Translations under genes and position numbers: made by a program
The notes under the pieces: model-generated
Database searches by the model: none
Told to the model about the DNA's origin: nothing
The model's input: the letters and a program-made list of their open reading frames with translations, nothing else
Source: Bolinopsis microptera
Lineage: Eukaryota > Ctenophora > Tentaculata > Lobata > Bolinopsidae
Assembly: GCF_026151205.1 (NCBI RefSeq)
Contig: NC_087079.1
Location: 7,554,635 to 7,618,634, forward strand
Direction of reading: 5' to 3'
Length of the DNA stretch: 64,000 nt
Shown: one piece after another, positions 1 to 64,000 of the stretch
Layout: the number at the start of each line of letters is the position of its first letter
How positions within the stretch are numbered: position 1 is the first letter of the stretch

Positions 1-2020
1 GATTTGGTTCGCCCTTCTGTCGCCTCATAACAACTCCAACAAACAAAGCATTAAAACAGTATCAACTGCGGCCCGTCCTACAATACGGCTTGTTAGACAC
101 TCATCACGTGACCCTTTTTTCGCACCACGTGACCTGAGTTTTATATCACATGACCTTATTTGGCAGTCACGTGTTCAAGTGTGTTCTCATGTGCTGATAG
201 CTATACGCTGCAGACGATTCTTTTTCTTGAGCATGCACAGTGAAAAGAATGAGTGAACGTGGGTAACAGTTAAAAGATGAGGGAATATGTTCAGTTTACT
301 GGGAGGCACGTGCTGTGTGGAAATAGCACGTGCTGTGTGGAAATAGCACGTGGTATGAAGACTATCACGTGCTAGCTTTTAGGTCCTTGTGATTGGTCAG
401 ATCCCAGAATTTTTAGTTGCGGTGATAGGACAGAAATCTCAAACTGTTGTTTGACACTTATCAGACAGTTTTCGCAAGTATCGTAAGCGAAAATTATAGA
501 AAACGATTGTTTTATTGTTTTTAGTAGTGTAATCGTCTGGACTGTGTTAAAGCGTGATTTAATATCTCTCTTGTGTTTTAAAACTTTTAACGTTAATGAC
601 GTTTCACATGAAGTATAAAAAGTATAAAAAGAAGATCAAAACATAAATATAAAACTTCGGACAGCAAATTTACCGTACGAATCAAACAATTTGTATCAAT
701 AACAGTAAACAGTATCAATACTTCAATACAAGCCGGGAGATAAATATGACACCTTTATTTTGTTAGAGATATTTTGTTACCATAGTAACCGACGGGAGGA
801 AATTAAAATGTTATCTCAGTGGAAGCATGATCTCACTGAAGCGTGCTGGAAGAATCCCGTCATCCCAAACAAATACCTCAGAGCTTGAAAAACGGTTCTT
901 TTTCCAAATTCCAGCTTAATTCAGAGTTTCAATCTTGTTAAGGTTTGGATGATAACCGGCCGTGTGGCTAATCAGATCATAACGTCTAAGATAAGGATGT
1001 GAAGTATTGCCATTTATTGGGTTTATGAGTAGATACGATAATGATAACGTGTACCGTGTACGAAATGGTGCCGGACGTTATTTGTTAAAGTGGGAATTTT
1101 AAATGTTTAAAAAGTATTATAGGGTGTGCGGGGAGATCTGAGAAAGTTAGTAAAATCAGTCGGATTGAAGGGAAGGGTGCAAGGATCATCTCACGAGATC
1201 AGTACTATGTAGTACAAAAGTTTCCTTTTTTAGATTGAACTGAAGTTGTCAATTCATTTCTGGAAAACTTTTCTTTTACGCCAACTCACCCAAATCCTCT
1301 CGAGCACTTCTCCATGGCATCTCTGTAAAAATCCCCATCCTTTCTCAAATCAACCGAAATCTTTTATCACTACAAAAACTTGGCTTTACAAAATATTCGC
1401 CACCAGTTGAAAATACAACTCCAAACTAAAATCCAACTCACAACATCAAATCCAACTCACGCCAACAAATCCAACTCACAATAACAAGACCAACTCACAT
1501 AATCCTGGGAACAGTGACGTCAGCATTTAATCCCGTGTCACTATTCATAGTCCATGTTACAGTCCATTCATTGGCCCATAGCGATCACAACCTGTATGTT
1601 GTTAACAACTTACCAAACGTGTTTTGATTGGTCAGTGAGCTGCTGTTCTCATCTGTGATTGGACGGTGTGCGGTTAAACCCTATTCCCATTGGATAATGT
1701 ACCTGTTCGCCCCCAGATTACAGGTGGCCCAGTAACCAGGTTATAATAGTGATTTGGGTGAGATTTGCTAATCCTGACGTTACTATCATTAGATCTAGTG
1801 AGCAGGTATTCAATTGAATATGACTTCATGACTTGTTCCGGCCAAATGCTGCCTATATTTGCAATAAAATTCTAAAACACACGAGTTTAAGTTAACCCAG
1901 TATCTCCCCTGGCCCGCTTCTGACAGTACACACTTCTGACAGTAATTTATCATGATATTATCTCGCAGTACCTAGTACAACAGTATACACGCATTACCTA
2001 CGCCATGACGAACTGTATAT
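1..2020. other. No supported gene; CACGTG cluster
   Basis: I see no convincing exon here. CACGTG hexamers occur at about 105, 126, 168, 307, 327, 347 and 366, the 307-347 copies forming a 20-bp direct repeat (gcacgtgctgtgtggaaata). A TGACGTCA-like site lies near 1516. The stretch could be a distal promoter or an intergenic region, but nothing decides this. Confidence 0.5.
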
Positions 2021-2246
2021 GAGTGGGGCGTTGCCTTATCAGTAGTTTATTACTCACTATGTCATCCTGCACTTTCTGCAATAAAGCTGCCACCTGCACC
2101 GCTACTTGGCACAGCCTCGCAGATACAGATTTGAAACTTTGCTTCTGGGTGCAGAAGATAGCACCATATTGCTTACCAGATTACGTATTGGCTAAAAGCG
2201 ATCTAGCCGGGAGAGGTCGGGTAAATGTGTATGAAACAGTGCGGAG

Positions 2247-3236
2247 GAGCGCCGGGATTTCCTGTTATTATTGCACTGGCAAGCGCCCCGTGTGAAAATT
2301 ACACTAGCAGAGGAGCGCCGGGAGTTCCTGTTATTATTGCACTGGCAAGCGCCCCGTGTGAAAATCACACTAGCAGAGGAGCGCCGGGAGTTCCTGTTAT
2401 TATTGCACTGGCAAGCGCCCCGTGTGAAAATCACACTAGCAGAGGAGCGCCGGGAGTTCCTGTTATTATTGCACTGGCAAGCGCCCCGTGTGAAAATCAC
2501 ACTAGCAGAGGAGCGCCGGGAGTTCCTGTTATTATTGCACTGGCAAGCGCCCCGTGTGAAAATCACACTAGCAGAGGAGCGCCGGGAGTTCCTGTTATTA
2601 TTGCACTGGCAAGCGCCCCGTGTGAAAATCACACTAGCAGAGGAGCGCCGGGAGTTCCTGTTATTATTGCACTGGCAAGCGCCCCGTGTGAAAATCACAC
2701 TAGCAGAGGAGCGCCGGGAGTTCCTGTTATTATTGCACTGGCAAGCGCCCCGTGTGAAAATCACACTAGCAGAGGAGCGCCGGGAGTTCCTGTTATTATT
2801 GCACTGGCAAGCGCCCCGTGTGAAAATCACACTAGCAGAGGAGCGCCGGGAGTTCCTGTTATTATTGCACTGGCAAGCGCCCCGTGTGAAAATCACACTA
2901 GCAGAGGAGCGCCGGGAGTTCCTGTTATTATTGCACTGGCAAGCGCCCCGTGTGAAAATCACACTAGCAGAGGAGCGCCGGGAGTTCCTGTTATTATTGC
3001 ACTGGCAAGCGCCCCGTGTGAAAATTACACTAGCAGAGGAGCGCCGGGAGTTCCTGTTATTATTGCACTGGCAAGCGCCCCGTGTGAAAATTACACTAGC
3101 AGAGGAGCGCCGGGAGTTCCTGTTATTATTGCACTGGCAAGCGCCCCGTGTGAAAATCACACTAGCAGAGGAGCGCCGGGAGTTCCTGTTATTATTGCAC
3201 TGGCAAGCGCCCCGTGTGAAAATCAAAACAAGTGAC
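2247..3236. repeat. 66-bp minisatellite, 15 units
   Basis: Fifteen head-to-tail units begin at 2247, 2313, 2379 and so on to 3171. They are almost identical, differing mainly by a C/T in the AAAATCACAC or AAAATTACAC segment. Each unit holds a short inverted repeat, GTGTG-AAAAT-CACAC. Because 66 is a multiple of three and the unit lacks stops in several frames, long reading frames run through it on both strands. They are by-products of the repeat and show no domain, start context or flanking coding sequence. Confidence 0.95.
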
Positions 3237-5720
3237 CGATTTTTACTCATATCAGTAAACAGGAACAATTTAAAATCCATGAATTTGACGACAAAAGCAA
3301 TTTTTGACTTTTACAGAATTTATAAAAGCAAAATTGAACCAATAAACATATACGAGCAGAACCTATACAACCACAAAATTAATCATATAGGGAACTGTTT
3401 TTTTAAAGCCGAGTGAATCTGTTTGAGACACTTTGTTTGAGTCTCTGCTTATAAATTGGCTAAAAATAATTGAAAAGTCAAAACACGTTGAAAACGATCA
3501 AAATAAAAGCTATGCTGCCGCCTTTCTTAAGTTCATTTTGCCTATTCATTTGTTTATGTTCTAAAAAATTGCATAATTGTTATAATTTCTAAAATCATAT
3601 TTTGATCGTTCCAAAAATAAAATATGTCAAAACACAAAAAAACTACTATTATATACTTCTTTTGTCGCTGTTATTTTTAATCTTTTTTCGCGATAACTTC
3701 GCCAGATTATTACAGAAAAGCGGTGCGGGTTTGTATAAAAAGAACTCTTTGTGATAAACTTAAAGCACATAAAAGCTAAAATTCCATGATGATAATTAAT
3801 GTTTTTTTTTCTCCTTTTCGTAATCTATTGATTTTTTAAATTTTAAATAACGACCATTGCTGTAGTCGAGAGTCAGTCCATTAGTTTATAATTATATCAA
3901 GGAGATTAAAGCGAGGAAAGTTCAAACATCAAAATGGATTTTGTTGATCATTTGCAGGGCCATCTCAATACCTTCAATTTTTGAAGAGTTTTCGATTTAT
4001 TACAAATTTACAACGGATAATATCCATCCTTATACCTATATAGTAATACTAGTACTACTAGTAATATTAGTAATATTACCTATATAGTAATACTCACTCT
4101 CTACAGCACAGCTGGGTAGATCCGGGCAGCTCCAGGACATGATCGCCATTAACCAACTTCACTTCCCTTACTCATACTGTTACTGTTACTGTTCCTGTTA
4201 CTGCACTTACTGTCACTGTTAGTGTTACTGCGACTGCACTTACTGTCACTGTTAGTGTTACTGCGACTGCACTAACTGCACTTACTGTTACTTCAAAACA
4301 AAAAGGTGGGCACGGTAAAAGTTCACTGCGTTTGCCGTTTACTATTATTTAAAAACAAAAAGGTTGGCACAGTAAAAAGTAGAAATTGAATGTGAGCACG
4401 CAAAATGTGTGCCACATATTGCGTCAGAAGTTACCATAGTAACACTACCAAATAACAAGTGTTAACTTGTTAATGTTATTGATTAGATAGTGTTTTTATC
4501 AGAGAAATTGGAGTGATTGGAGCATTTTCATTGAGCAGCAAAGTTTGTGCATGACACAATGGTCCCCCACGTGACCGCCCACGTGACACAATGGTCCCCC
4601 ACGTGACCGCCCACGTGTACCCCACGTGACAAACCTCTCAAAAATAAGGACCAACTGTTATTGAAAGGAGACGTGAACGCTTAGTCCCAGTAGCAAAAAG
4701 CAGTCCGGTGGGCTGTGGAGTGAGGATTGTGGGCTGTTATCGGACAATATCTGAGGAGTGTGGTATTGCAGATGAGGAGAGGAAGGAACTATTGGTAGTG
4801 TTTCCCTATTGGTTGAGTGGGACGGCTTGTGAGATAGTACTTTAGTACAGGGTCAGTGAGTATTTTTAGAAGCACAAAACGGTGGTATGATTAGCCCAAA
4901 ATGGTCACAAGGGTCTTAAAGTTAGACTTTTATTACTATTAGTTAAAATAAAATCTTTTTACTCTAGTGAATGAAGACAACTTCTTAATAAGTTAATACC
5001 TCATTCTAGTAGCTAAGATGGCTTTCCTTCAACCAGCGGAAGAATTAATAGCTTCCGATTAATTGCAGGTATGAGCGTCAACCATCATGATATGCACCAA
5101 TGTAAGGCCATAATGATAAAGCTTAAGAACAGTAATTTGATCTGGCTGATTTCAAATTTCAAAATTATAATTGTTAACTCACGCTATGTAATTAAAGAAT
5201 AGCGCTAGCAACATTTTTATAATTTTTTCTGATTTTTGTATTTTTAACAAGTGTTGTTGAAAAATTCAATAACCGAATTAGAATCAAGTCAGGGGACAAT
5301 ATCCAGACTTGCACTCTATTTTAACTTCGTCTCACTTTATCCGACTTTATTGGAGAGAACAAATAAGATTGTCATCAAGATGTTGGCACAGGCCATTTGG
5401 TCATTCTAATGCAATTTTAAATTTTTGACAATATCGAAAGTTTGAACTTTTGTATTTAAGTCATCTACTTTTAGGTTCAAATTAAAGGAAGACAAAATGT
5501 GTCACATGCTGTGGCTAGAAGAGTTCTAGAAGTATTAAAATGGTACGAGATAATTTGACTCTCGAGCACACAAATATCATGTGATAATCGTTTTTAGCTG
5601 AGATTACGTAAGGAATTTATGAAATTATCTCGTATTTGATATTCCAATTTGTCTCGATGCTTAAACTGCCTCCAGGTATGACTTGGAAACATACAGGTAC
5701 CTTTTACTTTGTCCCACAGT
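3237..5720. other. Intergenic, low-complexity patches
   Basis: No exon is supported. About 4172-4290 is an irregular array of ACTGTTACTG/CACTTACTGT-type hexamer-dodecamer repeats. 4568-4628 carries five CACGTG sites in a tandem segment (ccccacgtgaccgcc). The rest is AT-rich and unremarkable. Confidence 0.5.
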
Positions 5721-5727
5721 GGTATGT

Positions 5728-5861
5728 AAAGGTATGTCACGTGGTTTGTAAAGGTATGTCACGTGGTATGTAAAGGTATGTCACGTGGTATGTAAGGAGC
5801 TTATCTGCCATTACATCATACTGAACATGCGTCAGAGTAGTGAGAGATTCATATATAAAAG
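5728..5861 (+). promoter_or_regulatory. Candidate promoter of the papain-family gene
   Basis: Three near-identical units of the form GGTATGTCACGTGGTNTGTAAA, with CACGTG at 5738, 5758 and 5782, lie 70-115 bp upstream of a TATA-like TATATAAAAG (5852-5861). The next gene on this strand starts coding at 6265. Repeated E-boxes upstream of a TATA box suggest a core promoter. The implied 5' leader of about 380 nt is long, so the link is an inference. Confidence 0.4.
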
Positions 5862-6264
5862 CTTTCCGAACAACTGATTTATACTCTGTCTTTAACGATG
5901 AACTCAGTGTTCTGACTTAGAGTCAGGACCTCTGACGTCCCTTATCGTTTATAGGGTTCTATTAGGTTGTTGTGCAACCCTTCTTTGGGCTTGTTAACGA
6001 TACTTAATTTTCTGAGCCTCATGCAACTTTGTTGTAACAATTCTGAACAAATTACTAGACAATTAATGTAGCCAACAGCGTAAAACATCAAACACTATGT
6101 TTTATGCAGATATTAATGAACGTGGTTTGCGCAACTGTACATTGGTAGCTTTTAATTCTGTTGAATAAATTATTCTGTTCTAAATTCGATAACTTTAACA
6201 TACATTTCGATTTCAATCGCCCTTACCGACCAACCCACAGCAGCATAAAGTCCCGATCTACTGA

Positions 6265-7374
6265 ATGGCGCGATACAACATTACCACAGCACTCTTCCTC
6301 CTGTTCTCCATATTTTCCCTTCTTGGAGAAACCACCACCAGCCCCACCCCACCCACCTTTAACAGCTCCTCATTCGAGACCTGGAGACAGCTCTACAAGA
6401 AGACCTACACAGACAAGTCTGAAGAGAGCCTCCGGAGACACATCTACGAGGATAACAGGAAGTTTGTGACGGGATACCGTGACGAGGGGTCTGTGGTCCT
6501 GGAGCTGGGAGCTTTCGCAGATCAGACCCACGAGGAGTTCCTGGGGAACATCAGGATAGTTGGAGCGGCCGGGAGAAATAAGTTTAAGGGGGCTGCATCG
6601 TATGAGAAGGATGAAGAGGTAAAGTCATCTAAAGGTATGAAAGAAGGTGAAGAAATTATTTCCTGTGAAAATTGGAACGGTGGCGATGGGGCCTCCCCCT
6701 CCTCAATAAACTGGAAGGATAAAGATGCTGTAACGGGGGTATTAAAGCAGACTTCTCTATGTCCAGGGAACAGTTATGCTATAGCAGCTCTAGGAGCGGT
6801 GACAGGACAGTGGTATCTGAAATCAGGTCGGAGGATCGCGTTTTCAGAGCAGCAAGTTGTAGATTGTTCTAGAAGTTCTGGAAACTGGGGCTGCAACTTC
6901 GGGTCTGCAGAACGAACCTACAGCTACATTAAAAGGAACGGGGGAATCGCCACAAGGATTAACTACCCCACGAGAGGACGAGAAGCACAGTGCCGAACAG
7001 CCGTCCCCCTGGGACCCACTATCACGGGGTGCCGCTCAGTGGCAACAGGAGACGAGAAGACTATGAAACAACTAGTAGGAACAGTCGGCCCTGTTACAGC
7101 AGTGCTGGATATCAGCCCCCGCTCCATCCAGTTCTACAAATCAGGAGTGTACTACGAGAGGACCTGTCACCCACCCTACGCGGACCATCACGTCCTGGTG
7201 ACCGGATACGGGACACAGTACGACCACGGGCTGGGCAAGGTCGTGGACTATTGGATCGTTAAGAACTGCTGGGGTACCAAGTGGGGGGATAAGGGTTATA
7301 TGAAGATTATCAGGAACAAGTATAATCACTGTGGTATCGCTAACAGGGTCACTGTGCCGTATGTTGATAAGTAA
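6265..7374 (+). CDS. Papain-family (C1A) cathepsin-like protein, catalytic Cys replaced by Ser
   Basis: This is a single uninterrupted 369-residue reading frame from ATG to TAA. Residues about 8-21 are a hydrophobic signal peptide. Residues 37-92 match the I29 inhibitor prodomain, with an ERFNIN-like helix and ELGAFADQTHEEF. The mature domain starts near SSINWKDKDAVTG (about 146). Family residues seen are Gln162, His308 in DHHVLVTGYG and Asn334 in KNCWGTKWG, plus the C-terminal NKYNHCGIAN. At the active site the usual CGSCWAF reads CPGNSYAI: one residue is inserted, and Ser170 stands where the nucleophilic Cys should be. Near Asn the usual NSWG is NCWG. Cys-to-Ser replacement occurs in silicateins and other pseudo-cathepsins, so it may be a non-protease or have altered chemistry. 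The lack of introns suggests a retrocopy origin or a naturally intronless gene. The coding region is GC-richer than its surroundings. Confidence 0.9.
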   Translation: MARYNITTALFLLFSIFSLLGETTTSPTPPTFNSSSFETWRQLYKKTYTDKSEESLRRHIYEDNRKFVTGYRDEGSVVLELGAFADQTHEEFLGNIRIVGAAGRNKFKGAASYEKDEEVKSSKGMKEGEEIISCENWNGGDGASPSSINWKDKDAVTGVLKQTSLCPGNSYAIAALGAVTGQWYLKSGRRIAFSEQQVVDCSRSSGNWGCNFGSAERTYSYIKRNGGIATRINYPTRGREAQCRTAVPLGPTITGCRSVATGDEKTMKQLVGTVGPVTAVLDISPRSIQFYKSGVYYERTCHPPYADHHVLVTGYGTQYDHGLGKVVDYWIVKNCWGTKWGDKGYMKIIRNKYNHCGIANRVTVPYVDK

Positions 7375-8389
7375 CGGTTGGATAATGATGGTATTGGAAG
7401 CACGAAGATTGACTGTAAATTAATTTCTTTATTTAATATTTAAAATATTTGACATTTATTCGGAGCAGATAAGAACGATCGTGAACTTTGGTTTGAGAAA
7501 TCAATGAGAATTGTACTCGACAGAGGAATTTTTATGAAAGTTTGAGCGAGAAAGGATATTCGAAATATAATTGTTATTGAAATTAACGTTTATTTGACTG
7601 GTTTATTAAATGTTTGCATCATTGATTACGAAATAACAAATTTACTATCATGATTCTATTATAAAAATGTTAGAAATAAAAGAGGAGAAACAGGAGAGAA
7701 GAAGTTTCAAATTTCAAATTGCATTTTGAAAGTTGACTAGCTTTCATCAGCGCAACAAAATTCCCAGCATAATTCATATCTCCGTTGCTGTCCTCACCCA
7801 AATTAAACCCAAAACAAAAATTACCGCGTAAATAAATAAAAACACAATTAAAACGATTCATGAAACTACCTTGTTGAGGGCTTAGCAGAACTCCGATCCA
7901 GCGGGTTTTGTGGTTATTAAACTTTGAGACAGTATCCAAAATAGTAACAGGAGCAGCAGCAAGCGACATACTCAACCAACCTACCCAAGTATATATCACT
8001 CCTGCCAACAATTCACAAAGAAAGAATTAGCACTCTCTCCTCCGCAAGCAGTTCAACTAGACATCCGGAGATATCACACAGATACAGTTGGTAGCCGGAC
8101 AAGTAATGAAAAATTCAAGTACCACCTGCCCTGATTGTGGACAGTAACTATGATATACCGTCCTCAGGAGAAGGGGAGCTGGTTGCAACGTCACAAAACA
8201 AGCAGATACGTGATACGCGTTGTGGCGCACCTGTATATAACTGTATATATACTATATATAATATATATAGTATATATAATATATTATATAGAACATAAAT
8301 CAGATCAATCTGCCGACCTCCCAGCCGGCAACAATCGTGAAATTTAAATTAGAGTGAAATAGGACGGCATCGTCCTTGGAGGTGGTTTT
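7375..8389. other. 3' flank, AT-rich, no gene
   Basis: An AATAAA lies near 7675, about 300 nt after the papain-like stop, and could be its polyadenylation signal. 8230-8290 is a self-complementary TATA-rich patch (tatatataatatatatag). An open stretch on the minus strand (8011-7670) shows no recognisable domain and I leave it out. Confidence 0.4.
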
Positions 8390-8458
8390 TTAATATGAGC
8401 CGTGGGAGATTTGTTGCAGAAATGTATCGGCGTGCTGTGAGATATCGGAGAAGATGTG
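8390..8458 (-). CDS. Unknown minus-strand gene, last exon
   Basis: The acceptor AATCTGAG is followed by an open frame beginning HIFSDISQHADTF and ending HGSY at TAA (8392-8390). The start phase is 0, matching the end of the 8604-8576 microexon. It is short, so it rests on phase agreement. Confidence 0.4.
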   Translation of the reverse strand, partial: HIFSDISQHADTFLQQISHGSY

Positions 8459-11400
8459 CTCAGATTTACAGCGTTTTTGATTAGAGATAGTGGTGTTTAG
8501 CAACGTGATTAAAAGGAGAATTTGTAATGGATCTTTGCTTAAGTAATTGTAATGATATCGTTTTCCTCACTTTACTTCCAAGTATTTTTTAAGAGAGGCT
8601 GAGCCTGAATGGCCCACAAGAGAATAGCATGAGGATGCTCTGCCTGCCTCTGGGGTATGGCAACCCTAGGGGAGGTTGCCAGAGATAAGGGCAATGTGTA
8701 TAATAGTATGTCCAGGTATCAAATGATAAATCTTACCTGAGTTCGCTGATGTGTATAATAGTATGTCCAGGTATCAAATGATAAATCTTACCTGAGTTCG
8801 CTGATGTGATAGACTCAACAACCACCTCATCTCTGAAAACAATGAAACGTTTTAATTTAATGTTCAATGCCTAAACAAGTAATCACAACCCCGTAAGTCC
8901 ATACCCACATTAACCTCTTTCTATAACTCCATAACACGCGTTACAACCACCCCTACCCCTCCTCCCCTACCCCTAGTCCCTACCCCTCCTCCCCCTATTA
9001 CAACCACCCCTACCCCTCCTCCCCTACCCCTAGTCCCTACCCCTCCTACCCCTATTACAACCACCCCTACCCCTCCTCCCCTACCCCATTACAATCACCC
9101 TACCCCTCCTCCACCCTACCCCATTACAACCACCCCTCCTCCCCCTACCCCTCCTCCCCCCATTACAACCACCCCTACCCCTACTCCCCCTACCCCTCCC
9201 CCTACCCCTCCCCCTACCCCTCCTCCACCTTACCCCATTACAACCATCCCTCCTCCCCCTACCCCTCCCCCTACCCATCCCCCTACCCCTCCTCCCCCTC
9301 CTCCCCCTACCTCTCCCCCTACCCCTCCCCTACCCCTCCCCCTACCCCTCCCCCTCCCCCTCCCCCTCCCCCTCCCCCTCCCCCTCCCCCTACCCCTCCC
9401 CCTACCCCTCCTCCCCCCATGATAGTAACCCTCTAAATCTAACCTCAGATCACTGGAGTCGTCTCTGTCACTGAGGTCTGCAAGACAGGGCTCCAAACTA
9501 TCCAGATCACTCTCGCTGACCCCGTACTCCATCAGCAGTAGACATGCCGGACACGTTTCATCCTCCACCACCTCCGGCTCCGGCTCTGCTATCTAGATAA
9601 ACAATGTTGGTTAGGCAGTGAAACACCACAATTCGGATGAAATCTTCGTATTTGAGTATTTGTTCTACCTTAGTCGGTAATATTATGGGGGGGGGGGGGG
9701 GGGATTATGGGTGTTCAAAAATATGGACTGTTAAATAAAATATATGGTTCTTTGGCCCAAAAAGAACCAAATTTGACCCCCCACAATCTTAAATGCAACT
9801 TTCCTTTCTTGAAAAATCTCTAATCGAAAATGTTGATCAAATTGTTTTGGCAATTATAACCACATTTCCGCGTTCACACCAAATTTAATATTTCATTAGA
9901 TATCTGATCCCTATCAAGTGCTAAAGTTCTCAATTAAATCAATGTTTATCACAAAATACGATCGAAAATAGAAATAAAATCGTAGAAAGTCTCAGTTAAC
10001 CCCTTAAATTGAAAGGATAGGGGGAATAGAAGACAAATCGGACTTTTTGAACCAGAACTAGCTTCAATTCAGCAAACAATAGCGTAAGCATACTTCTGGA
10101 CGTGAATGAAAGAAAAGTAAAGCATATTATGACTGATATACTAAAAGGAAAACCAAAATTTGACTCGGGGGTAAAATTTTGGGGGGGGGGGGGGTAAAAA
10201 TATGGACTGTTATAAATATGGTTCTTTGGCCCGAAAAGGACCAAATTAGACCCCCCATAATATTACCGACTAAGGTACATCATTAGTCCTATAATAGTAT
10301 AATGTATAAAACACTTAAGTCTTAAAAACATTGTAGGTTTATAACCTACCAGGACGCGCGCCGAGTTGGACTCGTTACGTCGACGGTCCTAATATTTGGA
10401 ACAAATATTTTACGAGTATCACCCGTTAATAAAAACACTACAAATTGGAGCCTAACGAGTCATATAAATGATTTTACGACACATGTTCTTATAATCCAAA
10501 ATTTCCGATGATCGATACACAGAACTCATTTACTGTTATGAATATAATTATCTTAACTTCCGACTTTTTAACAAGCAGATAGGACCTCGTGACATTTGTT
10601 TTTAAATCTCTCTCATTTAAATGGAATTGTTTGAAATCTGAATTGACCCAGATCTAAAAATAAAGTATACCGCTTTGCAAGTCGCATATACAAAAGATTT
10701 TATCAATAGAATTTATCAATAGAGAATAAAATTGAATTAAATTCTTTGCGGTCTATTTTAAACTCGCGAGCATGCAAATTTGACAAAGAATGTACCGACA
10801 CTTTAGCGTATGTAGTGGGACACGAAGCTTAGCAAGTGTTGCTCCTTTATAAACAATTCAGTTTGAGAAGAACTATTGAAACATTTCAGAATTAAAAAAG
10901 TTCCAGCATTGATAAAAAATGTATCTAAACAAAAAAGATATTTTGAATGAACGGCCAACTTTTGCTGCTTGCAACATTCTGCACTGACCAGGTTGATATG
11001 AGTAGTACTAGTAAGTAGACTTGGATAAAGAAATTTTTGCAGATCAAAAACCTGCACCAGATGAAAAGCATAAACGTTTCGAAATCCATCAGTTTTCAAT
11101 ATAAAACAGACTTCATAATAACTTCCAAAATCTCTCAGTTCTTGAAAACGTCCTCTACTATAACCAAATGTCTAAATCTAATAGTAATCAAGATAACACC
11201 CCTAACCTAACTGTAACCAACCTGAACTGGGGGAGGAGGTTTAGGTCTTGTCATGGGGCGTCTCTTAGTGAGCTTAGGATAGTTGATGATAGGAGCAGTC
11301 CTGGGTTTAGCGATAGGTTTGGGTCCAGGAGTGGAGAGTTGGGTGATGGTCATGGAGAAACACGCCTGGGGTGGGCGAGAGAAACATTCCTTTGGGGGCC

Positions 11401-13334
11401 CTTTGTCACGTGAGCGTGTAAATCCTGGGGTTATTAATAGGAATCTTTGATTTGTTATTTCGGGGAAACTGAGGTACTTTGAGCTTTTAAGAGAACAATA
11501 GGGTTCTTTGAGAGAACAATAAGGATCATCAACCCATTCAAGAACTTGATGTAACGAGTCTTACTTGCCATATTATGATCATCATAAGCTGCTTTAAATA
11601 GCAATACAAACATCAGTAAATAATAACTAACCTGGTGTGCTGAATCCTCTGTGAACATCCTGGTTACCAGGGAAACCACCGAAAGAATTCGGGAGCGAGG
11701 AAGGTCGGCTGAGAAAGGGGCGTTGTAGGTTTTTAAACGTCATCTAAATATAATCGCCTGAAACAGTGCGAGTTTTAGGAACCTTGAGATGCTTAATCTT
11801 AGATGAGTGATACATGAGTTGATGAAATTTGTGATTTAATGGATAATTAAAAACCATCACCGCATTATTAACATGTTATTAACACAGTACTAGACATTAA
11901 ATAGATCAACCGCTGGCGCCGATCGATAATTAAAATTCTTGCCAGACTGAATTGAAACTGTCTAAAAACTTGTAACAGAGAAGATAGTATTGGCTATTTT
12001 TTGTGATGCAGGTAAGCAGAATAAGAATTCGGCATGTACTTTTCAATCTTATGATTAATTGGAGAATAGTCATGGGAGAATATACTGCTGAGCAGTAAGT
12101 CGTCTAAGATTGTTTTACAATGGCGACGTTCTGATAATGAAATGATGTCACTTTTACCATTTTTCATGACAGACTTCTAGAGTTGGTGCGAGTTGAACGT
12201 AAAGAAAAGGTTTCTCGTGTACCAGTCTCGACGTCTACATCATCAATGGAATCCCTATTCATTTATGTAACAAATGATTTTAGCACAGAGTTCGAAGATA
12301 TATGATATACAACATCTTACCAAGATGGTTCCTTGGTATCCATTTCAATTCGTAAGTGGCGAATTATGGACAACATTCGCCCCTGAAGTCAATAAATCAA
12401 AAAAGTAAAACTGACAGTAAAACTCAAAACTGATATATATAAAGCACGTGGCCTGCGACGAAAACAGAAAATGAGGCTAATACTGTTGTCTATGATTGCG
12501 TAGTACTAATACATAATAGTAATAATGGATTCGGCCAACAAAACATCGTGCATTGCATTTTTCAATTTCGCAGTTAGTACTTTAGTAGCTCAAACTCTGG
12601 CAAGGAGTTTAATTCAGATCATCGGCAAGTAATTCGATTTTTTTGTTTCGTAAACTGATCTAATCTTGTGCCCTTGTATAACCAAACTCTAAATTCAATT
12701 TGTGCCACATATTCGTGAATCGTAACAGTCCCACTCGAAATTGTCCCACTCGAAATGATGCCTAGTTGGTGAATGATGATAGTTGAAATTTTAAAAGTAC
12801 ACCATGACACACGAGTGCCCGATGAAATTGTTTTAAAGATCTGACAGCGTTTTTCGAGCAAGAAAACAAAGTTAAACTGATAACATGCAAACATCTTGAA
12901 GTTGAAATCATTGTATCTAAAAAACAGTTGCATCTCAGACTCAATTCTCAATAAACCACAACCTAGTGCTGCTTTACCTGGGGACCCCAGGCTATTATGT
13001 TCATAAAGATTCGGCGGAATGACAGGCTGAGCGCCGCCCAGTAAAGTGCTGCTATGATAAGAAGAATGCATGATCAACTTCCAGATGGACAAGCGAATGT
13101 ATAAGTATAAATATAACCTTTTAGAGTACAACAGATCTGAGCTAAAACTGCAAATTTATTAACAAGACAGAAAACCACTGCAACTAAGATCAAAGATATT
13201 TCAACAATCCTGCTTTTTTGTGAAGCAACATTTAGCCCAGACCTCACTCCCTCGCCCACTTTTCCCACCCACAAGCACTTGAGCAGCTGGACAGTCCTAC
13301 TTAATTTGTAGCCGCGGATGTGGTCAACATCCAT
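8390..13334 (-). CDS. Unrecognised multi-exon gene, acidic and Arg-Gly/Gly-rich protein
   Basis: I assembled this gene from exons whose splice signals and phases agree: 11708-11632, 11365-11222, 9592-9234, 8832-8792, 8604-8576 and 8458-8390 (TAA stop). A possible first exon, 13334-13301 (MDVDHIRGYKL), also fits in phase but is weaker. The protein would have a Pro-rich basic part (TKRRPMTRPKPPPPVQ), then an acidic part starting IAEPEPEVVEDETCPAC, then an Arg-Gly/Gly-rich low-complexity tract read from a C/T-rich microsatellite, and a short helical C-terminus (SASLKKYLEHIFSDISQHAD). I do not recognise the family. The phase agreement over five junctions is the main support. The exact donor in the G-rich tract is uncertain because many GTAGGG alternatives exist. 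Confidence 0.5.
8576..8604 (-). CDS. Unknown minus-strand gene, 29-nt microexon
   Basis: Between acceptor GGGCCATTCAG and donor GTAAAGT lie two leading bases and nine codons (SASLKKYLE). They join in frame with the exons on either side. Confidence 0.35.
8693..8802 (-). repeat. 54-bp tandem duplication carrying a 5' splice site
   Basis: The segment running from GTGTATAATAGTATGTCCAG to CTTACCTGAGTTCGCTGAT is present twice head to tail. Read on the minus strand, each copy contains the 3' end of the 41-nt exon plus the donor CAG|GTAAG. The functional exon (8832-8792) is therefore followed within its intron by a second copy of its own donor. Confidence 0.85.
8792..8832 (-). CDS. Unknown minus-strand gene, 41-nt exon
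   Basis: Acceptor TTGTTTTCAG and donor CAG|GTAAGAT bound an acidic peptide, DEVVVESITSANS, with one base over at each end. It matches the 2-nt overhang left by a GTAAGG donor at 9233 and the two leading bases of the 8604-8576 exon. Confidence 0.5.
8945..9420. repeat. CCCCTA/CCCCTCC low-complexity tract
   Basis: This is an irregular array of CCCCTACCCCTCC, CCCCCT and ATTACAACCACC motifs. Its 9234-9420 part appears to be translated on the minus strand as Arg-Gly/Gly repeats within an exon. The remainder lies in the following intron. Confidence 0.9.
9234..9592 (-). CDS. Unknown minus-strand gene, RG/G-rich exon
   Basis: The acceptor TTTATCTAG is followed in phase 0 by IAEPEPEVVEDETCPAC, then an acidic Ser/Asp stretch (LSDRDDSSDLRLDLEGYY) and about 60 residues of Gly-Arg and Gly repeats, ending at donor GGG|GTAAGG. 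The length of 359 nt leaves two bases over, as the next exon requires. Arg-Gly tracts are common in RNA-binding proteins, but no RNA-binding domain is visible here. The tract may be a microsatellite captured as coding sequence. Confidence 0.5.
9668..10275. mobile_element. 608-bp TA-flanked inverted-repeat element (Tc1/mariner-like MITE)
   Basis: Both ends carry the inverted repeat CCTTAGTCGGTAATATTATG followed by a G/C run, flanked by TA on each side (9666-9667 and 10276-10277). Inside, a subterminal block (ATATGGACTGTT...GGTTCTTTGGCCC...GACCCCCC) occurs twice in the same orientation, so the element looks nested or partly duplicated. There is no transposase; it would have moved in trans. Confidence 0.8.
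10276..11221. other. Intronic or intergenic, dispersed repeat copy
   Basis: No exon is supported. 10829-10877 contains GTTGCTCCTTTATAAACAAT followed by TCAGTTTGAGAAGAACTATTG, which recurs at 13779-13818 with one change. It is a fragment of an unclassified dispersed repeat. Confidence 0.4.
11222..11365 (-). CDS. Unknown minus-strand gene, proline-rich exon
   Basis: The acceptor GCCCACCCCAG and donor CAG|GTTGGT enclose exactly 48 codons in phase 0: ACFSMTITQLSTPGPKPIAK, then a basic and Pro-rich end (TKRRPMTRPKPPPPVQ). The other two frames of this exon contain stops. The segment reads as linker or disordered sequence. Confidence 0.5.
11632..11708 (-). CDS. Unknown minus-strand gene, upstream exon
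   Basis: A strong pyrimidine tract and acceptor (CGCCCCTTTCTCAG) and the donor CAG|GTTAGT bound 77 nt. The frame DLPRSRILSVVSLVTRMFTE ends in phase 0, compatible with the next exon. A second frame is also open, which lowers confidence. Confidence 0.4.
11709..13300. other. Intron or intergenic; relict of the fold-back hAT element
   Basis: 12966-13040 resembles the inner arm of the 44.7-46.7 kb palindrome: both contain TACCTGGGGACCCCAGGCT, then ATTCATAAA and GGCGGAATGACA. It is diverged and degenerate, so it is an older family member. Nothing else is recognised. Confidence 0.45.
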
Positions 13335-15803
13335 TTAGTTTAACAAGTTAAAACTTGAGAACCGATCATACAGTTTGTTTAATAAACTGTCTTAAAAACT
13401 GTAGTATAAGTTGTGGGTCGAAAATTAGTTACTTATTAAGTTAAATTGTGCGGTTAATTAGCAACATTGATTAGCAACATTGTCAGACCAACAGCATTTT
13501 TGAAAAAACACACACTGCAGATAGTTGAAATTCAAAACAATCAAAACGACAATAGGACAGCTTATCAACTCAGCAAGCATGCTCATCACAAAAAGAAACT
13601 TGGAAGACCGCAGTCAATGACTGAGCTCGTGGTGGTTTAACCTACTATACCTTGTAATGTCGTATCGAACAAGTTCGGCCTCGTTGAAGACTATAATGTA
13701 GAGTGATAACAAAACGGCGTACCAGCCGAGCAGAATAACTCGGATATTCGGTCAAAAGAGCCGGGCCGAGACGGAGAAGGTTGCTCCTTTATAAACAATC
13801 CAGTTTGAGAAGAACTATTGCTGGCGAATATATATGTCGCACTATACAAACATGCTCCGAACAAAGCACAGGCGCGACACGAACAGGCGGTCATTGACCA
13901 GTCACAGCTCTCAAGTTTTCAAACGATCCAATCAGACGCCTCTAATTGAGGTCAGGTGATGTCGTATTTAATAGTTCGTCGGCAGATGTTTGTCAGGGGC
14001 TGATTGTTTGATAAGCAGCGCGTGTTTTATAAAGTTGCTATTTGAATGACCTATTAGCCAGCAGATCTCAAGTGTTCCTGTCACGTGACACTACCACGTC
14101 ACTGGTTCGCTGTCACGTGATGCCCTCTGTCTGCTTCTGGCAGGCACGGTAGTGCTATCCAGGCTTTGAGTCAAACGGGCCGAGTAGAAACAGGAGCAAG
14201 GTGGTTTAAAATAATCTCTCGGATGAATTTAGGAATGGTTTTGTTTCCGTAGAAATAGAATGATAGAATAATGGTTATAGAGGTCAACCCGTTCAGCATT
14301 ACAAGCTCAACTTCAAGAAATTCTTATTTTCTTGTTAAACCAGGTTTTACAACTTTGTTAAAGATACTGAACTAATATGTAATAGGCGCGGTGAAGCATA
14401 ATTATAAACCTTCTCGTATGATTATCATTGAATCAAAATTGTAAATTTGAACAGAAGCGTCTAGAAATTATGCATGTGATGATTGATTAAGAAATTTAAA
14501 ATGTACTGAAGTCGAAGGATAGCGCCACGTACTGAACTGTCGCAAGCGTTTTGAAAAGGGAGGAACTATCCACATTCAATAGTGACCATCATGGTATCTT
14601 CATAATACGTACATGAGTTTATCTGAGGTATACTTCAAGGTGTGCTTACAGGCAACAACAATGAATAAGGAGCTCCCTTCTGCCCCTATCTGCAGTAGCT
14701 ACCCTCTACAGTGAGTACTAATGACAATGCACAGGTAGTGGGATGCAGATACAAGCAAGTTAAAATTGATCTTTGGCTACATGATAAGTACAGTTTATCA
14801 ATAGTGGATATGATTGAGCTGAGTAAACTGACCTCAGAAAACAGAAAAGCGAATAATAACTGCCCACTTTCTCTTTAATGAAATTGAATGGCTAAATCCG
14901 AATGACCATGATTTGGCTATTTCACGATTCATCATCTACCATGATACATGAGAGATTTTTAAAAATCGATTCATATCTTTTTGAGCTCTATTACTAATTG
15001 ATATTCTGATTTAAGCAGAATGATTCATAAATTCTTGATATCATGGTTTAAACAGTATCAGTAAGTGTACCATTACAAATGTAGCGTATTTTAAGAATTG
15101 TATCAAGCCAGGAAAGTTACTGCATGTCAAACGAAGATCTTAATTTCTTTGAGATGACCGAGGCTATCTGTCTGTATAACAATGTCACACAATGACGTCA
15201 CACAATGACGTCACACAATGATGTCACGAAAAAGACAAATATGTCACGCAGGAGGAAACGATTCGAGAAATGAAGAAAGTTTACCTTATTTCACTGACAT
15301 CCGTAAGTTAGAGACAAGTTATACAACAGGCTCATAACTAATACCAAATATATGAAGGAAAAATGTAAAACAACTGAAAGCTTTGTTTACACATGCTTAA
15401 AATAGCAAATGGAAAATATAAATCTGTACCGGGGTTTTAATGAAATCCGGGACTCTCTAAGTCTAAATAAAAAATATCATACGGTGGACCAAAATCAAGA
15501 ATAAGAAAGTTTAAGTTGAATTTCAACAAGAAAATTTAACATAAATGTTTTCATTGTTGATTAGTGATTCCATTTTGGGCCGCCTTCTTCTTAAACTTAA
15601 TAATGGTAATTAAACCGTCCTCAGGACGAAAATAAAAGCTGCAGTTACCGTTTCAATAGGACAAAATATTAAAATTTAGTCCCAAAAAAATGTAACTTGA
15701 CGTCCAAAACGTTTGGTCTTTAAAATGACTTGCAGTCAGGGTTTTAGTTTCGGCAAAGTGACGTCACAATCTGAACGTGACGTCACGATGAAATATGATG
15801 TCA
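13335..15803. other. Intergenic between the unknown gene and EEF2K; CRE-like sites
   Basis: No exon is supported. CACGTG occurs near 14082 and 14115. 15187-15232 holds three CACAATGACGTCA-type units (two perfect TGACGTCA), and two more TGACGTCA sites lie at about 15760-15786, in the presumed 3' untranslated region of EEF2K. Confidence 0.4.
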
Positions 15804-15921
15804 TCACTCCTCCTCGCACTCCGCCCAGACCTCCTCAGCTAGCATGAACCACTTGTTGGCCAGACGGCCGTTCATTGCTGACATGGCGGTCTCTGCAGCC
15901 TCAGTGAACAGGTAACCTGAC
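15804..15921 (-). CDS. EEF2K: EEF2K exon 16 (C-terminus)
   Basis: The exon encodes SGYLFTEAAETAMSAMNGRL and then ANKWFMLAEEVWAECEEE with TGA at 15806-15804. It matches the eEF2-docking C-terminal helix of the family (human ...ANQYYQKAEEAWAQMEE). Confidence 0.95.
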
Positions 15922-18900
15922 CTTAAATTAAAATATAAGTTAAATTTAACAGCTCATATACTGCAATTAGCAAGGTGGGTTACCAAAAATTGAACAGAGC
16001 AGCGAGAAAATAGGGGTTAATTTCTCTCCTTTCTGCTTTAAAAATATTCATTATTACATTAATAATTAATGTTATCCATTGTAAGTGGCAAATACCACAC
16101 ATACTTGAGAGGGTCCTTGTTGAGACCGTGTCCCCCGTGTTGAAACATTTCCGCTATCTTAGCCAGAATCTGGTATGTTGGTTCGTGTGTGTCCATATCT
16201 GGGAGGCGGGAGATTCTTGTTCAGTTTTTGTTTGTGCTGCATTGAATCTCGAGACTTATGCTAATTATATGCTAATTGTATGCTAATTATATGCTAATTA
16301 TATGCTAATTATATGCTAATTATATGCTAATTATATGCTCGACCTCATTAGAAAAATGTATTTTGATTTTTGGCAACTGAAGAGTTTGCTTACCTGAACC
16401 AGCGGAAGAACATTCGGTGTATTTTCTGTAGTATTTCTCAGCTTTAACCCAATTCTCCTCGACCCCATACAGTCCTCTGAATATAAGAACGGAAATTAAA
16501 CATGATTTCAAAAAGGAAATCTGCCAGTTTATTTACCGTCAGCTGTTTTGAGATGAATTCGGAAATTTCACCCTCAAGATGTTGATCAAGAAATAATTCT
16601 CACTCTAAAGTGACTCACAGATGGTAAGCCTGAGCGACGTTCAATATTGCTGTGATAGTTCCATGTTTTGCAGCCTTTTCCATGTACATAATACCTTCAC
16701 TCTCACTCACGAGATTATCCTGAAAATTATTATCTGTGGTAATAACAATTGATTTTAATTCGAAAGTTTCACTTTCAAATATCAATACATTATGGTGTAT
16801 GGACTCTTATTACATCAATGCTTCTTCATACTGACCCAATCACGAACTTATTCATTAAATATTGAAAGGTGAGTTCAAAAAGGTAACGAAGAACTTTTAT
16901 GAATAGAAAAATGGCAAAATTTAAAGTTTTGCAGATAATATGAAATATCCACTATGAATCTTGTTCAGTTCGAATGTCCTCTGTGCAGAATTTTGCAGTA
17001 AGAATTTATTAGTAGTGGGTGTATGACTAACATGAGGTTAGAGATCGCTATAGACTTTACGCTATGAGCTATGAATGTGATTCTTAGGTACTGACTACCT
17101 AAGCGGGAGCAGTAGCAAGCCCAGTCTGTTAGACTGTTCAACGTCAAATCTATAACTGCACGCATTTATACGTACGTGGCAGTCATAGATCAGACATTGC
17201 ATTTTGGTTGCCCGCGTAGTACATAAAAGACACGAGTTGTTTACTAGAATAAGAAGCTTCGAGAACGTCCCAGTTGTTCCCTTCTTTCACATGCGAGTAA
17301 AAATAGCAAGACATCGTTTAAAGTATAATACACGTCATTCTCCATTATTCTAGGAGAATCAGGAACGGACATGTCACATGGAATCCAGGAGGTCTAAAAC
17401 CGAGAGGAGCTTATATAAGGTAACTAGTTCACACATTATGAGGGTTCCAATTTCACACACTAGTCTTGAAATGCTACCATGATTAGGTTAAAAGAGAAAA
17501 GTATAGTTTGTAGTTGGGAGACTACAGCGTAGCTGTATAGGTTTGGGTAAAGGTCGTATCGCAACAAATGCCCTGCTAAAGGAACGGATTTTGATACCTG
17601 AAATTTAGGGAAAAGAATCGGCGACACTTCAAAGACGCCAAATTGAAACTCTTTTCGCAATTCGATGCAATTCAATTTAATTAATATCGCCGTTGGTGAC
17701 ATTCGATCAAAAATCAAACGAACAAGTTTGATTATTATCCTAATAGTTAGAGAGTAATATAATATTTGTATTTTACAGTAAACATTTGCCTAAAAACCGA
17801 AAGGTTGATTATTGAAAATAACAGCACTGCTATAACACAACTGCATTAATATCCAACAAATAAAACATTGATATAGCAATAGTATTTTAAGAACTTACGT
17901 TGAGCTCCAATTCTCTCAGCTCGTCGTGGTAGATGTTCAAATGAAGACAAGCTGAAAATTAGATAAATTAAGATAACTTTGTAAATTAGGAGTTATAACT
18001 AATTTATTATTTAAAATTTTTCAGTCGAGCAAGCTTATTCATGAAACGAGCCATTCACGCACTCTAGTTCGACAACTTACGTTTGCCAGAAATCACCCCT
18101 GTCGAGTGTCGAACTTCGGTACGTGTCGACTGTCGAACTAGAGTCCAGGTAGCGTACTCTAGTTCGACAAATAGTTTCTGCTTGTGGTCCAACGGCTATT
18201 GCCGGGTCCTTATCATAGGATCACAGGGTTCAATAGCAGGTGCACGAGATCAGAAATTTCGAAACGTTTAGGTAATCTTAAAACCTATTTATTGATATCA
18301 AGCAACCAGCGGTTGGAAATTTCAGAACCATTCAGTATAATCAATAATATTAATTGCAATTCTTCTACTTTACAAGCGTACTCTACAATCTATATCTATA
18401 AAACGGAGTACGAGTTACATGGGGCCACTTAGTCTACAATAATAGTGCTAACTAACAATTAAGACTCCGGTCAGTAAGGCACCAGATTGTTAAGTAGTTA
18501 TCAAATTAGCAATTGTCTCAATCAGCTACCAATAAGATAAAATAATGACGATGTTTACATTACACACATAGTACATATTAGTTATGTTTCATTTTAAAGC
18601 CGTATCGATTTTCTATACACATACTAAAAATCAAATGCGTAACTAAAACAGAAATGAAATTACAGAAGTTTTAAATTTGTTGTCAAAAAACGAACTTTTA
18701 GGGGTGTTTCTAATGACCAGGGTCTTATACAGCATGAGATACGTGGCAAGCAAACCGCGGGGGCAGGGGGCACGCCAATCCCGATACTGAATCCACGGCG
18801 CTCTTTTCGAATTGAAGCTTCTCGTGAGAGTAGCGAGCAATAGAGTAGCAAGCTAGGTAAATTTATATCCCGCTTATATCAACAACCAATATCATGATAA

Positions 18901-21900
18901 TAAAAATTGCCGATGTGATATTAATCCCATGACAAGCACTGGTGCTACTCATATAACTGCTTAACTGTTGGCGTTGCTGCACGCTATCGAATCACACAGG
19001 CATTTGATTCATTGATTCATGATTGGGATAACAACTACAAGCTCGAATGGTATACCATAATTATACATAATTATATAACCCATGAAGGTACAATACTACA
19101 ATAGTCGTATAGAACATTCCTCTAATATTACCGTTACTTCTGACTCACGGAACGTTATCAAAGTTCATATATGCTACTCAAAATTGTTCGATAAAAAACT
19201 AAATTCAAAGATATTGTGAATTACAAAATGTATCTTCATGAATATCTTTCTTGTCCAGTCGAAGTTCTCTTGTCGAACTTTAGTACGTGTCGAACTAAAC
19301 TCCAGGTAGCGTAACCTAGTTCGACAGAGTCGAACTTTAGGGTTTGTAGAACTACAGTACGTGTCGAACTAAAGTACATGTACCGAAACGAACGAACTTG
19401 TAAACAAAACTTAAAAAATAACAAAAAGTTCAAAAATTCCAAACAACAGCTACAGCTCAGTGTTGATTGCAGCAATGTACAGATGCTTTAGATATTTGAT
19501 GGTTAAAAATATTAAATTGTATGTTATTCCGTGCCGATATCATAGGCAGTCCCTTTCTCTCCCCACCAAAACGCACTCTGCGGACACATCTTGATGATCA
19601 AAATTTATGATTTACAATTGTTCAGTCGAGCAAGCTCATTCATGGCTTGTGAAAAATAAATTAAACGAAGGAACTTGTAAACAAAACTTTAAAAATAACA
19701 AAAACTTCGAAAATTCCAAACAACAGCTCAGTGTCGATTGCAAGTGCTAAGCTCCTGCATAACCAGCTGCGTCACTTTTCCCAGGAAGTTGCGCTCGTCG
19801 CACTCAGCGGACACCTCCTGCACTGCACCGGAGCGCGTCGCACTCTGCGGACACCTCCTGCACTGCACCGGAGCGCGTCGCACCTAGCAACTCCTCCCAA
19901 CTCACCACAACGTCATGTACCAAGTAACTTGCTAGCCGGCTGCATCTACCGTCGTAGTACATCGCAGCAATATCTTCAATGCGCAGCGCGCGTGAGAACA
20001 CATTCAGTTGGTATATCTCCCCGCCAAATGCTTGGTTCACATCAAAACCACCGCCCAGTGAATCCTGATCTTGTCCGACAATTAGAGTGCCACAAGAATT
20101 GTTGAGCCTGGAAGTGGTAGTCACGTGGGACTTAACGAGGACCCCGTTCACGTGGAACTCCATCAGACTTGAAGCGGAGCTCCATACCAAACAGAAGTGA
20201 TACCATTCGTTCTTCAACAAAACCAAGTCAGTCCACTCCATAACATCTGTGTTACCGACTACGTTATGGTACCAGTCGGATAACATGAGCTCGTTGAAGC
20301 GCCCCGGTACTGCGTAGCTGAACCAGATGTGCTGGGCGCGCGGGTCCAGGAACTTCTTCATCCATGTACACACGGACACAGCGGTGGTAACTTTAGAGAA
20401 GTCAGGGTTTAGCTTTATGTAGTTGTTGGTGGATACCTTCTCGGGGAACCTCAGGTAACTTTGGAGAAGTCAGGGTTTAGCTTTATGTAGTTGTTGGTGG
20501 ATACCTTCGCGGGGAACCTCAGGGTTTAGCTTTATGTAGTTGTTGGTGGATACCTTCTCGGGGAACTTCAGGGCTTTGTTTAGAGAAGTCAGGGTTTAGC
20601 TTTATGTAGTTGTTGGTGGATACCTTCTCGGGGAACCTCAGGGTTTAGCTTTATGTAGTTGTTGGTGGAGACCTTCTCGGGGAACCTCAGGGTTTAGTTT
20701 TATGTAGTTGTTGGAGGATACCTTCTCGGGGAACCTCAGGTAACTTTGGAGAAGTCAGGGTTTAGCTTTGTGTAGTTGTTGGTGGATACCTTCGCGGGGA
20801 ACCTCAGGGTTTAGCTTTATGTAGTTGTTGGTGGATACCTTCTCGGGGAACCTCAGGGTTTAGTTTTATGTAGTTGTTGGTGGATACCTTCTCGGGGAAC
20901 CTCAGGTAACTTTGGAGAAGTCAGGGTTTAGCTTTATGTAGTTGTTGGTGGATACCTTCGCGGGGAACCTCAGGGTTTAGCTTTATGTAGTTGTTGGTGG
21001 ATACCTTCTCGGGGAACCTCAGGGCTTTGTTCCATTGGTCAGTGTCGGCAAGGGAACCGGCGATAAGACAGAGAAACAGGACAGCAAACATTGTGGGTAC
21101 GGTGAGAAATAAAATTAATATGGTTGAATCTTTTAATCAAAAGTTGGGAGTTCCGCCGTCCCATATAATGTGCAAATTATCCGTTCATTCGTTTCATTCT
21201 CAAACGTAATTAAGTTATTTTTTAATCAAAAGTTGGGAGTTTCGCCGTCCCATATGTGCAAATTATCAGTTCATTTAATGAACATGTGGCGATTTAATAG
21301 AATTTGGGGGAACCAACCCGTTATGATATTAACAATCAGGAACACCTCAGACTTTTTGCATCATAAGTAAGACTAGAATGATCTAAATCCAATATTCTAA
21401 ACATTCAATACCTTCCTTCCCCCCCCCCCCCCCCTCATAGGCAGTCCCTTTCTCTCCCCCACCAAAACGTGTGTAATGGTGTGTAACGAAGTGGCGGTGT
21501 ATAATAAACGACCTCAATGGAGATTATATTGAAAGTAAATTAATCGCAGGTCGATAATTCACAACAGTTTTATAGCAAATAATCTTGTAATATCCTGCAT
21601 ATCACTATGAATATTCGCATAATTAATCCCAGTGAGTACGTGATTTTAGCTTTCCCTTAGCCCTACTCCAGTTCGCATATATATATACAAGAATTGCGCA
21701 CTGCAAAAAGTTCGTTATTTTCAACATTTTAAAAACTTGCAACGTTTCAATGCGTGCTAAGACCAATATAGCAAACATAGTGGGTAAGGTGAGAAAGACT
21801 CCTTAAACGTAATTAAGTTATCTTTTAATCAAAAGTTGGGAGTTTCGCCGTCCTATCTGTACAAATTATCCGTTCATTTAATGAACATGACGTGGCAATT

Positions 21901-24900
21901 AAATAGAATTTCGGGGAACCAACCGGTTATGATATTAACAATCAGGAACACTTCAGACTTTCTGCATCATAAGTAAGACTAGAAAGATCTAAATCCAATA
22001 TTCTAAACATTCAATACCTTTGGTTTTATAGCAAATCTTGTGATATCCTGCATATCACTATGAATATTCGCATAATTAATCCCAGAAATGAGGACATCGC
22101 CAGTTTTGTAATAATAAAGGGCACTTTAAAGCGGTAAATGGCTACACAATATTTTGTCTGCAGCCTGTAAGGGGCCTGGCCTGTGTAGTGTGTACGTGAT
22201 TTTAGCTTTCCCTTAGCCCTACTCCAGTTCGCATGTACAAGAATTGCGCACTGAGAAATGTTCGTTATTTTCAACATTTTAAAAATTTGCAACTTTTTTT
22301 TAAAGCGTGCTAAGTATTATGATTTATAAATATTCAAATAAGCAGTCAAAGAAACGAAGTGCTACCCTTAAATGGTCAGGACTAATTCTTCTGACTTTCA
22401 TTTTGCTTATTAATTCCTTGATAATCTAACTATTATCGAAATCAAGAAATTAGGACCCTAAAATAAGTGAACGTACCAAGCTGTACATTGTCAAAAATTC
22501 AAAGAATGTACAGTACAAGGTACCTTTAAATTAGATGTACAATGAGTACACTCTTCTACAGTTAGGAATAGTTTACAAGGCATTTCAACACTGAATTTGA
22601 TATGATGCTAACTAGTAGTAGAAGCAACAGTAAAAGTATAGTAAAATTAGTAGCGTTTGTAAAAGTAAGAGAGCCAATAAAAGCAACAGGTAAATTAATA
22701 GTAACAGAGAAATTAACCAAGTATAAAGAATATTATTAATATTATGAGCATAATATAATCATAGTTATTAGTATTATAATTATATAATTAAGTATAAATA
22801 TCAAACCTAAAGTGAACTCTGCGATGCTGAGACCACAATCCGCGGCTGTCTTCAAATGGAACAGAGCACTCTTGTTATCAGCCGTTTTATCCTCTTCAAA
22901 CCGTCCCATGTAGTGGTAGAGAGCCAGATCAAAGTGCACCTGTCAGAGGTTAACAGACTTCAAACACAAGGAAATATTCTTAAAAGGGCTGTTCGTTACG
23001 ATGCCGAATGAGATGACATTAATTGAAGTTCTTTGAAGAGGACCTCAAGTGATTATCTGACATGAAAACATCCAGTTTTTCTATATTATCCTCTTATTAG
23101 CTAATTAAATGCAGTTGCTATAGATATCTGCTGGTTGAAAATATTGAATCAAATGTAATTCTGATATCTTATCGGAGATGAATGCTGCCTTGTTCATTCT
23201 AGTGTGTTTCTTACCATATTATAATATGTATTGTGTTATGCATAATCGGGATAATCTTAATATTCACGTGCATATTATAAACATTACAATTCTGTATTCT
23301 ACAATTATACTAGTTTATACACTGTTTAACGAGATTTATCATAATATATTTATCATAATATGAGCCAAATTTCTGATTTTTGTTTCGAATGTTCAAGTAT
23401 ATCTACTAAAATTACCATATCCTCTCCGCGAATTTTATCTGTAAGTTTGAGATTGGATAAAAGCGCGGCATTATTTTTAGGTCAATGAAGATATCCTGAC
23501 TTTAATGTGAAAATATAGCTTTCTAAAATGATTCGGTGAAACTATTTTACAAGTAAGAGGGCTAATAGCATGATTATTAATATGTACTTAAAGTACCACA
23601 TAGTATAGTATGTAATGTGTATGAGCTGTATATCGTATAATCTTCACTATAAATTAAAATAAAGAAAAGAAGTAACCTGTCCCAGTATGGTAGCCCGTTC
23701 CTCCTTCTCCTTAATAGGAGCCCTTGTGTCCATTATATCGCTAGTACTGATATCGCACGTGTCGCTAGTACTGATATCGCACGTGTCGCTAGTACTGATA
23801 TCGCACGTGCGCTTGCGCGAGCTGGTGGCTTTCATCACACAGGAGGGACGCCTGTTGTTTGAGCCGTACAGCTGTGATCTTTTTAGCTCCTCCTGGTTGA
23901 GAAATGTAAGGGTGGTTTAACCAGATTTAACAATGAATTTAATAAAGATTTTATAAGCCAACCATGTATTTATTCTGTGAATAACTAAGTTACAAAAGTC
24001 ACGTTTGAAAAGCACGTGGACCAATAATAATTTCACAAAAGCTTTTATGTAATAGAAATTTCGATATTACTTATTTTAATTATAATTGATTATAATAAAT
24101 TTAAATTAGAACATACTGTGTCCCAGGCCTGATCGGGGGTATCTTCAGGAGCATCAAAACTGCTAGACGGCAAGCGAATCTTTGGTATTTGCTGCCCCAC
24201 TCCACCAACATTGTTCAGGTTAAACTGGTTTTCCTGGTAATTGTTATCACATGCTATTAATGTTACAGATAAACTATTGGAAAATATCGTGTCTTATTAT
24301 ATCAGGTAACAACGTTTTTGAATGTGATAGAAATGACCTGTTGGATATTCCGCCGGTTTAAGGCACTAACAAGCTTTGATATTCGACTTAACAGCTCAAA
24401 TTTCTAAATTTTATAAGTATAATATGAATAGTGAATATACAATTTTCTATTCTTAATAAACAATTTCCACGCCGTTGTCCTATCATTGCAGAATTATGCT
24501 AACAAGTCATGAGAGTATGTTGGAACCTCGCCAAAAAGTTGAAACAAATAAAGTACCTTTCTACCGATAGAACCCTCGTCAATACCGCTGTCAATAAAAA
24601 CATCCCTCTCAACTGTAGACTTCCCCTCACTTTCCATAGAGCTGAGCGAGCTACTCCCTGTCACGTGGGTTGTATGTTAATTGTCACGTGATTTGTATGT
24701 TAATTGTCACGTGGGTTGTATATTAATTGTCACGTGATTTGTATGTTAATTGTCACGTGGGTTGTATATTAATTGTCACGTGATTTGTATGTTGATTGTC
24801 ACGTGGTTTGTATGTTAATTGTCACGTAAATTGTAACATTTGTAATGTTTTTTTTAATAACAACTTTTCTTGAGGTTTAAAAACCTTAATTTGAATCGTT

Positions 24901-27900
24901 TAACGAACCAACGAATCCTTTAAAATATCCTAATTTAAATTGTAAAACAAACTTACTCAGGCAAGTTTTTCCGTCCCCAGTAGTGGTTGTTCGTTTCCTC
25001 TCCTTGGTAGTTAAATCGAACCTGCTTAGTCCTGGGGAAAAGGTCAAAGTAAGGTAAAAGTTATTTTTATTCTATTATTAGTCATCACTACGCTCTAAAT
25101 TATTGAACAACTATTGAACAATTATAGAACAACCTCCCATTTCACTTACAAAATCCATTGATGACGTTAAAATGTACCCGATAATCTTAAGTTATAAATA
25201 AGCATATCATAATTTTATGTATAATACGCCATGAAGCTTAATAAGCTAATATATTACTGCAATATATTACTGTCACATTGCAGCCACAAACCTACTATAA
25301 CCCAAAGATACAAAAAGCCTCACCTAAAGCCTCACATATAACATTACAGCGGTGTGTGTTGAAAAAGAGAGCAATACCCTTAGTGGCCAGATTACCACTC
25401 CCGTACCCCTCCCCACTGTAGGTGTGTATCTGGGGGTCCGTGTACAGGTCTCCTACTCCCTGTACATCTACCACCATGCACTTGTGCCCCGACGCTTCAA
25501 ACGTAAAGTGGGAAAATGCCTGCGGAGGGAATTGTGTGAGGGAATGCCTGCGGAGGGAGATGTGTGAGGGAATGCCTGCGGAGGGGGATGTGTGAGGGAA
25601 TGCCTGCGGAGGGAGATGTGTGAGGGAATGCCTGCGGAGGGAGATGTGTGAGGGAATGCCTGCGGAGGGAGATGTGTGAGGGAATGCCTGCGGAGGGAGA
25701 TGTGTGAGGGAATGCATGCGGAGGGAGATGTGTGAGGGAATGCCTGCGGAGGGAGATGTGTGAGGGAATGCCTGCGGAGGGAGATGTGTGAGGGAATGCC
25801 TGCGGAAGGAGATGTGTGAGGGAATGCCTGCGGAGGGAGATGTGTGAGGGAATGCCTGCGGAGGGAGATGTGTGAGGGAATGCCTGCGGAGGGAGATGTG
25901 TGAGGGAATGCCTGCGGAGGGAGATGTGTGAGGGAATGCCTGCGGAGGGAGATGTGTGAGGGAATGCCTGCGGAGGGAGATGTGTGAGGGAGTGCCTGCG
26001 GAGGGAGATGTGTGAGGGAATGCCTGCGGAGGGAGATGTGTGAGGGAATGCCTGCGGAGGGAGATGTGTGAACTACATGTTGGATGCCAAATTAGTAATG
26101 TACAGAGTGATAGTTATAATTAGGGTGCAACTGTAATCGGTTGAATGGGTTTTGTAAAAGAATAGCCATCATGGTCTTTTAACAGCTGTGGAAACGTTAA
26201 TCTGATTCTAAATTCTAATAAGGTTCAGATACGATAAATCTAGCGGTCGACCTCATGACCAGAAAAGTGGCCGTATTTCTTATTTGAAATCTAATTGTGA
26301 GTCTAGCACATGATCAGATAATGCTGGGCTCTTAGAGTGTTATATTACAAACATCGCGTGACTCTGCTACTCTCGACTGTGTGAGGTCATCACTCTGTGT
26401 TGTTCCTTTCTCTGTGCTTTGTTGTAGCCTTGGATCTTAAATTTAACTTACTTTTTCATTTTCGAATTCGGTCGCCGAACGTGAGGTGCGATCTGTGTCA
26501 TTTTTTGATAATTGGGGGTCGTTCACATATTACGTAATCAATATTTTAGCAACTTTTACCCCTCTACCCCCTCCGTAATCAACCGTTATCAACCGTTATC
26601 AACCGTAATTAAGACCCCCCCCCCCCTCCTGACAGCAATATTACGTAATTATGGCCTGACCCCCGGCCCCCCCCCCCCCCCTTGATTTTTTCCCCTAGAA
26701 AACACTTTTCTCTACGTCTCATGCTACCCTTATCATGCTATCATGATGAGCCGACATCATTGTTATGATATCCGCCAACCACCTTCTAAACTACTTACCA
26801 TTAGTATTAGTATTATAGTCGGATATTCGATCTATTTCTAAATTTTATCACTATCAGAGTGCAATTGAGTGCAATTTGAATTCAATATTGTCACATTTTT
26901 ATTATTCTAGAGGGCAAAAAAGAAAATTTTGAGTACGTAATCAACGACCACCCCCCCCCCCCCCTCCCCCGTAATCAACCGTAAGCATTTGGAAACCCCT
27001 CCCCCTCGGCTGATTACATAATATGTGAACGACCCCTTGATGTCTAATCATATTGTCTGATTTTCCTAACCAAATACAAATAATTGCTCCCTACTTTCAT
27101 ACTATCAATAAATAATATATATTATATTGATACAATATACAAATTATTGAAAAGTATATTACTCCCACTTCTAGTTATGGAAGAAACAATTCTACTAATG
27201 CTGAAGGATGAAGATCCCCTCAATGTTTCCAAGCAGTTACTTGTTGCTGATAGCGCAATGTTTCGCTATCTAATAGAAGAGATGCACCAAGTGGAACTCG
27301 AATTTGATGATTTCTTGGCGGAAAATGTAACGCTGTTTATCACTCTGTTGGATGATAGGGAGCTGGGGAATGTACATAACGGAAACTTCAGGGAGTTAAA
27401 TAAACTTGCGGAAGTATTTGTTATAGATTGGATGAAGGAAGAGTGTAGACAGTGGTTAAAGAAGAAGGCGGAATGTGCAAGGACGGTTTGTGTTTGAAGA
27501 ATGCATGTACACTATCAGGAAATGGGATAATAAAGCTATGATGAACGTTTTATTGTCGGAATTAACGCATCAAGACAACTCGTCTTTTGTGTTGGAATAT
27601 ATGACGGGTTTAGATGAACAGGACACCGGTCAAATAGACAATATGATAGTTCTCGGAGGGAGCAATACTGAGCCGTTCCTTCGTACTATTCTAGCGAACT
27701 TGGAAGGAAAGGTGAAACTGGACGAGAATTTGAAGTATCTCCTCCAGCAGATGAATCTAGCCCTGAGTTTCGAACAAAACAAGGAACTTTATCTTGAGGT
27801 TTATAAGACAATTGAAAACCTACCAGAAATATCAGTAGGTGATATAAAATGTGTTCTCCAGTTGTCGACGAAAACAACTTCATTAGTCAGTTCCCGTAGT

Positions 27901-30900
27901 GAAGCAAGAAGGTTGAGAACTACTGAGGTGGATGATACGAAGAAATATGTAGACTTAGTGATCAGTTGTAAAAAGATAACAGATATCACAGACGCAGTTC
28001 TGGGTAACAAGGTGACGTCTGTGTTTGTTGTTGTTGAACTGCTGCTCCGTGTTTACTACATCAAAACACCCAGTACAGAGGAGACACGAGTATTCATGAC
28101 AACACTAGAGGAATGTTGCAAGGAGAAAAAACTGCAGAAAGTATCGAAAATATTTTTGGGAATAGTAATCAACGCCTGAAACTATTCTCCAAAAGTACAA
28201 AAGGTTGAACTTATCGCAATTTTGAATGAGATAACGAACAATGATAATCTCTCAACCCACCATGAGAACATACTCATTAAAAGTGATCAGTATATCGACG
28301 TGTCACCAATATCAGCACAAAGATTAGTCAGTACTGTGAAACATGCTATGACAGGAGATAAGAGTATGCCAGTAGGTACTGTGTACAAGCGTCTCTTTAC
28401 ATTCCGACATCCCAGCACAGTGGAGTGTACAGAAGCTGGTAAATGTGGTTTTATATTAAGAGGCAGTAAACAAGACGAGGATAGTTATATAGAAGAACTG
28501 TCTACTAACAGTGAAGACTACGAGGGTACAGGACTACATCTACACGATGTCGTGTCTGGTAGTGACATGTACAGGTATAGCTGTATAGGATATGCTCAGG
28601 TAACACAGCTCCTGATAACATTATTCAAGTGGCAGGACGGTGGTGGGGGTGGGAGTGGTGGTTACCAGATGTAACTAACTGGGTGTATAAACAGCACTGT
28701 GTTGAGTATGACATATCTGATTACGTTGTTACTAAAAGATAACAAGTTCGATTTTAAAACAGAATTAGTATTAACTATTAGCTAGATATACAATTCGGCT
28801 CGATTTCGTAATATCAGAGTATCAGTTAGATCAATATTTATTTAGTTTCTTTTATAGTTCATTTAGTAGTTTAGTTCAAATACTTGAAAATTGCACGTAA
28901 TTTTCTTGTATTTTACTCTTGTACAGAACGTGTTGAATGCAAAATATTGGGTATGCGTGCCAATCGCTATGTTATTTTAGTTGCATGATTCAAAATATTC
29001 AATGTTGTTGACAGTATTGTGAACTATTTTCAGTTTCGTAAATGATTTTAGTGAATAACACTAGTAGCAGTATATTGACAAATCAACACAAATTATTTGT
29101 AAGAATGACATTTTATTGTTCTACTTTCAAAACGTTACAATTACTAGCAGGAACCCGTATAATATAACCCTAAACGGTGTCAAGACTCAAGAGACTAAAA
29201 TAATTATTACCTATTTAATTGGCGTTTTTGACACCACTTGGGGGTCCAAATTTTGGGCTCTAAAATCATTATTCCTTGGCCAATTTTTATTTTTTCATGC
29301 TGATTTGTAGGCCATTAAAGCATTTGACCCAGTCAAAAAAGTTTCAGTTGTATATCTTTTACGGTTTTTGCAGAAAGTCGCGTTAAAGTTGATGCCGTGG
29401 TGTCAGTAAAATGGCACAGATATATATATATATATATATATATTTTGTAGCTGTACTCCTACACATTAAAAGTCGGTGTTGATTAGATCTTCGAAATAAG
29501 TCTTTGCATCATTTTATTAAACATCGTTATCTGAGATAAAATTGTTCTAAAAGCAACTGGAATATTCACAAATCTTTAAAATAACTTACAAACTAGGAAA
29601 GAAAAACAAGTCTTAGGAAGACGTACAAAACTATGTGACTTAAAACGGTACAAAACTAAAATATACTGAGTAATAATCAAACGAAAAGAATATATATATA
29701 TATATATGTAGCTATTACCTTGCTAGTTATGAGTAAATTTTTGCCTTCCATCAATTGAGTGCAGCTTTCAGTTTCAAAATTTTCAGTTTATTCAGATTTT
29801 TCGTTTTCGATATTGCAAATTTTTAATAAATCATGTTCAGATTATGGTGATAATGGATGTAAAGGTACTTCAACCGAATTAACAATCCAACCGTGTGTAT
29901 GACGTGTCCCAGTAGCCAATCATAATATATGTATTTCTACCGGTGGCACATACTGGATGGCGGTTAGATGAGTACACTACTCTCACAAGCATCTCGAGTC
30001 TCTCGGTGATCCTGCCTCCACACCACACTCAGTCTGGACTCCCTTCCGGCCGACCGAACTATTTTCCTAATATCTCCTAATATAACTTTGATCGAACAAG
30101 CCTAAATTCATGATGCACTATAAACTTGATTTGAGACAGAAATTTTAGACAATTTATCTGCTTACGTGTAATTTCAAACTCTTATCAGTTACCATGTCTT
30201 TTATCTAATTTTTATCAGCAGATTTATAAATCTGCTGTTCATTTGTAGCTATTACCTTGCTAGTTATGAGTAAATTTTTGCCTTCCATCAATTGAGTGCA
30301 GCTTTCAGTTTCAAAATTTTCAGTTTATTCAGATTTTTCGTTTTCGATATTGCAAATTTTTAATAAATCATGTTCAGATTATGGTGATAATGGATGTAAA
30401 GGTACTTCAACCGAATTAACAATCCAACCGTGTGTATGACGTGTCCCAGTAGCCAATCATAATATATGTATTTCTACCGGTGGCACATACTGGATGGCGG
30501 TTAGATGAGTACACTACTCTCACAAGCATCTCGAGTCTCTCGGTGATCCTGCCTCCACACCACACTCAGTCTGGACTCCCTTCCGGCCGACCGAACTATT
30601 TTCCTAATATCTCCTAATATAACTTTGATCGAACAAGCCTAAATTCATGATGCACTATAAACTTGATTTGAGACAGAAATTTTAGACAATTTATCTGCTT
30701 ACGTGTAATTTCAAACTCTTATCAGTTACCATGTCTTTTATCTAATTTTTATCAGCAGATTTATAAATCTGCTGTTCATTTGTAGCTATTACCTTGCTAG
30801 TTATGAGTAAATTTTTGCCTTCCATCAATTGAGTGCAGCTTTCAGTTTCAAAATTTTCAGTTTATTCAGATTTTTCGTTTTCGATATTGCAAATTTTTAA

Positions 30901-33900
30901 TAAATCATGTTCAGATTATGGTGATAATGGATGTAAAGGTACTTCAACCGAATTAACAATCCAACCGTGTGTATGACGTGTCCCAGTAGCCAATCATAAT
31001 ATATATATATATATATCGTCTCGCTTTATATATAGTAAGATTGGCTATCTCAGATCATAAGTAGAATTTTGACATGATTAATAAAAATTAAAAACAATAA
31101 CGTTCGTATTCTTTCGTATCAATTATGAAATTTTCGAGAATTAGTGGCAGATTTGGTTTTCTGAACTTATTTTTTCGCGATGTTTCTTCAAGTGTTTTAT
31201 GAGGTTGCTATTTGCTATCTATTTTGTGCCCGATGAAGTCAGCAAGCAGGTTAGCATGTCTTCAATAATATCCCTAGTAACCAGCTGCTTGTAGAATCTG
31301 TCTTAAGGTCTTAATACGGGAAATTCCAAACACTTTTAAAATCTTGTTTTTCAACTACTCCTCCCACAGATTCCACAAATATAAATTATAATGATTTATC
31401 AGTTGTAGTAGCCTGTAGTAGCCTGTAGCAGCCTGTAGCAGCCTGTAGCAGCCTGTAGCAGTCTGTAGCAGTCTGTAGCAGCCTGTAGCAGCCTGTAGCA
31501 GCCTGTAGCAGCCTGTAGCAGCCTGTAGCAGCATGTAGCAGCCTGTAGTAGCCTGTAGCAGTCTGTAGTAGCCTGTAGTAGCCTGTAGCAGCCTGAAGTA
31601 GCCTGTAGTAGCCTGTAGCAGCCTGTAGCAGCCTGTAGCAGCCTGTAGTAGCCCCTGTCAACAAGATGTGAACATCTCGCCATCTAACCAGAAACTTCAC
31701 GGTCAATTAGCTCGCCCAGTAAGATTATAGTGCCCAGGTGTGTACACTGTACCTGTAGTATAAAGCCAATTATATACACATAATATATAATTTATCGGCC
31801 GGGTGGTGTAGTGGTAACACGGTCGCCTCCCAAGCAGAAGACCTGGGTTCAAATCCGGTCGGATGCAAGTCGGCTAGTAACCAAGCTGTGATTTGGTACA
31901 GCTTCGGCTGGTGATACACACTCTCTGGCTCGTAGGACTAACCCCCGTCCCCCCTACAGCTAGTATAGTGCCTCGGCACAGAGTGGCTTAGGGTTACTGA
32001 AAAGGAGATAAGCACCTCAGGCCATCCCAACGTTCGGGAGAGACCTGGCCTTGTATCTTGTTGTTGTAATATATAATGAGGGGCACTCAGAATTAAATTG
32101 TGTTCTGTTTGGAATGAGCGAGGTCATATTTTCGCACCGTTTTAACTACGAAAATGTGTTTTCGAATATAATAGGCGGGTTTATACTTTTGCATTTCAAC
32201 TGCGATAGTGAAGTCCCGGCCGTAGGCACGGGTTACACTAGTATACACATTACACATAATACCAGTCCGACATGTTATGCAAATGAGATGATCACCTGTG
32301 AGAGGTACAAATCTCCAGGTGGTCCAAACTTCTTCACTGGTCTAGAAGTCTGAATACTTCTTCACTGTTCTAGAAATCTCACATACCCTCTCATAGTTTG
32401 ATGAGGGCTAACTCTTAGACGCTCTAAAGTCACGACAATTCGGCTTCATGACAGAGTTGTGTATAATATTATACATATTTATATTCCATTCGGACACGAA
32501 GGGAAACACACCATGTTCGGCTTGAATCCTTCGTAAATATATATATATATTATGATTGGCTACTGGGACACGTCATACACACGGTTGGATATATATATAT
32601 ATGTATAAACTACATCTTTACAGCCTAACAAATTATTTGTTACATAGTAGTGATTAGTGTTGAAAGCATTATAATTGTAGTATTAGATTTTTGGTATGAT
32701 CGAGATTGATTGCTAATATATATATATAATATAATATATAATATGATTGCGCTTGGAGAGAAATGTTACCAGTGCTCTAAAACGCTCTATTATATTAGTA
32801 TATTAATGAGCTTACACATGGTAAGAGGGTACGGACCTCTATGAAATTGTAATGAGACTTTCGTTTAAATACTCGACTTAATCTGAGCCAGGTTTTGAAC
32901 CGATCAGGGTTGCTTCACTTCTTATCACATTCACATTATACAGTCAGTTTGGTATGTAGCTGTACTGTTATGTAAGTTGAGTAAATATTTAATCTAATAA
33001 CAACAAATTATTTCTAACAGCAGACAATATTAGTTACATTTTATTAATGCTTTTCAAACAAAGTTAAAACGAATTCTTCATGTATAGTAGTGCATCCTGG
33101 GTTTGGACAGGATATGACCCGTTTAAAATATTTCCATCACGTTACATTACATAATTCTCAATAAATGTAATAGATTTGTAGTGTTGTAATTAGTATTATG
33201 ATTTTAATACGCTATCAGTTACCTGGGGAGTGTTCCGGCAAATATGCTGAGAGTTGCTTTCCACATAACCACTGTTGGAGTTGTACTTCACATACTCACC
33301 CTCTGAAACACGTACAAATTAAACAGTGTTTCCCTCTGAAACACGTACAAATTAAACAGTGTTTCCCTCTGAAACACGTACAAATTAAACAGTGTTTCCC
33401 TCTGAAACACGTACAAATTAAACAGTGTTTCCCTCTGAAACACGTACAAATTAAACAGTGTTTTGTAGCTTCAAGCTGAAATTATTGAGAAAACATATAT
33501 ATGGGGGGGGGGGGATAAGCCTGGCCCATTGATACCCATGCCCATTTGACCAAAAGTTGAGGAATAAATGGGCATAATTTTCATAACTTAAAATTAAAAT
33601 TAAAAATTTCTCACAATAGGTGGAAAAAAGTCCAAAATCGCCGAAAAAGGGGACGTTTTTCTCCCCTTTTCGACTCTCGGAAGCGTGAACCTACCTATAA
33701 CAGACTCCACGTGATACAAAGGACTGTCGGGCCTATCAACAAGCTCAACTATCATCATCTGCATGATGTCTATCTTCTTGGGAGGATTAGCTTTGTTGTA
33801 TTCCTCAGACCAGAATTTTGCGTCCATTTGCAGCTGAATGTCGTCAAAATACGCCTGTCTGTAACGATCATTTTCAATATTTTGAAGCATACTGAACGTA

Positions 33901-36900
33901 AGGTAAAATACTAGACACATAATAATAACAACAAATATAATTTATTAAGGTGCTTTTAATTTAGAATAAGGATTAAGGAATGCTGCCACACATTAATAAG
34001 TGTATTTAACAACACTAAACCCTATCTGTTGGAATAACATGTGTTAGTGTGTTTTAGACAAGTTTCCAACAAATGCTGTATAAAACTAGGAAATAAAACA
34101 GTCTGGACACTCGAGTTTACTTCCAGACTTCTTTACTCTTTTACATAATACAGTGTAGTGATTAATATTACCCCACATAATTAATTAATTGATTAATTAC
34201 CCACATAATTAATTAATTGACTAATTACCCACATCGAACAACTAAGTTTGTCACAAATTTCTTCCAATCGAGATCAGCTGATCAGAAAAAACTTCAAATG
34301 CACATGCAAGAGTTTCAATAATCGTTATCCTTGATTGGGCTTTGTAATAAAATTCATTCACAGCAGGCAATACGAAATTGCAATTTACATGGTCGTATGT
34401 TGATCTGATATCGATACAATATTGTGACTGTGTGATTATATTATAAAGTTACAGCTTCAGCATTAAATTTGCGCACAAATAATTAACATTCAGACATTCA
34501 GCTAACACTTTTAATCATTGACACTTTGACAGGTATAACACAATTTTTATTATTTGTTATATATTATTCCTAAATGATAAAATATTCATAATATTGTGAT
34601 TTGCGAAGTTATCATCGTTAATCTTTATAATATTTGGATATACATTATACATACATTAATTATTTTATGTTTGAAAAGTTCATCGTATATTTATAGATGG
34701 TTTTACTTGATTCCCCTATTATATTATCAAGCTATCAAGGGAAGTTTAGAGTGTCAGTTATTTATAAAAGAAACGATTACAATTTTGAATTTATATCACA
34801 TTATCATTATCCTTTTTTAGATGGAAACATACCAAATAATTTGTTTTATGGAATATTTATTTAGCAAGAGTTAATCCGACACTAAATGGTTTTAAAAAAG
34901 TGTTACTGAACTCTTAGGTAAAGTGGTTGAACAAGGATTTAAGTTAGCTGCATTGCCCAAGTTTGCAAAGTTTTATAAATCGAAATTAAATATATGGGGA
35001 AAATATGGTAGTGACATTTATGATGAATTTATCGAAATGCTTCAATCACCTAACATTATTTTGTGATTTTTATTGTCATATGTTAACTTTTTATTAAGTT
35101 ATAAAGATACTTTTATAATATTAATTGTTTGATTATTTGCGATTAATTTGTATTGATTTATTGTTTGTGACTTACAAATTAGTAATCAATGATTGACTAA
35201 TCATTGTAGTATCGTTTATAAAATTATTGTTAGAATTTAAATTTATATGAAGAATTTAAATGTATTATGAAGAAACACGATTTTGTAGATTCATTTATTG
35301 CTTGTTTAATTTGTATTAATTGTGCTTCTTGATTTATTATTATCTGTATCTGAGATTCTGTGATTAAATATATTTTGTTGATTATAATGTAATGATTGCA
35401 TAATTTATGGTAAATTTGTTATATTTCAGTATAGGTGTAGCCAGTCAACACCCTGGCTCCAAAATATGAAAGACTTGTTTTGATTCTAAATGATAAGCTC
35501 GAACATATCTGAAACACATATTAAAAAACATAGTAAGGAAACTAATCAACCAACCTATCAACAGGACTCAAATACTTTTTGACTACTACATTGGAAAAAG
35601 GCATATTCCATTCTTCTTTTTTATCTTTGTGAGCAAAATCAGCTATACTGCTAAAATAAATTTCACTATTAATTAGCTGAAACAATAAATCACAATAAAT
35701 AGCTGACAATGCTGCAAAAAATCAAGTTTCTAAATCTACTAGCTTGGAATAAGAATACAACCTCGTTGAACGAAGAATTTGCACATGAATCAGTAATAAA
35801 AGTAAGATTAGCTTCACAAGATCAGTAGTTACTATAAATCATTTACTACTGAGGCGATAATCACAAAAAAAGCGCTGACTCAAGAAAATAGTTTTCAATC
35901 TACCTGTCTGATTCTTTGAAGTACTTTTTAGCCACAACATTGGCGAAAGGTAGATTCCAATCTTCTTCAGCACTTCTTGCTGCAAACTTGGACAGCTTTT
36001 TAGCTCGAAAACACTCTCTCATTGCACCATTGGCGAAGGGCTGCAATGGTATTTATGATAGAATTTCCTATTTGAATTACTAGCATTAGAACAGGTACAT
36101 CCTTCTAGAATTGGTAAATTTATTTTTTAACTTCTAAAGAAAGAAGAATTGTCTACCTTTCCATCAATCCTAACTTCTACTTCATCAGAGAAGAATTCCC
36201 TCTTAGTCATATCATAGCGCCACCTCTTAGCTCTTTCAATCGGGAACTGCTCAATAATGTATGCCCATTGATCTTCTTGGTGTGTCTAAACAAGTAGCAC
36301 CGTAAACAGTTTATATATTGTTAATTTCCTTAAACTATTAAACAACAACAGCTCTTGCCTGAAATACCATCATATCTATGTCTCCTAGTCGTTACACTAT
36401 TCCATAATCCCCATAACCCAAGCCTGAAACTTTCCTAATCCCACAAAAGTATAGTTGCCGTTGTGTTACACAAGGAAGCGAATATTGCCTTTACCCCGTC
36501 AACTATCAGTTCATCTGCAGTATGACTAGTATGCAAAAGCCCAAAATTATCCTAAGTTGCTTGAAATTGGTATATCAATTTTATGAAATAATCATGAAAT
36601 ATGTCACTGCGCACTGTGCCCTACATAGACTGAAGGATATCTGGAAATCAAAACTCTCAAAGATTAAGATACGATTGTTCATAGCGGCTTATGAGTCAGT
36701 AATGCTCTACAGATCAGAAACCTGGACACTGACAAAGGCTCAAGAGAAAAGTTTGGACATACACAAAGATGCTGCGTATGGTGCTGGGTATCTCATGGAA
36801 GAACAAGGTCAGCAATATAACTTTGTATGGTAGCCTAGGCTGGCAAAGGAGTTACGAAGCAGGAGATTAAAAATGACGGGACACTGCATCAGACATCCTG

Positions 36901-39900
36901 AGCTTCTTGCCCGTGAGTCTTATGGGAACCTATGCATGGTAGAGCACCAATACCATGCATAGGTTCCCATAAGACTTAATCACTGCTCTGAGCACAGCAA
37001 GGACGGCCAAGACAAAGCTACTTGTCTATGTTACTGAAGGAAGTTGGGAAAAATTCTAGAGAAACTGCGAACCCTGATGCGGGACAAGGATATAAAGAGG
37101 GGGTTATCTGGCGTAGATCGGACTTAGTTTACATAATTGATAGCTTTTCTTGATATTGCTCTATAATTACATTTATATCTCTCCCGGCCATTGGTTCCGA
37201 GATTTGGTTGATCTTTGTTTTCTTGGGCGCCCTCCTTGAAGTCTTGTTGTTGTACATACATCTCCTGATTTATCCTGTACTTACCTGTTTATTTCATTTT
37301 CTGGCGTGAGCTGTCCGCCATGCTACGGTACGAGAAACAGCGGCAGTGCAAGATCCGGTTCTAAGAGATTTTTATGGTCGCGAAGAATCTCGCCAGGCTA
37401 CACTGCGTCGGTGGGAGAACTATTTAGGTTCATGACATCTAACGCCCGCCCAATCATGGCAGCCCCATGACAATAGGTTGATGTCCGACCCGTTGTCCTT
37501 GGCCTATCTCGAGTCGTTGGGTCTAGGCGGAAACGCCGAAAGGGATGATGTTACCTTCTTGACTTAAACGTAATGGTAAATTTTTCTCAAAATCCTTGAA
37601 TAAATGGGTAACCCCTAGTAATGTCTTTTCTAGCACTTTTAGATGTTGCAATGGTAGAGGTTGTCTCACTTGCAACAGTTTTAATCCTGTTAATACATTT
37701 AGGAGCAGTACTTTTAATAATGATTTTATCTTTGGACATACAAATTTTATATTTAATTGTAAAACTAATAATGTTATTTATGTTATTACCTGTTCTACCT
37801 GTAAAAAACAATATGTTGGAGAAACAACTCAACCACTTCATAAAAGAGTCAATGGCCACAGAAATTGTGTCAAAGCCAAATCATCCACATTTTTATATGA
37901 ACATTTTAATATTCCTGGTCACGTCTTCTCAGATGCTTCCATACAGATTGTAGATTATGTTGATTCTGACATGTCCACTGATGTCAAAAATGATTTACTT
38001 CTCCTGGAGGATTACTGGATAGAGAAGCTTGGGACAGCATTCCCTCTTGGTCTTAATGACAAGAAGAAAGGAACGGGCAACATCTCCCAAGATCGGGTTA
38101 TGAATTATTTTAGTGGACAGATTGCTCGATACAAACGTGGCAGAGGGAATGGAAAGAAGAAAGTTCAGCCTAAGAAGTCTCTGGATACCATAGAGTCTGA
38201 TATTAACAGGCTGAAAGATAACATCTCTTCAGAACATTCCATATACAAAACATTAAAATGTTATAGCTTATCAGATTTAGACACTCTCTACTCTTTGAGT
38301 CAATATAATTCAGGATTGATTTACAACGTATGTTCCTCTTTCTGTTCAACATTTTCCCCCAAATACCATCAGAACAAATCTGAATCCAGTAATAGAGAAT
38401 TTATAATTGTTCCATTTAATTGCAAATTCATTGATAATCTTAACCTAAAATCTATTTTCTCTGACACTTCAGTCATTGATTTGCTTCCCATTTTGATTCA
38501 GTCTTTTACACCATTACAGATTTATTATGAGTATAATGATCCTATAAGTCTTTCTATTTGTAACTATGCTTCATTCTTAAAGAAACTTTCTATTTCTGAT
38601 ATTAAATCTATTTTAGGTAGTCCATGCGATTGTCACTCCTCCCCTTTCAATTATCCTCCTCATGGACATGTAGTTACTGGTAATTTAGATATTGTTGATA
38701 ATGTTGAACTTAGGGAAGTACTTTCCTACGGTTGTAAATACAGAATTCCCACATTTAAATCTCCAGATGAGATATATATGTCAGTTACCGAAGCTGTCGA
38801 TAAATTTATAAAATCAAAAAGTAGAAAGTACTGTCAAAAAGAAGTAAAGTTCAGCGATTGGAAGGAAAAAGTGTTATCAATAGTTTCCAATCGTATTGAA
38901 TATTACAAGAAAAACTTTCCTGAAACATTTGAAATAAAAGAAAACACACTGGAAAAAGATGATGTTAAAAGAAGTCTTAAATTGCTGAAAAGTAAATACA
39001 TTATTTGTAGTATCGACAAAGCTTCTGGTAATTTTTCATTTATTTGTAAAAAGTTTTATGTAAAAACTCTTGTCAATGAAATGGGTTTTGATCCTAATAC
39101 TCTAGAATGTATAGGTAATGATACATATAAACCCTGTAGCGAAGACGAGACTCATTATGTCAATAAAATATCGGAGAGTCTAAAGGAGAGATTTAATGTA
39201 CAAGTTGAAGATAAAAACTTGCGACTAGCACGCATCTTCTGGAACCCTAAGCTTCATAAGAACCCTTACAAGGCGAGGTTCATTGCAGGTGCCCGTATTT
39301 GCGTTACGAAACAACTTAACGTCCAAGTTAACTGTTGTCTGAAACTTTTGAGGAAATACTTCAAGAAATACTGCGAGGCAATCTACAACAACAGCGGTAT
39401 AAACATGTTTTGGAGCATAGATTCCTCAAGTGAATTCCTTGAAGCTATCAAAAATAGCGATGTTTATAATATACAAGTATATGATTTTACTACTCTTTAT
39501 ACCAGATTAGACTTGATTGAAGTAGAGAATATGATTAATGAAGTTGTTGATTTAATATTTTCAGACCGTAATAGATATATTTGTATTTCTAAAAGAGACA
39601 GTAATACATGTTTCTTTTCCAATAAAACCTATGATTCTCATGCCTGCTTTAGTCAAGATGACCTAAAAGAGGCTGTTAAATTTATTATTTATAACACTTA
39701 TGTCGTCTTCGGTGGGATTGTATTCATACAAACCAAGGGTATTCCTATGGGTGGAAATTCAAGTTCCCCTATAGCTGATCTCACTGTTGGCAAAAAGGAA
39801 TTTAATTATATGAAACGTTTACTTCAGGAAAAGAAAATGGGATTAGCAAAGATATTATCCAATAATAAACGATATGTTGACGATTTATCTATTATTAACT

Positions 39901-41089
39901 ACCTTTACTTTCATAAATTGATTAAAGATATTTATCCTAATTCATTGGAGATGGAGCGAGCTGGTTCCAATAATAAAATCATTAACTACCTTGATTTAAA
40001 TATTAATATTTCCACAGAAGGACTAGAAATATCAGTGTATAACAAAACTGATGATTATAATTTTCATGTTGTATCCCTTACATTTCCTCACAGTAACATC
40101 CCAACCGAGGTTGGCTACAACGTTTTTTCAAGTCAAGTTCTTAGATATGGTAATGTTTGCACTAGATTGGATATCTTTACCTCCCATCTTCACAAAATAT
40201 TCAAAATTCTAATTGATAGAGGATATAGCCGTGATAGACTGATTAAAGGCATTAAACGTTGTCTGAGGAAATATGATAACGTTTTCAGGAAGTTCGGTAT
40301 TCTAGATGACCGTAACATTATTAAAGAACTCCCCTGATATCTTTTGATTTATTGAAACACGGGTACTAACTCTGCTAAACTGAACAAATTCTGAAACTTA
40401 GGTGAATAAGTGTACAACGTGCTAAACCGAAGTTCAGACTGACCAGTGAAAATGGGCGAGCGTACCAAGTGTCATTTTAATTAGAAGTTTTAGTCAGTGA
40501 TTATTATTGAAGCTTGTAATTACAATATCTAATGCTCCTATAAATACTTTAATTAATTGTTTGTCCCGTTATTCTTTTTCCTTCCTCTTTTCCTTGTCAT
40601 CCCCTTTAGTTTTAAGATTCTTGCTATAAATGGCTACGGCTAACACTATTAATGCTAAGTACCAAACAACAAGTGGGAGGTGGATCGTTGGTACCATTAA
40701 ATCGATTTAACACCGCAATTCCAGTCGCAAGCCTGGGACCACTACTAGCATAGTCACAACATCTACAAAGCTGCCATATAGCCTGACTGACAATTTTCTC
40801 GACTGACTGACAATGTTTCTTCTTTTTCCCCATTTAGAATACAAAGATTAGTACATTTTAGCTTATGATTAATATTATATTTTTACCTATAGTTTACTTA
40901 GATTTCGACATAGTAATAGTAGTAGTATATGTCACTCCATAATACATAAGCATTGTTCATAACCAAACTTACATAATCTTGGACTACTTTCGAGCAGACT
41001 TTCCATTTCTTGGATGCTGAAAAGGTCCTTTTAGCTGGTCTTTTCTCGAAATCCGGCTGACCTGACTTCTCATCCAATTCCGTCACCAT
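15804..41089 (-). CDS. EEF2K: Eukaryotic elongation factor 2 kinase, 16 exons plus a duplicated exon
   Basis: EEF2K is the cytosolic calmodulin-dependent alpha-kinase that phosphorylates eEF2 and slows translation elongation. Coding exons: 41089-40973, 36285-36157, 36040-35904, [35650-35555 cassette], 33858-33695, 33302-33223, 25519-25324, 25031-24957, 24657-24557, 24233-24117, 23892-23677, 22939-22807, 17951-17899, 16719-16619, 16476-16394, 16198-16105, 15921-15804. All have AG/GT ends and phases that add up to 637 codons plus stop without the cassette (human, 725). In order: a basic calmodulin-binding-like segment (KRTFSASKKWKVC), the alpha-kinase domain with ANGAMRECF, the ATP-site Lys in VVAKKY, PPKKIDIMQM, KYNSNSGYV, GVGDLYTDPQIHT and zinc ligands in FFNTHRCNVICEALG, then a regulatory loop and C-terminal SEL1-like helices. 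The first exon may begin further upstream. Confidence 0.95.
16105..16198 (-). CDS. EEF2K: EEF2K exon 15
   Basis: It encodes MDTHEPTYQILAKIAEMFQH and then GGHGLNKDPL, aligned with human DEPRYMMLAREAEMLFTGGY. Donor GTATGT, acceptor CTCCCAG. Confidence 0.9.
16250..16342. repeat. 11-bp minisatellite in EEF2K intron 14
   Basis: About eight units of TATGCTAATTA fill roughly half of the 195-bp intron between 16394 and 16198. They are AT-rich and simple. Confidence 0.9.
16394..16476 (-). CDS. EEF2K: EEF2K exon 14
   Basis: It encodes GLYGVEENWVKAEKYYRKYT followed by ECSSAGS, the SEL1-like segment aligned with human NLSPDRCQDWLEALHWYNTA. Confidence 0.9.
16619..16719 (-). CDS. EEF2K: EEF2K exon 13
   Basis: It encodes DNLVSESEGIMYMEKAAKHG and then TITAILNVAQAYH, matching the family's KGFDYLLKAAEAGDRQSMIL. 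It starts in phase 0 after ATTTTCAG. Confidence 0.9.
17899..17951 (-). CDS. EEF2K: EEF2K exon 12 (53 nt)
   Basis: Acceptor AATTTTCAG and donor GTAAGTTC bound CLHLNIYHDELRELELN. It restores phase between exon 11 (1-nt overhang) and exon 13 (phase 0), and corresponds to the human YSQLPHHILADVSL region. Confidence 0.8.
17952..19803. other. EEF2K intron 11, with GTCGAACT-type repeats
   Basis: Two blocks, 18058-18176 and 19254-19383, are built from variants of TGTCGAACTNNAGTACGTG and its complement TAGTTCGACA, including CCAGGTAGCGTA in both. TTCAGTCGAGCAAGCT occurs at 18022 and 19621. The repeats are imperfect and partly inverted. No exon is supported apart from the pentraxin-like gene that follows. 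Confidence 0.5.
19804..20454 (-). CDS. Pentraxin-like domain (probably a broken or array-disrupted gene)
   Basis: The reading frame LRFPEKVSTNNYIKLNPDFS runs into KVTTAVSVCTWMKKFLD and continues to TGA at 19806-19804. Pentraxin hallmarks are SVCTWMK (HxCxW/T-like strand), WYHFCLVWSS, the calcium-binding-type GQDQDSLGGGFDVNQAF, and GGEIYQLNVFSRALRIEDIA. About 190 residues correspond to one full pentraxin (LamG-fold) domain, usually secreted and calcium-dependent in ligand binding. The last 40 residues come from a GC-rich sequence with an internal duplication (19806-19880) and differ from the family. It lies in EEF2K intron 11 on the same strand. A matching signal peptide is at 21091, but a tandem array puts it out of frame. 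Confidence 0.8.
   Translation of the reverse strand: MRFPEKVSTNNYIKLNPDFSKVTTAVSVCTWMKKFLDPRAQHIWFSYAVPGRFNELMLSDWYHNVVGNTDVMEWTDLVLLKNEWYHFCLVWSSASSLMEFHVNGVLVKSHVTTTSRLNNSCGTLIVGQDQDSLGGGFDVNQAFGGEIYQLNVFSRALRIEDIAAMYYDGRCSRLASYLVHDVVVSWEELLGATRSGAVQEVSAECDALRCSAGGVR
20401..21030. repeat. 49-bp tandem array derived from the pentraxin-like N-terminal coding sequence
   Basis: About eleven copies of the segment coding RFPEKVSTNNYIKLNP are arranged head to tail. Most units are 49 bp (for example 20636 to 20685), while some carry an extra piece of about 19 bp (TAACTTTGGAGAAGTCAGG). Junctions fall at CCCTGA, present at both ends of the original segment, suggesting slippage at microhomology. As 49 is not a multiple of three, each unit shifts frame; reading from the signal peptide reaches a TGA within the second unit. 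Confidence 0.85.
21036..21091 (-). CDS. Pentraxin-like gene, signal peptide start
   Basis: ATG at 21091-21089 opens MFAVLFLCLIAGSLADTDQW, a typical signal peptide with cleavage expected after SLA. It continues NKALRFPEKVST into the array. The frame differs by one from that of the pentraxin domain (637 nt from this ATG to Leu at 20454), so the gene is intact only if splicing or a different copy number restores it. Confidence 0.65.
21110..22290. repeat. Tandem duplication of the pentraxin-like 5' flank
   Basis: Blocks at about 21196-21690 and 21790-22260 share TTTTAATCAAAAGTTGGGAG, then CGCCGTCC, AACCAACC or AACCGGTTATGATATTAAC, CATCATAAGTAAGACTAGAA and CTTGTGATATCCTGCATATC-type sequence. A third partial copy starts at 21134. 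Next to the second block, minus-strand ATGTTTGCTATATTG (about 21776) looks like a decayed copy of the signal-peptide start, so a paralogous first exon was duplicated and lost. Confidence 0.75.
22300..22806. other. EEF2K intron 11, 5' part
   Basis: AT-rich sequence; no exon, repeat array or mobile element recognised. Confidence 0.4.
22807..22939 (-). CDS. EEF2K: EEF2K exon 11
   Basis: It encodes VHFDLALYHYMGRFEEDKTA and DNKSALFHLKTAADCGLSIAE, matching the family's VHLAMVRYHEGGRFCEKGEE and SAVFHLEHAANLGELEAI. Acceptor CTGACAG; donor G|GTTTGA. Confidence 0.95.
22940..23676. other. EEF2K intron 10
   Basis: Intronic AT-rich sequence; one CACGTG near 23265. Nothing else seen. Confidence 0.4.
23677..23892 (-). 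CDS. EEF2K: EEF2K exon 10 with in-frame 24-bp repeat
   Basis: 72 codons, phase 0 at both ends. EELKRSQLYGSNNRRPSCVM leads into a regulatory-loop segment with three copies of CDISTSDT (GATATCAGTACTAGCGACACGTGC) and then EKEERATILGQ, equivalent to the family's KKIGKSILGKVH. The Ser/Thr-rich repeat is an in-frame minisatellite and may add phosphorylatable residues. Confidence 0.9.
24117..24233 (-). CDS. EEF2K: EEF2K exon 9
   Basis: 39 codons in phase 0: ENQFNLNNVGGVGQQIPKIR, then LPSSSFDAPEDTPDQAWDT. This is low-conservation regulatory loop, assigned by phase and position between exons 8 and 10. Confidence 0.75.
24557..24657 (-). CDS. EEF2K: EEF2K exon 8
   Basis: The acceptor CACGTGACAG is part of the flanking minisatellite. 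The exon encodes SSSLSSMESEGKSTVERDVF and then IDSGIDEGSIGRK, a Ser-rich regulatory loop with a DSGID motif. Phases fit exon 7 (1-nt overhang) and exon 9. Confidence 0.8.
24658..24840. repeat. 23-bp CACGTG minisatellite abutting the exon 8 acceptor
   Basis: Eight units of TGTCACGTGRKTTGTATRTTAAT have CAC at 24662, 24685, 24708, 24731, 24754, 24777, 24800 and 24823 (the last is CACGTA). Alternate units differ at GTGGG/GTGAT. The unit nearest exon 8 supplies the AG of the 3' splice site (CACGTGACAG on the minus strand, others CACGTGACAA). Confidence 0.9.
24957..25031 (-). CDS. EEF2K: EEF2K exon 7
   Basis: It encodes LSRFDLTTKERKRTTTTGDG followed by KTCL, matching the family's LAPFDLSPRERDAV just after the kinase domain. 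Acceptor TTTCCCCAG; donor GTAAGT. Confidence 0.9.
25324..25519 (-). CDS. EEF2K: EEF2K exon 6 (alpha-kinase catalytic core)
   Basis: It encodes AFSHFTFEASGHKCMVVDVQ, then GVGDLYTDPQIHT and GNLATKGIALFF, ending FFNTHRCNVICEALG. This holds the catalytic Asp of the DPQIH region and the His/Cys zinc ligands (HxCxxxC) known in alpha-kinases. The acceptor is the last member of a large array of identical acceptors. Confidence 0.95.
25520..26071. repeat. 28-bp minisatellite made of the exon 6 3' splice site, about 20 units
   Basis: On the plus strand the unit is TGCGGAGGGAGATGTGTGAG followed by GGAATGCC. On the minus strand, the coding strand of EEF2K, each unit reads CACACATCTCCCTCCGCAG|G, a pyrimidine tract plus AG. 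The copy nearest exon 6 is the functional acceptor; about 19 upstream copies could in principle also serve. Variants include ATGCATGCGG near 25711. Confidence 0.95.
26072..26514. other. EEF2K intron 5, no feature seen
   Basis: Ordinary intronic sequence between the splice-site array and the MITE; no exon recognised. Confidence 0.4.
26515..27036. mobile_element. 522-bp MITE with GGGGTCGTTCACATATTA termini
   Basis: The terminal inverted repeat GGGGTCGTTCACATATTACG continues as TAATCA; the other end matches 25 of 26 bases. TTG flanks both sides (26512-26514, 27037-27039), a possible 3-bp target duplication. Inside are GTAATCAACCGTTA repeats and several C runs. No coding capacity. The 3-bp duplication is reminiscent of Harbinger-type elements, but the superfamily is not settled. 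Confidence 0.8.
27177..28674 (+). pseudogene. Intronless BTB/POZ-like gene broken by a frameshift and a stop
   Basis: ATG at 27177 opens MEETILLMLKDEDPLNVSKQ and a BTB-like fold: LLVADSAMFRYLIEEM, VELEFDDFLAENVTLFITLL, ELNKLAEVFVIDWMKEECRQ. Around 27470-27498 the frame shifts by one, and homology continues as EECMYTIRKWDNKAMMNVLL for about 230 residues with no domain I can name. A TGA at 28177-28179 interrupts that frame, which then stays open to 28672 and ends in a Gly-rich tail. It lies in EEF2K intron 5 on the opposite strand and has no introns, so it may be a retrocopy. A small intron or sequencing error near 27490 is an alternative to a true frameshift. Confidence 0.6.
28675..29707. other. 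EEF2K intron 5, AT-rich with TA microsatellites
   Basis: No exon is supported. TA runs occur at 29420-29443 and 29691-29706, the second abutting the 537-bp tandem repeat. Confidence 0.4.
29708..31002. repeat. 537-bp tandem repeat, about 2.4 copies, inside a TA microsatellite
   Basis: Units begin with GTAGCTATTACCTTGCTAGT at 29708, 30245 and 30782; the third stops after CCCAGTAGCCAATCATAATA. Copies look identical over their length. (TA)n borders both the start and the end. The unit end recurs inverted at 32549-32590. It has no evident coding capacity, so it looks like a satellite-forming or tandemly inserted non-autonomous element that targets TA repeats. Confidence 0.9.
31399..31656. repeat. 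10-bp minisatellite, about 25 units
   Basis: Tandem GTAGCAGCCT with GTAGTAGCCT and GTAGCAGTCT variants. As ten is not a multiple of three, all frames are sampled and the open frames are repeat artefacts. Confidence 0.9.
31795..32068 (+). mobile_element. tRNA-Gly-derived SINE
   Basis: The head contains an A box (GGTGGTGTAGTGGTAACAC) and a B box (GGGTTCAAATCC) with an anticodon-loop segment GCCTCCCAAGC that resembles tRNA-Gly(CCC). The acceptor ends do not pair, so it is not a functional tRNA. A body of about 200 bp ends in TTGTTGTTGTAA. TAATATATAAT is found on both sides, a likely target duplication. Confidence 0.85.
32069..33222. other. EEF2K intron 5, inverted fragment of the 537-bp repeat
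   Basis: 32549-32590 is the reverse complement of the 537-bp unit end (ATGATTGGCTACTGGGACAC, then GTCATACACACGGTTGGAT), again bordered by TA runs. No exon seen before exon 5. Confidence 0.6.
33223..33302 (-). CDS. EEF2K: EEF2K exon 5
   Basis: It encodes GEYVKYNSNSGYVESNSQHI and then CRNTPQ, almost the family's GKYIKYNSNSGFVRDD...RLTPQ. Donor CAG|GTAACT joins exon 6 in phase 0; the acceptor GTGTTTCAG is the last unit of an array. Confidence 0.95.
33303..33466. repeat. 33-bp minisatellite made of the exon 5 3' splice site, 5 units
   Basis: On the plus strand: CCTCTGAAACACGTACAAAT followed by TAAACAGTGTTTC. On the minus strand each unit reads TTTGTACGTGTTTCAG|AGG, the acceptor used by exon 5. 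The units are essentially identical. Confidence 0.95.
33695..33858 (-). CDS. EEF2K: EEF2K exon 4
   Basis: It encodes QAYFDDIQLQMDAKFWSEEY, then NKANPPKKIDIMQMMIVELV and DRPDSPLYHVESVI, matching the family's VYFEDVRLQMEAKLWGEEYN and PPKQVDIMQMCIIELKDRPG. Confidence 0.95.
33859..35554. other. EEF2K intron 3/3b, with a small unassigned open frame
   Basis: Very AT-rich. On the plus strand about 34897-35066 is a 56-codon open frame (ELLGKVVEQGFKLAALPKFA, ending MLQSPNIIL, stop) whose composition looks protein-coding. I recognise no family and see no start, so it may be a relict. Confidence 0.3.
35555..35650 (-). CDS. EEF2K: EEF2K exon 3b: duplicated ATP-site cassette exon
   Basis: Acceptor TTATTTTAG and donor ATAG|GTTGG bound 96 nt coding IADFAHKDKKEEWNMPFSNV and then VVKKYLSPVDR. 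This repeats the second half of exon 3 (EEDWNLPFANVVAKKYFKES). It begins and ends in the same phase as the exon 3/exon 4 junction, so it can be included without shifting frame, which would double the strand bearing the ATP-site Lys. Whether it is a cassette or is used with an internal donor of exon 3 cannot be told from sequence. Confidence 0.8.
35904..36040 (-). CDS. EEF2K: EEF2K exon 3 (glycine loop and ATP-site lysine)
   Basis: It encodes PFANGAMRECFRAKKLSKFA and then ARSAEEDWNLPFANVVAKKY, matching human PFGRGAMRECFRTKKLSNFL and NYVAKRYIEPVDR. The Lys in VVAKKY corresponds to the ATP-contacting Lys of the family. Confidence 0.95.
36157..36285 (-). CDS. EEF2K: EEF2K exon 2
   Basis: 43 codons in phase 0: THQEDQWAYIIEQFPIERAK, RWRYDMTKREFFSDEVEVRI, matching human DPWAEFHLEEIATERATRHR and YNAVTGEWLDDEV. 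Confidence 0.9.
36520..37140 (+). mobile_element. Degenerate LINE fragment, RT C-terminal region
   Basis: MTSMQKPKIILS leads to ALHRLKDIWKSKLSKIKIRL and YESVMLYRSETWTLTKAQEK, the thumb/C-terminal motif of endonuclease-type LINE reverse transcriptases (LLYGSETWTLT). Out of frame downstream come RRLKMTGHCIRHPELL and RPRQSYLSMLLKE, also typical of these proteins. It is truncated, frameshifted, and interrupted by a 26-bp inverted repeat. Confidence 0.8.
36916..36976. repeat. Perfect 26-bp inverted repeat with 9-nt loop
   Basis: The left arm 36916-36941 (AGTCTTATGGGAACCTATGC ATGGTA) and right arm 36951-36976 are exact reverse complements, separated by GAGCACCAA. It sits inside the LINE remnant and duplicates part of it in inverted form. 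Confidence 0.95.
37563..40337 (+). mobile_element. Naiad-type Penelope-like element, N-terminal GIY-YIG plus reverse transcriptase
   Basis: An open frame of about 925 codons without a stop. The N-terminus has Cys-rich CCNGRGCLTC and a GIY-YIG nuclease: VIYVITCSTCKKQYVGETTQ, then LHKRVNGHR (CCHH pattern), with Glu in EDYWIEKL. A linker contains CDC in GSPCDCHSSPF. The reverse transcriptase has VYDFTTLYTRLDL (motif A), IQTKGIPMGGNSSSPIADL (B) and RYVDDLSIINY (C), ending IIKELP. Canonical Penelope elements carry GIY-YIG after the RT; the reverse order with a CxC linker is the hallmark published for the Naiad/Chlamys clade. All catalytic motifs look intact. No in-frame ATG exists before the nuclease (the frame opens after TGA at 37560), so the copy may be 5'-truncated. 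It is antisense within EEF2K intron 1. Confidence 0.92.
40338..40972. other. Naiad 3' region and EEF2K intron 1
   Basis: Probable 3' flank of the element, AT-rich; I find no direct repeat of the 5' flank and so no clear pseudo-LTR. Nothing else seen. Confidence 0.35.
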
Positions 41090-41170
41090 TCTCACATCAG
41101 TCTGGTCATAGTTAATTTTATGATTCAGTACATTAATTTTGTCAGCTTTAAAAATATAAGATTGTATCAA
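40973..41170 (-). CDS. EEF2K: EEF2K first recognised exon
   Basis: The donor TAT|GTAAGT is followed in phase by exon 2. The frame encodes MVTELDEKSGQPDFEKRPAK (Met at 41089-41087) then RTFSASKKWKVCSKVVQDY, a basic amphipathic stretch where the calmodulin-binding segment of the family lies (human FKEAWKHAIQKAK). The frame stays open upstream to 41170, so Met41089 is the likeliest start but an upstream exon is possible. Confidence 0.75.
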
Positions 41171-41880
41171 CCCCTAAAGAATAAACAGAAATATAAAGAA
41201 TTAGATTTGGAGGATAAGTTTTAATTAACTGATGAACAGGGGTGTAGAAAGTGGGGGGGGGCAGGGGGGCCATCGCCCCCCCCCCCCCCCCCCCCCATGA
41301 AATCTGGGCAAGGGGCCAAAAAGGGCCAACTTTTTAATTTAGGTTTCTAAAAATATTTGGGAAAAAGATTTTTTCCCGAAAATTTTCTAAGTCAAAAATT
41401 TTCTAAGTCAAAAATTTTTAAGTTTTCTTGGAAAATACTTTTGTTCATTTTTTTATTTGAAAATTTAATTAATTATTATATAATTATATATAAATCAAGC
41501 GTTACATTTCAGCCATGCAAAATTACAATGACATATTTTGATATACTAATTGATAAATGGAGTTCTGCAATATAAGTTGCTTAATGTTTGGCCGGATGAC
41601 AACTAACTAAAAGAGAAAAATAAACTTGATTACATAATAATTAATTCGGCTGAACCAACACATAGCAAGAGCCACATTAACGTTGGGGCCGTCTACCAAA
41701 TTTGAATGACATACAATAACAAAAAATCAAACATATCATAAATAATTATATATGGATTTTGTTCATTACAATTCCGTCACAACTGATAGAAGAAAAAAGA
41801 AAAGGTCAAGCGGATAGGAAATTGGACGGCAGAATTGTAACCAACAAAAACACATTTCTGAGAATCATAAGACTGATGAG
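41171..41880. other. Upstream of EEF2K; G/C runs and LINE 3' end
   Basis: 41235-41300 holds G and C runs beside CAGGGGTGTAGAAAGTGGGG, which looks like a hAT-type terminus, but I find no partner end. 41640-41880 is probably the 3' untranslated region of the LINE on the minus strand. Confidence 0.35.
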
Positions 41881-44074
41881 CTAGTCTGGCCAGACTGTAT
41901 CGGCAGCCCAGAGGTACTTGATCAGATTGGCCTTAAAAGTAGAAATCCGCTCTGACTGCCGGATACATACTGGTAGACTATTCCATTTCAGCATAGATCT
42001 ACGAAAGAAGCTATTTCGGAAGGCATCCGAGCAGGGCACAGTGGTACTCATGTAAGTTGAAGTATCCGACCTATCAATTATTTGAGCATTGTGCCTAGTG
42101 TATCGGGTGCCCTCTGGACGGCATAGGACTATATAGGTAGGAAGCGAAACTGGGATTATGCTATTCACTATTTTATAGAAGGTCATAAGATCGTTATAAA
42201 TAAACTTCTGCATGACAGGGAGAATATTTAGCTTCTTTTGCTCTGTAGAAAGTTTATCGTCATTATAACTCGAGTAGGGTTCACCATTGATCCATTTAAT
42301 AGCCCTCTTTTGGATAGCAACAAACTGTTGAAGATGAGTTGCAGATTGAGGGGACCATATGACAGAACAATGTTCAAATATAGACCTAATTAACGCCAAA
42401 TAGAACGATCTTTTCTGCCTTTTATCAGTAGTGAAATGACATGTTCTCTTAAGTAGTCCAAGTCTGGAGTTAGCTTTGGAAACAAGCGCTTTACATTGTG
42501 CACCCCAATTAAACCTGGAGTTTATTGCGACTCCTAAATCTGACTGAGAGGGCACAAAGTCAATATCACTTCCAGAAAGTTTATAGAAGAAGGTATTGAA
42601 TGGCAAGTTATCCAGCACGTTTCTTTGCAGGGACACAGAGAGGGCTTTGCACTTTTGTGGATGGAACTTCATTCGATTTCTCACTGACCAATCATACAAT
42701 CTATTGATGTCATTTTGGATTATGTGATGGTCAGGGTAACCAAGAATCTCCCTCCAAATTTTAGTGTCATCTGCATAAAGGGCGATATTGGTGCCTTCAG
42801 AGACACAGGAGAACATGTCATTTATAAATATTACAAACAATAGAGGGCCAAGTATAGAACCTTGAGGGACACCAGACCGAACTGGTAGAGAGGAAGACGT
42901 TTGGCCTCCTATCACTACTTGTTGTTGTCGCCCCTCAAGATAGGACTTGATAAATTTAAGCATTAGTCCATCGACTTTAAAAATATTCTTTAATTTACTT
43001 AAAATGAGGTCATGCGAAACGCTATCAAAAGCTTTCGCAAAATCAAAATATATTATATCAGTCCTGGACCTGTTGTTCAGTGCAAGTGCAAGATTGTCCG
43101 TGAAAGGTATCATTTGGGTTGTGCATGAACGTTCATTAACAAAACCGTGTTGTCGGTCATCCAACAGATCAGAACATGCAGCGTATAATGCAGTCTTTAT
43201 GCACCTTTCAAAGACTTTCATTACAAGAGATGTTAACGAGATAGGCCTGTAGTTCTCAACCGAAGACTTATCACCCTTTTTGTGCACTGGTACTACAAGT
43301 GCCAGCTTCCAATCAGGGCGTATGCATCCGCTTGAGAAAGACAGGTTAAATAAAACACTAAGTGGGTATGCAAGGCTTTGGGCACAGTTTTTGAGGACTT
43401 TCCCATGAATCCCATCAGGGCCAGGGGCCTTGTTAGGATTTAACTTTTTAAGAATCAACAGAACATCTTCTCTATTAAACACAAGACTGGAAAAACAATC
43501 ATCACGAAAATCTATGTCAATGCCATAATCGCTCTCTTGAGAAAACTGCTCATAAAAATATTCGTTAAAAAGGGCAGCTTGATCAGATGGATTGTTTCGA
43601 AAGCGATTATGATATTTAACAGTTTCAGGGATCCTGGTTGACTTTGATTTAGACTTAACGTAGGTCCAGAATTTCTTGGAGATAAGAGCATCATCGGAGT
43701 CATCCTCAACACTGAGTCTCATTTTTTCGTCCATCATATTTTTAAATTTTGTTCGAAATGCACGAAACTTTTGTTTATGCTTTTATGAGACTCAGAGTTG
43801 CTCCCCTTATGCCTTATTCTCCATTTCTCCTTATTTCGTAGGAGACGATCACATTCGGAGTCATACCATGGAGGCTGGAACTGAGACTTAATGGTCTTTT
43901 TAGGGATCCATCGGTCACAGGCTGCATCAAGAACTCCTCTGAATCGACTCCAGGCAAGATAAGGATCATTACACTCAAATATACTATCCCAATCGATGCT
44001 AAATAACTCAGAATTCAGGCCCCTAAAATTACCTTTACTATAATTAAAGATCTTTCTTTTAGGCTGCTTAATAG
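41881..44074 (-). mobile_element. CR1/Jockey-like LINE: reverse transcriptase part of ORF2
   Basis: The 618-residue frame (43737-41881) has NKAPGPDGIHGKVL, VVPVHKKGDKSSVENYRPIS, IIYFDFAKAFDSVSHDLILS, SGVPQGSILGPLLFVIFIND and the catalytic YADDTKIW, then thumb and C-terminal LINE motifs ending WNSLPVCIR. Upstream, 44070-43790 encodes the endonuclease-RT linker (KRKIFNYSKGNFRGLN). A one-base loss in an A run near 43785 (SHK/KHKQKFRAFRTKFK) breaks the frame between them. The RT itself is uninterrupted. Confidence 0.92.
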
Positions 44075-44729
44075 AGAAACAAATTTTTAGAGAAACAAAT
44101 TTGAATTTTGATCTTTATTACAGATTAAACATATCATATATAACCATAAAAGCCGCGCGTCGGCTGATTGCTTCAACTTGGATTGGTAGTAATTTCAGTT
44201 TACAGAAGCTGAAGGACGGCAGCTCAAAAGCCCCAGTGAACCATCGGAAAGATCAAGGACTCGAGTGCCAATAGTGGCTTTTTCGAACCCATTTTCGCCG
44301 ATTTGCTGTGGCCCAGATGAGCCGCGCCCTGCTGCTTAACGGCACAGGGTGGTTTTTGTTTAAATACTTATTTAAATTTAAGCGATAATTCATTTGGTGG
44401 TTTACAGTTTTTGAATCATGTTCATCATTTATTTTTCGTTCAATTATCACGTTTTTACAATTCAGTCATACCATGCATAGTCAACATTGTTGAGGCAACC
44501 AGCTTCCGCAGTTCAATAATTGGAGACCGAAAAATATAAATTGATCGAAATTTACAATTCATCGTTATCAAATATAGTCAATAATATTCTTGATTCCATT
44601 TAGTACATAATAAGTTGGTTTTATTCTCTTGCAACACTACTGCACAACAAAAACTGCGCCTGTCCACCAGCAACAGCGCAGTCATAGGTGTGCAGCCAAA
44701 GCTAGGCCACACACCCATGGCCGCGCCGG
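44074..44729 (-). mobile_element. Insert between LINE endonuclease and RT, left part
   Basis: This sequence interrupts the LINE and is itself split by the fold-back element. Its minus-strand 3' end (GTTTAATCTGTAATAAA, AAATTTGTTTCTCTA twice) resembles the 3' end of the 47169-47373 insert, so both may belong to one retroposon family. Boundaries on the other side (about 46673-46980) are uncertain. Confidence 0.45.
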
Positions 44730-46664
44730 TAGGGACTACGGGTGGAAGATGAATAATTGATATTCCAACAGCATCTTGTTCCCTGCATTGTGCTGATTCC
44801 GGGAAGCATTCTGTTTACGCTCTCATCATTCTGTAGGATGAGATATCGTTCATTTAAAATTGGGTAATTATAGGCCTGTCAAGGATTGCAGCCTAATTAC
44901 GAGCTGATCAATTGCAGCTAGTTGTGCCATATAAGGGATAACTGAGGTCACGTGACATTCAGTCCTATCACGTGACCGCTAATCCTATCACGTGACCTTG
45001 ATTCGTAAAGCCTCGGGCACGTGATCACATTCGTAACGTGTCGTATGCCGACTAGGAGATTTTGTGACGTCACCAGAGCTGAAGCTACTTGATCAGGCCT
45101 TATATGGAATAATATCGTGTATCGGGTGTAATTGGACCTAATTAGAGCAGCTGAGCGCTCAATTATAGCAGCATCTGGTACCACCTTCTGAAACCCAGCA
45201 GACAGCTGGCCCAGAGAATCGAAATTAGAAGGATTTTTTATTGATGGAAATCGAAGCGGAAACCTTGTAACCCTATGTTTTCGATGACGCCGAACAAGAT
45301 TAAACAGGTTATAATTGTCCTACTCTCGTGTAAATTGCTCTAAAACGTGATTGAAATTTTAATGATGCTATCAATTGTAATACAGTTTTTACATTAAGCT
45401 GAGCGGCGTAACGGCTGGCATTCCTGGGCCGCACTCATCCCAGATTGTCATTCCGCCGCAGCTTCAATTTTTATGAATAGTACAGCCTGGGGTCCCCAGG
45501 TAGCGACTGGAACCGCTATATCTGCCTAATCTCAGTTATTGTAAATAACGAAGCCTGTGATCCGCACAATTTTACTCGACTCTTATCAGTTCACTTCTTA
45601 TCAGCGCGATCGCAGTAAGTTTTACTGTGTGCAACAGTTACATAACTGTAACTGTATAATACACATAACATTAACTCTGTAATGCACTTCAAACTGCAGT
45701 ATAAAGAGTACGCACTTCGCACAAATGACAAGAAGGTAATAGTAATACGATTTTTGGTATTAATATCTTAATATTAATAACACGGCTTGTTCGATTCAAG
45801 CCCGTTCAATGTGGTCAATACCTGATGTGCGGATCACAGGCTTCGTTATTTACAATAACTGAGATTAGGCAGATATAGCGGTTCCAGTCGCTACCTGGGG
45901 ACCCCAGGCTGTACTATTCATAAAAATTGAAGCTGCGGCGGAATGACAATCTGGGATGAGTGCGGCCCAGGAATGCCAGCCGTTACGCCGCTCAGCTTAA
46001 TGTAAAAACTGTATTACAATTGATAGCATCATTAAAATTTCAATCACGTTTTAGAGCAATTTACACGAGAGTAGGACAATTATAACCTGTTTAATCTTGT
46101 TCGGCGTCATCGAAAACATAGGGTTACAAGGTTTCCGCTTCGATTTCCATCAATAAAAAATCCTTCTAATTTCGATTCTCTGGGCCAGCTGTCTGCTGGG
46201 TTTCAGAAGGTGGTACCAGATGCTGCTATAATTGAGCGCTCAGCTGCTCTAATTAGGTCCAATTACACCCGATACACGATATTATTCCATATAAGGCCTG
46301 ATCAAGTAGCTTCAGCTCTGGTGACGTCACAAAATCTCCTAGTCGGCATACGACACGTTACGAATGTGATCACGTGCCCGAGGCTTTACGAATCAAGGTC
46401 ACGTGATAGGATTAGCGGTCACGTGATAGGACTGAATGTCACGTGACCTCAGTTATCCCTTATATGGCACAACTAGCTGCAATTGATCAGCTCGTAATTA
46501 GGCTGCAATCCTTGACAGGCCTATAATTACCCAATTTTAAATGAACGATATCTCATCCTACAGAATGATGAGAGCGTAAACAGAATGCTTCCCGGAATCA
46601 GCACAATGCAGGGAACAAGATGCTGTTGGAATATCAATTATTCATCTTCCACCCGTAGTCCCTA
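44730..46664. mobile_element. Fold-back hAT-like element: 1.9-kb near-perfect palindrome
   Basis: Two arms of about 838 bp (44730-45568 and 45826-46664) are exact reverse complements wherever I compared them, around a 257-bp centre. Termini are TAGGGACTACGGGTGGAAG. CGCGCCGG flanks both ends (44722-44729, 46665-46672), an 8-bp target duplication as in hAT transposons. Four CACGTG sites per arm and a TGACGTCA lie within. No transposase is encoded. The 78-residue frame found in each arm is a by-product of the symmetry. Confidence 0.9.
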
Positions 46665-46901
46665 CGCGCCGGTTAAACAACTCTATATTCAATCGTTATA
46701 TTAGGAAATTTTAGTTAATTCTTTGATCACTCTTCAGTGCCGGTGGGCAGGCGCCCCGCATAGTTGGCTTTCCAAATTTACAGTCTCAAGAAAGCCGATA
46801 CGGTAATTGAGTCCCGGAGCAGAACACACATTTAGAAAATTGAAAAATTAAAATTAAAATTAAAATAACAAATTAGAAATTAAAAATTAAAAATTACATG
46901 A

Positions 46902-49087
46902 CTACGAGAGTCCAGACAGGCGACAAACACACAAACCGGACGAAGAGAGGACCCACTGCTGAATTCGACATATAATGAATATAATATACTTGGTCTTAAC
47001 ATCAATGTCAAATGTTATACAAAAGTGGTCGGACATACACATTTCGTTTTGATCTAAAACTTTAACATTCTTAATAAGGTTCTGAATGTTAGTGAACACA
47101 AGATCTAAGGTGTTGCCTGACTTGTGATTAGGGGAGCTAATAAGTTGTGTATGTCCGAGGTCATCAGTTAAACAAAAATTTCAGTTAAACAAAAATTTCA
47201 ATTTTATGCCATTTATTACAGATTAAACAATTTTACAATAAATCAATTTGATATTTAACGGAATTCTAATTCAATGTGCAGTATGGTTGTCACTCTTTAA
47301 ATAGATTAGATATAGGTTGACGGGGCAAAGGAGTGTGCGTGCTGTTCGCTATTGCTCACACCAAACGGCAACCTCATCAGTGAGAAAATTTACAAAGCTA
47401 GAATGTAGCTGGCAAGATGACTGACCATCTGGCCAGGAAATCGAAGCTAAATTAAAGTCCCCTACCAGAATGTGTCTTTGCAACTTTCTGGCAGATGCTA
47501 AAGTAACAAAATGTTTTTTGAAAGATTCAAAATTATCTAAGCCAAGCGTTCCTACTCTATAGAATGTAGATATGCAAAAGTTTCTTCCACACTGAGTCTT
47601 AATTATGACGGATAATAATTCAGCTTGAACACTAACCTTTGAGAACTTTAGACTCGAGATATCAATGTCTGTTCTATGGGCAATCAGAACACCACCACCG
47701 TTTTTTCTGAATTTCTTGGGCTGGGTTGCATCCACTGGATGCGATCTTAAGGATCGATCAAGCCTAAATACTTTGTATTTGTCAGGGAGTACTTCATTAC
47801 TGAGAATGGAATTTTTCAGCCATGTCTCGTTTAGAATTATGATGTGAGGCTTATGTTTGTAGATATAACCATGGAATTCATGTATCTTGGTCATATTTAG
47901 TGGTGGTGTTCCTGATGCTAGATCACGGGTATTTAGGAAACCATGGACATTATTGTAAACAACGGATAAATTTGGTCCAGGGTTCAGTAAGGAACAATTA
48001 CAAATTACTATCAGGGAAATATTAAGGAGAGATAGAAAAACCAGACCACACCTAGACATGACCCCAAGCCAGCTGCTGGTAATACCGAAAAGTAACTTAA
48101 CAGTCTGTTTCGGTGACATGGTAGGTGACAGCTCGGTTTTTGTGGTAGATAGCAATTTTACAGAAATTGCAGCTAAGGCTGTCCCAATGCCCCTCTCCCC
48201 CCTATACACAAGTTTAAAGTGTCTGAGAAAAATGGTACAAAATATTACCATAAAGTAAAGATTTATGGATGACCTCAAACATGGTACAGAGTGTATTTTA
48301 GGTTGGAGGGGAGCACTAGGTCCAGTATATTAGCATCGATAGTCAAAGAAAATATATACAAAATAACATAAAAATAAAATAGACCCAATAGAGCACATAA
48401 CATATGACGAGACAGAAGACAGGACAACAAATTTTCCCCGTTACCTCTATTACTTTTACTGATGATAACATACCTAGAAAACATACCAGTTGCAACACGG
48501 TGTTGTTGAGCTGATATTCCCATAAAACTTATAAGTATATTATTAACAGAATTGTGTCTCGCCGTTGTGTTTTGTTAGGTATTGTGCTATAATATGAAGT
48601 AACATACATTATGCTATCACTTCGTTTGAGTACATATAAATAACATCCAAATGATCAGATCCAATAGGATACTGATGCAGACAATGAAAAATTGAATTGA
48701 ATTACCACATCAGTATCCCAATGGATTAAACCACTTTGAGTGTATAATTCTGAGATAGAACTTTGCCAACACTGGCATCCCAGCCTTGGGGCTGGGATGA
48801 ATATCATAAAAGCCCCTATTGTCACACTTAGGAAATAATCTCTCGTTTCTGTTTCCAAAGCGGTCTAAGAAAGCCCAAAAAACATCAAGGTAAAACAGTT
48901 TATGCCTAGAGCAGCGATCAAAGATCAAATTATTCATAGCACAAACATTACCAGGGATTTTCTCTTGTCCGTTGGGGTGGACTGGTGGAATTGCTTGTAC
49001 AAAAACACATGCTACATGAACATGTTTCATGCTACAAAGAACATTCTTTGACATTAGGGTCATACATCCTAACTGTGACACAAACAC
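46902..49087 (-). mobile_element. CR1/Jockey-like LINE: ORF1 end and endonuclease
   Basis: 48278-47382 encodes an apurinic-type endonuclease after a hydrophobic lead: NPGPNLSVVYNNVHGFLN, HIIILNETWLKNSI, KNGGGVLIAHRTDID, LVGDFNLASISWPD. It resumes beyond a 205-bp insert as HTQLISSPNHKSGNTLDLVF and MSDHFCITFDIDVKTK (47160-46980). Upstream, 49087-48710 (KCDNRGFYDIHPSPKAGMPV, LAKFY) resembles the end of an SGNH-hydrolase-like ORF1 found in CR1-type LINEs; that label is tentative. The element reads 5' to 3' from about 49.1 kb to 41.7 kb once inserts are removed. Confidence 0.85.
47169..47373 (-). mobile_element. 205-bp retroposon insert in the LINE endonuclease
   Basis: TCATCAGT occurs at 47161-47168 and 47374-47381, an 8-bp target duplication, and the LINE protein is continuous once the insert is ignored. 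The ends are not inverted repeats. On the minus strand it starts GGTTGCCGTTTGGTG and ends with AAATTTTTGTTTAACTG duplicated, as a SINE-like 3' tail would. Confidence 0.75.
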
Positions 49088-49453
49088 ATTTAAGACGCTA
49101 GATAAGATCTATAAAGATCACGAGAAAGAAAAGAAAGATTTGTATGAAGAGAGAGTACTTCAGTCAGAGAAAGGATCCTTTGTCCCTCTAGTCTTCACAA
49201 CCTCTGGAGGTATGGGACCGCTATACTATGCACTGTATTTGTAGATCGTGTCTCTGAGATGATAGCTGACCATAAAAAAGAAGCCAAGAGCCAAGTCAAA
49301 AATCATATCAGAACACGATTCAGATTTGATCTGTTAAGAAGTACACTCATTGCACTAAGAGGAATCAGAGGAAGATCAACGGCCCAGCATCTTGAACTGC
49401 ATGACATCTCCTTCAACCTCATCCCCCAGAAGACGAGCTTTGAGGTCTCCTAG
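49029..49453 (+). pseudogene. Mobile-element protein relict, frameshifted
   Basis: DTNTFKTLDKIYKDHEKEKK, then EERVLQSEKGSFVPLVFTTS and GGMG, followed after a frameshift near 49235 by IADHKKEAKSQVKNHIRTRF and LLRSTLIALRGIRGRS. This pattern recurs in transposon-encoded proteins of cnidarians and other invertebrates as I remember it, but I cannot assign the element class. It overlaps the opposite-strand LINE ORF1 end. Confidence 0.5.
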
Positions 49454-49499
49454 ATTTGTTTATGTAAATTTTGATATTTTACTGTACTATTTTTTATGT

Positions 49500-49970
49500 T
49501 GTATATAATTTTACGGACGAAATGATCCCAGGCACCAGGGGGGACTCCCAACCCATCGCTTCGGCGGGTAGTTGACGCACCTTTCACAAGCAAGAGCCAC
49601 TTTGGTCTACTTGCTGTGAGGTGGCTCAGCTACATGGGTTTGGGGTCCCCCCTTTTTTTTCCTTTTTTTTCATGCTACCCTGATCATTATGAGCCAAAAA
49701 ATTTTTTTTTCGGTTTTCGAATTTCGATATACGATTTTGGTCTCGAGGGTTACCCTTTGTAATGCGATCTCGGAAGACAGGCCTCCCCTTCGCAATACGA
49801 CTCGGAAGCGGGAGCTCTGCTTTCGGAGGTACGTATCGAGAATGACTCGGAAGACTTCGGTAGATCGGCGAGATGCACCACTGTGCCTCACCGAGCTGCG
49901 AAGGATTGACATCGTGAATCAAATGATACCCTAATCATTCTGAGCCAAAAATATATTTTTCGGTTTTTTG
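49500..49970. repeat. Dispersed repeat with 40-bp direct repeats
   Basis: TACCCTGATCATTATGAGCC (49677) and TACCCTAATCATTCTGAGCC (49929), each followed by AAAAA/TTTTT and CGGTTTT, flank about 210 bp. The block CACTGTGCCTCACCGAGCTG with GACATCGTGAATC (49870-49925) recurs at 54906-54955. ACATGGGTTTGGGGTCCCCC (49632) recurs near 55630. These are parts of an unclassified dispersed family. Confidence 0.65.
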
Positions 49971-51357
49971 AAGACCGTATACCTTAACCTACATTCGGAA
50001 GGTTGCATTGTGGATGTGATACTGATTGGTTTCATATAAGTAAAATACAATTTTTTTAAAGTAAAATACAATTTTTATTTTCCACAGAAAAATCAATACA
50101 GTACATATTGAATTATAAATATCCGATAATTCCATTAATATTCATTAAAAGTTGCTTTGTCATTTGTAAAATCAAAAACGAAAAGCCCTACGCTGAACGC
50201 GCGCGGCATTTTTTCTGCAGCTGCCTAGCTTCAAGCTTGTAGCCGCAAACATCAAAGCCGCCGCGCGCGCCCAGTGCTGGGGTGCATTCTCATTAATAAT
50301 TAAACTTGGTCAAAGATATTTATATACAATTCCTAAATTAAATCAATAATCATGTTAATATGAGTATTCAACACTACTCGACAAAAAATATTTGCCGGCC
50401 CATCAACGATTCAGTCGCCGAAACAAAAATCAAATGTTTGCTTTTTCGTTTCGGGGACTGTTTGAACTCAGTACTATATCCGACTAATCACACTTTATAA
50501 TGGTTAAAATACAAAGTAAAAAGATTTTCCTCGATGGGCCGGCATTCGCAACCGCGAAACGTTTTGAGTACGACAAACGATGACACCACCACCAGCCGTT
50601 AATTGATAAGTCCATGGGTGACGGGATAAAGTTAAAGTAAGATGTGTAATTTCATATTGCCTATCACCTATCACCTAAGTTACTTTGCACATACTGCTTC
50701 TAGTTACACGATAGCGATCTCAGTTCCCAATAACGTGTGACCCAACAGAGGGGATTGTGGAAGGACACGTACATTTTTCATTAACACGTGCCCTGATTAC
50801 CCCCTCCGTTGAGCTACTATACGAGGAACGTTGACCGCCAGTCTGTAGTCAGATCGTTAATAAATTATACTTTAAAATTGGTTGCCGGGTGATGGTGTCA
50901 GTGAGAGACGTTAAGTTAGGTGAACATTGGTACAAAAATATAATAATCTAGCAGTTTATCTCAAAGTTAAAATCACTATTTGTTAAAGTATACAAACAGT
51001 TCTATTCAAAAGAACAAAGTCCGAGAGCAAAGAGAAGATTTGGAGACTATACACGCATATGTGGGGTTTAAATTTGGTATTAGTAATTTTAGGGTTCGAC
51101 CGAAAATGTTGGTCGGTTGGTTAATAGGGAGCAGTCACTGTCATTAGAATTATCAGATTAGGAGCAACAATTAGAATCAAATTGGACATATTGTGTATTG
51201 TGTATTGTGAAATCAGTGAAAACTAGAATGGCGGTAAAATGCTAGCGCGCCTTGTTATGCGCGCTAACATACTAGCTGCTGAAAATAAAGAAGTATATGC
51301 ATGATAATGTCGTTTGGCGGCAGCGCCTGCCGATACCTGGATTATATTGTGTTTAAC
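49971..51357. other. Repeat-rich, no gene
   Basis: 50041-50085 starts with a duplicated AAGTAAAATACAATTTTT, like the tails at 44079 and 47169. GC-rich islands (GCGCGCGG, about 50195-50280) lie in otherwise AT-rich DNA. GATGGGCCGGC and GGGCCGGC-type motifs at 50393-50402 and 50534-50541 are in opposite orientation. No exon supported. Confidence 0.35.
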
Positions 51358-54300
51358 TTAGAATTTAGTGAAATTTTTGTCATTCCATTCAGCACCATAC
51401 CTGTTTTGGGCATTCATCAATGACTTTTGTAATTTATTCTTAACAGAAGAACAAGAGGAATTAAAATTAAATGAGCCAATTTTACAAAACTCATTCCACA
51501 GCCACGCTGATTTATAGATGAATTGTTTAGTTGGAGAAGGTGTGATTAACATATTGTCTTTCCTATGAGATATGGTGAACAAAGAGAACATTGAAATTGG
51601 TACTCTTGTCTTAATTATCTTAAAAAATTCCATTAGGCAACGTAGTCTATATAGGTTCTCTACAGCTAGTAATTTATGTTTTGCAAATAGAGGTTTGGTA
51701 GACTCCTTAACATAAAAATCGCAACCCAAACGTTGGGAGCCGAACGGTCTAACTCTAGCACATGTTTTGAATTTGTCTACATACCTTTTATGGTCTCCGA
51801 ATAGAATTCTTATACATTTCTTCTGAGTAATAAATAGTGGTTTTAACTGGATATTAGGAATACCTCCCCACACAGAAATAGCAAAACCGAGATGTGATTC
51901 AAAGAGAGAATGGTAAATTTGTTTATATAGTGATTCTGGTAAGCATTTCTTAATACGGTAGATACGTCCACAAGCACTGCTTAGTTTTTTGTTAAGAGAT
52001 TGTATGTGTGGTTTCCAACTTAATTTGTCGTCAATAATTACTCCAAGGAATTTAGTTTGACTAACACGCTTGATTACCTTGTTATTCATGGATAGGTAAT
52101 AGCTATCTATATCGGCGTCTAATTCATTATTGTTACGTTTATTTGGAGAGAAGTACATGTAACAGCACTTTTTTACATTAATATGTAGTAGGTTTACTAT
52201 CATGTACTTATTAACAGCCTGCAGTATTTTGTTAGCCATGTCATATACCTTATCCTTTGAGTCGGCTGCAACAAATATATTAGTGTCGTCAGCAAATAGA
52301 ACAAATTTACCTAGACTTGTTATATTACAAATATCATTTATGTACAGTATAAACAGTAGAGGTCAGAGCACACTCCCTTGGGGGACTCCAAATTCTACAG
52401 GTAATTCATCAGATTTTACATCAAGAACGTCCACAAATTGTTTTCTATTAGATAAATAACTAGAGATAAGATTTAGAGCATTTCCTCGGATACCATAGTT
52501 ATTTAATTTTGTTATTAGCTTAGAGTGGTCTAGGGTATCAAAGGCTTTAGAAAGATCTACGAAGACACCTAGTACGTGCTGCTTTTTGCTAGTTAACGAT
52601 TCAATATGTTCTACAGAATAATTAAGTGCATGACTAGTGGAATGCCCTTTTCTGAAACCAAATTGGTTTTCATGAATTATTCCCTTAGAGGTTAAGAAAC
52701 TATACAACCTAGCATATATCAGTTTTTCTAGTATTTTCCCAAAAACAGGTAGTGTCGATACGGGTCTATAATTTCCTAAAAGCTGTTCATCTTCCTTTTT
52801 GTAAATCGGACTAATTCTCCCTGTCTTAAGTTCTTCAGGAAATAGGCCTTCTTGCATGCATCTATTGAAATACTTCTTAATTACATGAATTGGTATGTCG
52901 CTTGATTTACCATTTTTTAATTCGTTTATGGTCTCTATCATTTCAGCACTGTCACAGTCTTTAAGGCCAGAGGGGGGGGGTAAATGGCACTTTTCTAGTT
53001 TTCACATATTTGATAATAGCTGCTGGAGACGAACAAGAAGAAAAAGACCGGATCAAAATCTGACCTTGCGTTCCTGAGATATCGCGCGCTAAATTTTGAG
53101 GTTTACCTGTAATTACATGTTAAGCTGGATCTTTAAACGGCTGTAACTTTTTTGACCTTTCGATTCCTTAGTTGAGAAAACCGGCCACTCCCTGATCTTG
53201 AGGTTTGGTACAGTGGTTCCTTAGACAATTATCCTCATTTATTATGTGAGCGATTTTTTTTATTTGACTCGGTCCTCGAATTATGAGGTTAACCATGTCA
53301 AAAATTCGGAAAATTTAGCTGGTTAACCTCATAATTCGAGAACCGAGTCAAATTTAAAAAATCGCTCACATAATAAATGAGGACAATTGTCTAAGGAACC
53401 ACTGTACCAAACCTCAAGATCAGGGAGTGGCCAGTTTTCTCAACTAAGGAATCGAAAGGTCAAAAAATGTGTTTTGAGATAGATGCAATTTAGTGTTTTC
53501 AAAATTTTGAATATTCACTGGAATGTATCACAGTTCGTTAGTTAGGACTTTTTATACACTTAATAACGTTTTCTTGATCAGACCTGGCCGTCCCCTAAAT
53601 GATTTTAGCCACTTTCAGTAGTTAATGTCCTTGTATTGTAAAAAATGAGGTTAACCAAGACTTCCTGTAAACACTAACTGCTTAAAATTTGGTTGTTAAC
53701 CTCGCTTTAGACCATATAACACTGGGATTGGTTTATCAATATGTTATTATATATGTAGTAAAACATTTGCACAGTATAACGATTAAGGTTTTGAGGTTAA
53801 CATGTAATTAACTGGTCAGATATTCAAAAAATGAGAGGTTAACCTCATTTTTTAGCCATTTACGGGTAAAATCTTCTACTAAAATATGGTCAGTTCAAAT
53901 CACCTTTGTCACGTGATTATAGTTGTAGGCATTGTGATACCAATAGATACCTCACTTCGATATTGTGGTACATTACATAAGTAAGAATCGTATGTATATT
54001 CCCTACGGTACCAAAATGTGATGGTTAACCTCATTTTTTTCATTTTCTCAAGATAAAAGTAAAGTCAATCAACACGTCATCTATTTAGAAATTTGCATAC
54101 CGTAAACTTACCATGAAAATAATAACTCTATCATTTGATCTATTCTCGCTATATCTAAAAGAAGAGGTTAACCTCATTTAATCACGTTTGGATATTACTT
54201 TTTCTGATAATTATGAACCTAAAATTTAGAGTTTACATTTGCTGACCGAAATAACAAAAAATTATGGCGTGTAATAAAATATGAACCTCAATTTTATTAA

Positions 54301-54540
54301 CCTCAATGTTGTATAGTCAATTTTGTGAAAATTGGTTAACCTCAATTATAAAATAAAGTTAATCAGCTACAAATATGTGAATAGCAGCAATGTTTTTGTC
54401 ATCAAAAATTAAATCGATTTAGAAAATAATATTTTGGTAGAATTTTTTGACCCCTTACCCCCCCCCTCTGGCCTTAAGATAAATACTGGATGTGATGGAT
54501 TTCGGGAGGTAGTCGGTAAATGTTGGTAAATCATATTCTT
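51358..54540 (-). mobile_element. Second LINE (CR1/Jockey-like), RT with one stop, split by a TTAA element
   Basis: From 52960 down the frame encodes SAEMIETINELKNGKSSDIP, GRISPIYKKEDEQLLGNYRP, VSTLPVFGKILEKLIYARLY, VFVDLSKAFDTLDHSKLITK, FGVPQGSVL-stop-PLLFILYIND, FVLFADDTNIFVAADSKDK and the C-terminal RT region to 51358. Only one in-frame TGA (52365-52363), where the family has Gly (GSVLGPL), interrupts it. On the far side of the inserted element, 54540-54478 continues the same frame (DLPTFTDYLPKSITSSIYLK). It is 5'-truncated; no endonuclease is seen. Confidence 0.88.
52965..54473. mobile_element. 1509-bp TTAA-flanked transposon with internal palindrome
   Basis: Exact 19-bp terminal inverted repeats (GGCCAGAGGGGGGGGGTAA) are flanked by TTAA (52961-52964, 54474-54477). 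The interrupted LINE frame is restored if the element plus one TTAA is removed. About 53155-53465 is a long inverted repeat centred near 53310. About ten copies of GAGGTTAACCTC or its half GGTTAACC are scattered through it. There is no transposase frame. TTAA duplication fits piggyBac or Kolobok type elements. Confidence 0.9.
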
Positions 54541-55135
54541 AAATAGTCATGACAATACACTTCATTAAGATTAGATGCAATGGAAGCAAAGTACTTGTTG
54601 AACTCATTTGCAATTACACGACGATTGGTTACACGCTCATTATCAATAATAAAGTTAGGTTTCGTCTGACGTATTATACTAATTATAGAAAACGTAATAT
54701 TTGGCCCTCAGATTTAAAGGAAAATGCGCAATTTGCGCAATTTTTTTAAATAAGCATACGATAGTACTTATTTTTAAAAACTGAAAATTCTATAACGGGT
54801 CAAAAACTGCTCATGCTGCGCTTCAATTCTACTGTTGTAGCGCGATGCGTTACTGTGCCGCGCCGCGCACTCAATGAGTCTTCTCACAGCGCCATCGGCG
54901 AAATGCGCTACTGTGCCTCGCCGAGCTGCGATGAATTGACATCGTCAATTAAATTCTACTGCATTTCAGAATTCTCAATGATTGTCAAGTAGCACGCTGT
55001 TCATCATTCATGTTCATACTCCCTTGCAACAAGTAGGTTTCATCCAATAGATGTAGTAAGAGTGTGACAAAGGTCAAGAATCTTCAGTCAATTAAACAAA
55101 TAATCAATTAAACAAATAAGTGTTCTTTTCTTCCA
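54541..55135. other. Repeat-rich flank
   Basis: 54840-54960 contains GC-rich blocks including GCTACTGTGCCTCGCCGAGC, homologous to 49870. 55083-55110 has a duplicated TCAATTAAACAAATAA. No exon supported. Confidence 0.4.
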
Positions 55136-55231
55136 GAGCGGGTTGTTCCTTATTGGAACAAACTCCCTTCGGAGGTGAAGAACTGCTTGACAGTTTCAAT
55201 GAGTTTTAAAATTGGATTGGAAAGTTTTTAA
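55136..55231 (+). mobile_element. LINE RT C-terminal fragment
   Basis: The frame ERVVPYWNKLPSEVKNCLTV followed by SMSFKIGLESF and stop matches the WN-LP-(E/S)-V...F-(K)-L end motif of Jockey/CR1-type reverse transcriptases. Only this tail is present. Confidence 0.6.
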
Positions 55232-55659
55232 AAAAATATGATTTCTAAATATATTGTAAATGACTTTCATTTTTGGAATGTTTCGAAAGAAGTTTTAACA
55301 AGAATTGAAGGTACCAGTTATATCAGTAATAAGGAAAAACACAATGATTATCTGTGGTTCCATCCTTCACATAGCCATGTGTATACGCGTACTGCGTGAC
55401 GCTACTGCGTGAAGCTACTGCAAGCGAGAGGGCTCTGGTTAGAGCAAGTTCCATCCTTATGTAGCAAGGAAACGTCTATAAATCTTTACTCCACTGGGAA
55501 GTATGAATAAATTAAATTTTGTAATGTTGTTTTATTCATGATTAATATTTGATAAATTATTACCTTTAAATTTGATGGAGAAATAATTATTTTTCCATGT
55601 AGTGTGATGATACTTTGTAGATACAGATACATGGGTTGGGGTCCCCCTTTTTTCCTTTT

Positions 55660-55885
55660 TAAAAAAATGAAAAACCTAGTTTCTGACACTCTTACAACGT
55701 GTCCGTAGTCTAGCAGAACCGATGAAATTTTTTATAGACTTAACGCCAGTATGCCTGAGAACTTCATCATTGGAAACCACTTTATCTTTAGAATTCTTCT
55801 CAAAAAGGTCAGGTGGAAAACGCTTCATCTGTTTTCAGTAGTGTTCCAGACTTCAGCTTTGTATAACAGAATAGTGATAACAGCA
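55660..55885 (-). mobile_element. Degenerate LINE fragment
   Basis: LLYKAEVWNTTENR, stop, SVFHLTFLRRILKIKW, then after a shift SNDEVLRHTGVKSIKNFI, the RT C-terminal signature of endonuclease-type LINEs as in 36520-37140. Multiple lesions. Confidence 0.65.
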
Positions 55886-55890
55886 GCCTT

Positions 55891-56299
55891 TTAGGCTACT
55901 GTTCCATATCTTCCAGACCTGGTGCAGTGAAATGCACCATTGGCACGCTGAATCCTGATGTCAACTATCCCCATATCGTCAAATTTACTGACCCACTCAA
56001 CAGGTTTCCCCTCTACTCTCAACTCAATACTGTATCTCTCGGTGTAGGGTCGCTGGGATACACATTTATATTTAATTCTCTCTGGTTCAGGTTCACAAAA
56101 TTGGTTTCTCTTTACTTGACAACCATACACTGCGTCTTTTTGGCATTGATCTTCAGCCCAGCATAAGAACTGTATTGAGTGATGAGGTACGTAGATTCTT
56201 GCAAACCCGTCTTCAGTAATAATTATAAGTGGATGGTTTTTTACATTGTTTACAGGGCAGGTTTTATGTTCCCAAATTGATGTCACATAGATCCTTAGC
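55891..56299 (-). CDS. Unrecognised cysteine-containing open frame
   Basis: The 130-codon frame, open from about 56299, reads TSIWEHKTCPVNNVKNHPLI through IYVPHHSIQFLCWAEDQCQK, RPYTERYSIELRVEGKP and ends GAFHCTRSGRYGTVA, stop. Eight Cys, balanced composition and no low-complexity tract suggest real coding sequence, perhaps an exon of an extracellular protein or a mobile-element gene. No ATG opens it, and a SINE abuts its 5' end, so it may be truncated. I do not recognise the family. Confidence 0.4.
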
Positions 56300-56393
56300 T
56301 ACTCCTTAGACTAAGTGACACTGGGATTTGAGCCCTGGAACTACTGCAGCAGAAGGCAGAGGCTCTAACCACTACGCCACCTAGCCTCTTTAG
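56290..56393 (-). mobile_element. tRNA-derived SINE fragment
   Basis: On the minus strand GAGGCTAGGTGGCGTAGTGG TTAGAGC (A box) is followed by CAGGGCTCAAATCCC (B box) and then about 30 bp. It differs from the SINE at 31795 and has no long body. Confidence 0.75.
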
Positions 56394-57427
56394 TGGTTTT
56401 AATCCGGGATTGTGTACTGAAAGAATCAAAACACCAGCTTCTTAGCAGAGTGAGTGGAAGGACATAATTGCTCATTGTAGCTTCTATATACTCAGCAAAC
56501 TGCAAGGAGGCCTTTTGTGGTTTAATTTATTTATGGCTGAATGACTGTAAGTGATATATCTCACTCTTAACTACCTCACGAGACATAATTATATTCGACA
56601 TAATTCCGGTGAACTAAATGATTTGGGAACGAAAATATGGGATTTTTTTCGAAAACCACAGCATTTTATACCCCAAATTAAATTATGGTATTTAGAATTT
56701 TTTATTCTATGTTACTTACTTTCTTACTCGTGATCGAATACTACTGTTCCATTTGTTAGATGAATCATATTTATGACTAACTAAATTGATAGTAAATCGA
56801 CAAAGTCCAATAATTTGGGAAAATAATGATGGTGACCTAAATTTTGGTAGTCCATAAATATATGGTGTTTTTTTTTGGAAAATCACTGACTTTCGTACCT
56901 TTTAAATATGTCTCGCAAGGTAGCTGCGGATGGCACAAAAATTTATTTGATGCTCTGCATGGCAACATTGACATTTTCAATACATTTATTTAGAGAAAAT
57001 GAAATTATAAAATGAGGGGTGAGGATCCAGGTCTGGGGGTTGAATTGAAAGATCCATACCTCCTGCACATACAAATTTATTGCAATTCTGACAACATGAA
57101 TTATTATTGAATTGTAAATTTATAAGTTAGACTCATATATCCCCAACTCCAAACTTTCTTACGCAATTCGGACAAGAGAATCATTTGAGGGTAGTAACCT
57201 CTGGTTTACCCTGTTATTACTTACATCATTAACAGTATGATTCATGTATGAGTCGGGAATTTTCATTCATCCGTCATATTATAATATCAAAAAAGCAAAT
57301 AATTAAAACTATTTTTGCTTTTGTGTGTAAGGTTTGTTCCAATAATTGCATCTTTAAACTATATGATAACGTTATTCTATGTCTGTACTTTGTTTAATCA
57401 GAAGCTCTTTATCATTTACTTTTCAGG
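56394..57427. other. Upstream of the NTHL1 exons
   Basis: AT-rich; no exon recognised. TTACTTTTCAG directly before the NTHL1 ATG is a good 3' splice site, so an untranslated or coding exon probably lies further 5', possibly within this stretch. Confidence 0.4.
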
Positions 57428-57991
57428 ATGTCATTTAGTTCCTTGCTTGAAGAGGCTAATCATACCTTAGAATCTGATTGCGATGTGAATGACACCCAGT
57501 GGTCAATCGATAGTAACAGCAGCAATACTTTACCCTCTCCATGCACTCCTGCCTCAGCTAAGCCTGCTCCTCAATCATTCCCCAACCTTAATCAGAGCTT
57601 CAGCAATGGTCTGGGACAGAAAAACGGTTCTCCAAACCCAGACATTGCACATTATAATGCTTTTCAGAACACTAATTTAAGACAGCACTCAAGTTATGAT
57701 GTGAAAGCTGAACCAAATCCTTTCTATGGTCAAAACGGTCTCCATAACACATTTGTCAATCAAGTTTATCAACAACCAGTTGTTCAGCAAAGGACACATT
57801 TGCCCATTCAGTTTGATGAGTATTACAATTTGAATTCCTTGCCTAGGCAAGAGTACATTGTGAATAATCATAATCAGCAGTTATTGTATCAACAACATCA
57901 GAAATCTCTTGTTAATAATACTCCACCTCCAAATGTTAAACCTGAGAAAAGCAGAAAGCGTGCAAATAAAAAATCAGAACCTCGAAAAAAG
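57428..57991 (+). CDS. NTHL1: NTHL1 exon with disordered N-terminus
   Basis: [20 protein letters not shown] opens 188 codons after acceptor TTTTCAG. No domain until the terminal Lys/Arg cluster. Donor AAG|GTTTGT. The N-terminal extension is longer than in vertebrate NTHL1. Confidence 0.85.
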
Positions 57992-59046
57992 GTTTGTGAG
58001 AAAATGATGATGAATTACACCTATATACTTCTTACTAACGACAATTTTTCAAAATGATTTATACGTCCAAACTTTTTGGACCATGAAAACGCGTCATATT
58101 ATTAATTCGAACCAATTCATACAATTGTACCTGTAAACTTATTTGAAACTACAAGCTCTGCTTTATAATTTCGATACAGTAACTTTTATTTGCAGATAAA
58201 AATAGAATTTAATGGAGCACCCCCGAACTGGAAAGCTCTCTATGATAACATCATGGAGATGCGGAAGAATATAGTTGCTCCTGTGGATGTTATGGGCTGC
58301 TTTAAGAATGCTGAGTCTGATAAGGGTCCTAAGGTACGTGTGTCTGTGTATTTAGCACAACCCATAGTATTTATTAAGCTTTTTCATGAGAGCGTAAGTT
58401 TGACCGAAATCATATCAAAATCGAAACTCCAGTCATGTGAAGCTCGTTTTTGTTTTTGCAGAATAGCAAAAACCTAGGCTTATAGAATTTTCGCTAAACA
58501 TTGTTCTAACTCATAGAAAAGGCATCTGAGCTGGTATTTTTAAATGCAACTAAAAGAGTCGTTAAAGGTAAAAGTTCTGGAAAACAAACTCAAATTTCGT
58601 CATAAAACATTGTATTTTAATCTTCATAATTCTGATTCCTCTTTTAACTCTGATTTACCAATTTAACTTGTCTTCTTTATTTGTGAAAATATGTAAAATT
58701 TAGCCCGGGCTGGTAAATTGCCGACAATTTCACGTTAAATTGTTATTGTTAACTGAGTAGCACTGTTTTTAATTTTTCTAAGACCGTAAGATTAGTTTTT
58801 CTGGTATTCGGACACAGCTTACAATATCGATATGACAACTTTAATATAATGTAACTTTAAAATAATTAACTTCAGATCTACCGGTACCAAGTTATGATCT
58901 CGCTAATGCTGTCAAGTCAAACGAAAGACGAAGTCACTGCTGGTGCAATGAAGAGACTCAAGAAGTTTGGTTTGACGCCTAAGAATGTGGCGGACACTGA
59001 CGAATCGGTGTTGGCTCAGTTGATACATCCAGTTGGCTTTTGGCAG
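57428..59046 (+). CDS. NTHL1: Endonuclease III-like DNA glycosylase, first three exons
   Basis: NTHL1 removes oxidised pyrimidines in base-excision repair in nucleus and mitochondria. Exons 57428-57991, 58196-58333 and 58876-59046 all start and end in phase 0 with GT/AG borders. The first encodes 188 residues of Asn/Gln/Ser/Pro-rich, probably disordered sequence ending in a basic nuclear-localisation-like [18 protein letters not shown]. The second encodes [24 protein letters not shown]. The third encodes [35 protein letters not shown] and IHPVGFW, a close match to the HhH-GPD start of NTHL1. The helix-hairpin-helix, catalytic Lys/Asp and 4Fe-4S cysteines are not in the rest of the window; they may lie beyond 64000 or be lost. 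Confidence 0.92.
58196..58333 (+). CDS. NTHL1: NTHL1 exon 2
   Basis: 46 codons, phase 0, from TTTGCAG to AAG|GTACGTG. The [13 protein letters not shown]...APVDVMGC segment is conserved in the family. Confidence 0.9.
58876..59046 (+). CDS. NTHL1: NTHL1 exon 3
   Basis: 57 codons, phase 0, from ACTTCAG to CAG|GTAGTT. The LMLSSQTKD motif is the family signature that lines the substrate pocket. Confidence 0.95.
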
Positions 59047-60780
59047 GTAGTTTAGCCTGTAATTATATCACGTGTTCGTCACCCTTCATTGGAGATCATT
59101 CATCTGGTAAAAAGTATGATCATATTTCACAAAGTCCTCAAACAGAGTTTAAATTAAACTTTTTTCTATTTTAAAACTGTTATTGGGTGATTGTAGCTAG
59201 ACCCAACCACCAGGAATTCGGAATAAAGAGCCACTCAGACATATTTCCATATTTTGTCGCTCCGGTCACACGACGAAATTCCATCCATTTTCGTCATGCA
59301 TATTACCGGACTTTATTCGAATTAAATTCACTATTTGTTGTGATAGTTAAATGGCCTCAAATTATTTCCTTAATGTATAATAACTCATAATAAGCATATA
59401 TATTTTACGGTGAGTCACACTTGGTGATACTAGTCACGTGTCCTGGTCACGTGTCCTGGTCACGTGTCCTGGTCACGTGTCCTCTCCCCAATATCACGCC
59501 TGATTGGACATCTCCCGACACGTGACCCCAGTTCCTGCCTCCTAATTGGTTCACTAAATTGTTTATTGAGAATACTAGGGCTATTAGTAAACAACTCCTG
59601 ATTGGATCCCTTCGCCCACGTGGTATATTGAATTGAGCACAGTCACGTGGCAATCAGGTCCGTGACACGTCACACGTGGGCAGTTTCCTGGAATCTGATT
59701 GGATAACCAGCTCAGTATATACGTGCTAACGTGCAGCCCACGTGGTTGTCACGTGACATGAGACCAGTGAAGATGGTTGGTCGTGTCTCTTGATTCAATA
59801 TAACGAAACTAGTAGTGCAGTATATATACCAGCTCGTACACGCTGCAAGAGTATATATATTACTTGTATCTGGAACGGTAATGATAATTGGTACAGTTTG
59901 GAGTGTTCATTACTTATATGGCATGATTATAATCGCTCTAACGAGTTTGTTTTATTAAGTAAATCCTGGTAATCGGGTTTGTGACTACAGTAGATCATAC
60001 TTACAATATTACTATTATAATAATATACTGTAATGAATTAAGATTCCTAATATAATTAGATTGAACATGTGATTGAAAGTTCTGCCCTATTTCGAACATT
60101 AAAAGGTAGATATCTGTGTCGGTATTCACTTATACTGCCTTCACACTATGTATTCTGGGTAAAATTATCTTTATCCCGGTTGTTGCGACAAGTAAAAATG
60201 CTCTTATTAGGGAAAGGAGATTACTCGACGTTTCAATGTAACTACATCGTATTCATGATCTAAAAACAAGTGTTAAAAATTCAAAACGTAAAAAACATAT
60301 ATCTGAGGCAAAATTTGTGTACGTTAATTTATTTTTAATCAATCAACTTTATCCAAAAATTCGATACAAAAAAGTCATAACAAAATTCATAACAAAACTA
60401 ATTTATACGACGACAAACTTTTATAGTAAATACTGTACATTCCTAAAACTACTACTAAATATACTACACATGATACAGAAGCATGGAGTGCTACAACGGT
60501 GAACAGGTGCATGATGTGAAGTGTGTAGGTATGTATCTAGTGTGGAGTGAAAATGGCGGGAATCGTACTGACCAATGAGAAGTGTGAAACGTGGGAGCCT
60601 AATATGGTTTGATTGATGTTGTAAGGGTAGTGTGTTGAATAGGAGGCGGAAGTGTGCGTGTGTGAGATGTGGTCCCTGTACTCAGAAAGTAAACAAAACC
60701 TATAAATATCACTAAAAATCACTACATATGTGTAGACAATCCCCTGTCTGTAAAGTATACAATATGTTACACCCTGTTTA
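59047..60780. other. Probable NTHL1 intron; CACGTG cluster 59426-59760
   Basis: 59426-59485 has four tandem CACGTGTCCTGGT units of about 13 bp, and six more CACGTG sites follow by 59756, several as TCACGTGAC or CCACGTGG, interspersed with ATTGG (CCAAT-box complement). If this is not an intron it would look like a promoter, for example of a transcript starting near TATATATACC (59821). No exon is recognised to 60780. Confidence 0.45.
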
Positions 60781-61800
60781 TTATGTACTTGTTACTAAAA
60801 AACGTTTGATTGTTTCTAACTCATCTCTCTTGTTAATGTTAGGTTTGAACTTCAAAATAAGCATTGCTTCTGCAATCTTTCTTCTAGCTGTGTTGCTTTC
60901 TGTTTTTAAAATCTCAAATTCTAAATTGGGTTCTGACCCCCTATGTAAACTGTTATAATGAATAGCAAAAGCTTGACTAGTGTTAGAAGGAGTTAAAGGA
61001 AATTTAGCATATCTTAGGTGCTCTCCGAGCCTATCATGTGCCCTCCTGCACGTCTCACCAATATAAATATTATTACAGATTTTACAGGTAATCTTATACA
61101 CAACGTTCTTCACCTCACAATCTTTATTTTCAGTTATTAATAAAGGACAAATTTTACAGGAGTTAATAATACAGGTTCTCTTATCATACGGTCTGTTATT
61201 ACACACAATATTTCTTAGTTTTCTAGCTGGGGAAAATATAACTTTAATAGGTAAATTGTTCTGTTTAATATGATTCCTAATTCTGTTACTGATACTGTCT
61301 GAGATAAAATCTAACTTAAGCACTGTTCTGTTATCCTCCCTATTTCTATTACTAATACTACTACGACGTCTGTTGGAATAATTTCTGGGTGTTTGATACC
61401 CGTTTCTAGTCATAAGACGGTCTAAAATGCTGTATGAATGTTCTCTCTCCTGAGGTCCTGACGAGATCTTGTCCGCTTCTTTATACAGGTTGATCACGGT
61501 GTTCGTCTTCACAGATTCTGGGTGACATGAATTCTTGTGAAGTGTGATGTCTTTCTGCTGTGGCTTACGGTACAAGCGGCTCGTCACAGTTCCATCAGGT
61601 TCCACTCTAAGCTCTGTGTTAAGGAATGGGATGAACTCTTGGTCGTTCTCCGGAAACTCTACCTCCCACTTGAGTTTCTTGTCAGGGTCCTGGTCTGCGA
61701 TACTCTGAACAAGTGCTAGAGCTTCTTCTCTTGTTACAGCTGTGCTGGTGGCGTCGTCAATGTACCGCTTGTAGAAGTCAGATAAGTAGACACTATGATA
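60781..61800 (-). mobile_element. Canonical Penelope-like element, 5'-truncated
   Basis: The frame starts near 61800 in the reverse transcriptase, just before motif C (FYKRYIDDAT), runs through WEVEFPENDQEFIPFLNTEL and LYRKPQQKDITLHKNSCHPE, and ends with a C-terminal GIY-YIG nuclease: VVYKITCKICNNIYIGETCR, RRAHDRLGEHLRYAK, NLEFEILKTE, stop after FLVTST. No stop or shift is seen in the part present. Domain order is RT then GIY-YIG, unlike the Naiad element at 37.6 kb. Confidence 0.9.
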
Positions 61801-62400
61801 TAATGGAGAAATATTTATGTACTGTAGGATCGCAATCAGTAATAAAAATGTCCATATCTAAATTCTAAACTCCGGATTTTGTTATGTCCGACAAAAATTT
61901 AAAGTTCATGATTTATTAATTAGTCAATCTTGATCGTGGAATGTTATATTTAACATCATAGATCAATATCATCTCTGAGATCGCAAAACTCTAGTACATA
62001 TAAATATATTATAAATATTTAATCTATTTAAAGTGAAACCTTCCAGTTATCCTCCGAACTTCATCGCGTGGATGTCAGCTCTTCCAGTGCTCATAACCTT
62101 AAACCATTTGCAGGTGTTTGTAAGCAAACTTTATAATCACACACCGTACACTTACCATGCAGTATTACAAGTTTTACAAGTTGTTTTGCCAAGTACAGAT
62201 AACCTAACAATACAGATTAAACCTAACAATACAGATTAAACCTAACAACACATGCTGTTCGTTTGTAAGGCACCCACAATCCACATTGATACCTAAGTAA
62301 GAAGTAAGGAGGCTACGTCCGAATCCCTACCGCTTCCCCAAAACCCTAACTGTAACCCTAGCTCTAACCGTAATCCTGACCGTAAGCTTAACTCCAACCC
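61801..62400. other. No gene; short direct repeats
   Basis: CTAACAATACAGATTAAAC is repeated two to three times at 62202-62246. CCCTAAC/CCCTAG-like steps (CCCTAACTGTAACCCTAGCTC) lie just before the microsatellite at 62340-62403. No exon seen. Confidence 0.4.
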
Positions 62401-62964
<564 letters not shown>

Positions 62965-63503
62965 CTATTGGTACTGGTGGGTAGTTAAACCCTATTCGGG
63001 ATAATTCACTTACATTTGTAGTTTGTGAATGTGTCGTGGTACTTTATATATCATATAATATAATATAAATATTATATATATACCTGTCAGCATTTCTCAG
63101 GAAACTAACAAACACGATAAGAGAGAGAAAATGTAGATTATTTCGTAATGCCTGTCAAAAAGAGCGGACGGGGCAGTGAGATTTTTATGAAGTTTAGTTC
63201 TGGGAACTTTCCTTGCTATGTGTGTGAAGAGTATCGGAATGATTTTAGGTTAAACTGTTGAATAATGGTACCTTCTAGAGTCATCTAGCCTCATTTCACG
63301 CTAGATGACGGTAGATGTCGAATTTCAACAATCGGTAAAGGTCCCCTTTGTGATATTATGTGTGTAAATTTGTTTGGCACGTGACAGCAGGCAACTAATC
63401 AGACTCTTATCACGTGACAAAAAACTTGTGTTACCTTCCCAACGAGTAGCACCAAGTCTCTTTTTCTTTTCTTTTTTCTTTTTCTTGTTATTACTATAAC
63501 TAC
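62965..63503. other. No gene seen
   Basis: Two CACGTG sites near 63379 and 63412, a TA patch near 63050-63080, and ATAACTAC (63496-63503), the left target duplication of the MITE. Confidence 0.4.
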
Positions 63504-63646
63504 GGGGGGGGGGGGGGGGTACCAATGGCATAAATGGCATAATGGAGAATTGGCCAAGCAAAATTTCCATTTATGCCATGAAATTTCTATGCCATTTGAC
63601 GATTTTTATGCCATTTGTCTCCATTTTATGCCATTGGTACCCCCCC
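63504..63646. mobile_element. 143-bp hAT-like MITE
   Basis: ATAACTAC flanks both ends (63496-63503, 63647-63654), an 8-bp target duplication. Termini are G-run plus GTACCAATGGCATAAA and its complement. Inside, ATGCCATTT and AAATGGCAT repeat in both directions, so it can fold into a hairpin. The G run at the left end is longer (about 16) than the right (7). Confidence 0.85.
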
Positions 63647-64000
63647 ATAACTACACATAATTGGATATACCTGATAATAATTTGGACTGGATATCTCCTA
63701 AAATGTCTGTCGTCGACGAAGAGAAAACCAAAACGGTTTCCAATCAATAATTTTCAGATGTTTTTTACCGTTTTTCACAACCTCACCAGTATTATATTAC
63801 GGAGATTTACAATCATCAGCTCGTAATAACAAACGTTAATTCTCCACAATGACGTAATTAATTAATCACAAATTTCACAAGCTGACCTCCGATCAGCTAA
63901 TAAAATATGTGTACAGTAAACATTATCAAGCAATGATCGGCCATTAGCCTAATTTGTATCTTTAACGATTACTCGCCTTGGTTACAGTTTGAAATAAAAA
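63647..64000. other. Window end, no gene seen
   Basis: AT-rich. I looked for the remaining NTHL1 exons (HhH GVGPK-type, DTHV, Cys cluster) and did not find them. Confidence 0.4.

Follow-up and report, generated by a model that had tools for sequence, protein, structure and literature searches.

Tandem arrays of splice junctions in EEF2K and other genes of the ctenophore Bolinopsis microptera

In Bolinopsis microptera, the junction between intron 5 and coding exon 6 of EEF2K, a stress-controlled kinase, is repeated in tandem about 20 times, and arrays of the same kind can be found at further acceptors and donors of the same genomic region. Quite probably, these arrays result from neutral tandem duplication of intron-exon boundaries and are the tolerated by-product of a repeat-rich genome. 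Unless another system is given, positions are those of the window, i.e., the whole stretch of 64,000 nucleotides of contig NC_087079.1 that was analyzed.

The EEF2K Gene and the Array at Coding Exon 6

The predicted protein P0077 ("eukaryotic elongation factor 2 kinase-like isoform X2" [Bolinopsis microptera]) maps to the window in 16 coding exons separated by 15 GT-AG introns, and the exon adjoining the array is the sixth, the number already given in the initial annotation. A composite of five exons aligns with human EEF2K (PDB 7shq) over all its 235 residues (E 5e-84). Exon 5 ends in ...ICRNTPQ at 33223 and exon 6, reading AFSHFTFEASGHKCMVVDVQGVGDLYTDPQIH, starts with AFSHFTFE at 25519, in phase 0. 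As TPQAFSHFTFE is contiguous both in human EEF2K and in P0077, homology at the TPQ/AFSHFTFE junction bears out the earlier claim that the last unit of the array is the real acceptor. The features concerned are as follows.

25324..25519, minus strand: EEF2K coding exon 6 (alpha-kinase core, VVDVQGVGDLYTDPQ), donor TTTAG/GTGAGG (human 7shq, P0077 mapping)
25515..26071, minus strand: 28-bp minisatellite, 19.9 copies, unit GCATTCCCTCACACATCTCCCTCCGCAG (TRF and per-unit table)
25520..25521, minus strand: true acceptor AG of coding exon 6, in the exon-proximal copy (spliced homology, human 7shq, P0077 mapping)
25520..33222, minus strand: EEF2K intron 5, 7703 nt, ending in the 28-bp array (P0077 mapping)
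25716..25743, minus strand: unit 8, broken acceptor (CAT for CAG; per-unit table)
26052..26079, minus strand: most upstream copy, partly unique (per-unit table)
33223..33302, minus strand: EEF2K coding exon 5 (EGEYVKYNSNSGYV...TPQ; P0077 mapping)

Each 28-bp copy consists of bases from the start of the exon, followed by a polypyrimidine tract and then CAG. About 20 tandem copies of the exon 6 acceptor had been described from the sequence, a figure with which the TRF result agrees (19.9 copies on the minus strand, 98% matches, score 1072). Stepping back by 28 bp from the exon 6 acceptor gives 20 registers, namely 19 whole units and a partial 20th whose first bases diverge; this most upstream copy presumably preserves the intron sequence as it stood, in single copy, before the duplication. 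The consensus is matched exactly by 14 of the 19 whole units, the others being units 1, 3, 8, 11, and 17. The description of every unit as a pyrimidine tract plus CCGCAG/G holds as to the CAG of 19 of the 20 copies but not for unit 8, where CAT is found instead. Likewise, the acceptor is indeed repeated, as had been stated, but the unit is more than a 3' splice site: since it begins 5 bases inside exon 6, the junction as a whole is repeated, the end of the intron together with the start of the exon. The first 5 exonic bases are present exactly (GCATT) and 9 of the first 12 are alike.

Exact copy numbers can be off in long-read assemblies. According to PMC10232365, PacBio reads and the wtdbg assembler underlie the published B. 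microptera genome, and the copy number, or the array itself, could then be a product of the assembly. This reading is extremely unlikely in view of the private changes carried by the five deviating units and of the presence of five junction arrays whose units are all different. Regarding the distribution of the unit, a genome search in which simple repeats and common words were skipped found the array nowhere else at high similarity. Membership of a dispersed repeat family was rejected, as the four matches outside the array, on contig C10, are just 66-68% alike and three of them overlap at one place; one of these overlapping matches (L002) is a different, purine-rich satellite.

Additional arrays can be found in the same gene.

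33299..33463, minus strand: second junction array, at the coding exon 5 acceptor; 33-bp unit ...GTACGTGTTTCAG/AGGG in 5.0 copies, 100% alike (TRF)
24659..24835, minus strand: 23/46-bp array reaching the A of the acceptor AG of exon 8, the first base of which is 24657 (TRF, P0077 mapping)
23738..23813, minus strand: 24-bp minisatellite lying in frame within coding exon 10 (CDISTSDT repeats; TRF, P0077)

The copies at the exon 5 acceptor each end in TTTCAG/AGGG. The array at the exon 8 acceptor was not scored as inside the junction, and the CDISTSDT repeats of exon 10 are kept in P0077.

Junction Arrays in a 264-kb Region

The survey covered the window and the 200 kb that follow it on the contig (264 kb; G+C 38.5%), about 13.8% of which is covered by arrays with a period of at least 10. 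Splice sites, 64 in number, were placed by homology in five genes chosen as recognizable, EEF2K (15 introns, via P0077) being given by the initial annotation; the others were IDH3A (6 introns), dUTPase (3), NTHL1 (4), and an hnRNPH-like gene (4), for which human proteins served as queries. RPS29 and TMA7, with one useful match each, and a PQBP1-like gene, in which low-complexity hits swamped the matches, were omitted from the count, as were a cathepsin, a pentraxin-like gene, and others that were recognized with few or no placed introns. A site was considered to be inside an array when at least 3 array bases lay on either side of it.

Five of the 64 sites lie inside arrays, i.e., the two EEF2K acceptors described above and the following three, for which coordinates on the window plus 200 kb are given in brackets.

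L009:6786-6952 (100786-100952): IDH3A donor array, 27 bp x 6.2 (homology-placed site)
L010:4020-4703 (108020-108703): hnRNPH-like donor array, 47 bp x 14.6 (homology-placed site)
L011:1406-1980 (115406-115980): dUTPase acceptor array, 44 bp x 13.1 (homology-placed site)

The unit includes 5 exact exonic bases at EEF2K exon 6, 4 at EEF2K exon 5, 8 at dUTPase (with 19 of the first 20 alike), 7 at IDH3A, and 26 at the hnRNPH-like gene. The splice dinucleotide is kept throughout most of the copies: AG in 19/20 (EEF2K exon 6), 5/5 (EEF2K exon 5), and 13/13 (dUTPase) acceptor registers, GT in 6/6 (IDH3A) and 14/14 (hnRNPH-like) donor registers. Five further sites lie outside an array but within 30 bases of one.

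With regard to chance, no excess of arrays at splice sites was found among the 64 sites of the 264 kb, the five observed comparing with a rotation mean of 8.61 (SD 4.96, P(>=5)=0.79); a version with 42 sites, again five of them in arrays, gave a rotation mean of 5.69 and no enrichment either. Against a second null made of random bases of the same introns (expected 11.27, SD 2.31), five is low (P=0.004), which suggests that junction arrays may face mild negative selection instead of being free. Junctions are thus not favored by arrays and may be slightly avoided by them. Set against chance in this way, the rate of 5/64 argues for arrays that are tolerated rather than selected for.

Choice of the Splice Site

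In both EEF2K arrays, the predicted model P0077 makes the exon junction at the exon-proximal acceptor, and the homology-placed splice site is the exon-proximal copy in all five junction arrays. Acceptor strength was estimated with a simple hand-set score, which gives 4.36 for the 28-bp copy used in P0077 and, for the 19 copies upstream of it, 5.36 in seventeen cases (one of them lacking AG), 4.95 in one case, and 5.78 in another; in the 33-bp array all five copies tie at 2.87. Splicing apparently keeps to the exon-proximal copy, though in the 28-bp array other copies score higher. Since the predicted model uses the exon-proximal copy despite these stronger sites upstream, we infer that the choice comes from the exon side and not from local strength. 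On the coding strand the 28-bp array has no stop in any of the three frames and forms one long ORF with exon 6, so that it could have been exonic. A coding or retained array was nevertheless rejected as the main form, as TPQ is supplied exactly by the upstream exon (best score 64.3, the runner-up reaching 38.2) and the array is absent from P0077.

Reading Frames and the Potential for Isoforms

It can be asked whether the array generates isoforms through regulated use of the upstream 28-bp acceptors, every third of which would insert 28 residues, or a multiple thereof, just before the catalytic core. The initial annotation had foreseen such in-frame insertions, and among upstream registers 1 to 7 they are indeed found at 3 and 6, which are open and joined in frame to AFSHFTFE. 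The three open frames, the CAG kept in 18 of the 19 upstream copies, and the name of P0077, whose label as isoform X2 implies that one or more further isoforms presumably exist, are in line with this reading. It is very unlikely all the same. An early stop occurs in five of the seven registers tried, i.e., in 1, 2, 4, and 5 and in register 7, which is without AG and would stop as well; the neighboring 33-bp array has a stop in 4/4 upstream registers; P0077 is without insertion and one copy has lost its AG; a unit so rich in C would be stop-free by composition anyway; and arrays show no excess at junctions. In a stronger version, to which we give only a very slim chance, the 18 intact upstream acceptors would be drawn on for a small regulated share of mRNA, with inserts of 28, 56, or 84 residues before the catalytic core or else sent to decay, and copy number would act as an inherited, rapidly mutating control of kinase output.

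Stops can also be found in 5/5 registers tried of the dUTPase acceptor array and in 5/5 downstream registers tried of the hnRNPH-like donor array. The IDH3A donor array has 5/5 downstream registers tried open, with nine in-frame residues added per unit; of the five arrays, it is here that isoforms would be least costly. As predicted by use of the exon-proximal donor, the close IDH3A relatives P0197-P0199 (90-94% identical, on contigs of 1.3-1.5 kb) read GIEHT(V/I)VPGVVQ without insertion. The period is divisible by 3 in two of the five junction arrays (33 and 27). Nothing in period or frame points to selection for isoforms or to a maintained frame. The functions that had been proposed for the EEF2K array, namely variable isoforms, tuning of splicing, or a decoy, find no support in these data: P0077 uses the exon-proximal site, the 5/64 sites in arrays are no excess, and one of the two arrays with a period divisible by 3 has stops in all 4 upstream registers.

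Relation to Known Systems

The paper that introduced the "mirages" of amphioxus is said to have appeared in Nucleic Acids Research in 2002. Mirages are reported as tandem duplications at 3' and 5' intron-exon boundaries, many units of which carry AG or GT, in the genes Adh3, BflGb6, BflGb9, and troponin C, with imperfect ones in PGBD5 (PMC3087553, PMC3902484). Regular splicing by RT-PCR and BflGb6 haplotypes with 6 and 3 units are described (PMC3087553). The B. microptera arrays similarly have units that span the exon-intron boundary and carry AG or GT, at acceptors as well as donors; a mirage being defined by a unit with sequence from both sides of the boundary, such units are found in all five. 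The differences are several. Mirages have been named in cephalochordates, which is not a defining mechanism, whereas the host here is a ctenophore. The units of B. microptera are 27-47 bp long and present in up to about 20 copies, as compared with the reported 150-160 bp for BflGb6 and 10-72 bp for Adh3. In EEF2K, unlike in the amphioxus mirages, two consecutive acceptors of one gene are affected. Finally, haplotype length variation and RT-PCR come from amphioxus, while the arrays of B. microptera are known from one assembly.

Intron 18 of human ABCA7 holds a VNTR of 25-bp units, 23.7 copies in the reference, whose first bases are the GT of the exon 18 donor; one unit is retained at a low level, about 2% (on one reading of the source), and exon 19 is skipped more often the longer the array (PMC5954066). 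As in EEF2K, a genuine exon-adjacent splice site stands at the head of the repeated copies. The ABCA7 array is at a donor, strongly polymorphic, linked to disease, and has measured splicing effects, whereas the EEF2K array is at an acceptor. The effects measured in ABCA7 are the reason for retaining a rival in which array length alters the splicing of exon 6, by skipping or by frameshift and nonsense-mediated decay, so that copy number sets the level of EEF2K. The early stops in most of the wrong registers tried in the 28-bp array would fit such tuning of dosage; splicing, however, is reportedly left undisturbed by the amphioxus mirages (PMC3087553, PMC3902484), and we consider this rival unlikely.

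Donor sites are also repeated in human IFI6 (6-16, G1P3), which reportedly has a minisatellite with multiple splice donor sites (Nucleic Acids Research, 1995), the repeats being used, to judge by the title; those of EEF2K are acceptors. Tandem duplication that carries splice signals along is likewise the basis of intron gain from AGGT in the model of Rogers (PMC3087553), and intron gain by tandem duplication is reported for the potato RdRp gene (PMC4974935). Gain from AGGT makes a new intron, whereas the EEF2K arrays multiply existing junctions confirmed by homology.

A limited literature search of titles and abstract openings found no ctenophore case of a splice-junction minisatellite among the papers listed. 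As far as such limited searches show, the ctenophore host, the two consecutive acceptors in one gene, and the provision of a rate are new, the kind being known from lancelets and one human gene.

Origin and Significance

Neutral boundary duplication could have proceeded as follows. A short tandem duplication across the boundary of intron 5 and exon 6 would have taken in some 16-23 intron bases and the first 5-12 exon bases, and ordinary minisatellite turnover would then have expanded it to about 20 copies, while also keeping the copies alike. The array would thereby form the last 0.55 kb of intron 5 and be removed along with it, the spliceosome's choice being set from the exon side by exon definition, enhancers, and distance to the next donor. 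Coding sequence would stay untouched because the original exon and its own acceptor remain whole at the downstream end, and with the original exon intact, expansion would leave the protein unchanged provided that splicing selects the copy on the exon side. The same process may have acted at the acceptor of exon 5 and elsewhere in the genome, on acceptors and donors alike, the original exon being left whole at the downstream end in the acceptor case and at the upstream end in the donor case. Three of the 12 exon-derived bases of the 28-bp unit differ from the exon, which counts against this origin.

If neutral duplication is the correct reading, a single genome offers many natural test pieces for splice-site choice, with rows of as many as 20 acceptors or donors that are nearly identical. 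The exon-adjacent copy should be the only one used, in a setting where local sequence is constant and position alone varies. The mirage phenomenon of amphioxus would also be extended to ctenophores, far from chordates. Given that EEF2K is controlled by stress, its possibly length-variable acceptor array would in addition be a testable case of repeat-driven variation in splicing.

Further Observations

Other features of the window and its flank were noted in passing. Between EEF2K exons 3 and 4, a stretch at 35554-35646 (minus strand) resembles the end of exon 3 (EWNMPFSNVVVKKYLSPVDR), is flanked by AG upstream and GT downstream, and is possibly an alternative or decayed duplicate exon. Two long ORFs appear by eye to be those of retroelements, one GIY-YIG/reverse-transcriptase-like in EEF2K intron 1 (37563-40334, plus strand), the other non-LTR-like just upstream of EEF2K coding exon 1 (41884-43782, minus strand).

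In the pentraxin-like gene (20386-21031, minus strand), the first coding bases (LRFPEKVSTNNYIKLNP) form an array based on 49 bp with 21 AG/GT sites. A candidate intron from AAG/GTATCC near 21006 to AAG/ near 20438 would be the array itself, and its removal would join DTDQWNKALRFPEK to VSTNNYIKLNPDFSKV seamlessly, a case resembling intron birth from AGGT. A 55 bp x 2.1 tandem duplication with CTCAG/GTAAGATT at 8694-8808 (minus strand) is a possible donor duplication. A 45 bp x 6.5 array at L013:3487-3779 (window plus 200 kb 137487-137779, minus strand), with TTCGG/GTAAGTCA in the reverse complement, is a possible donor array at which no gene was recognized. The best named match of the cathepsin of the window is from Mnemiopsis leidyi (66%). 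Lastly, the motif TCACGTG recurs in several arrays with otherwise different units, e.g., at 24659-24835, 44948-44996, 46395-46446, and 59433-59483.
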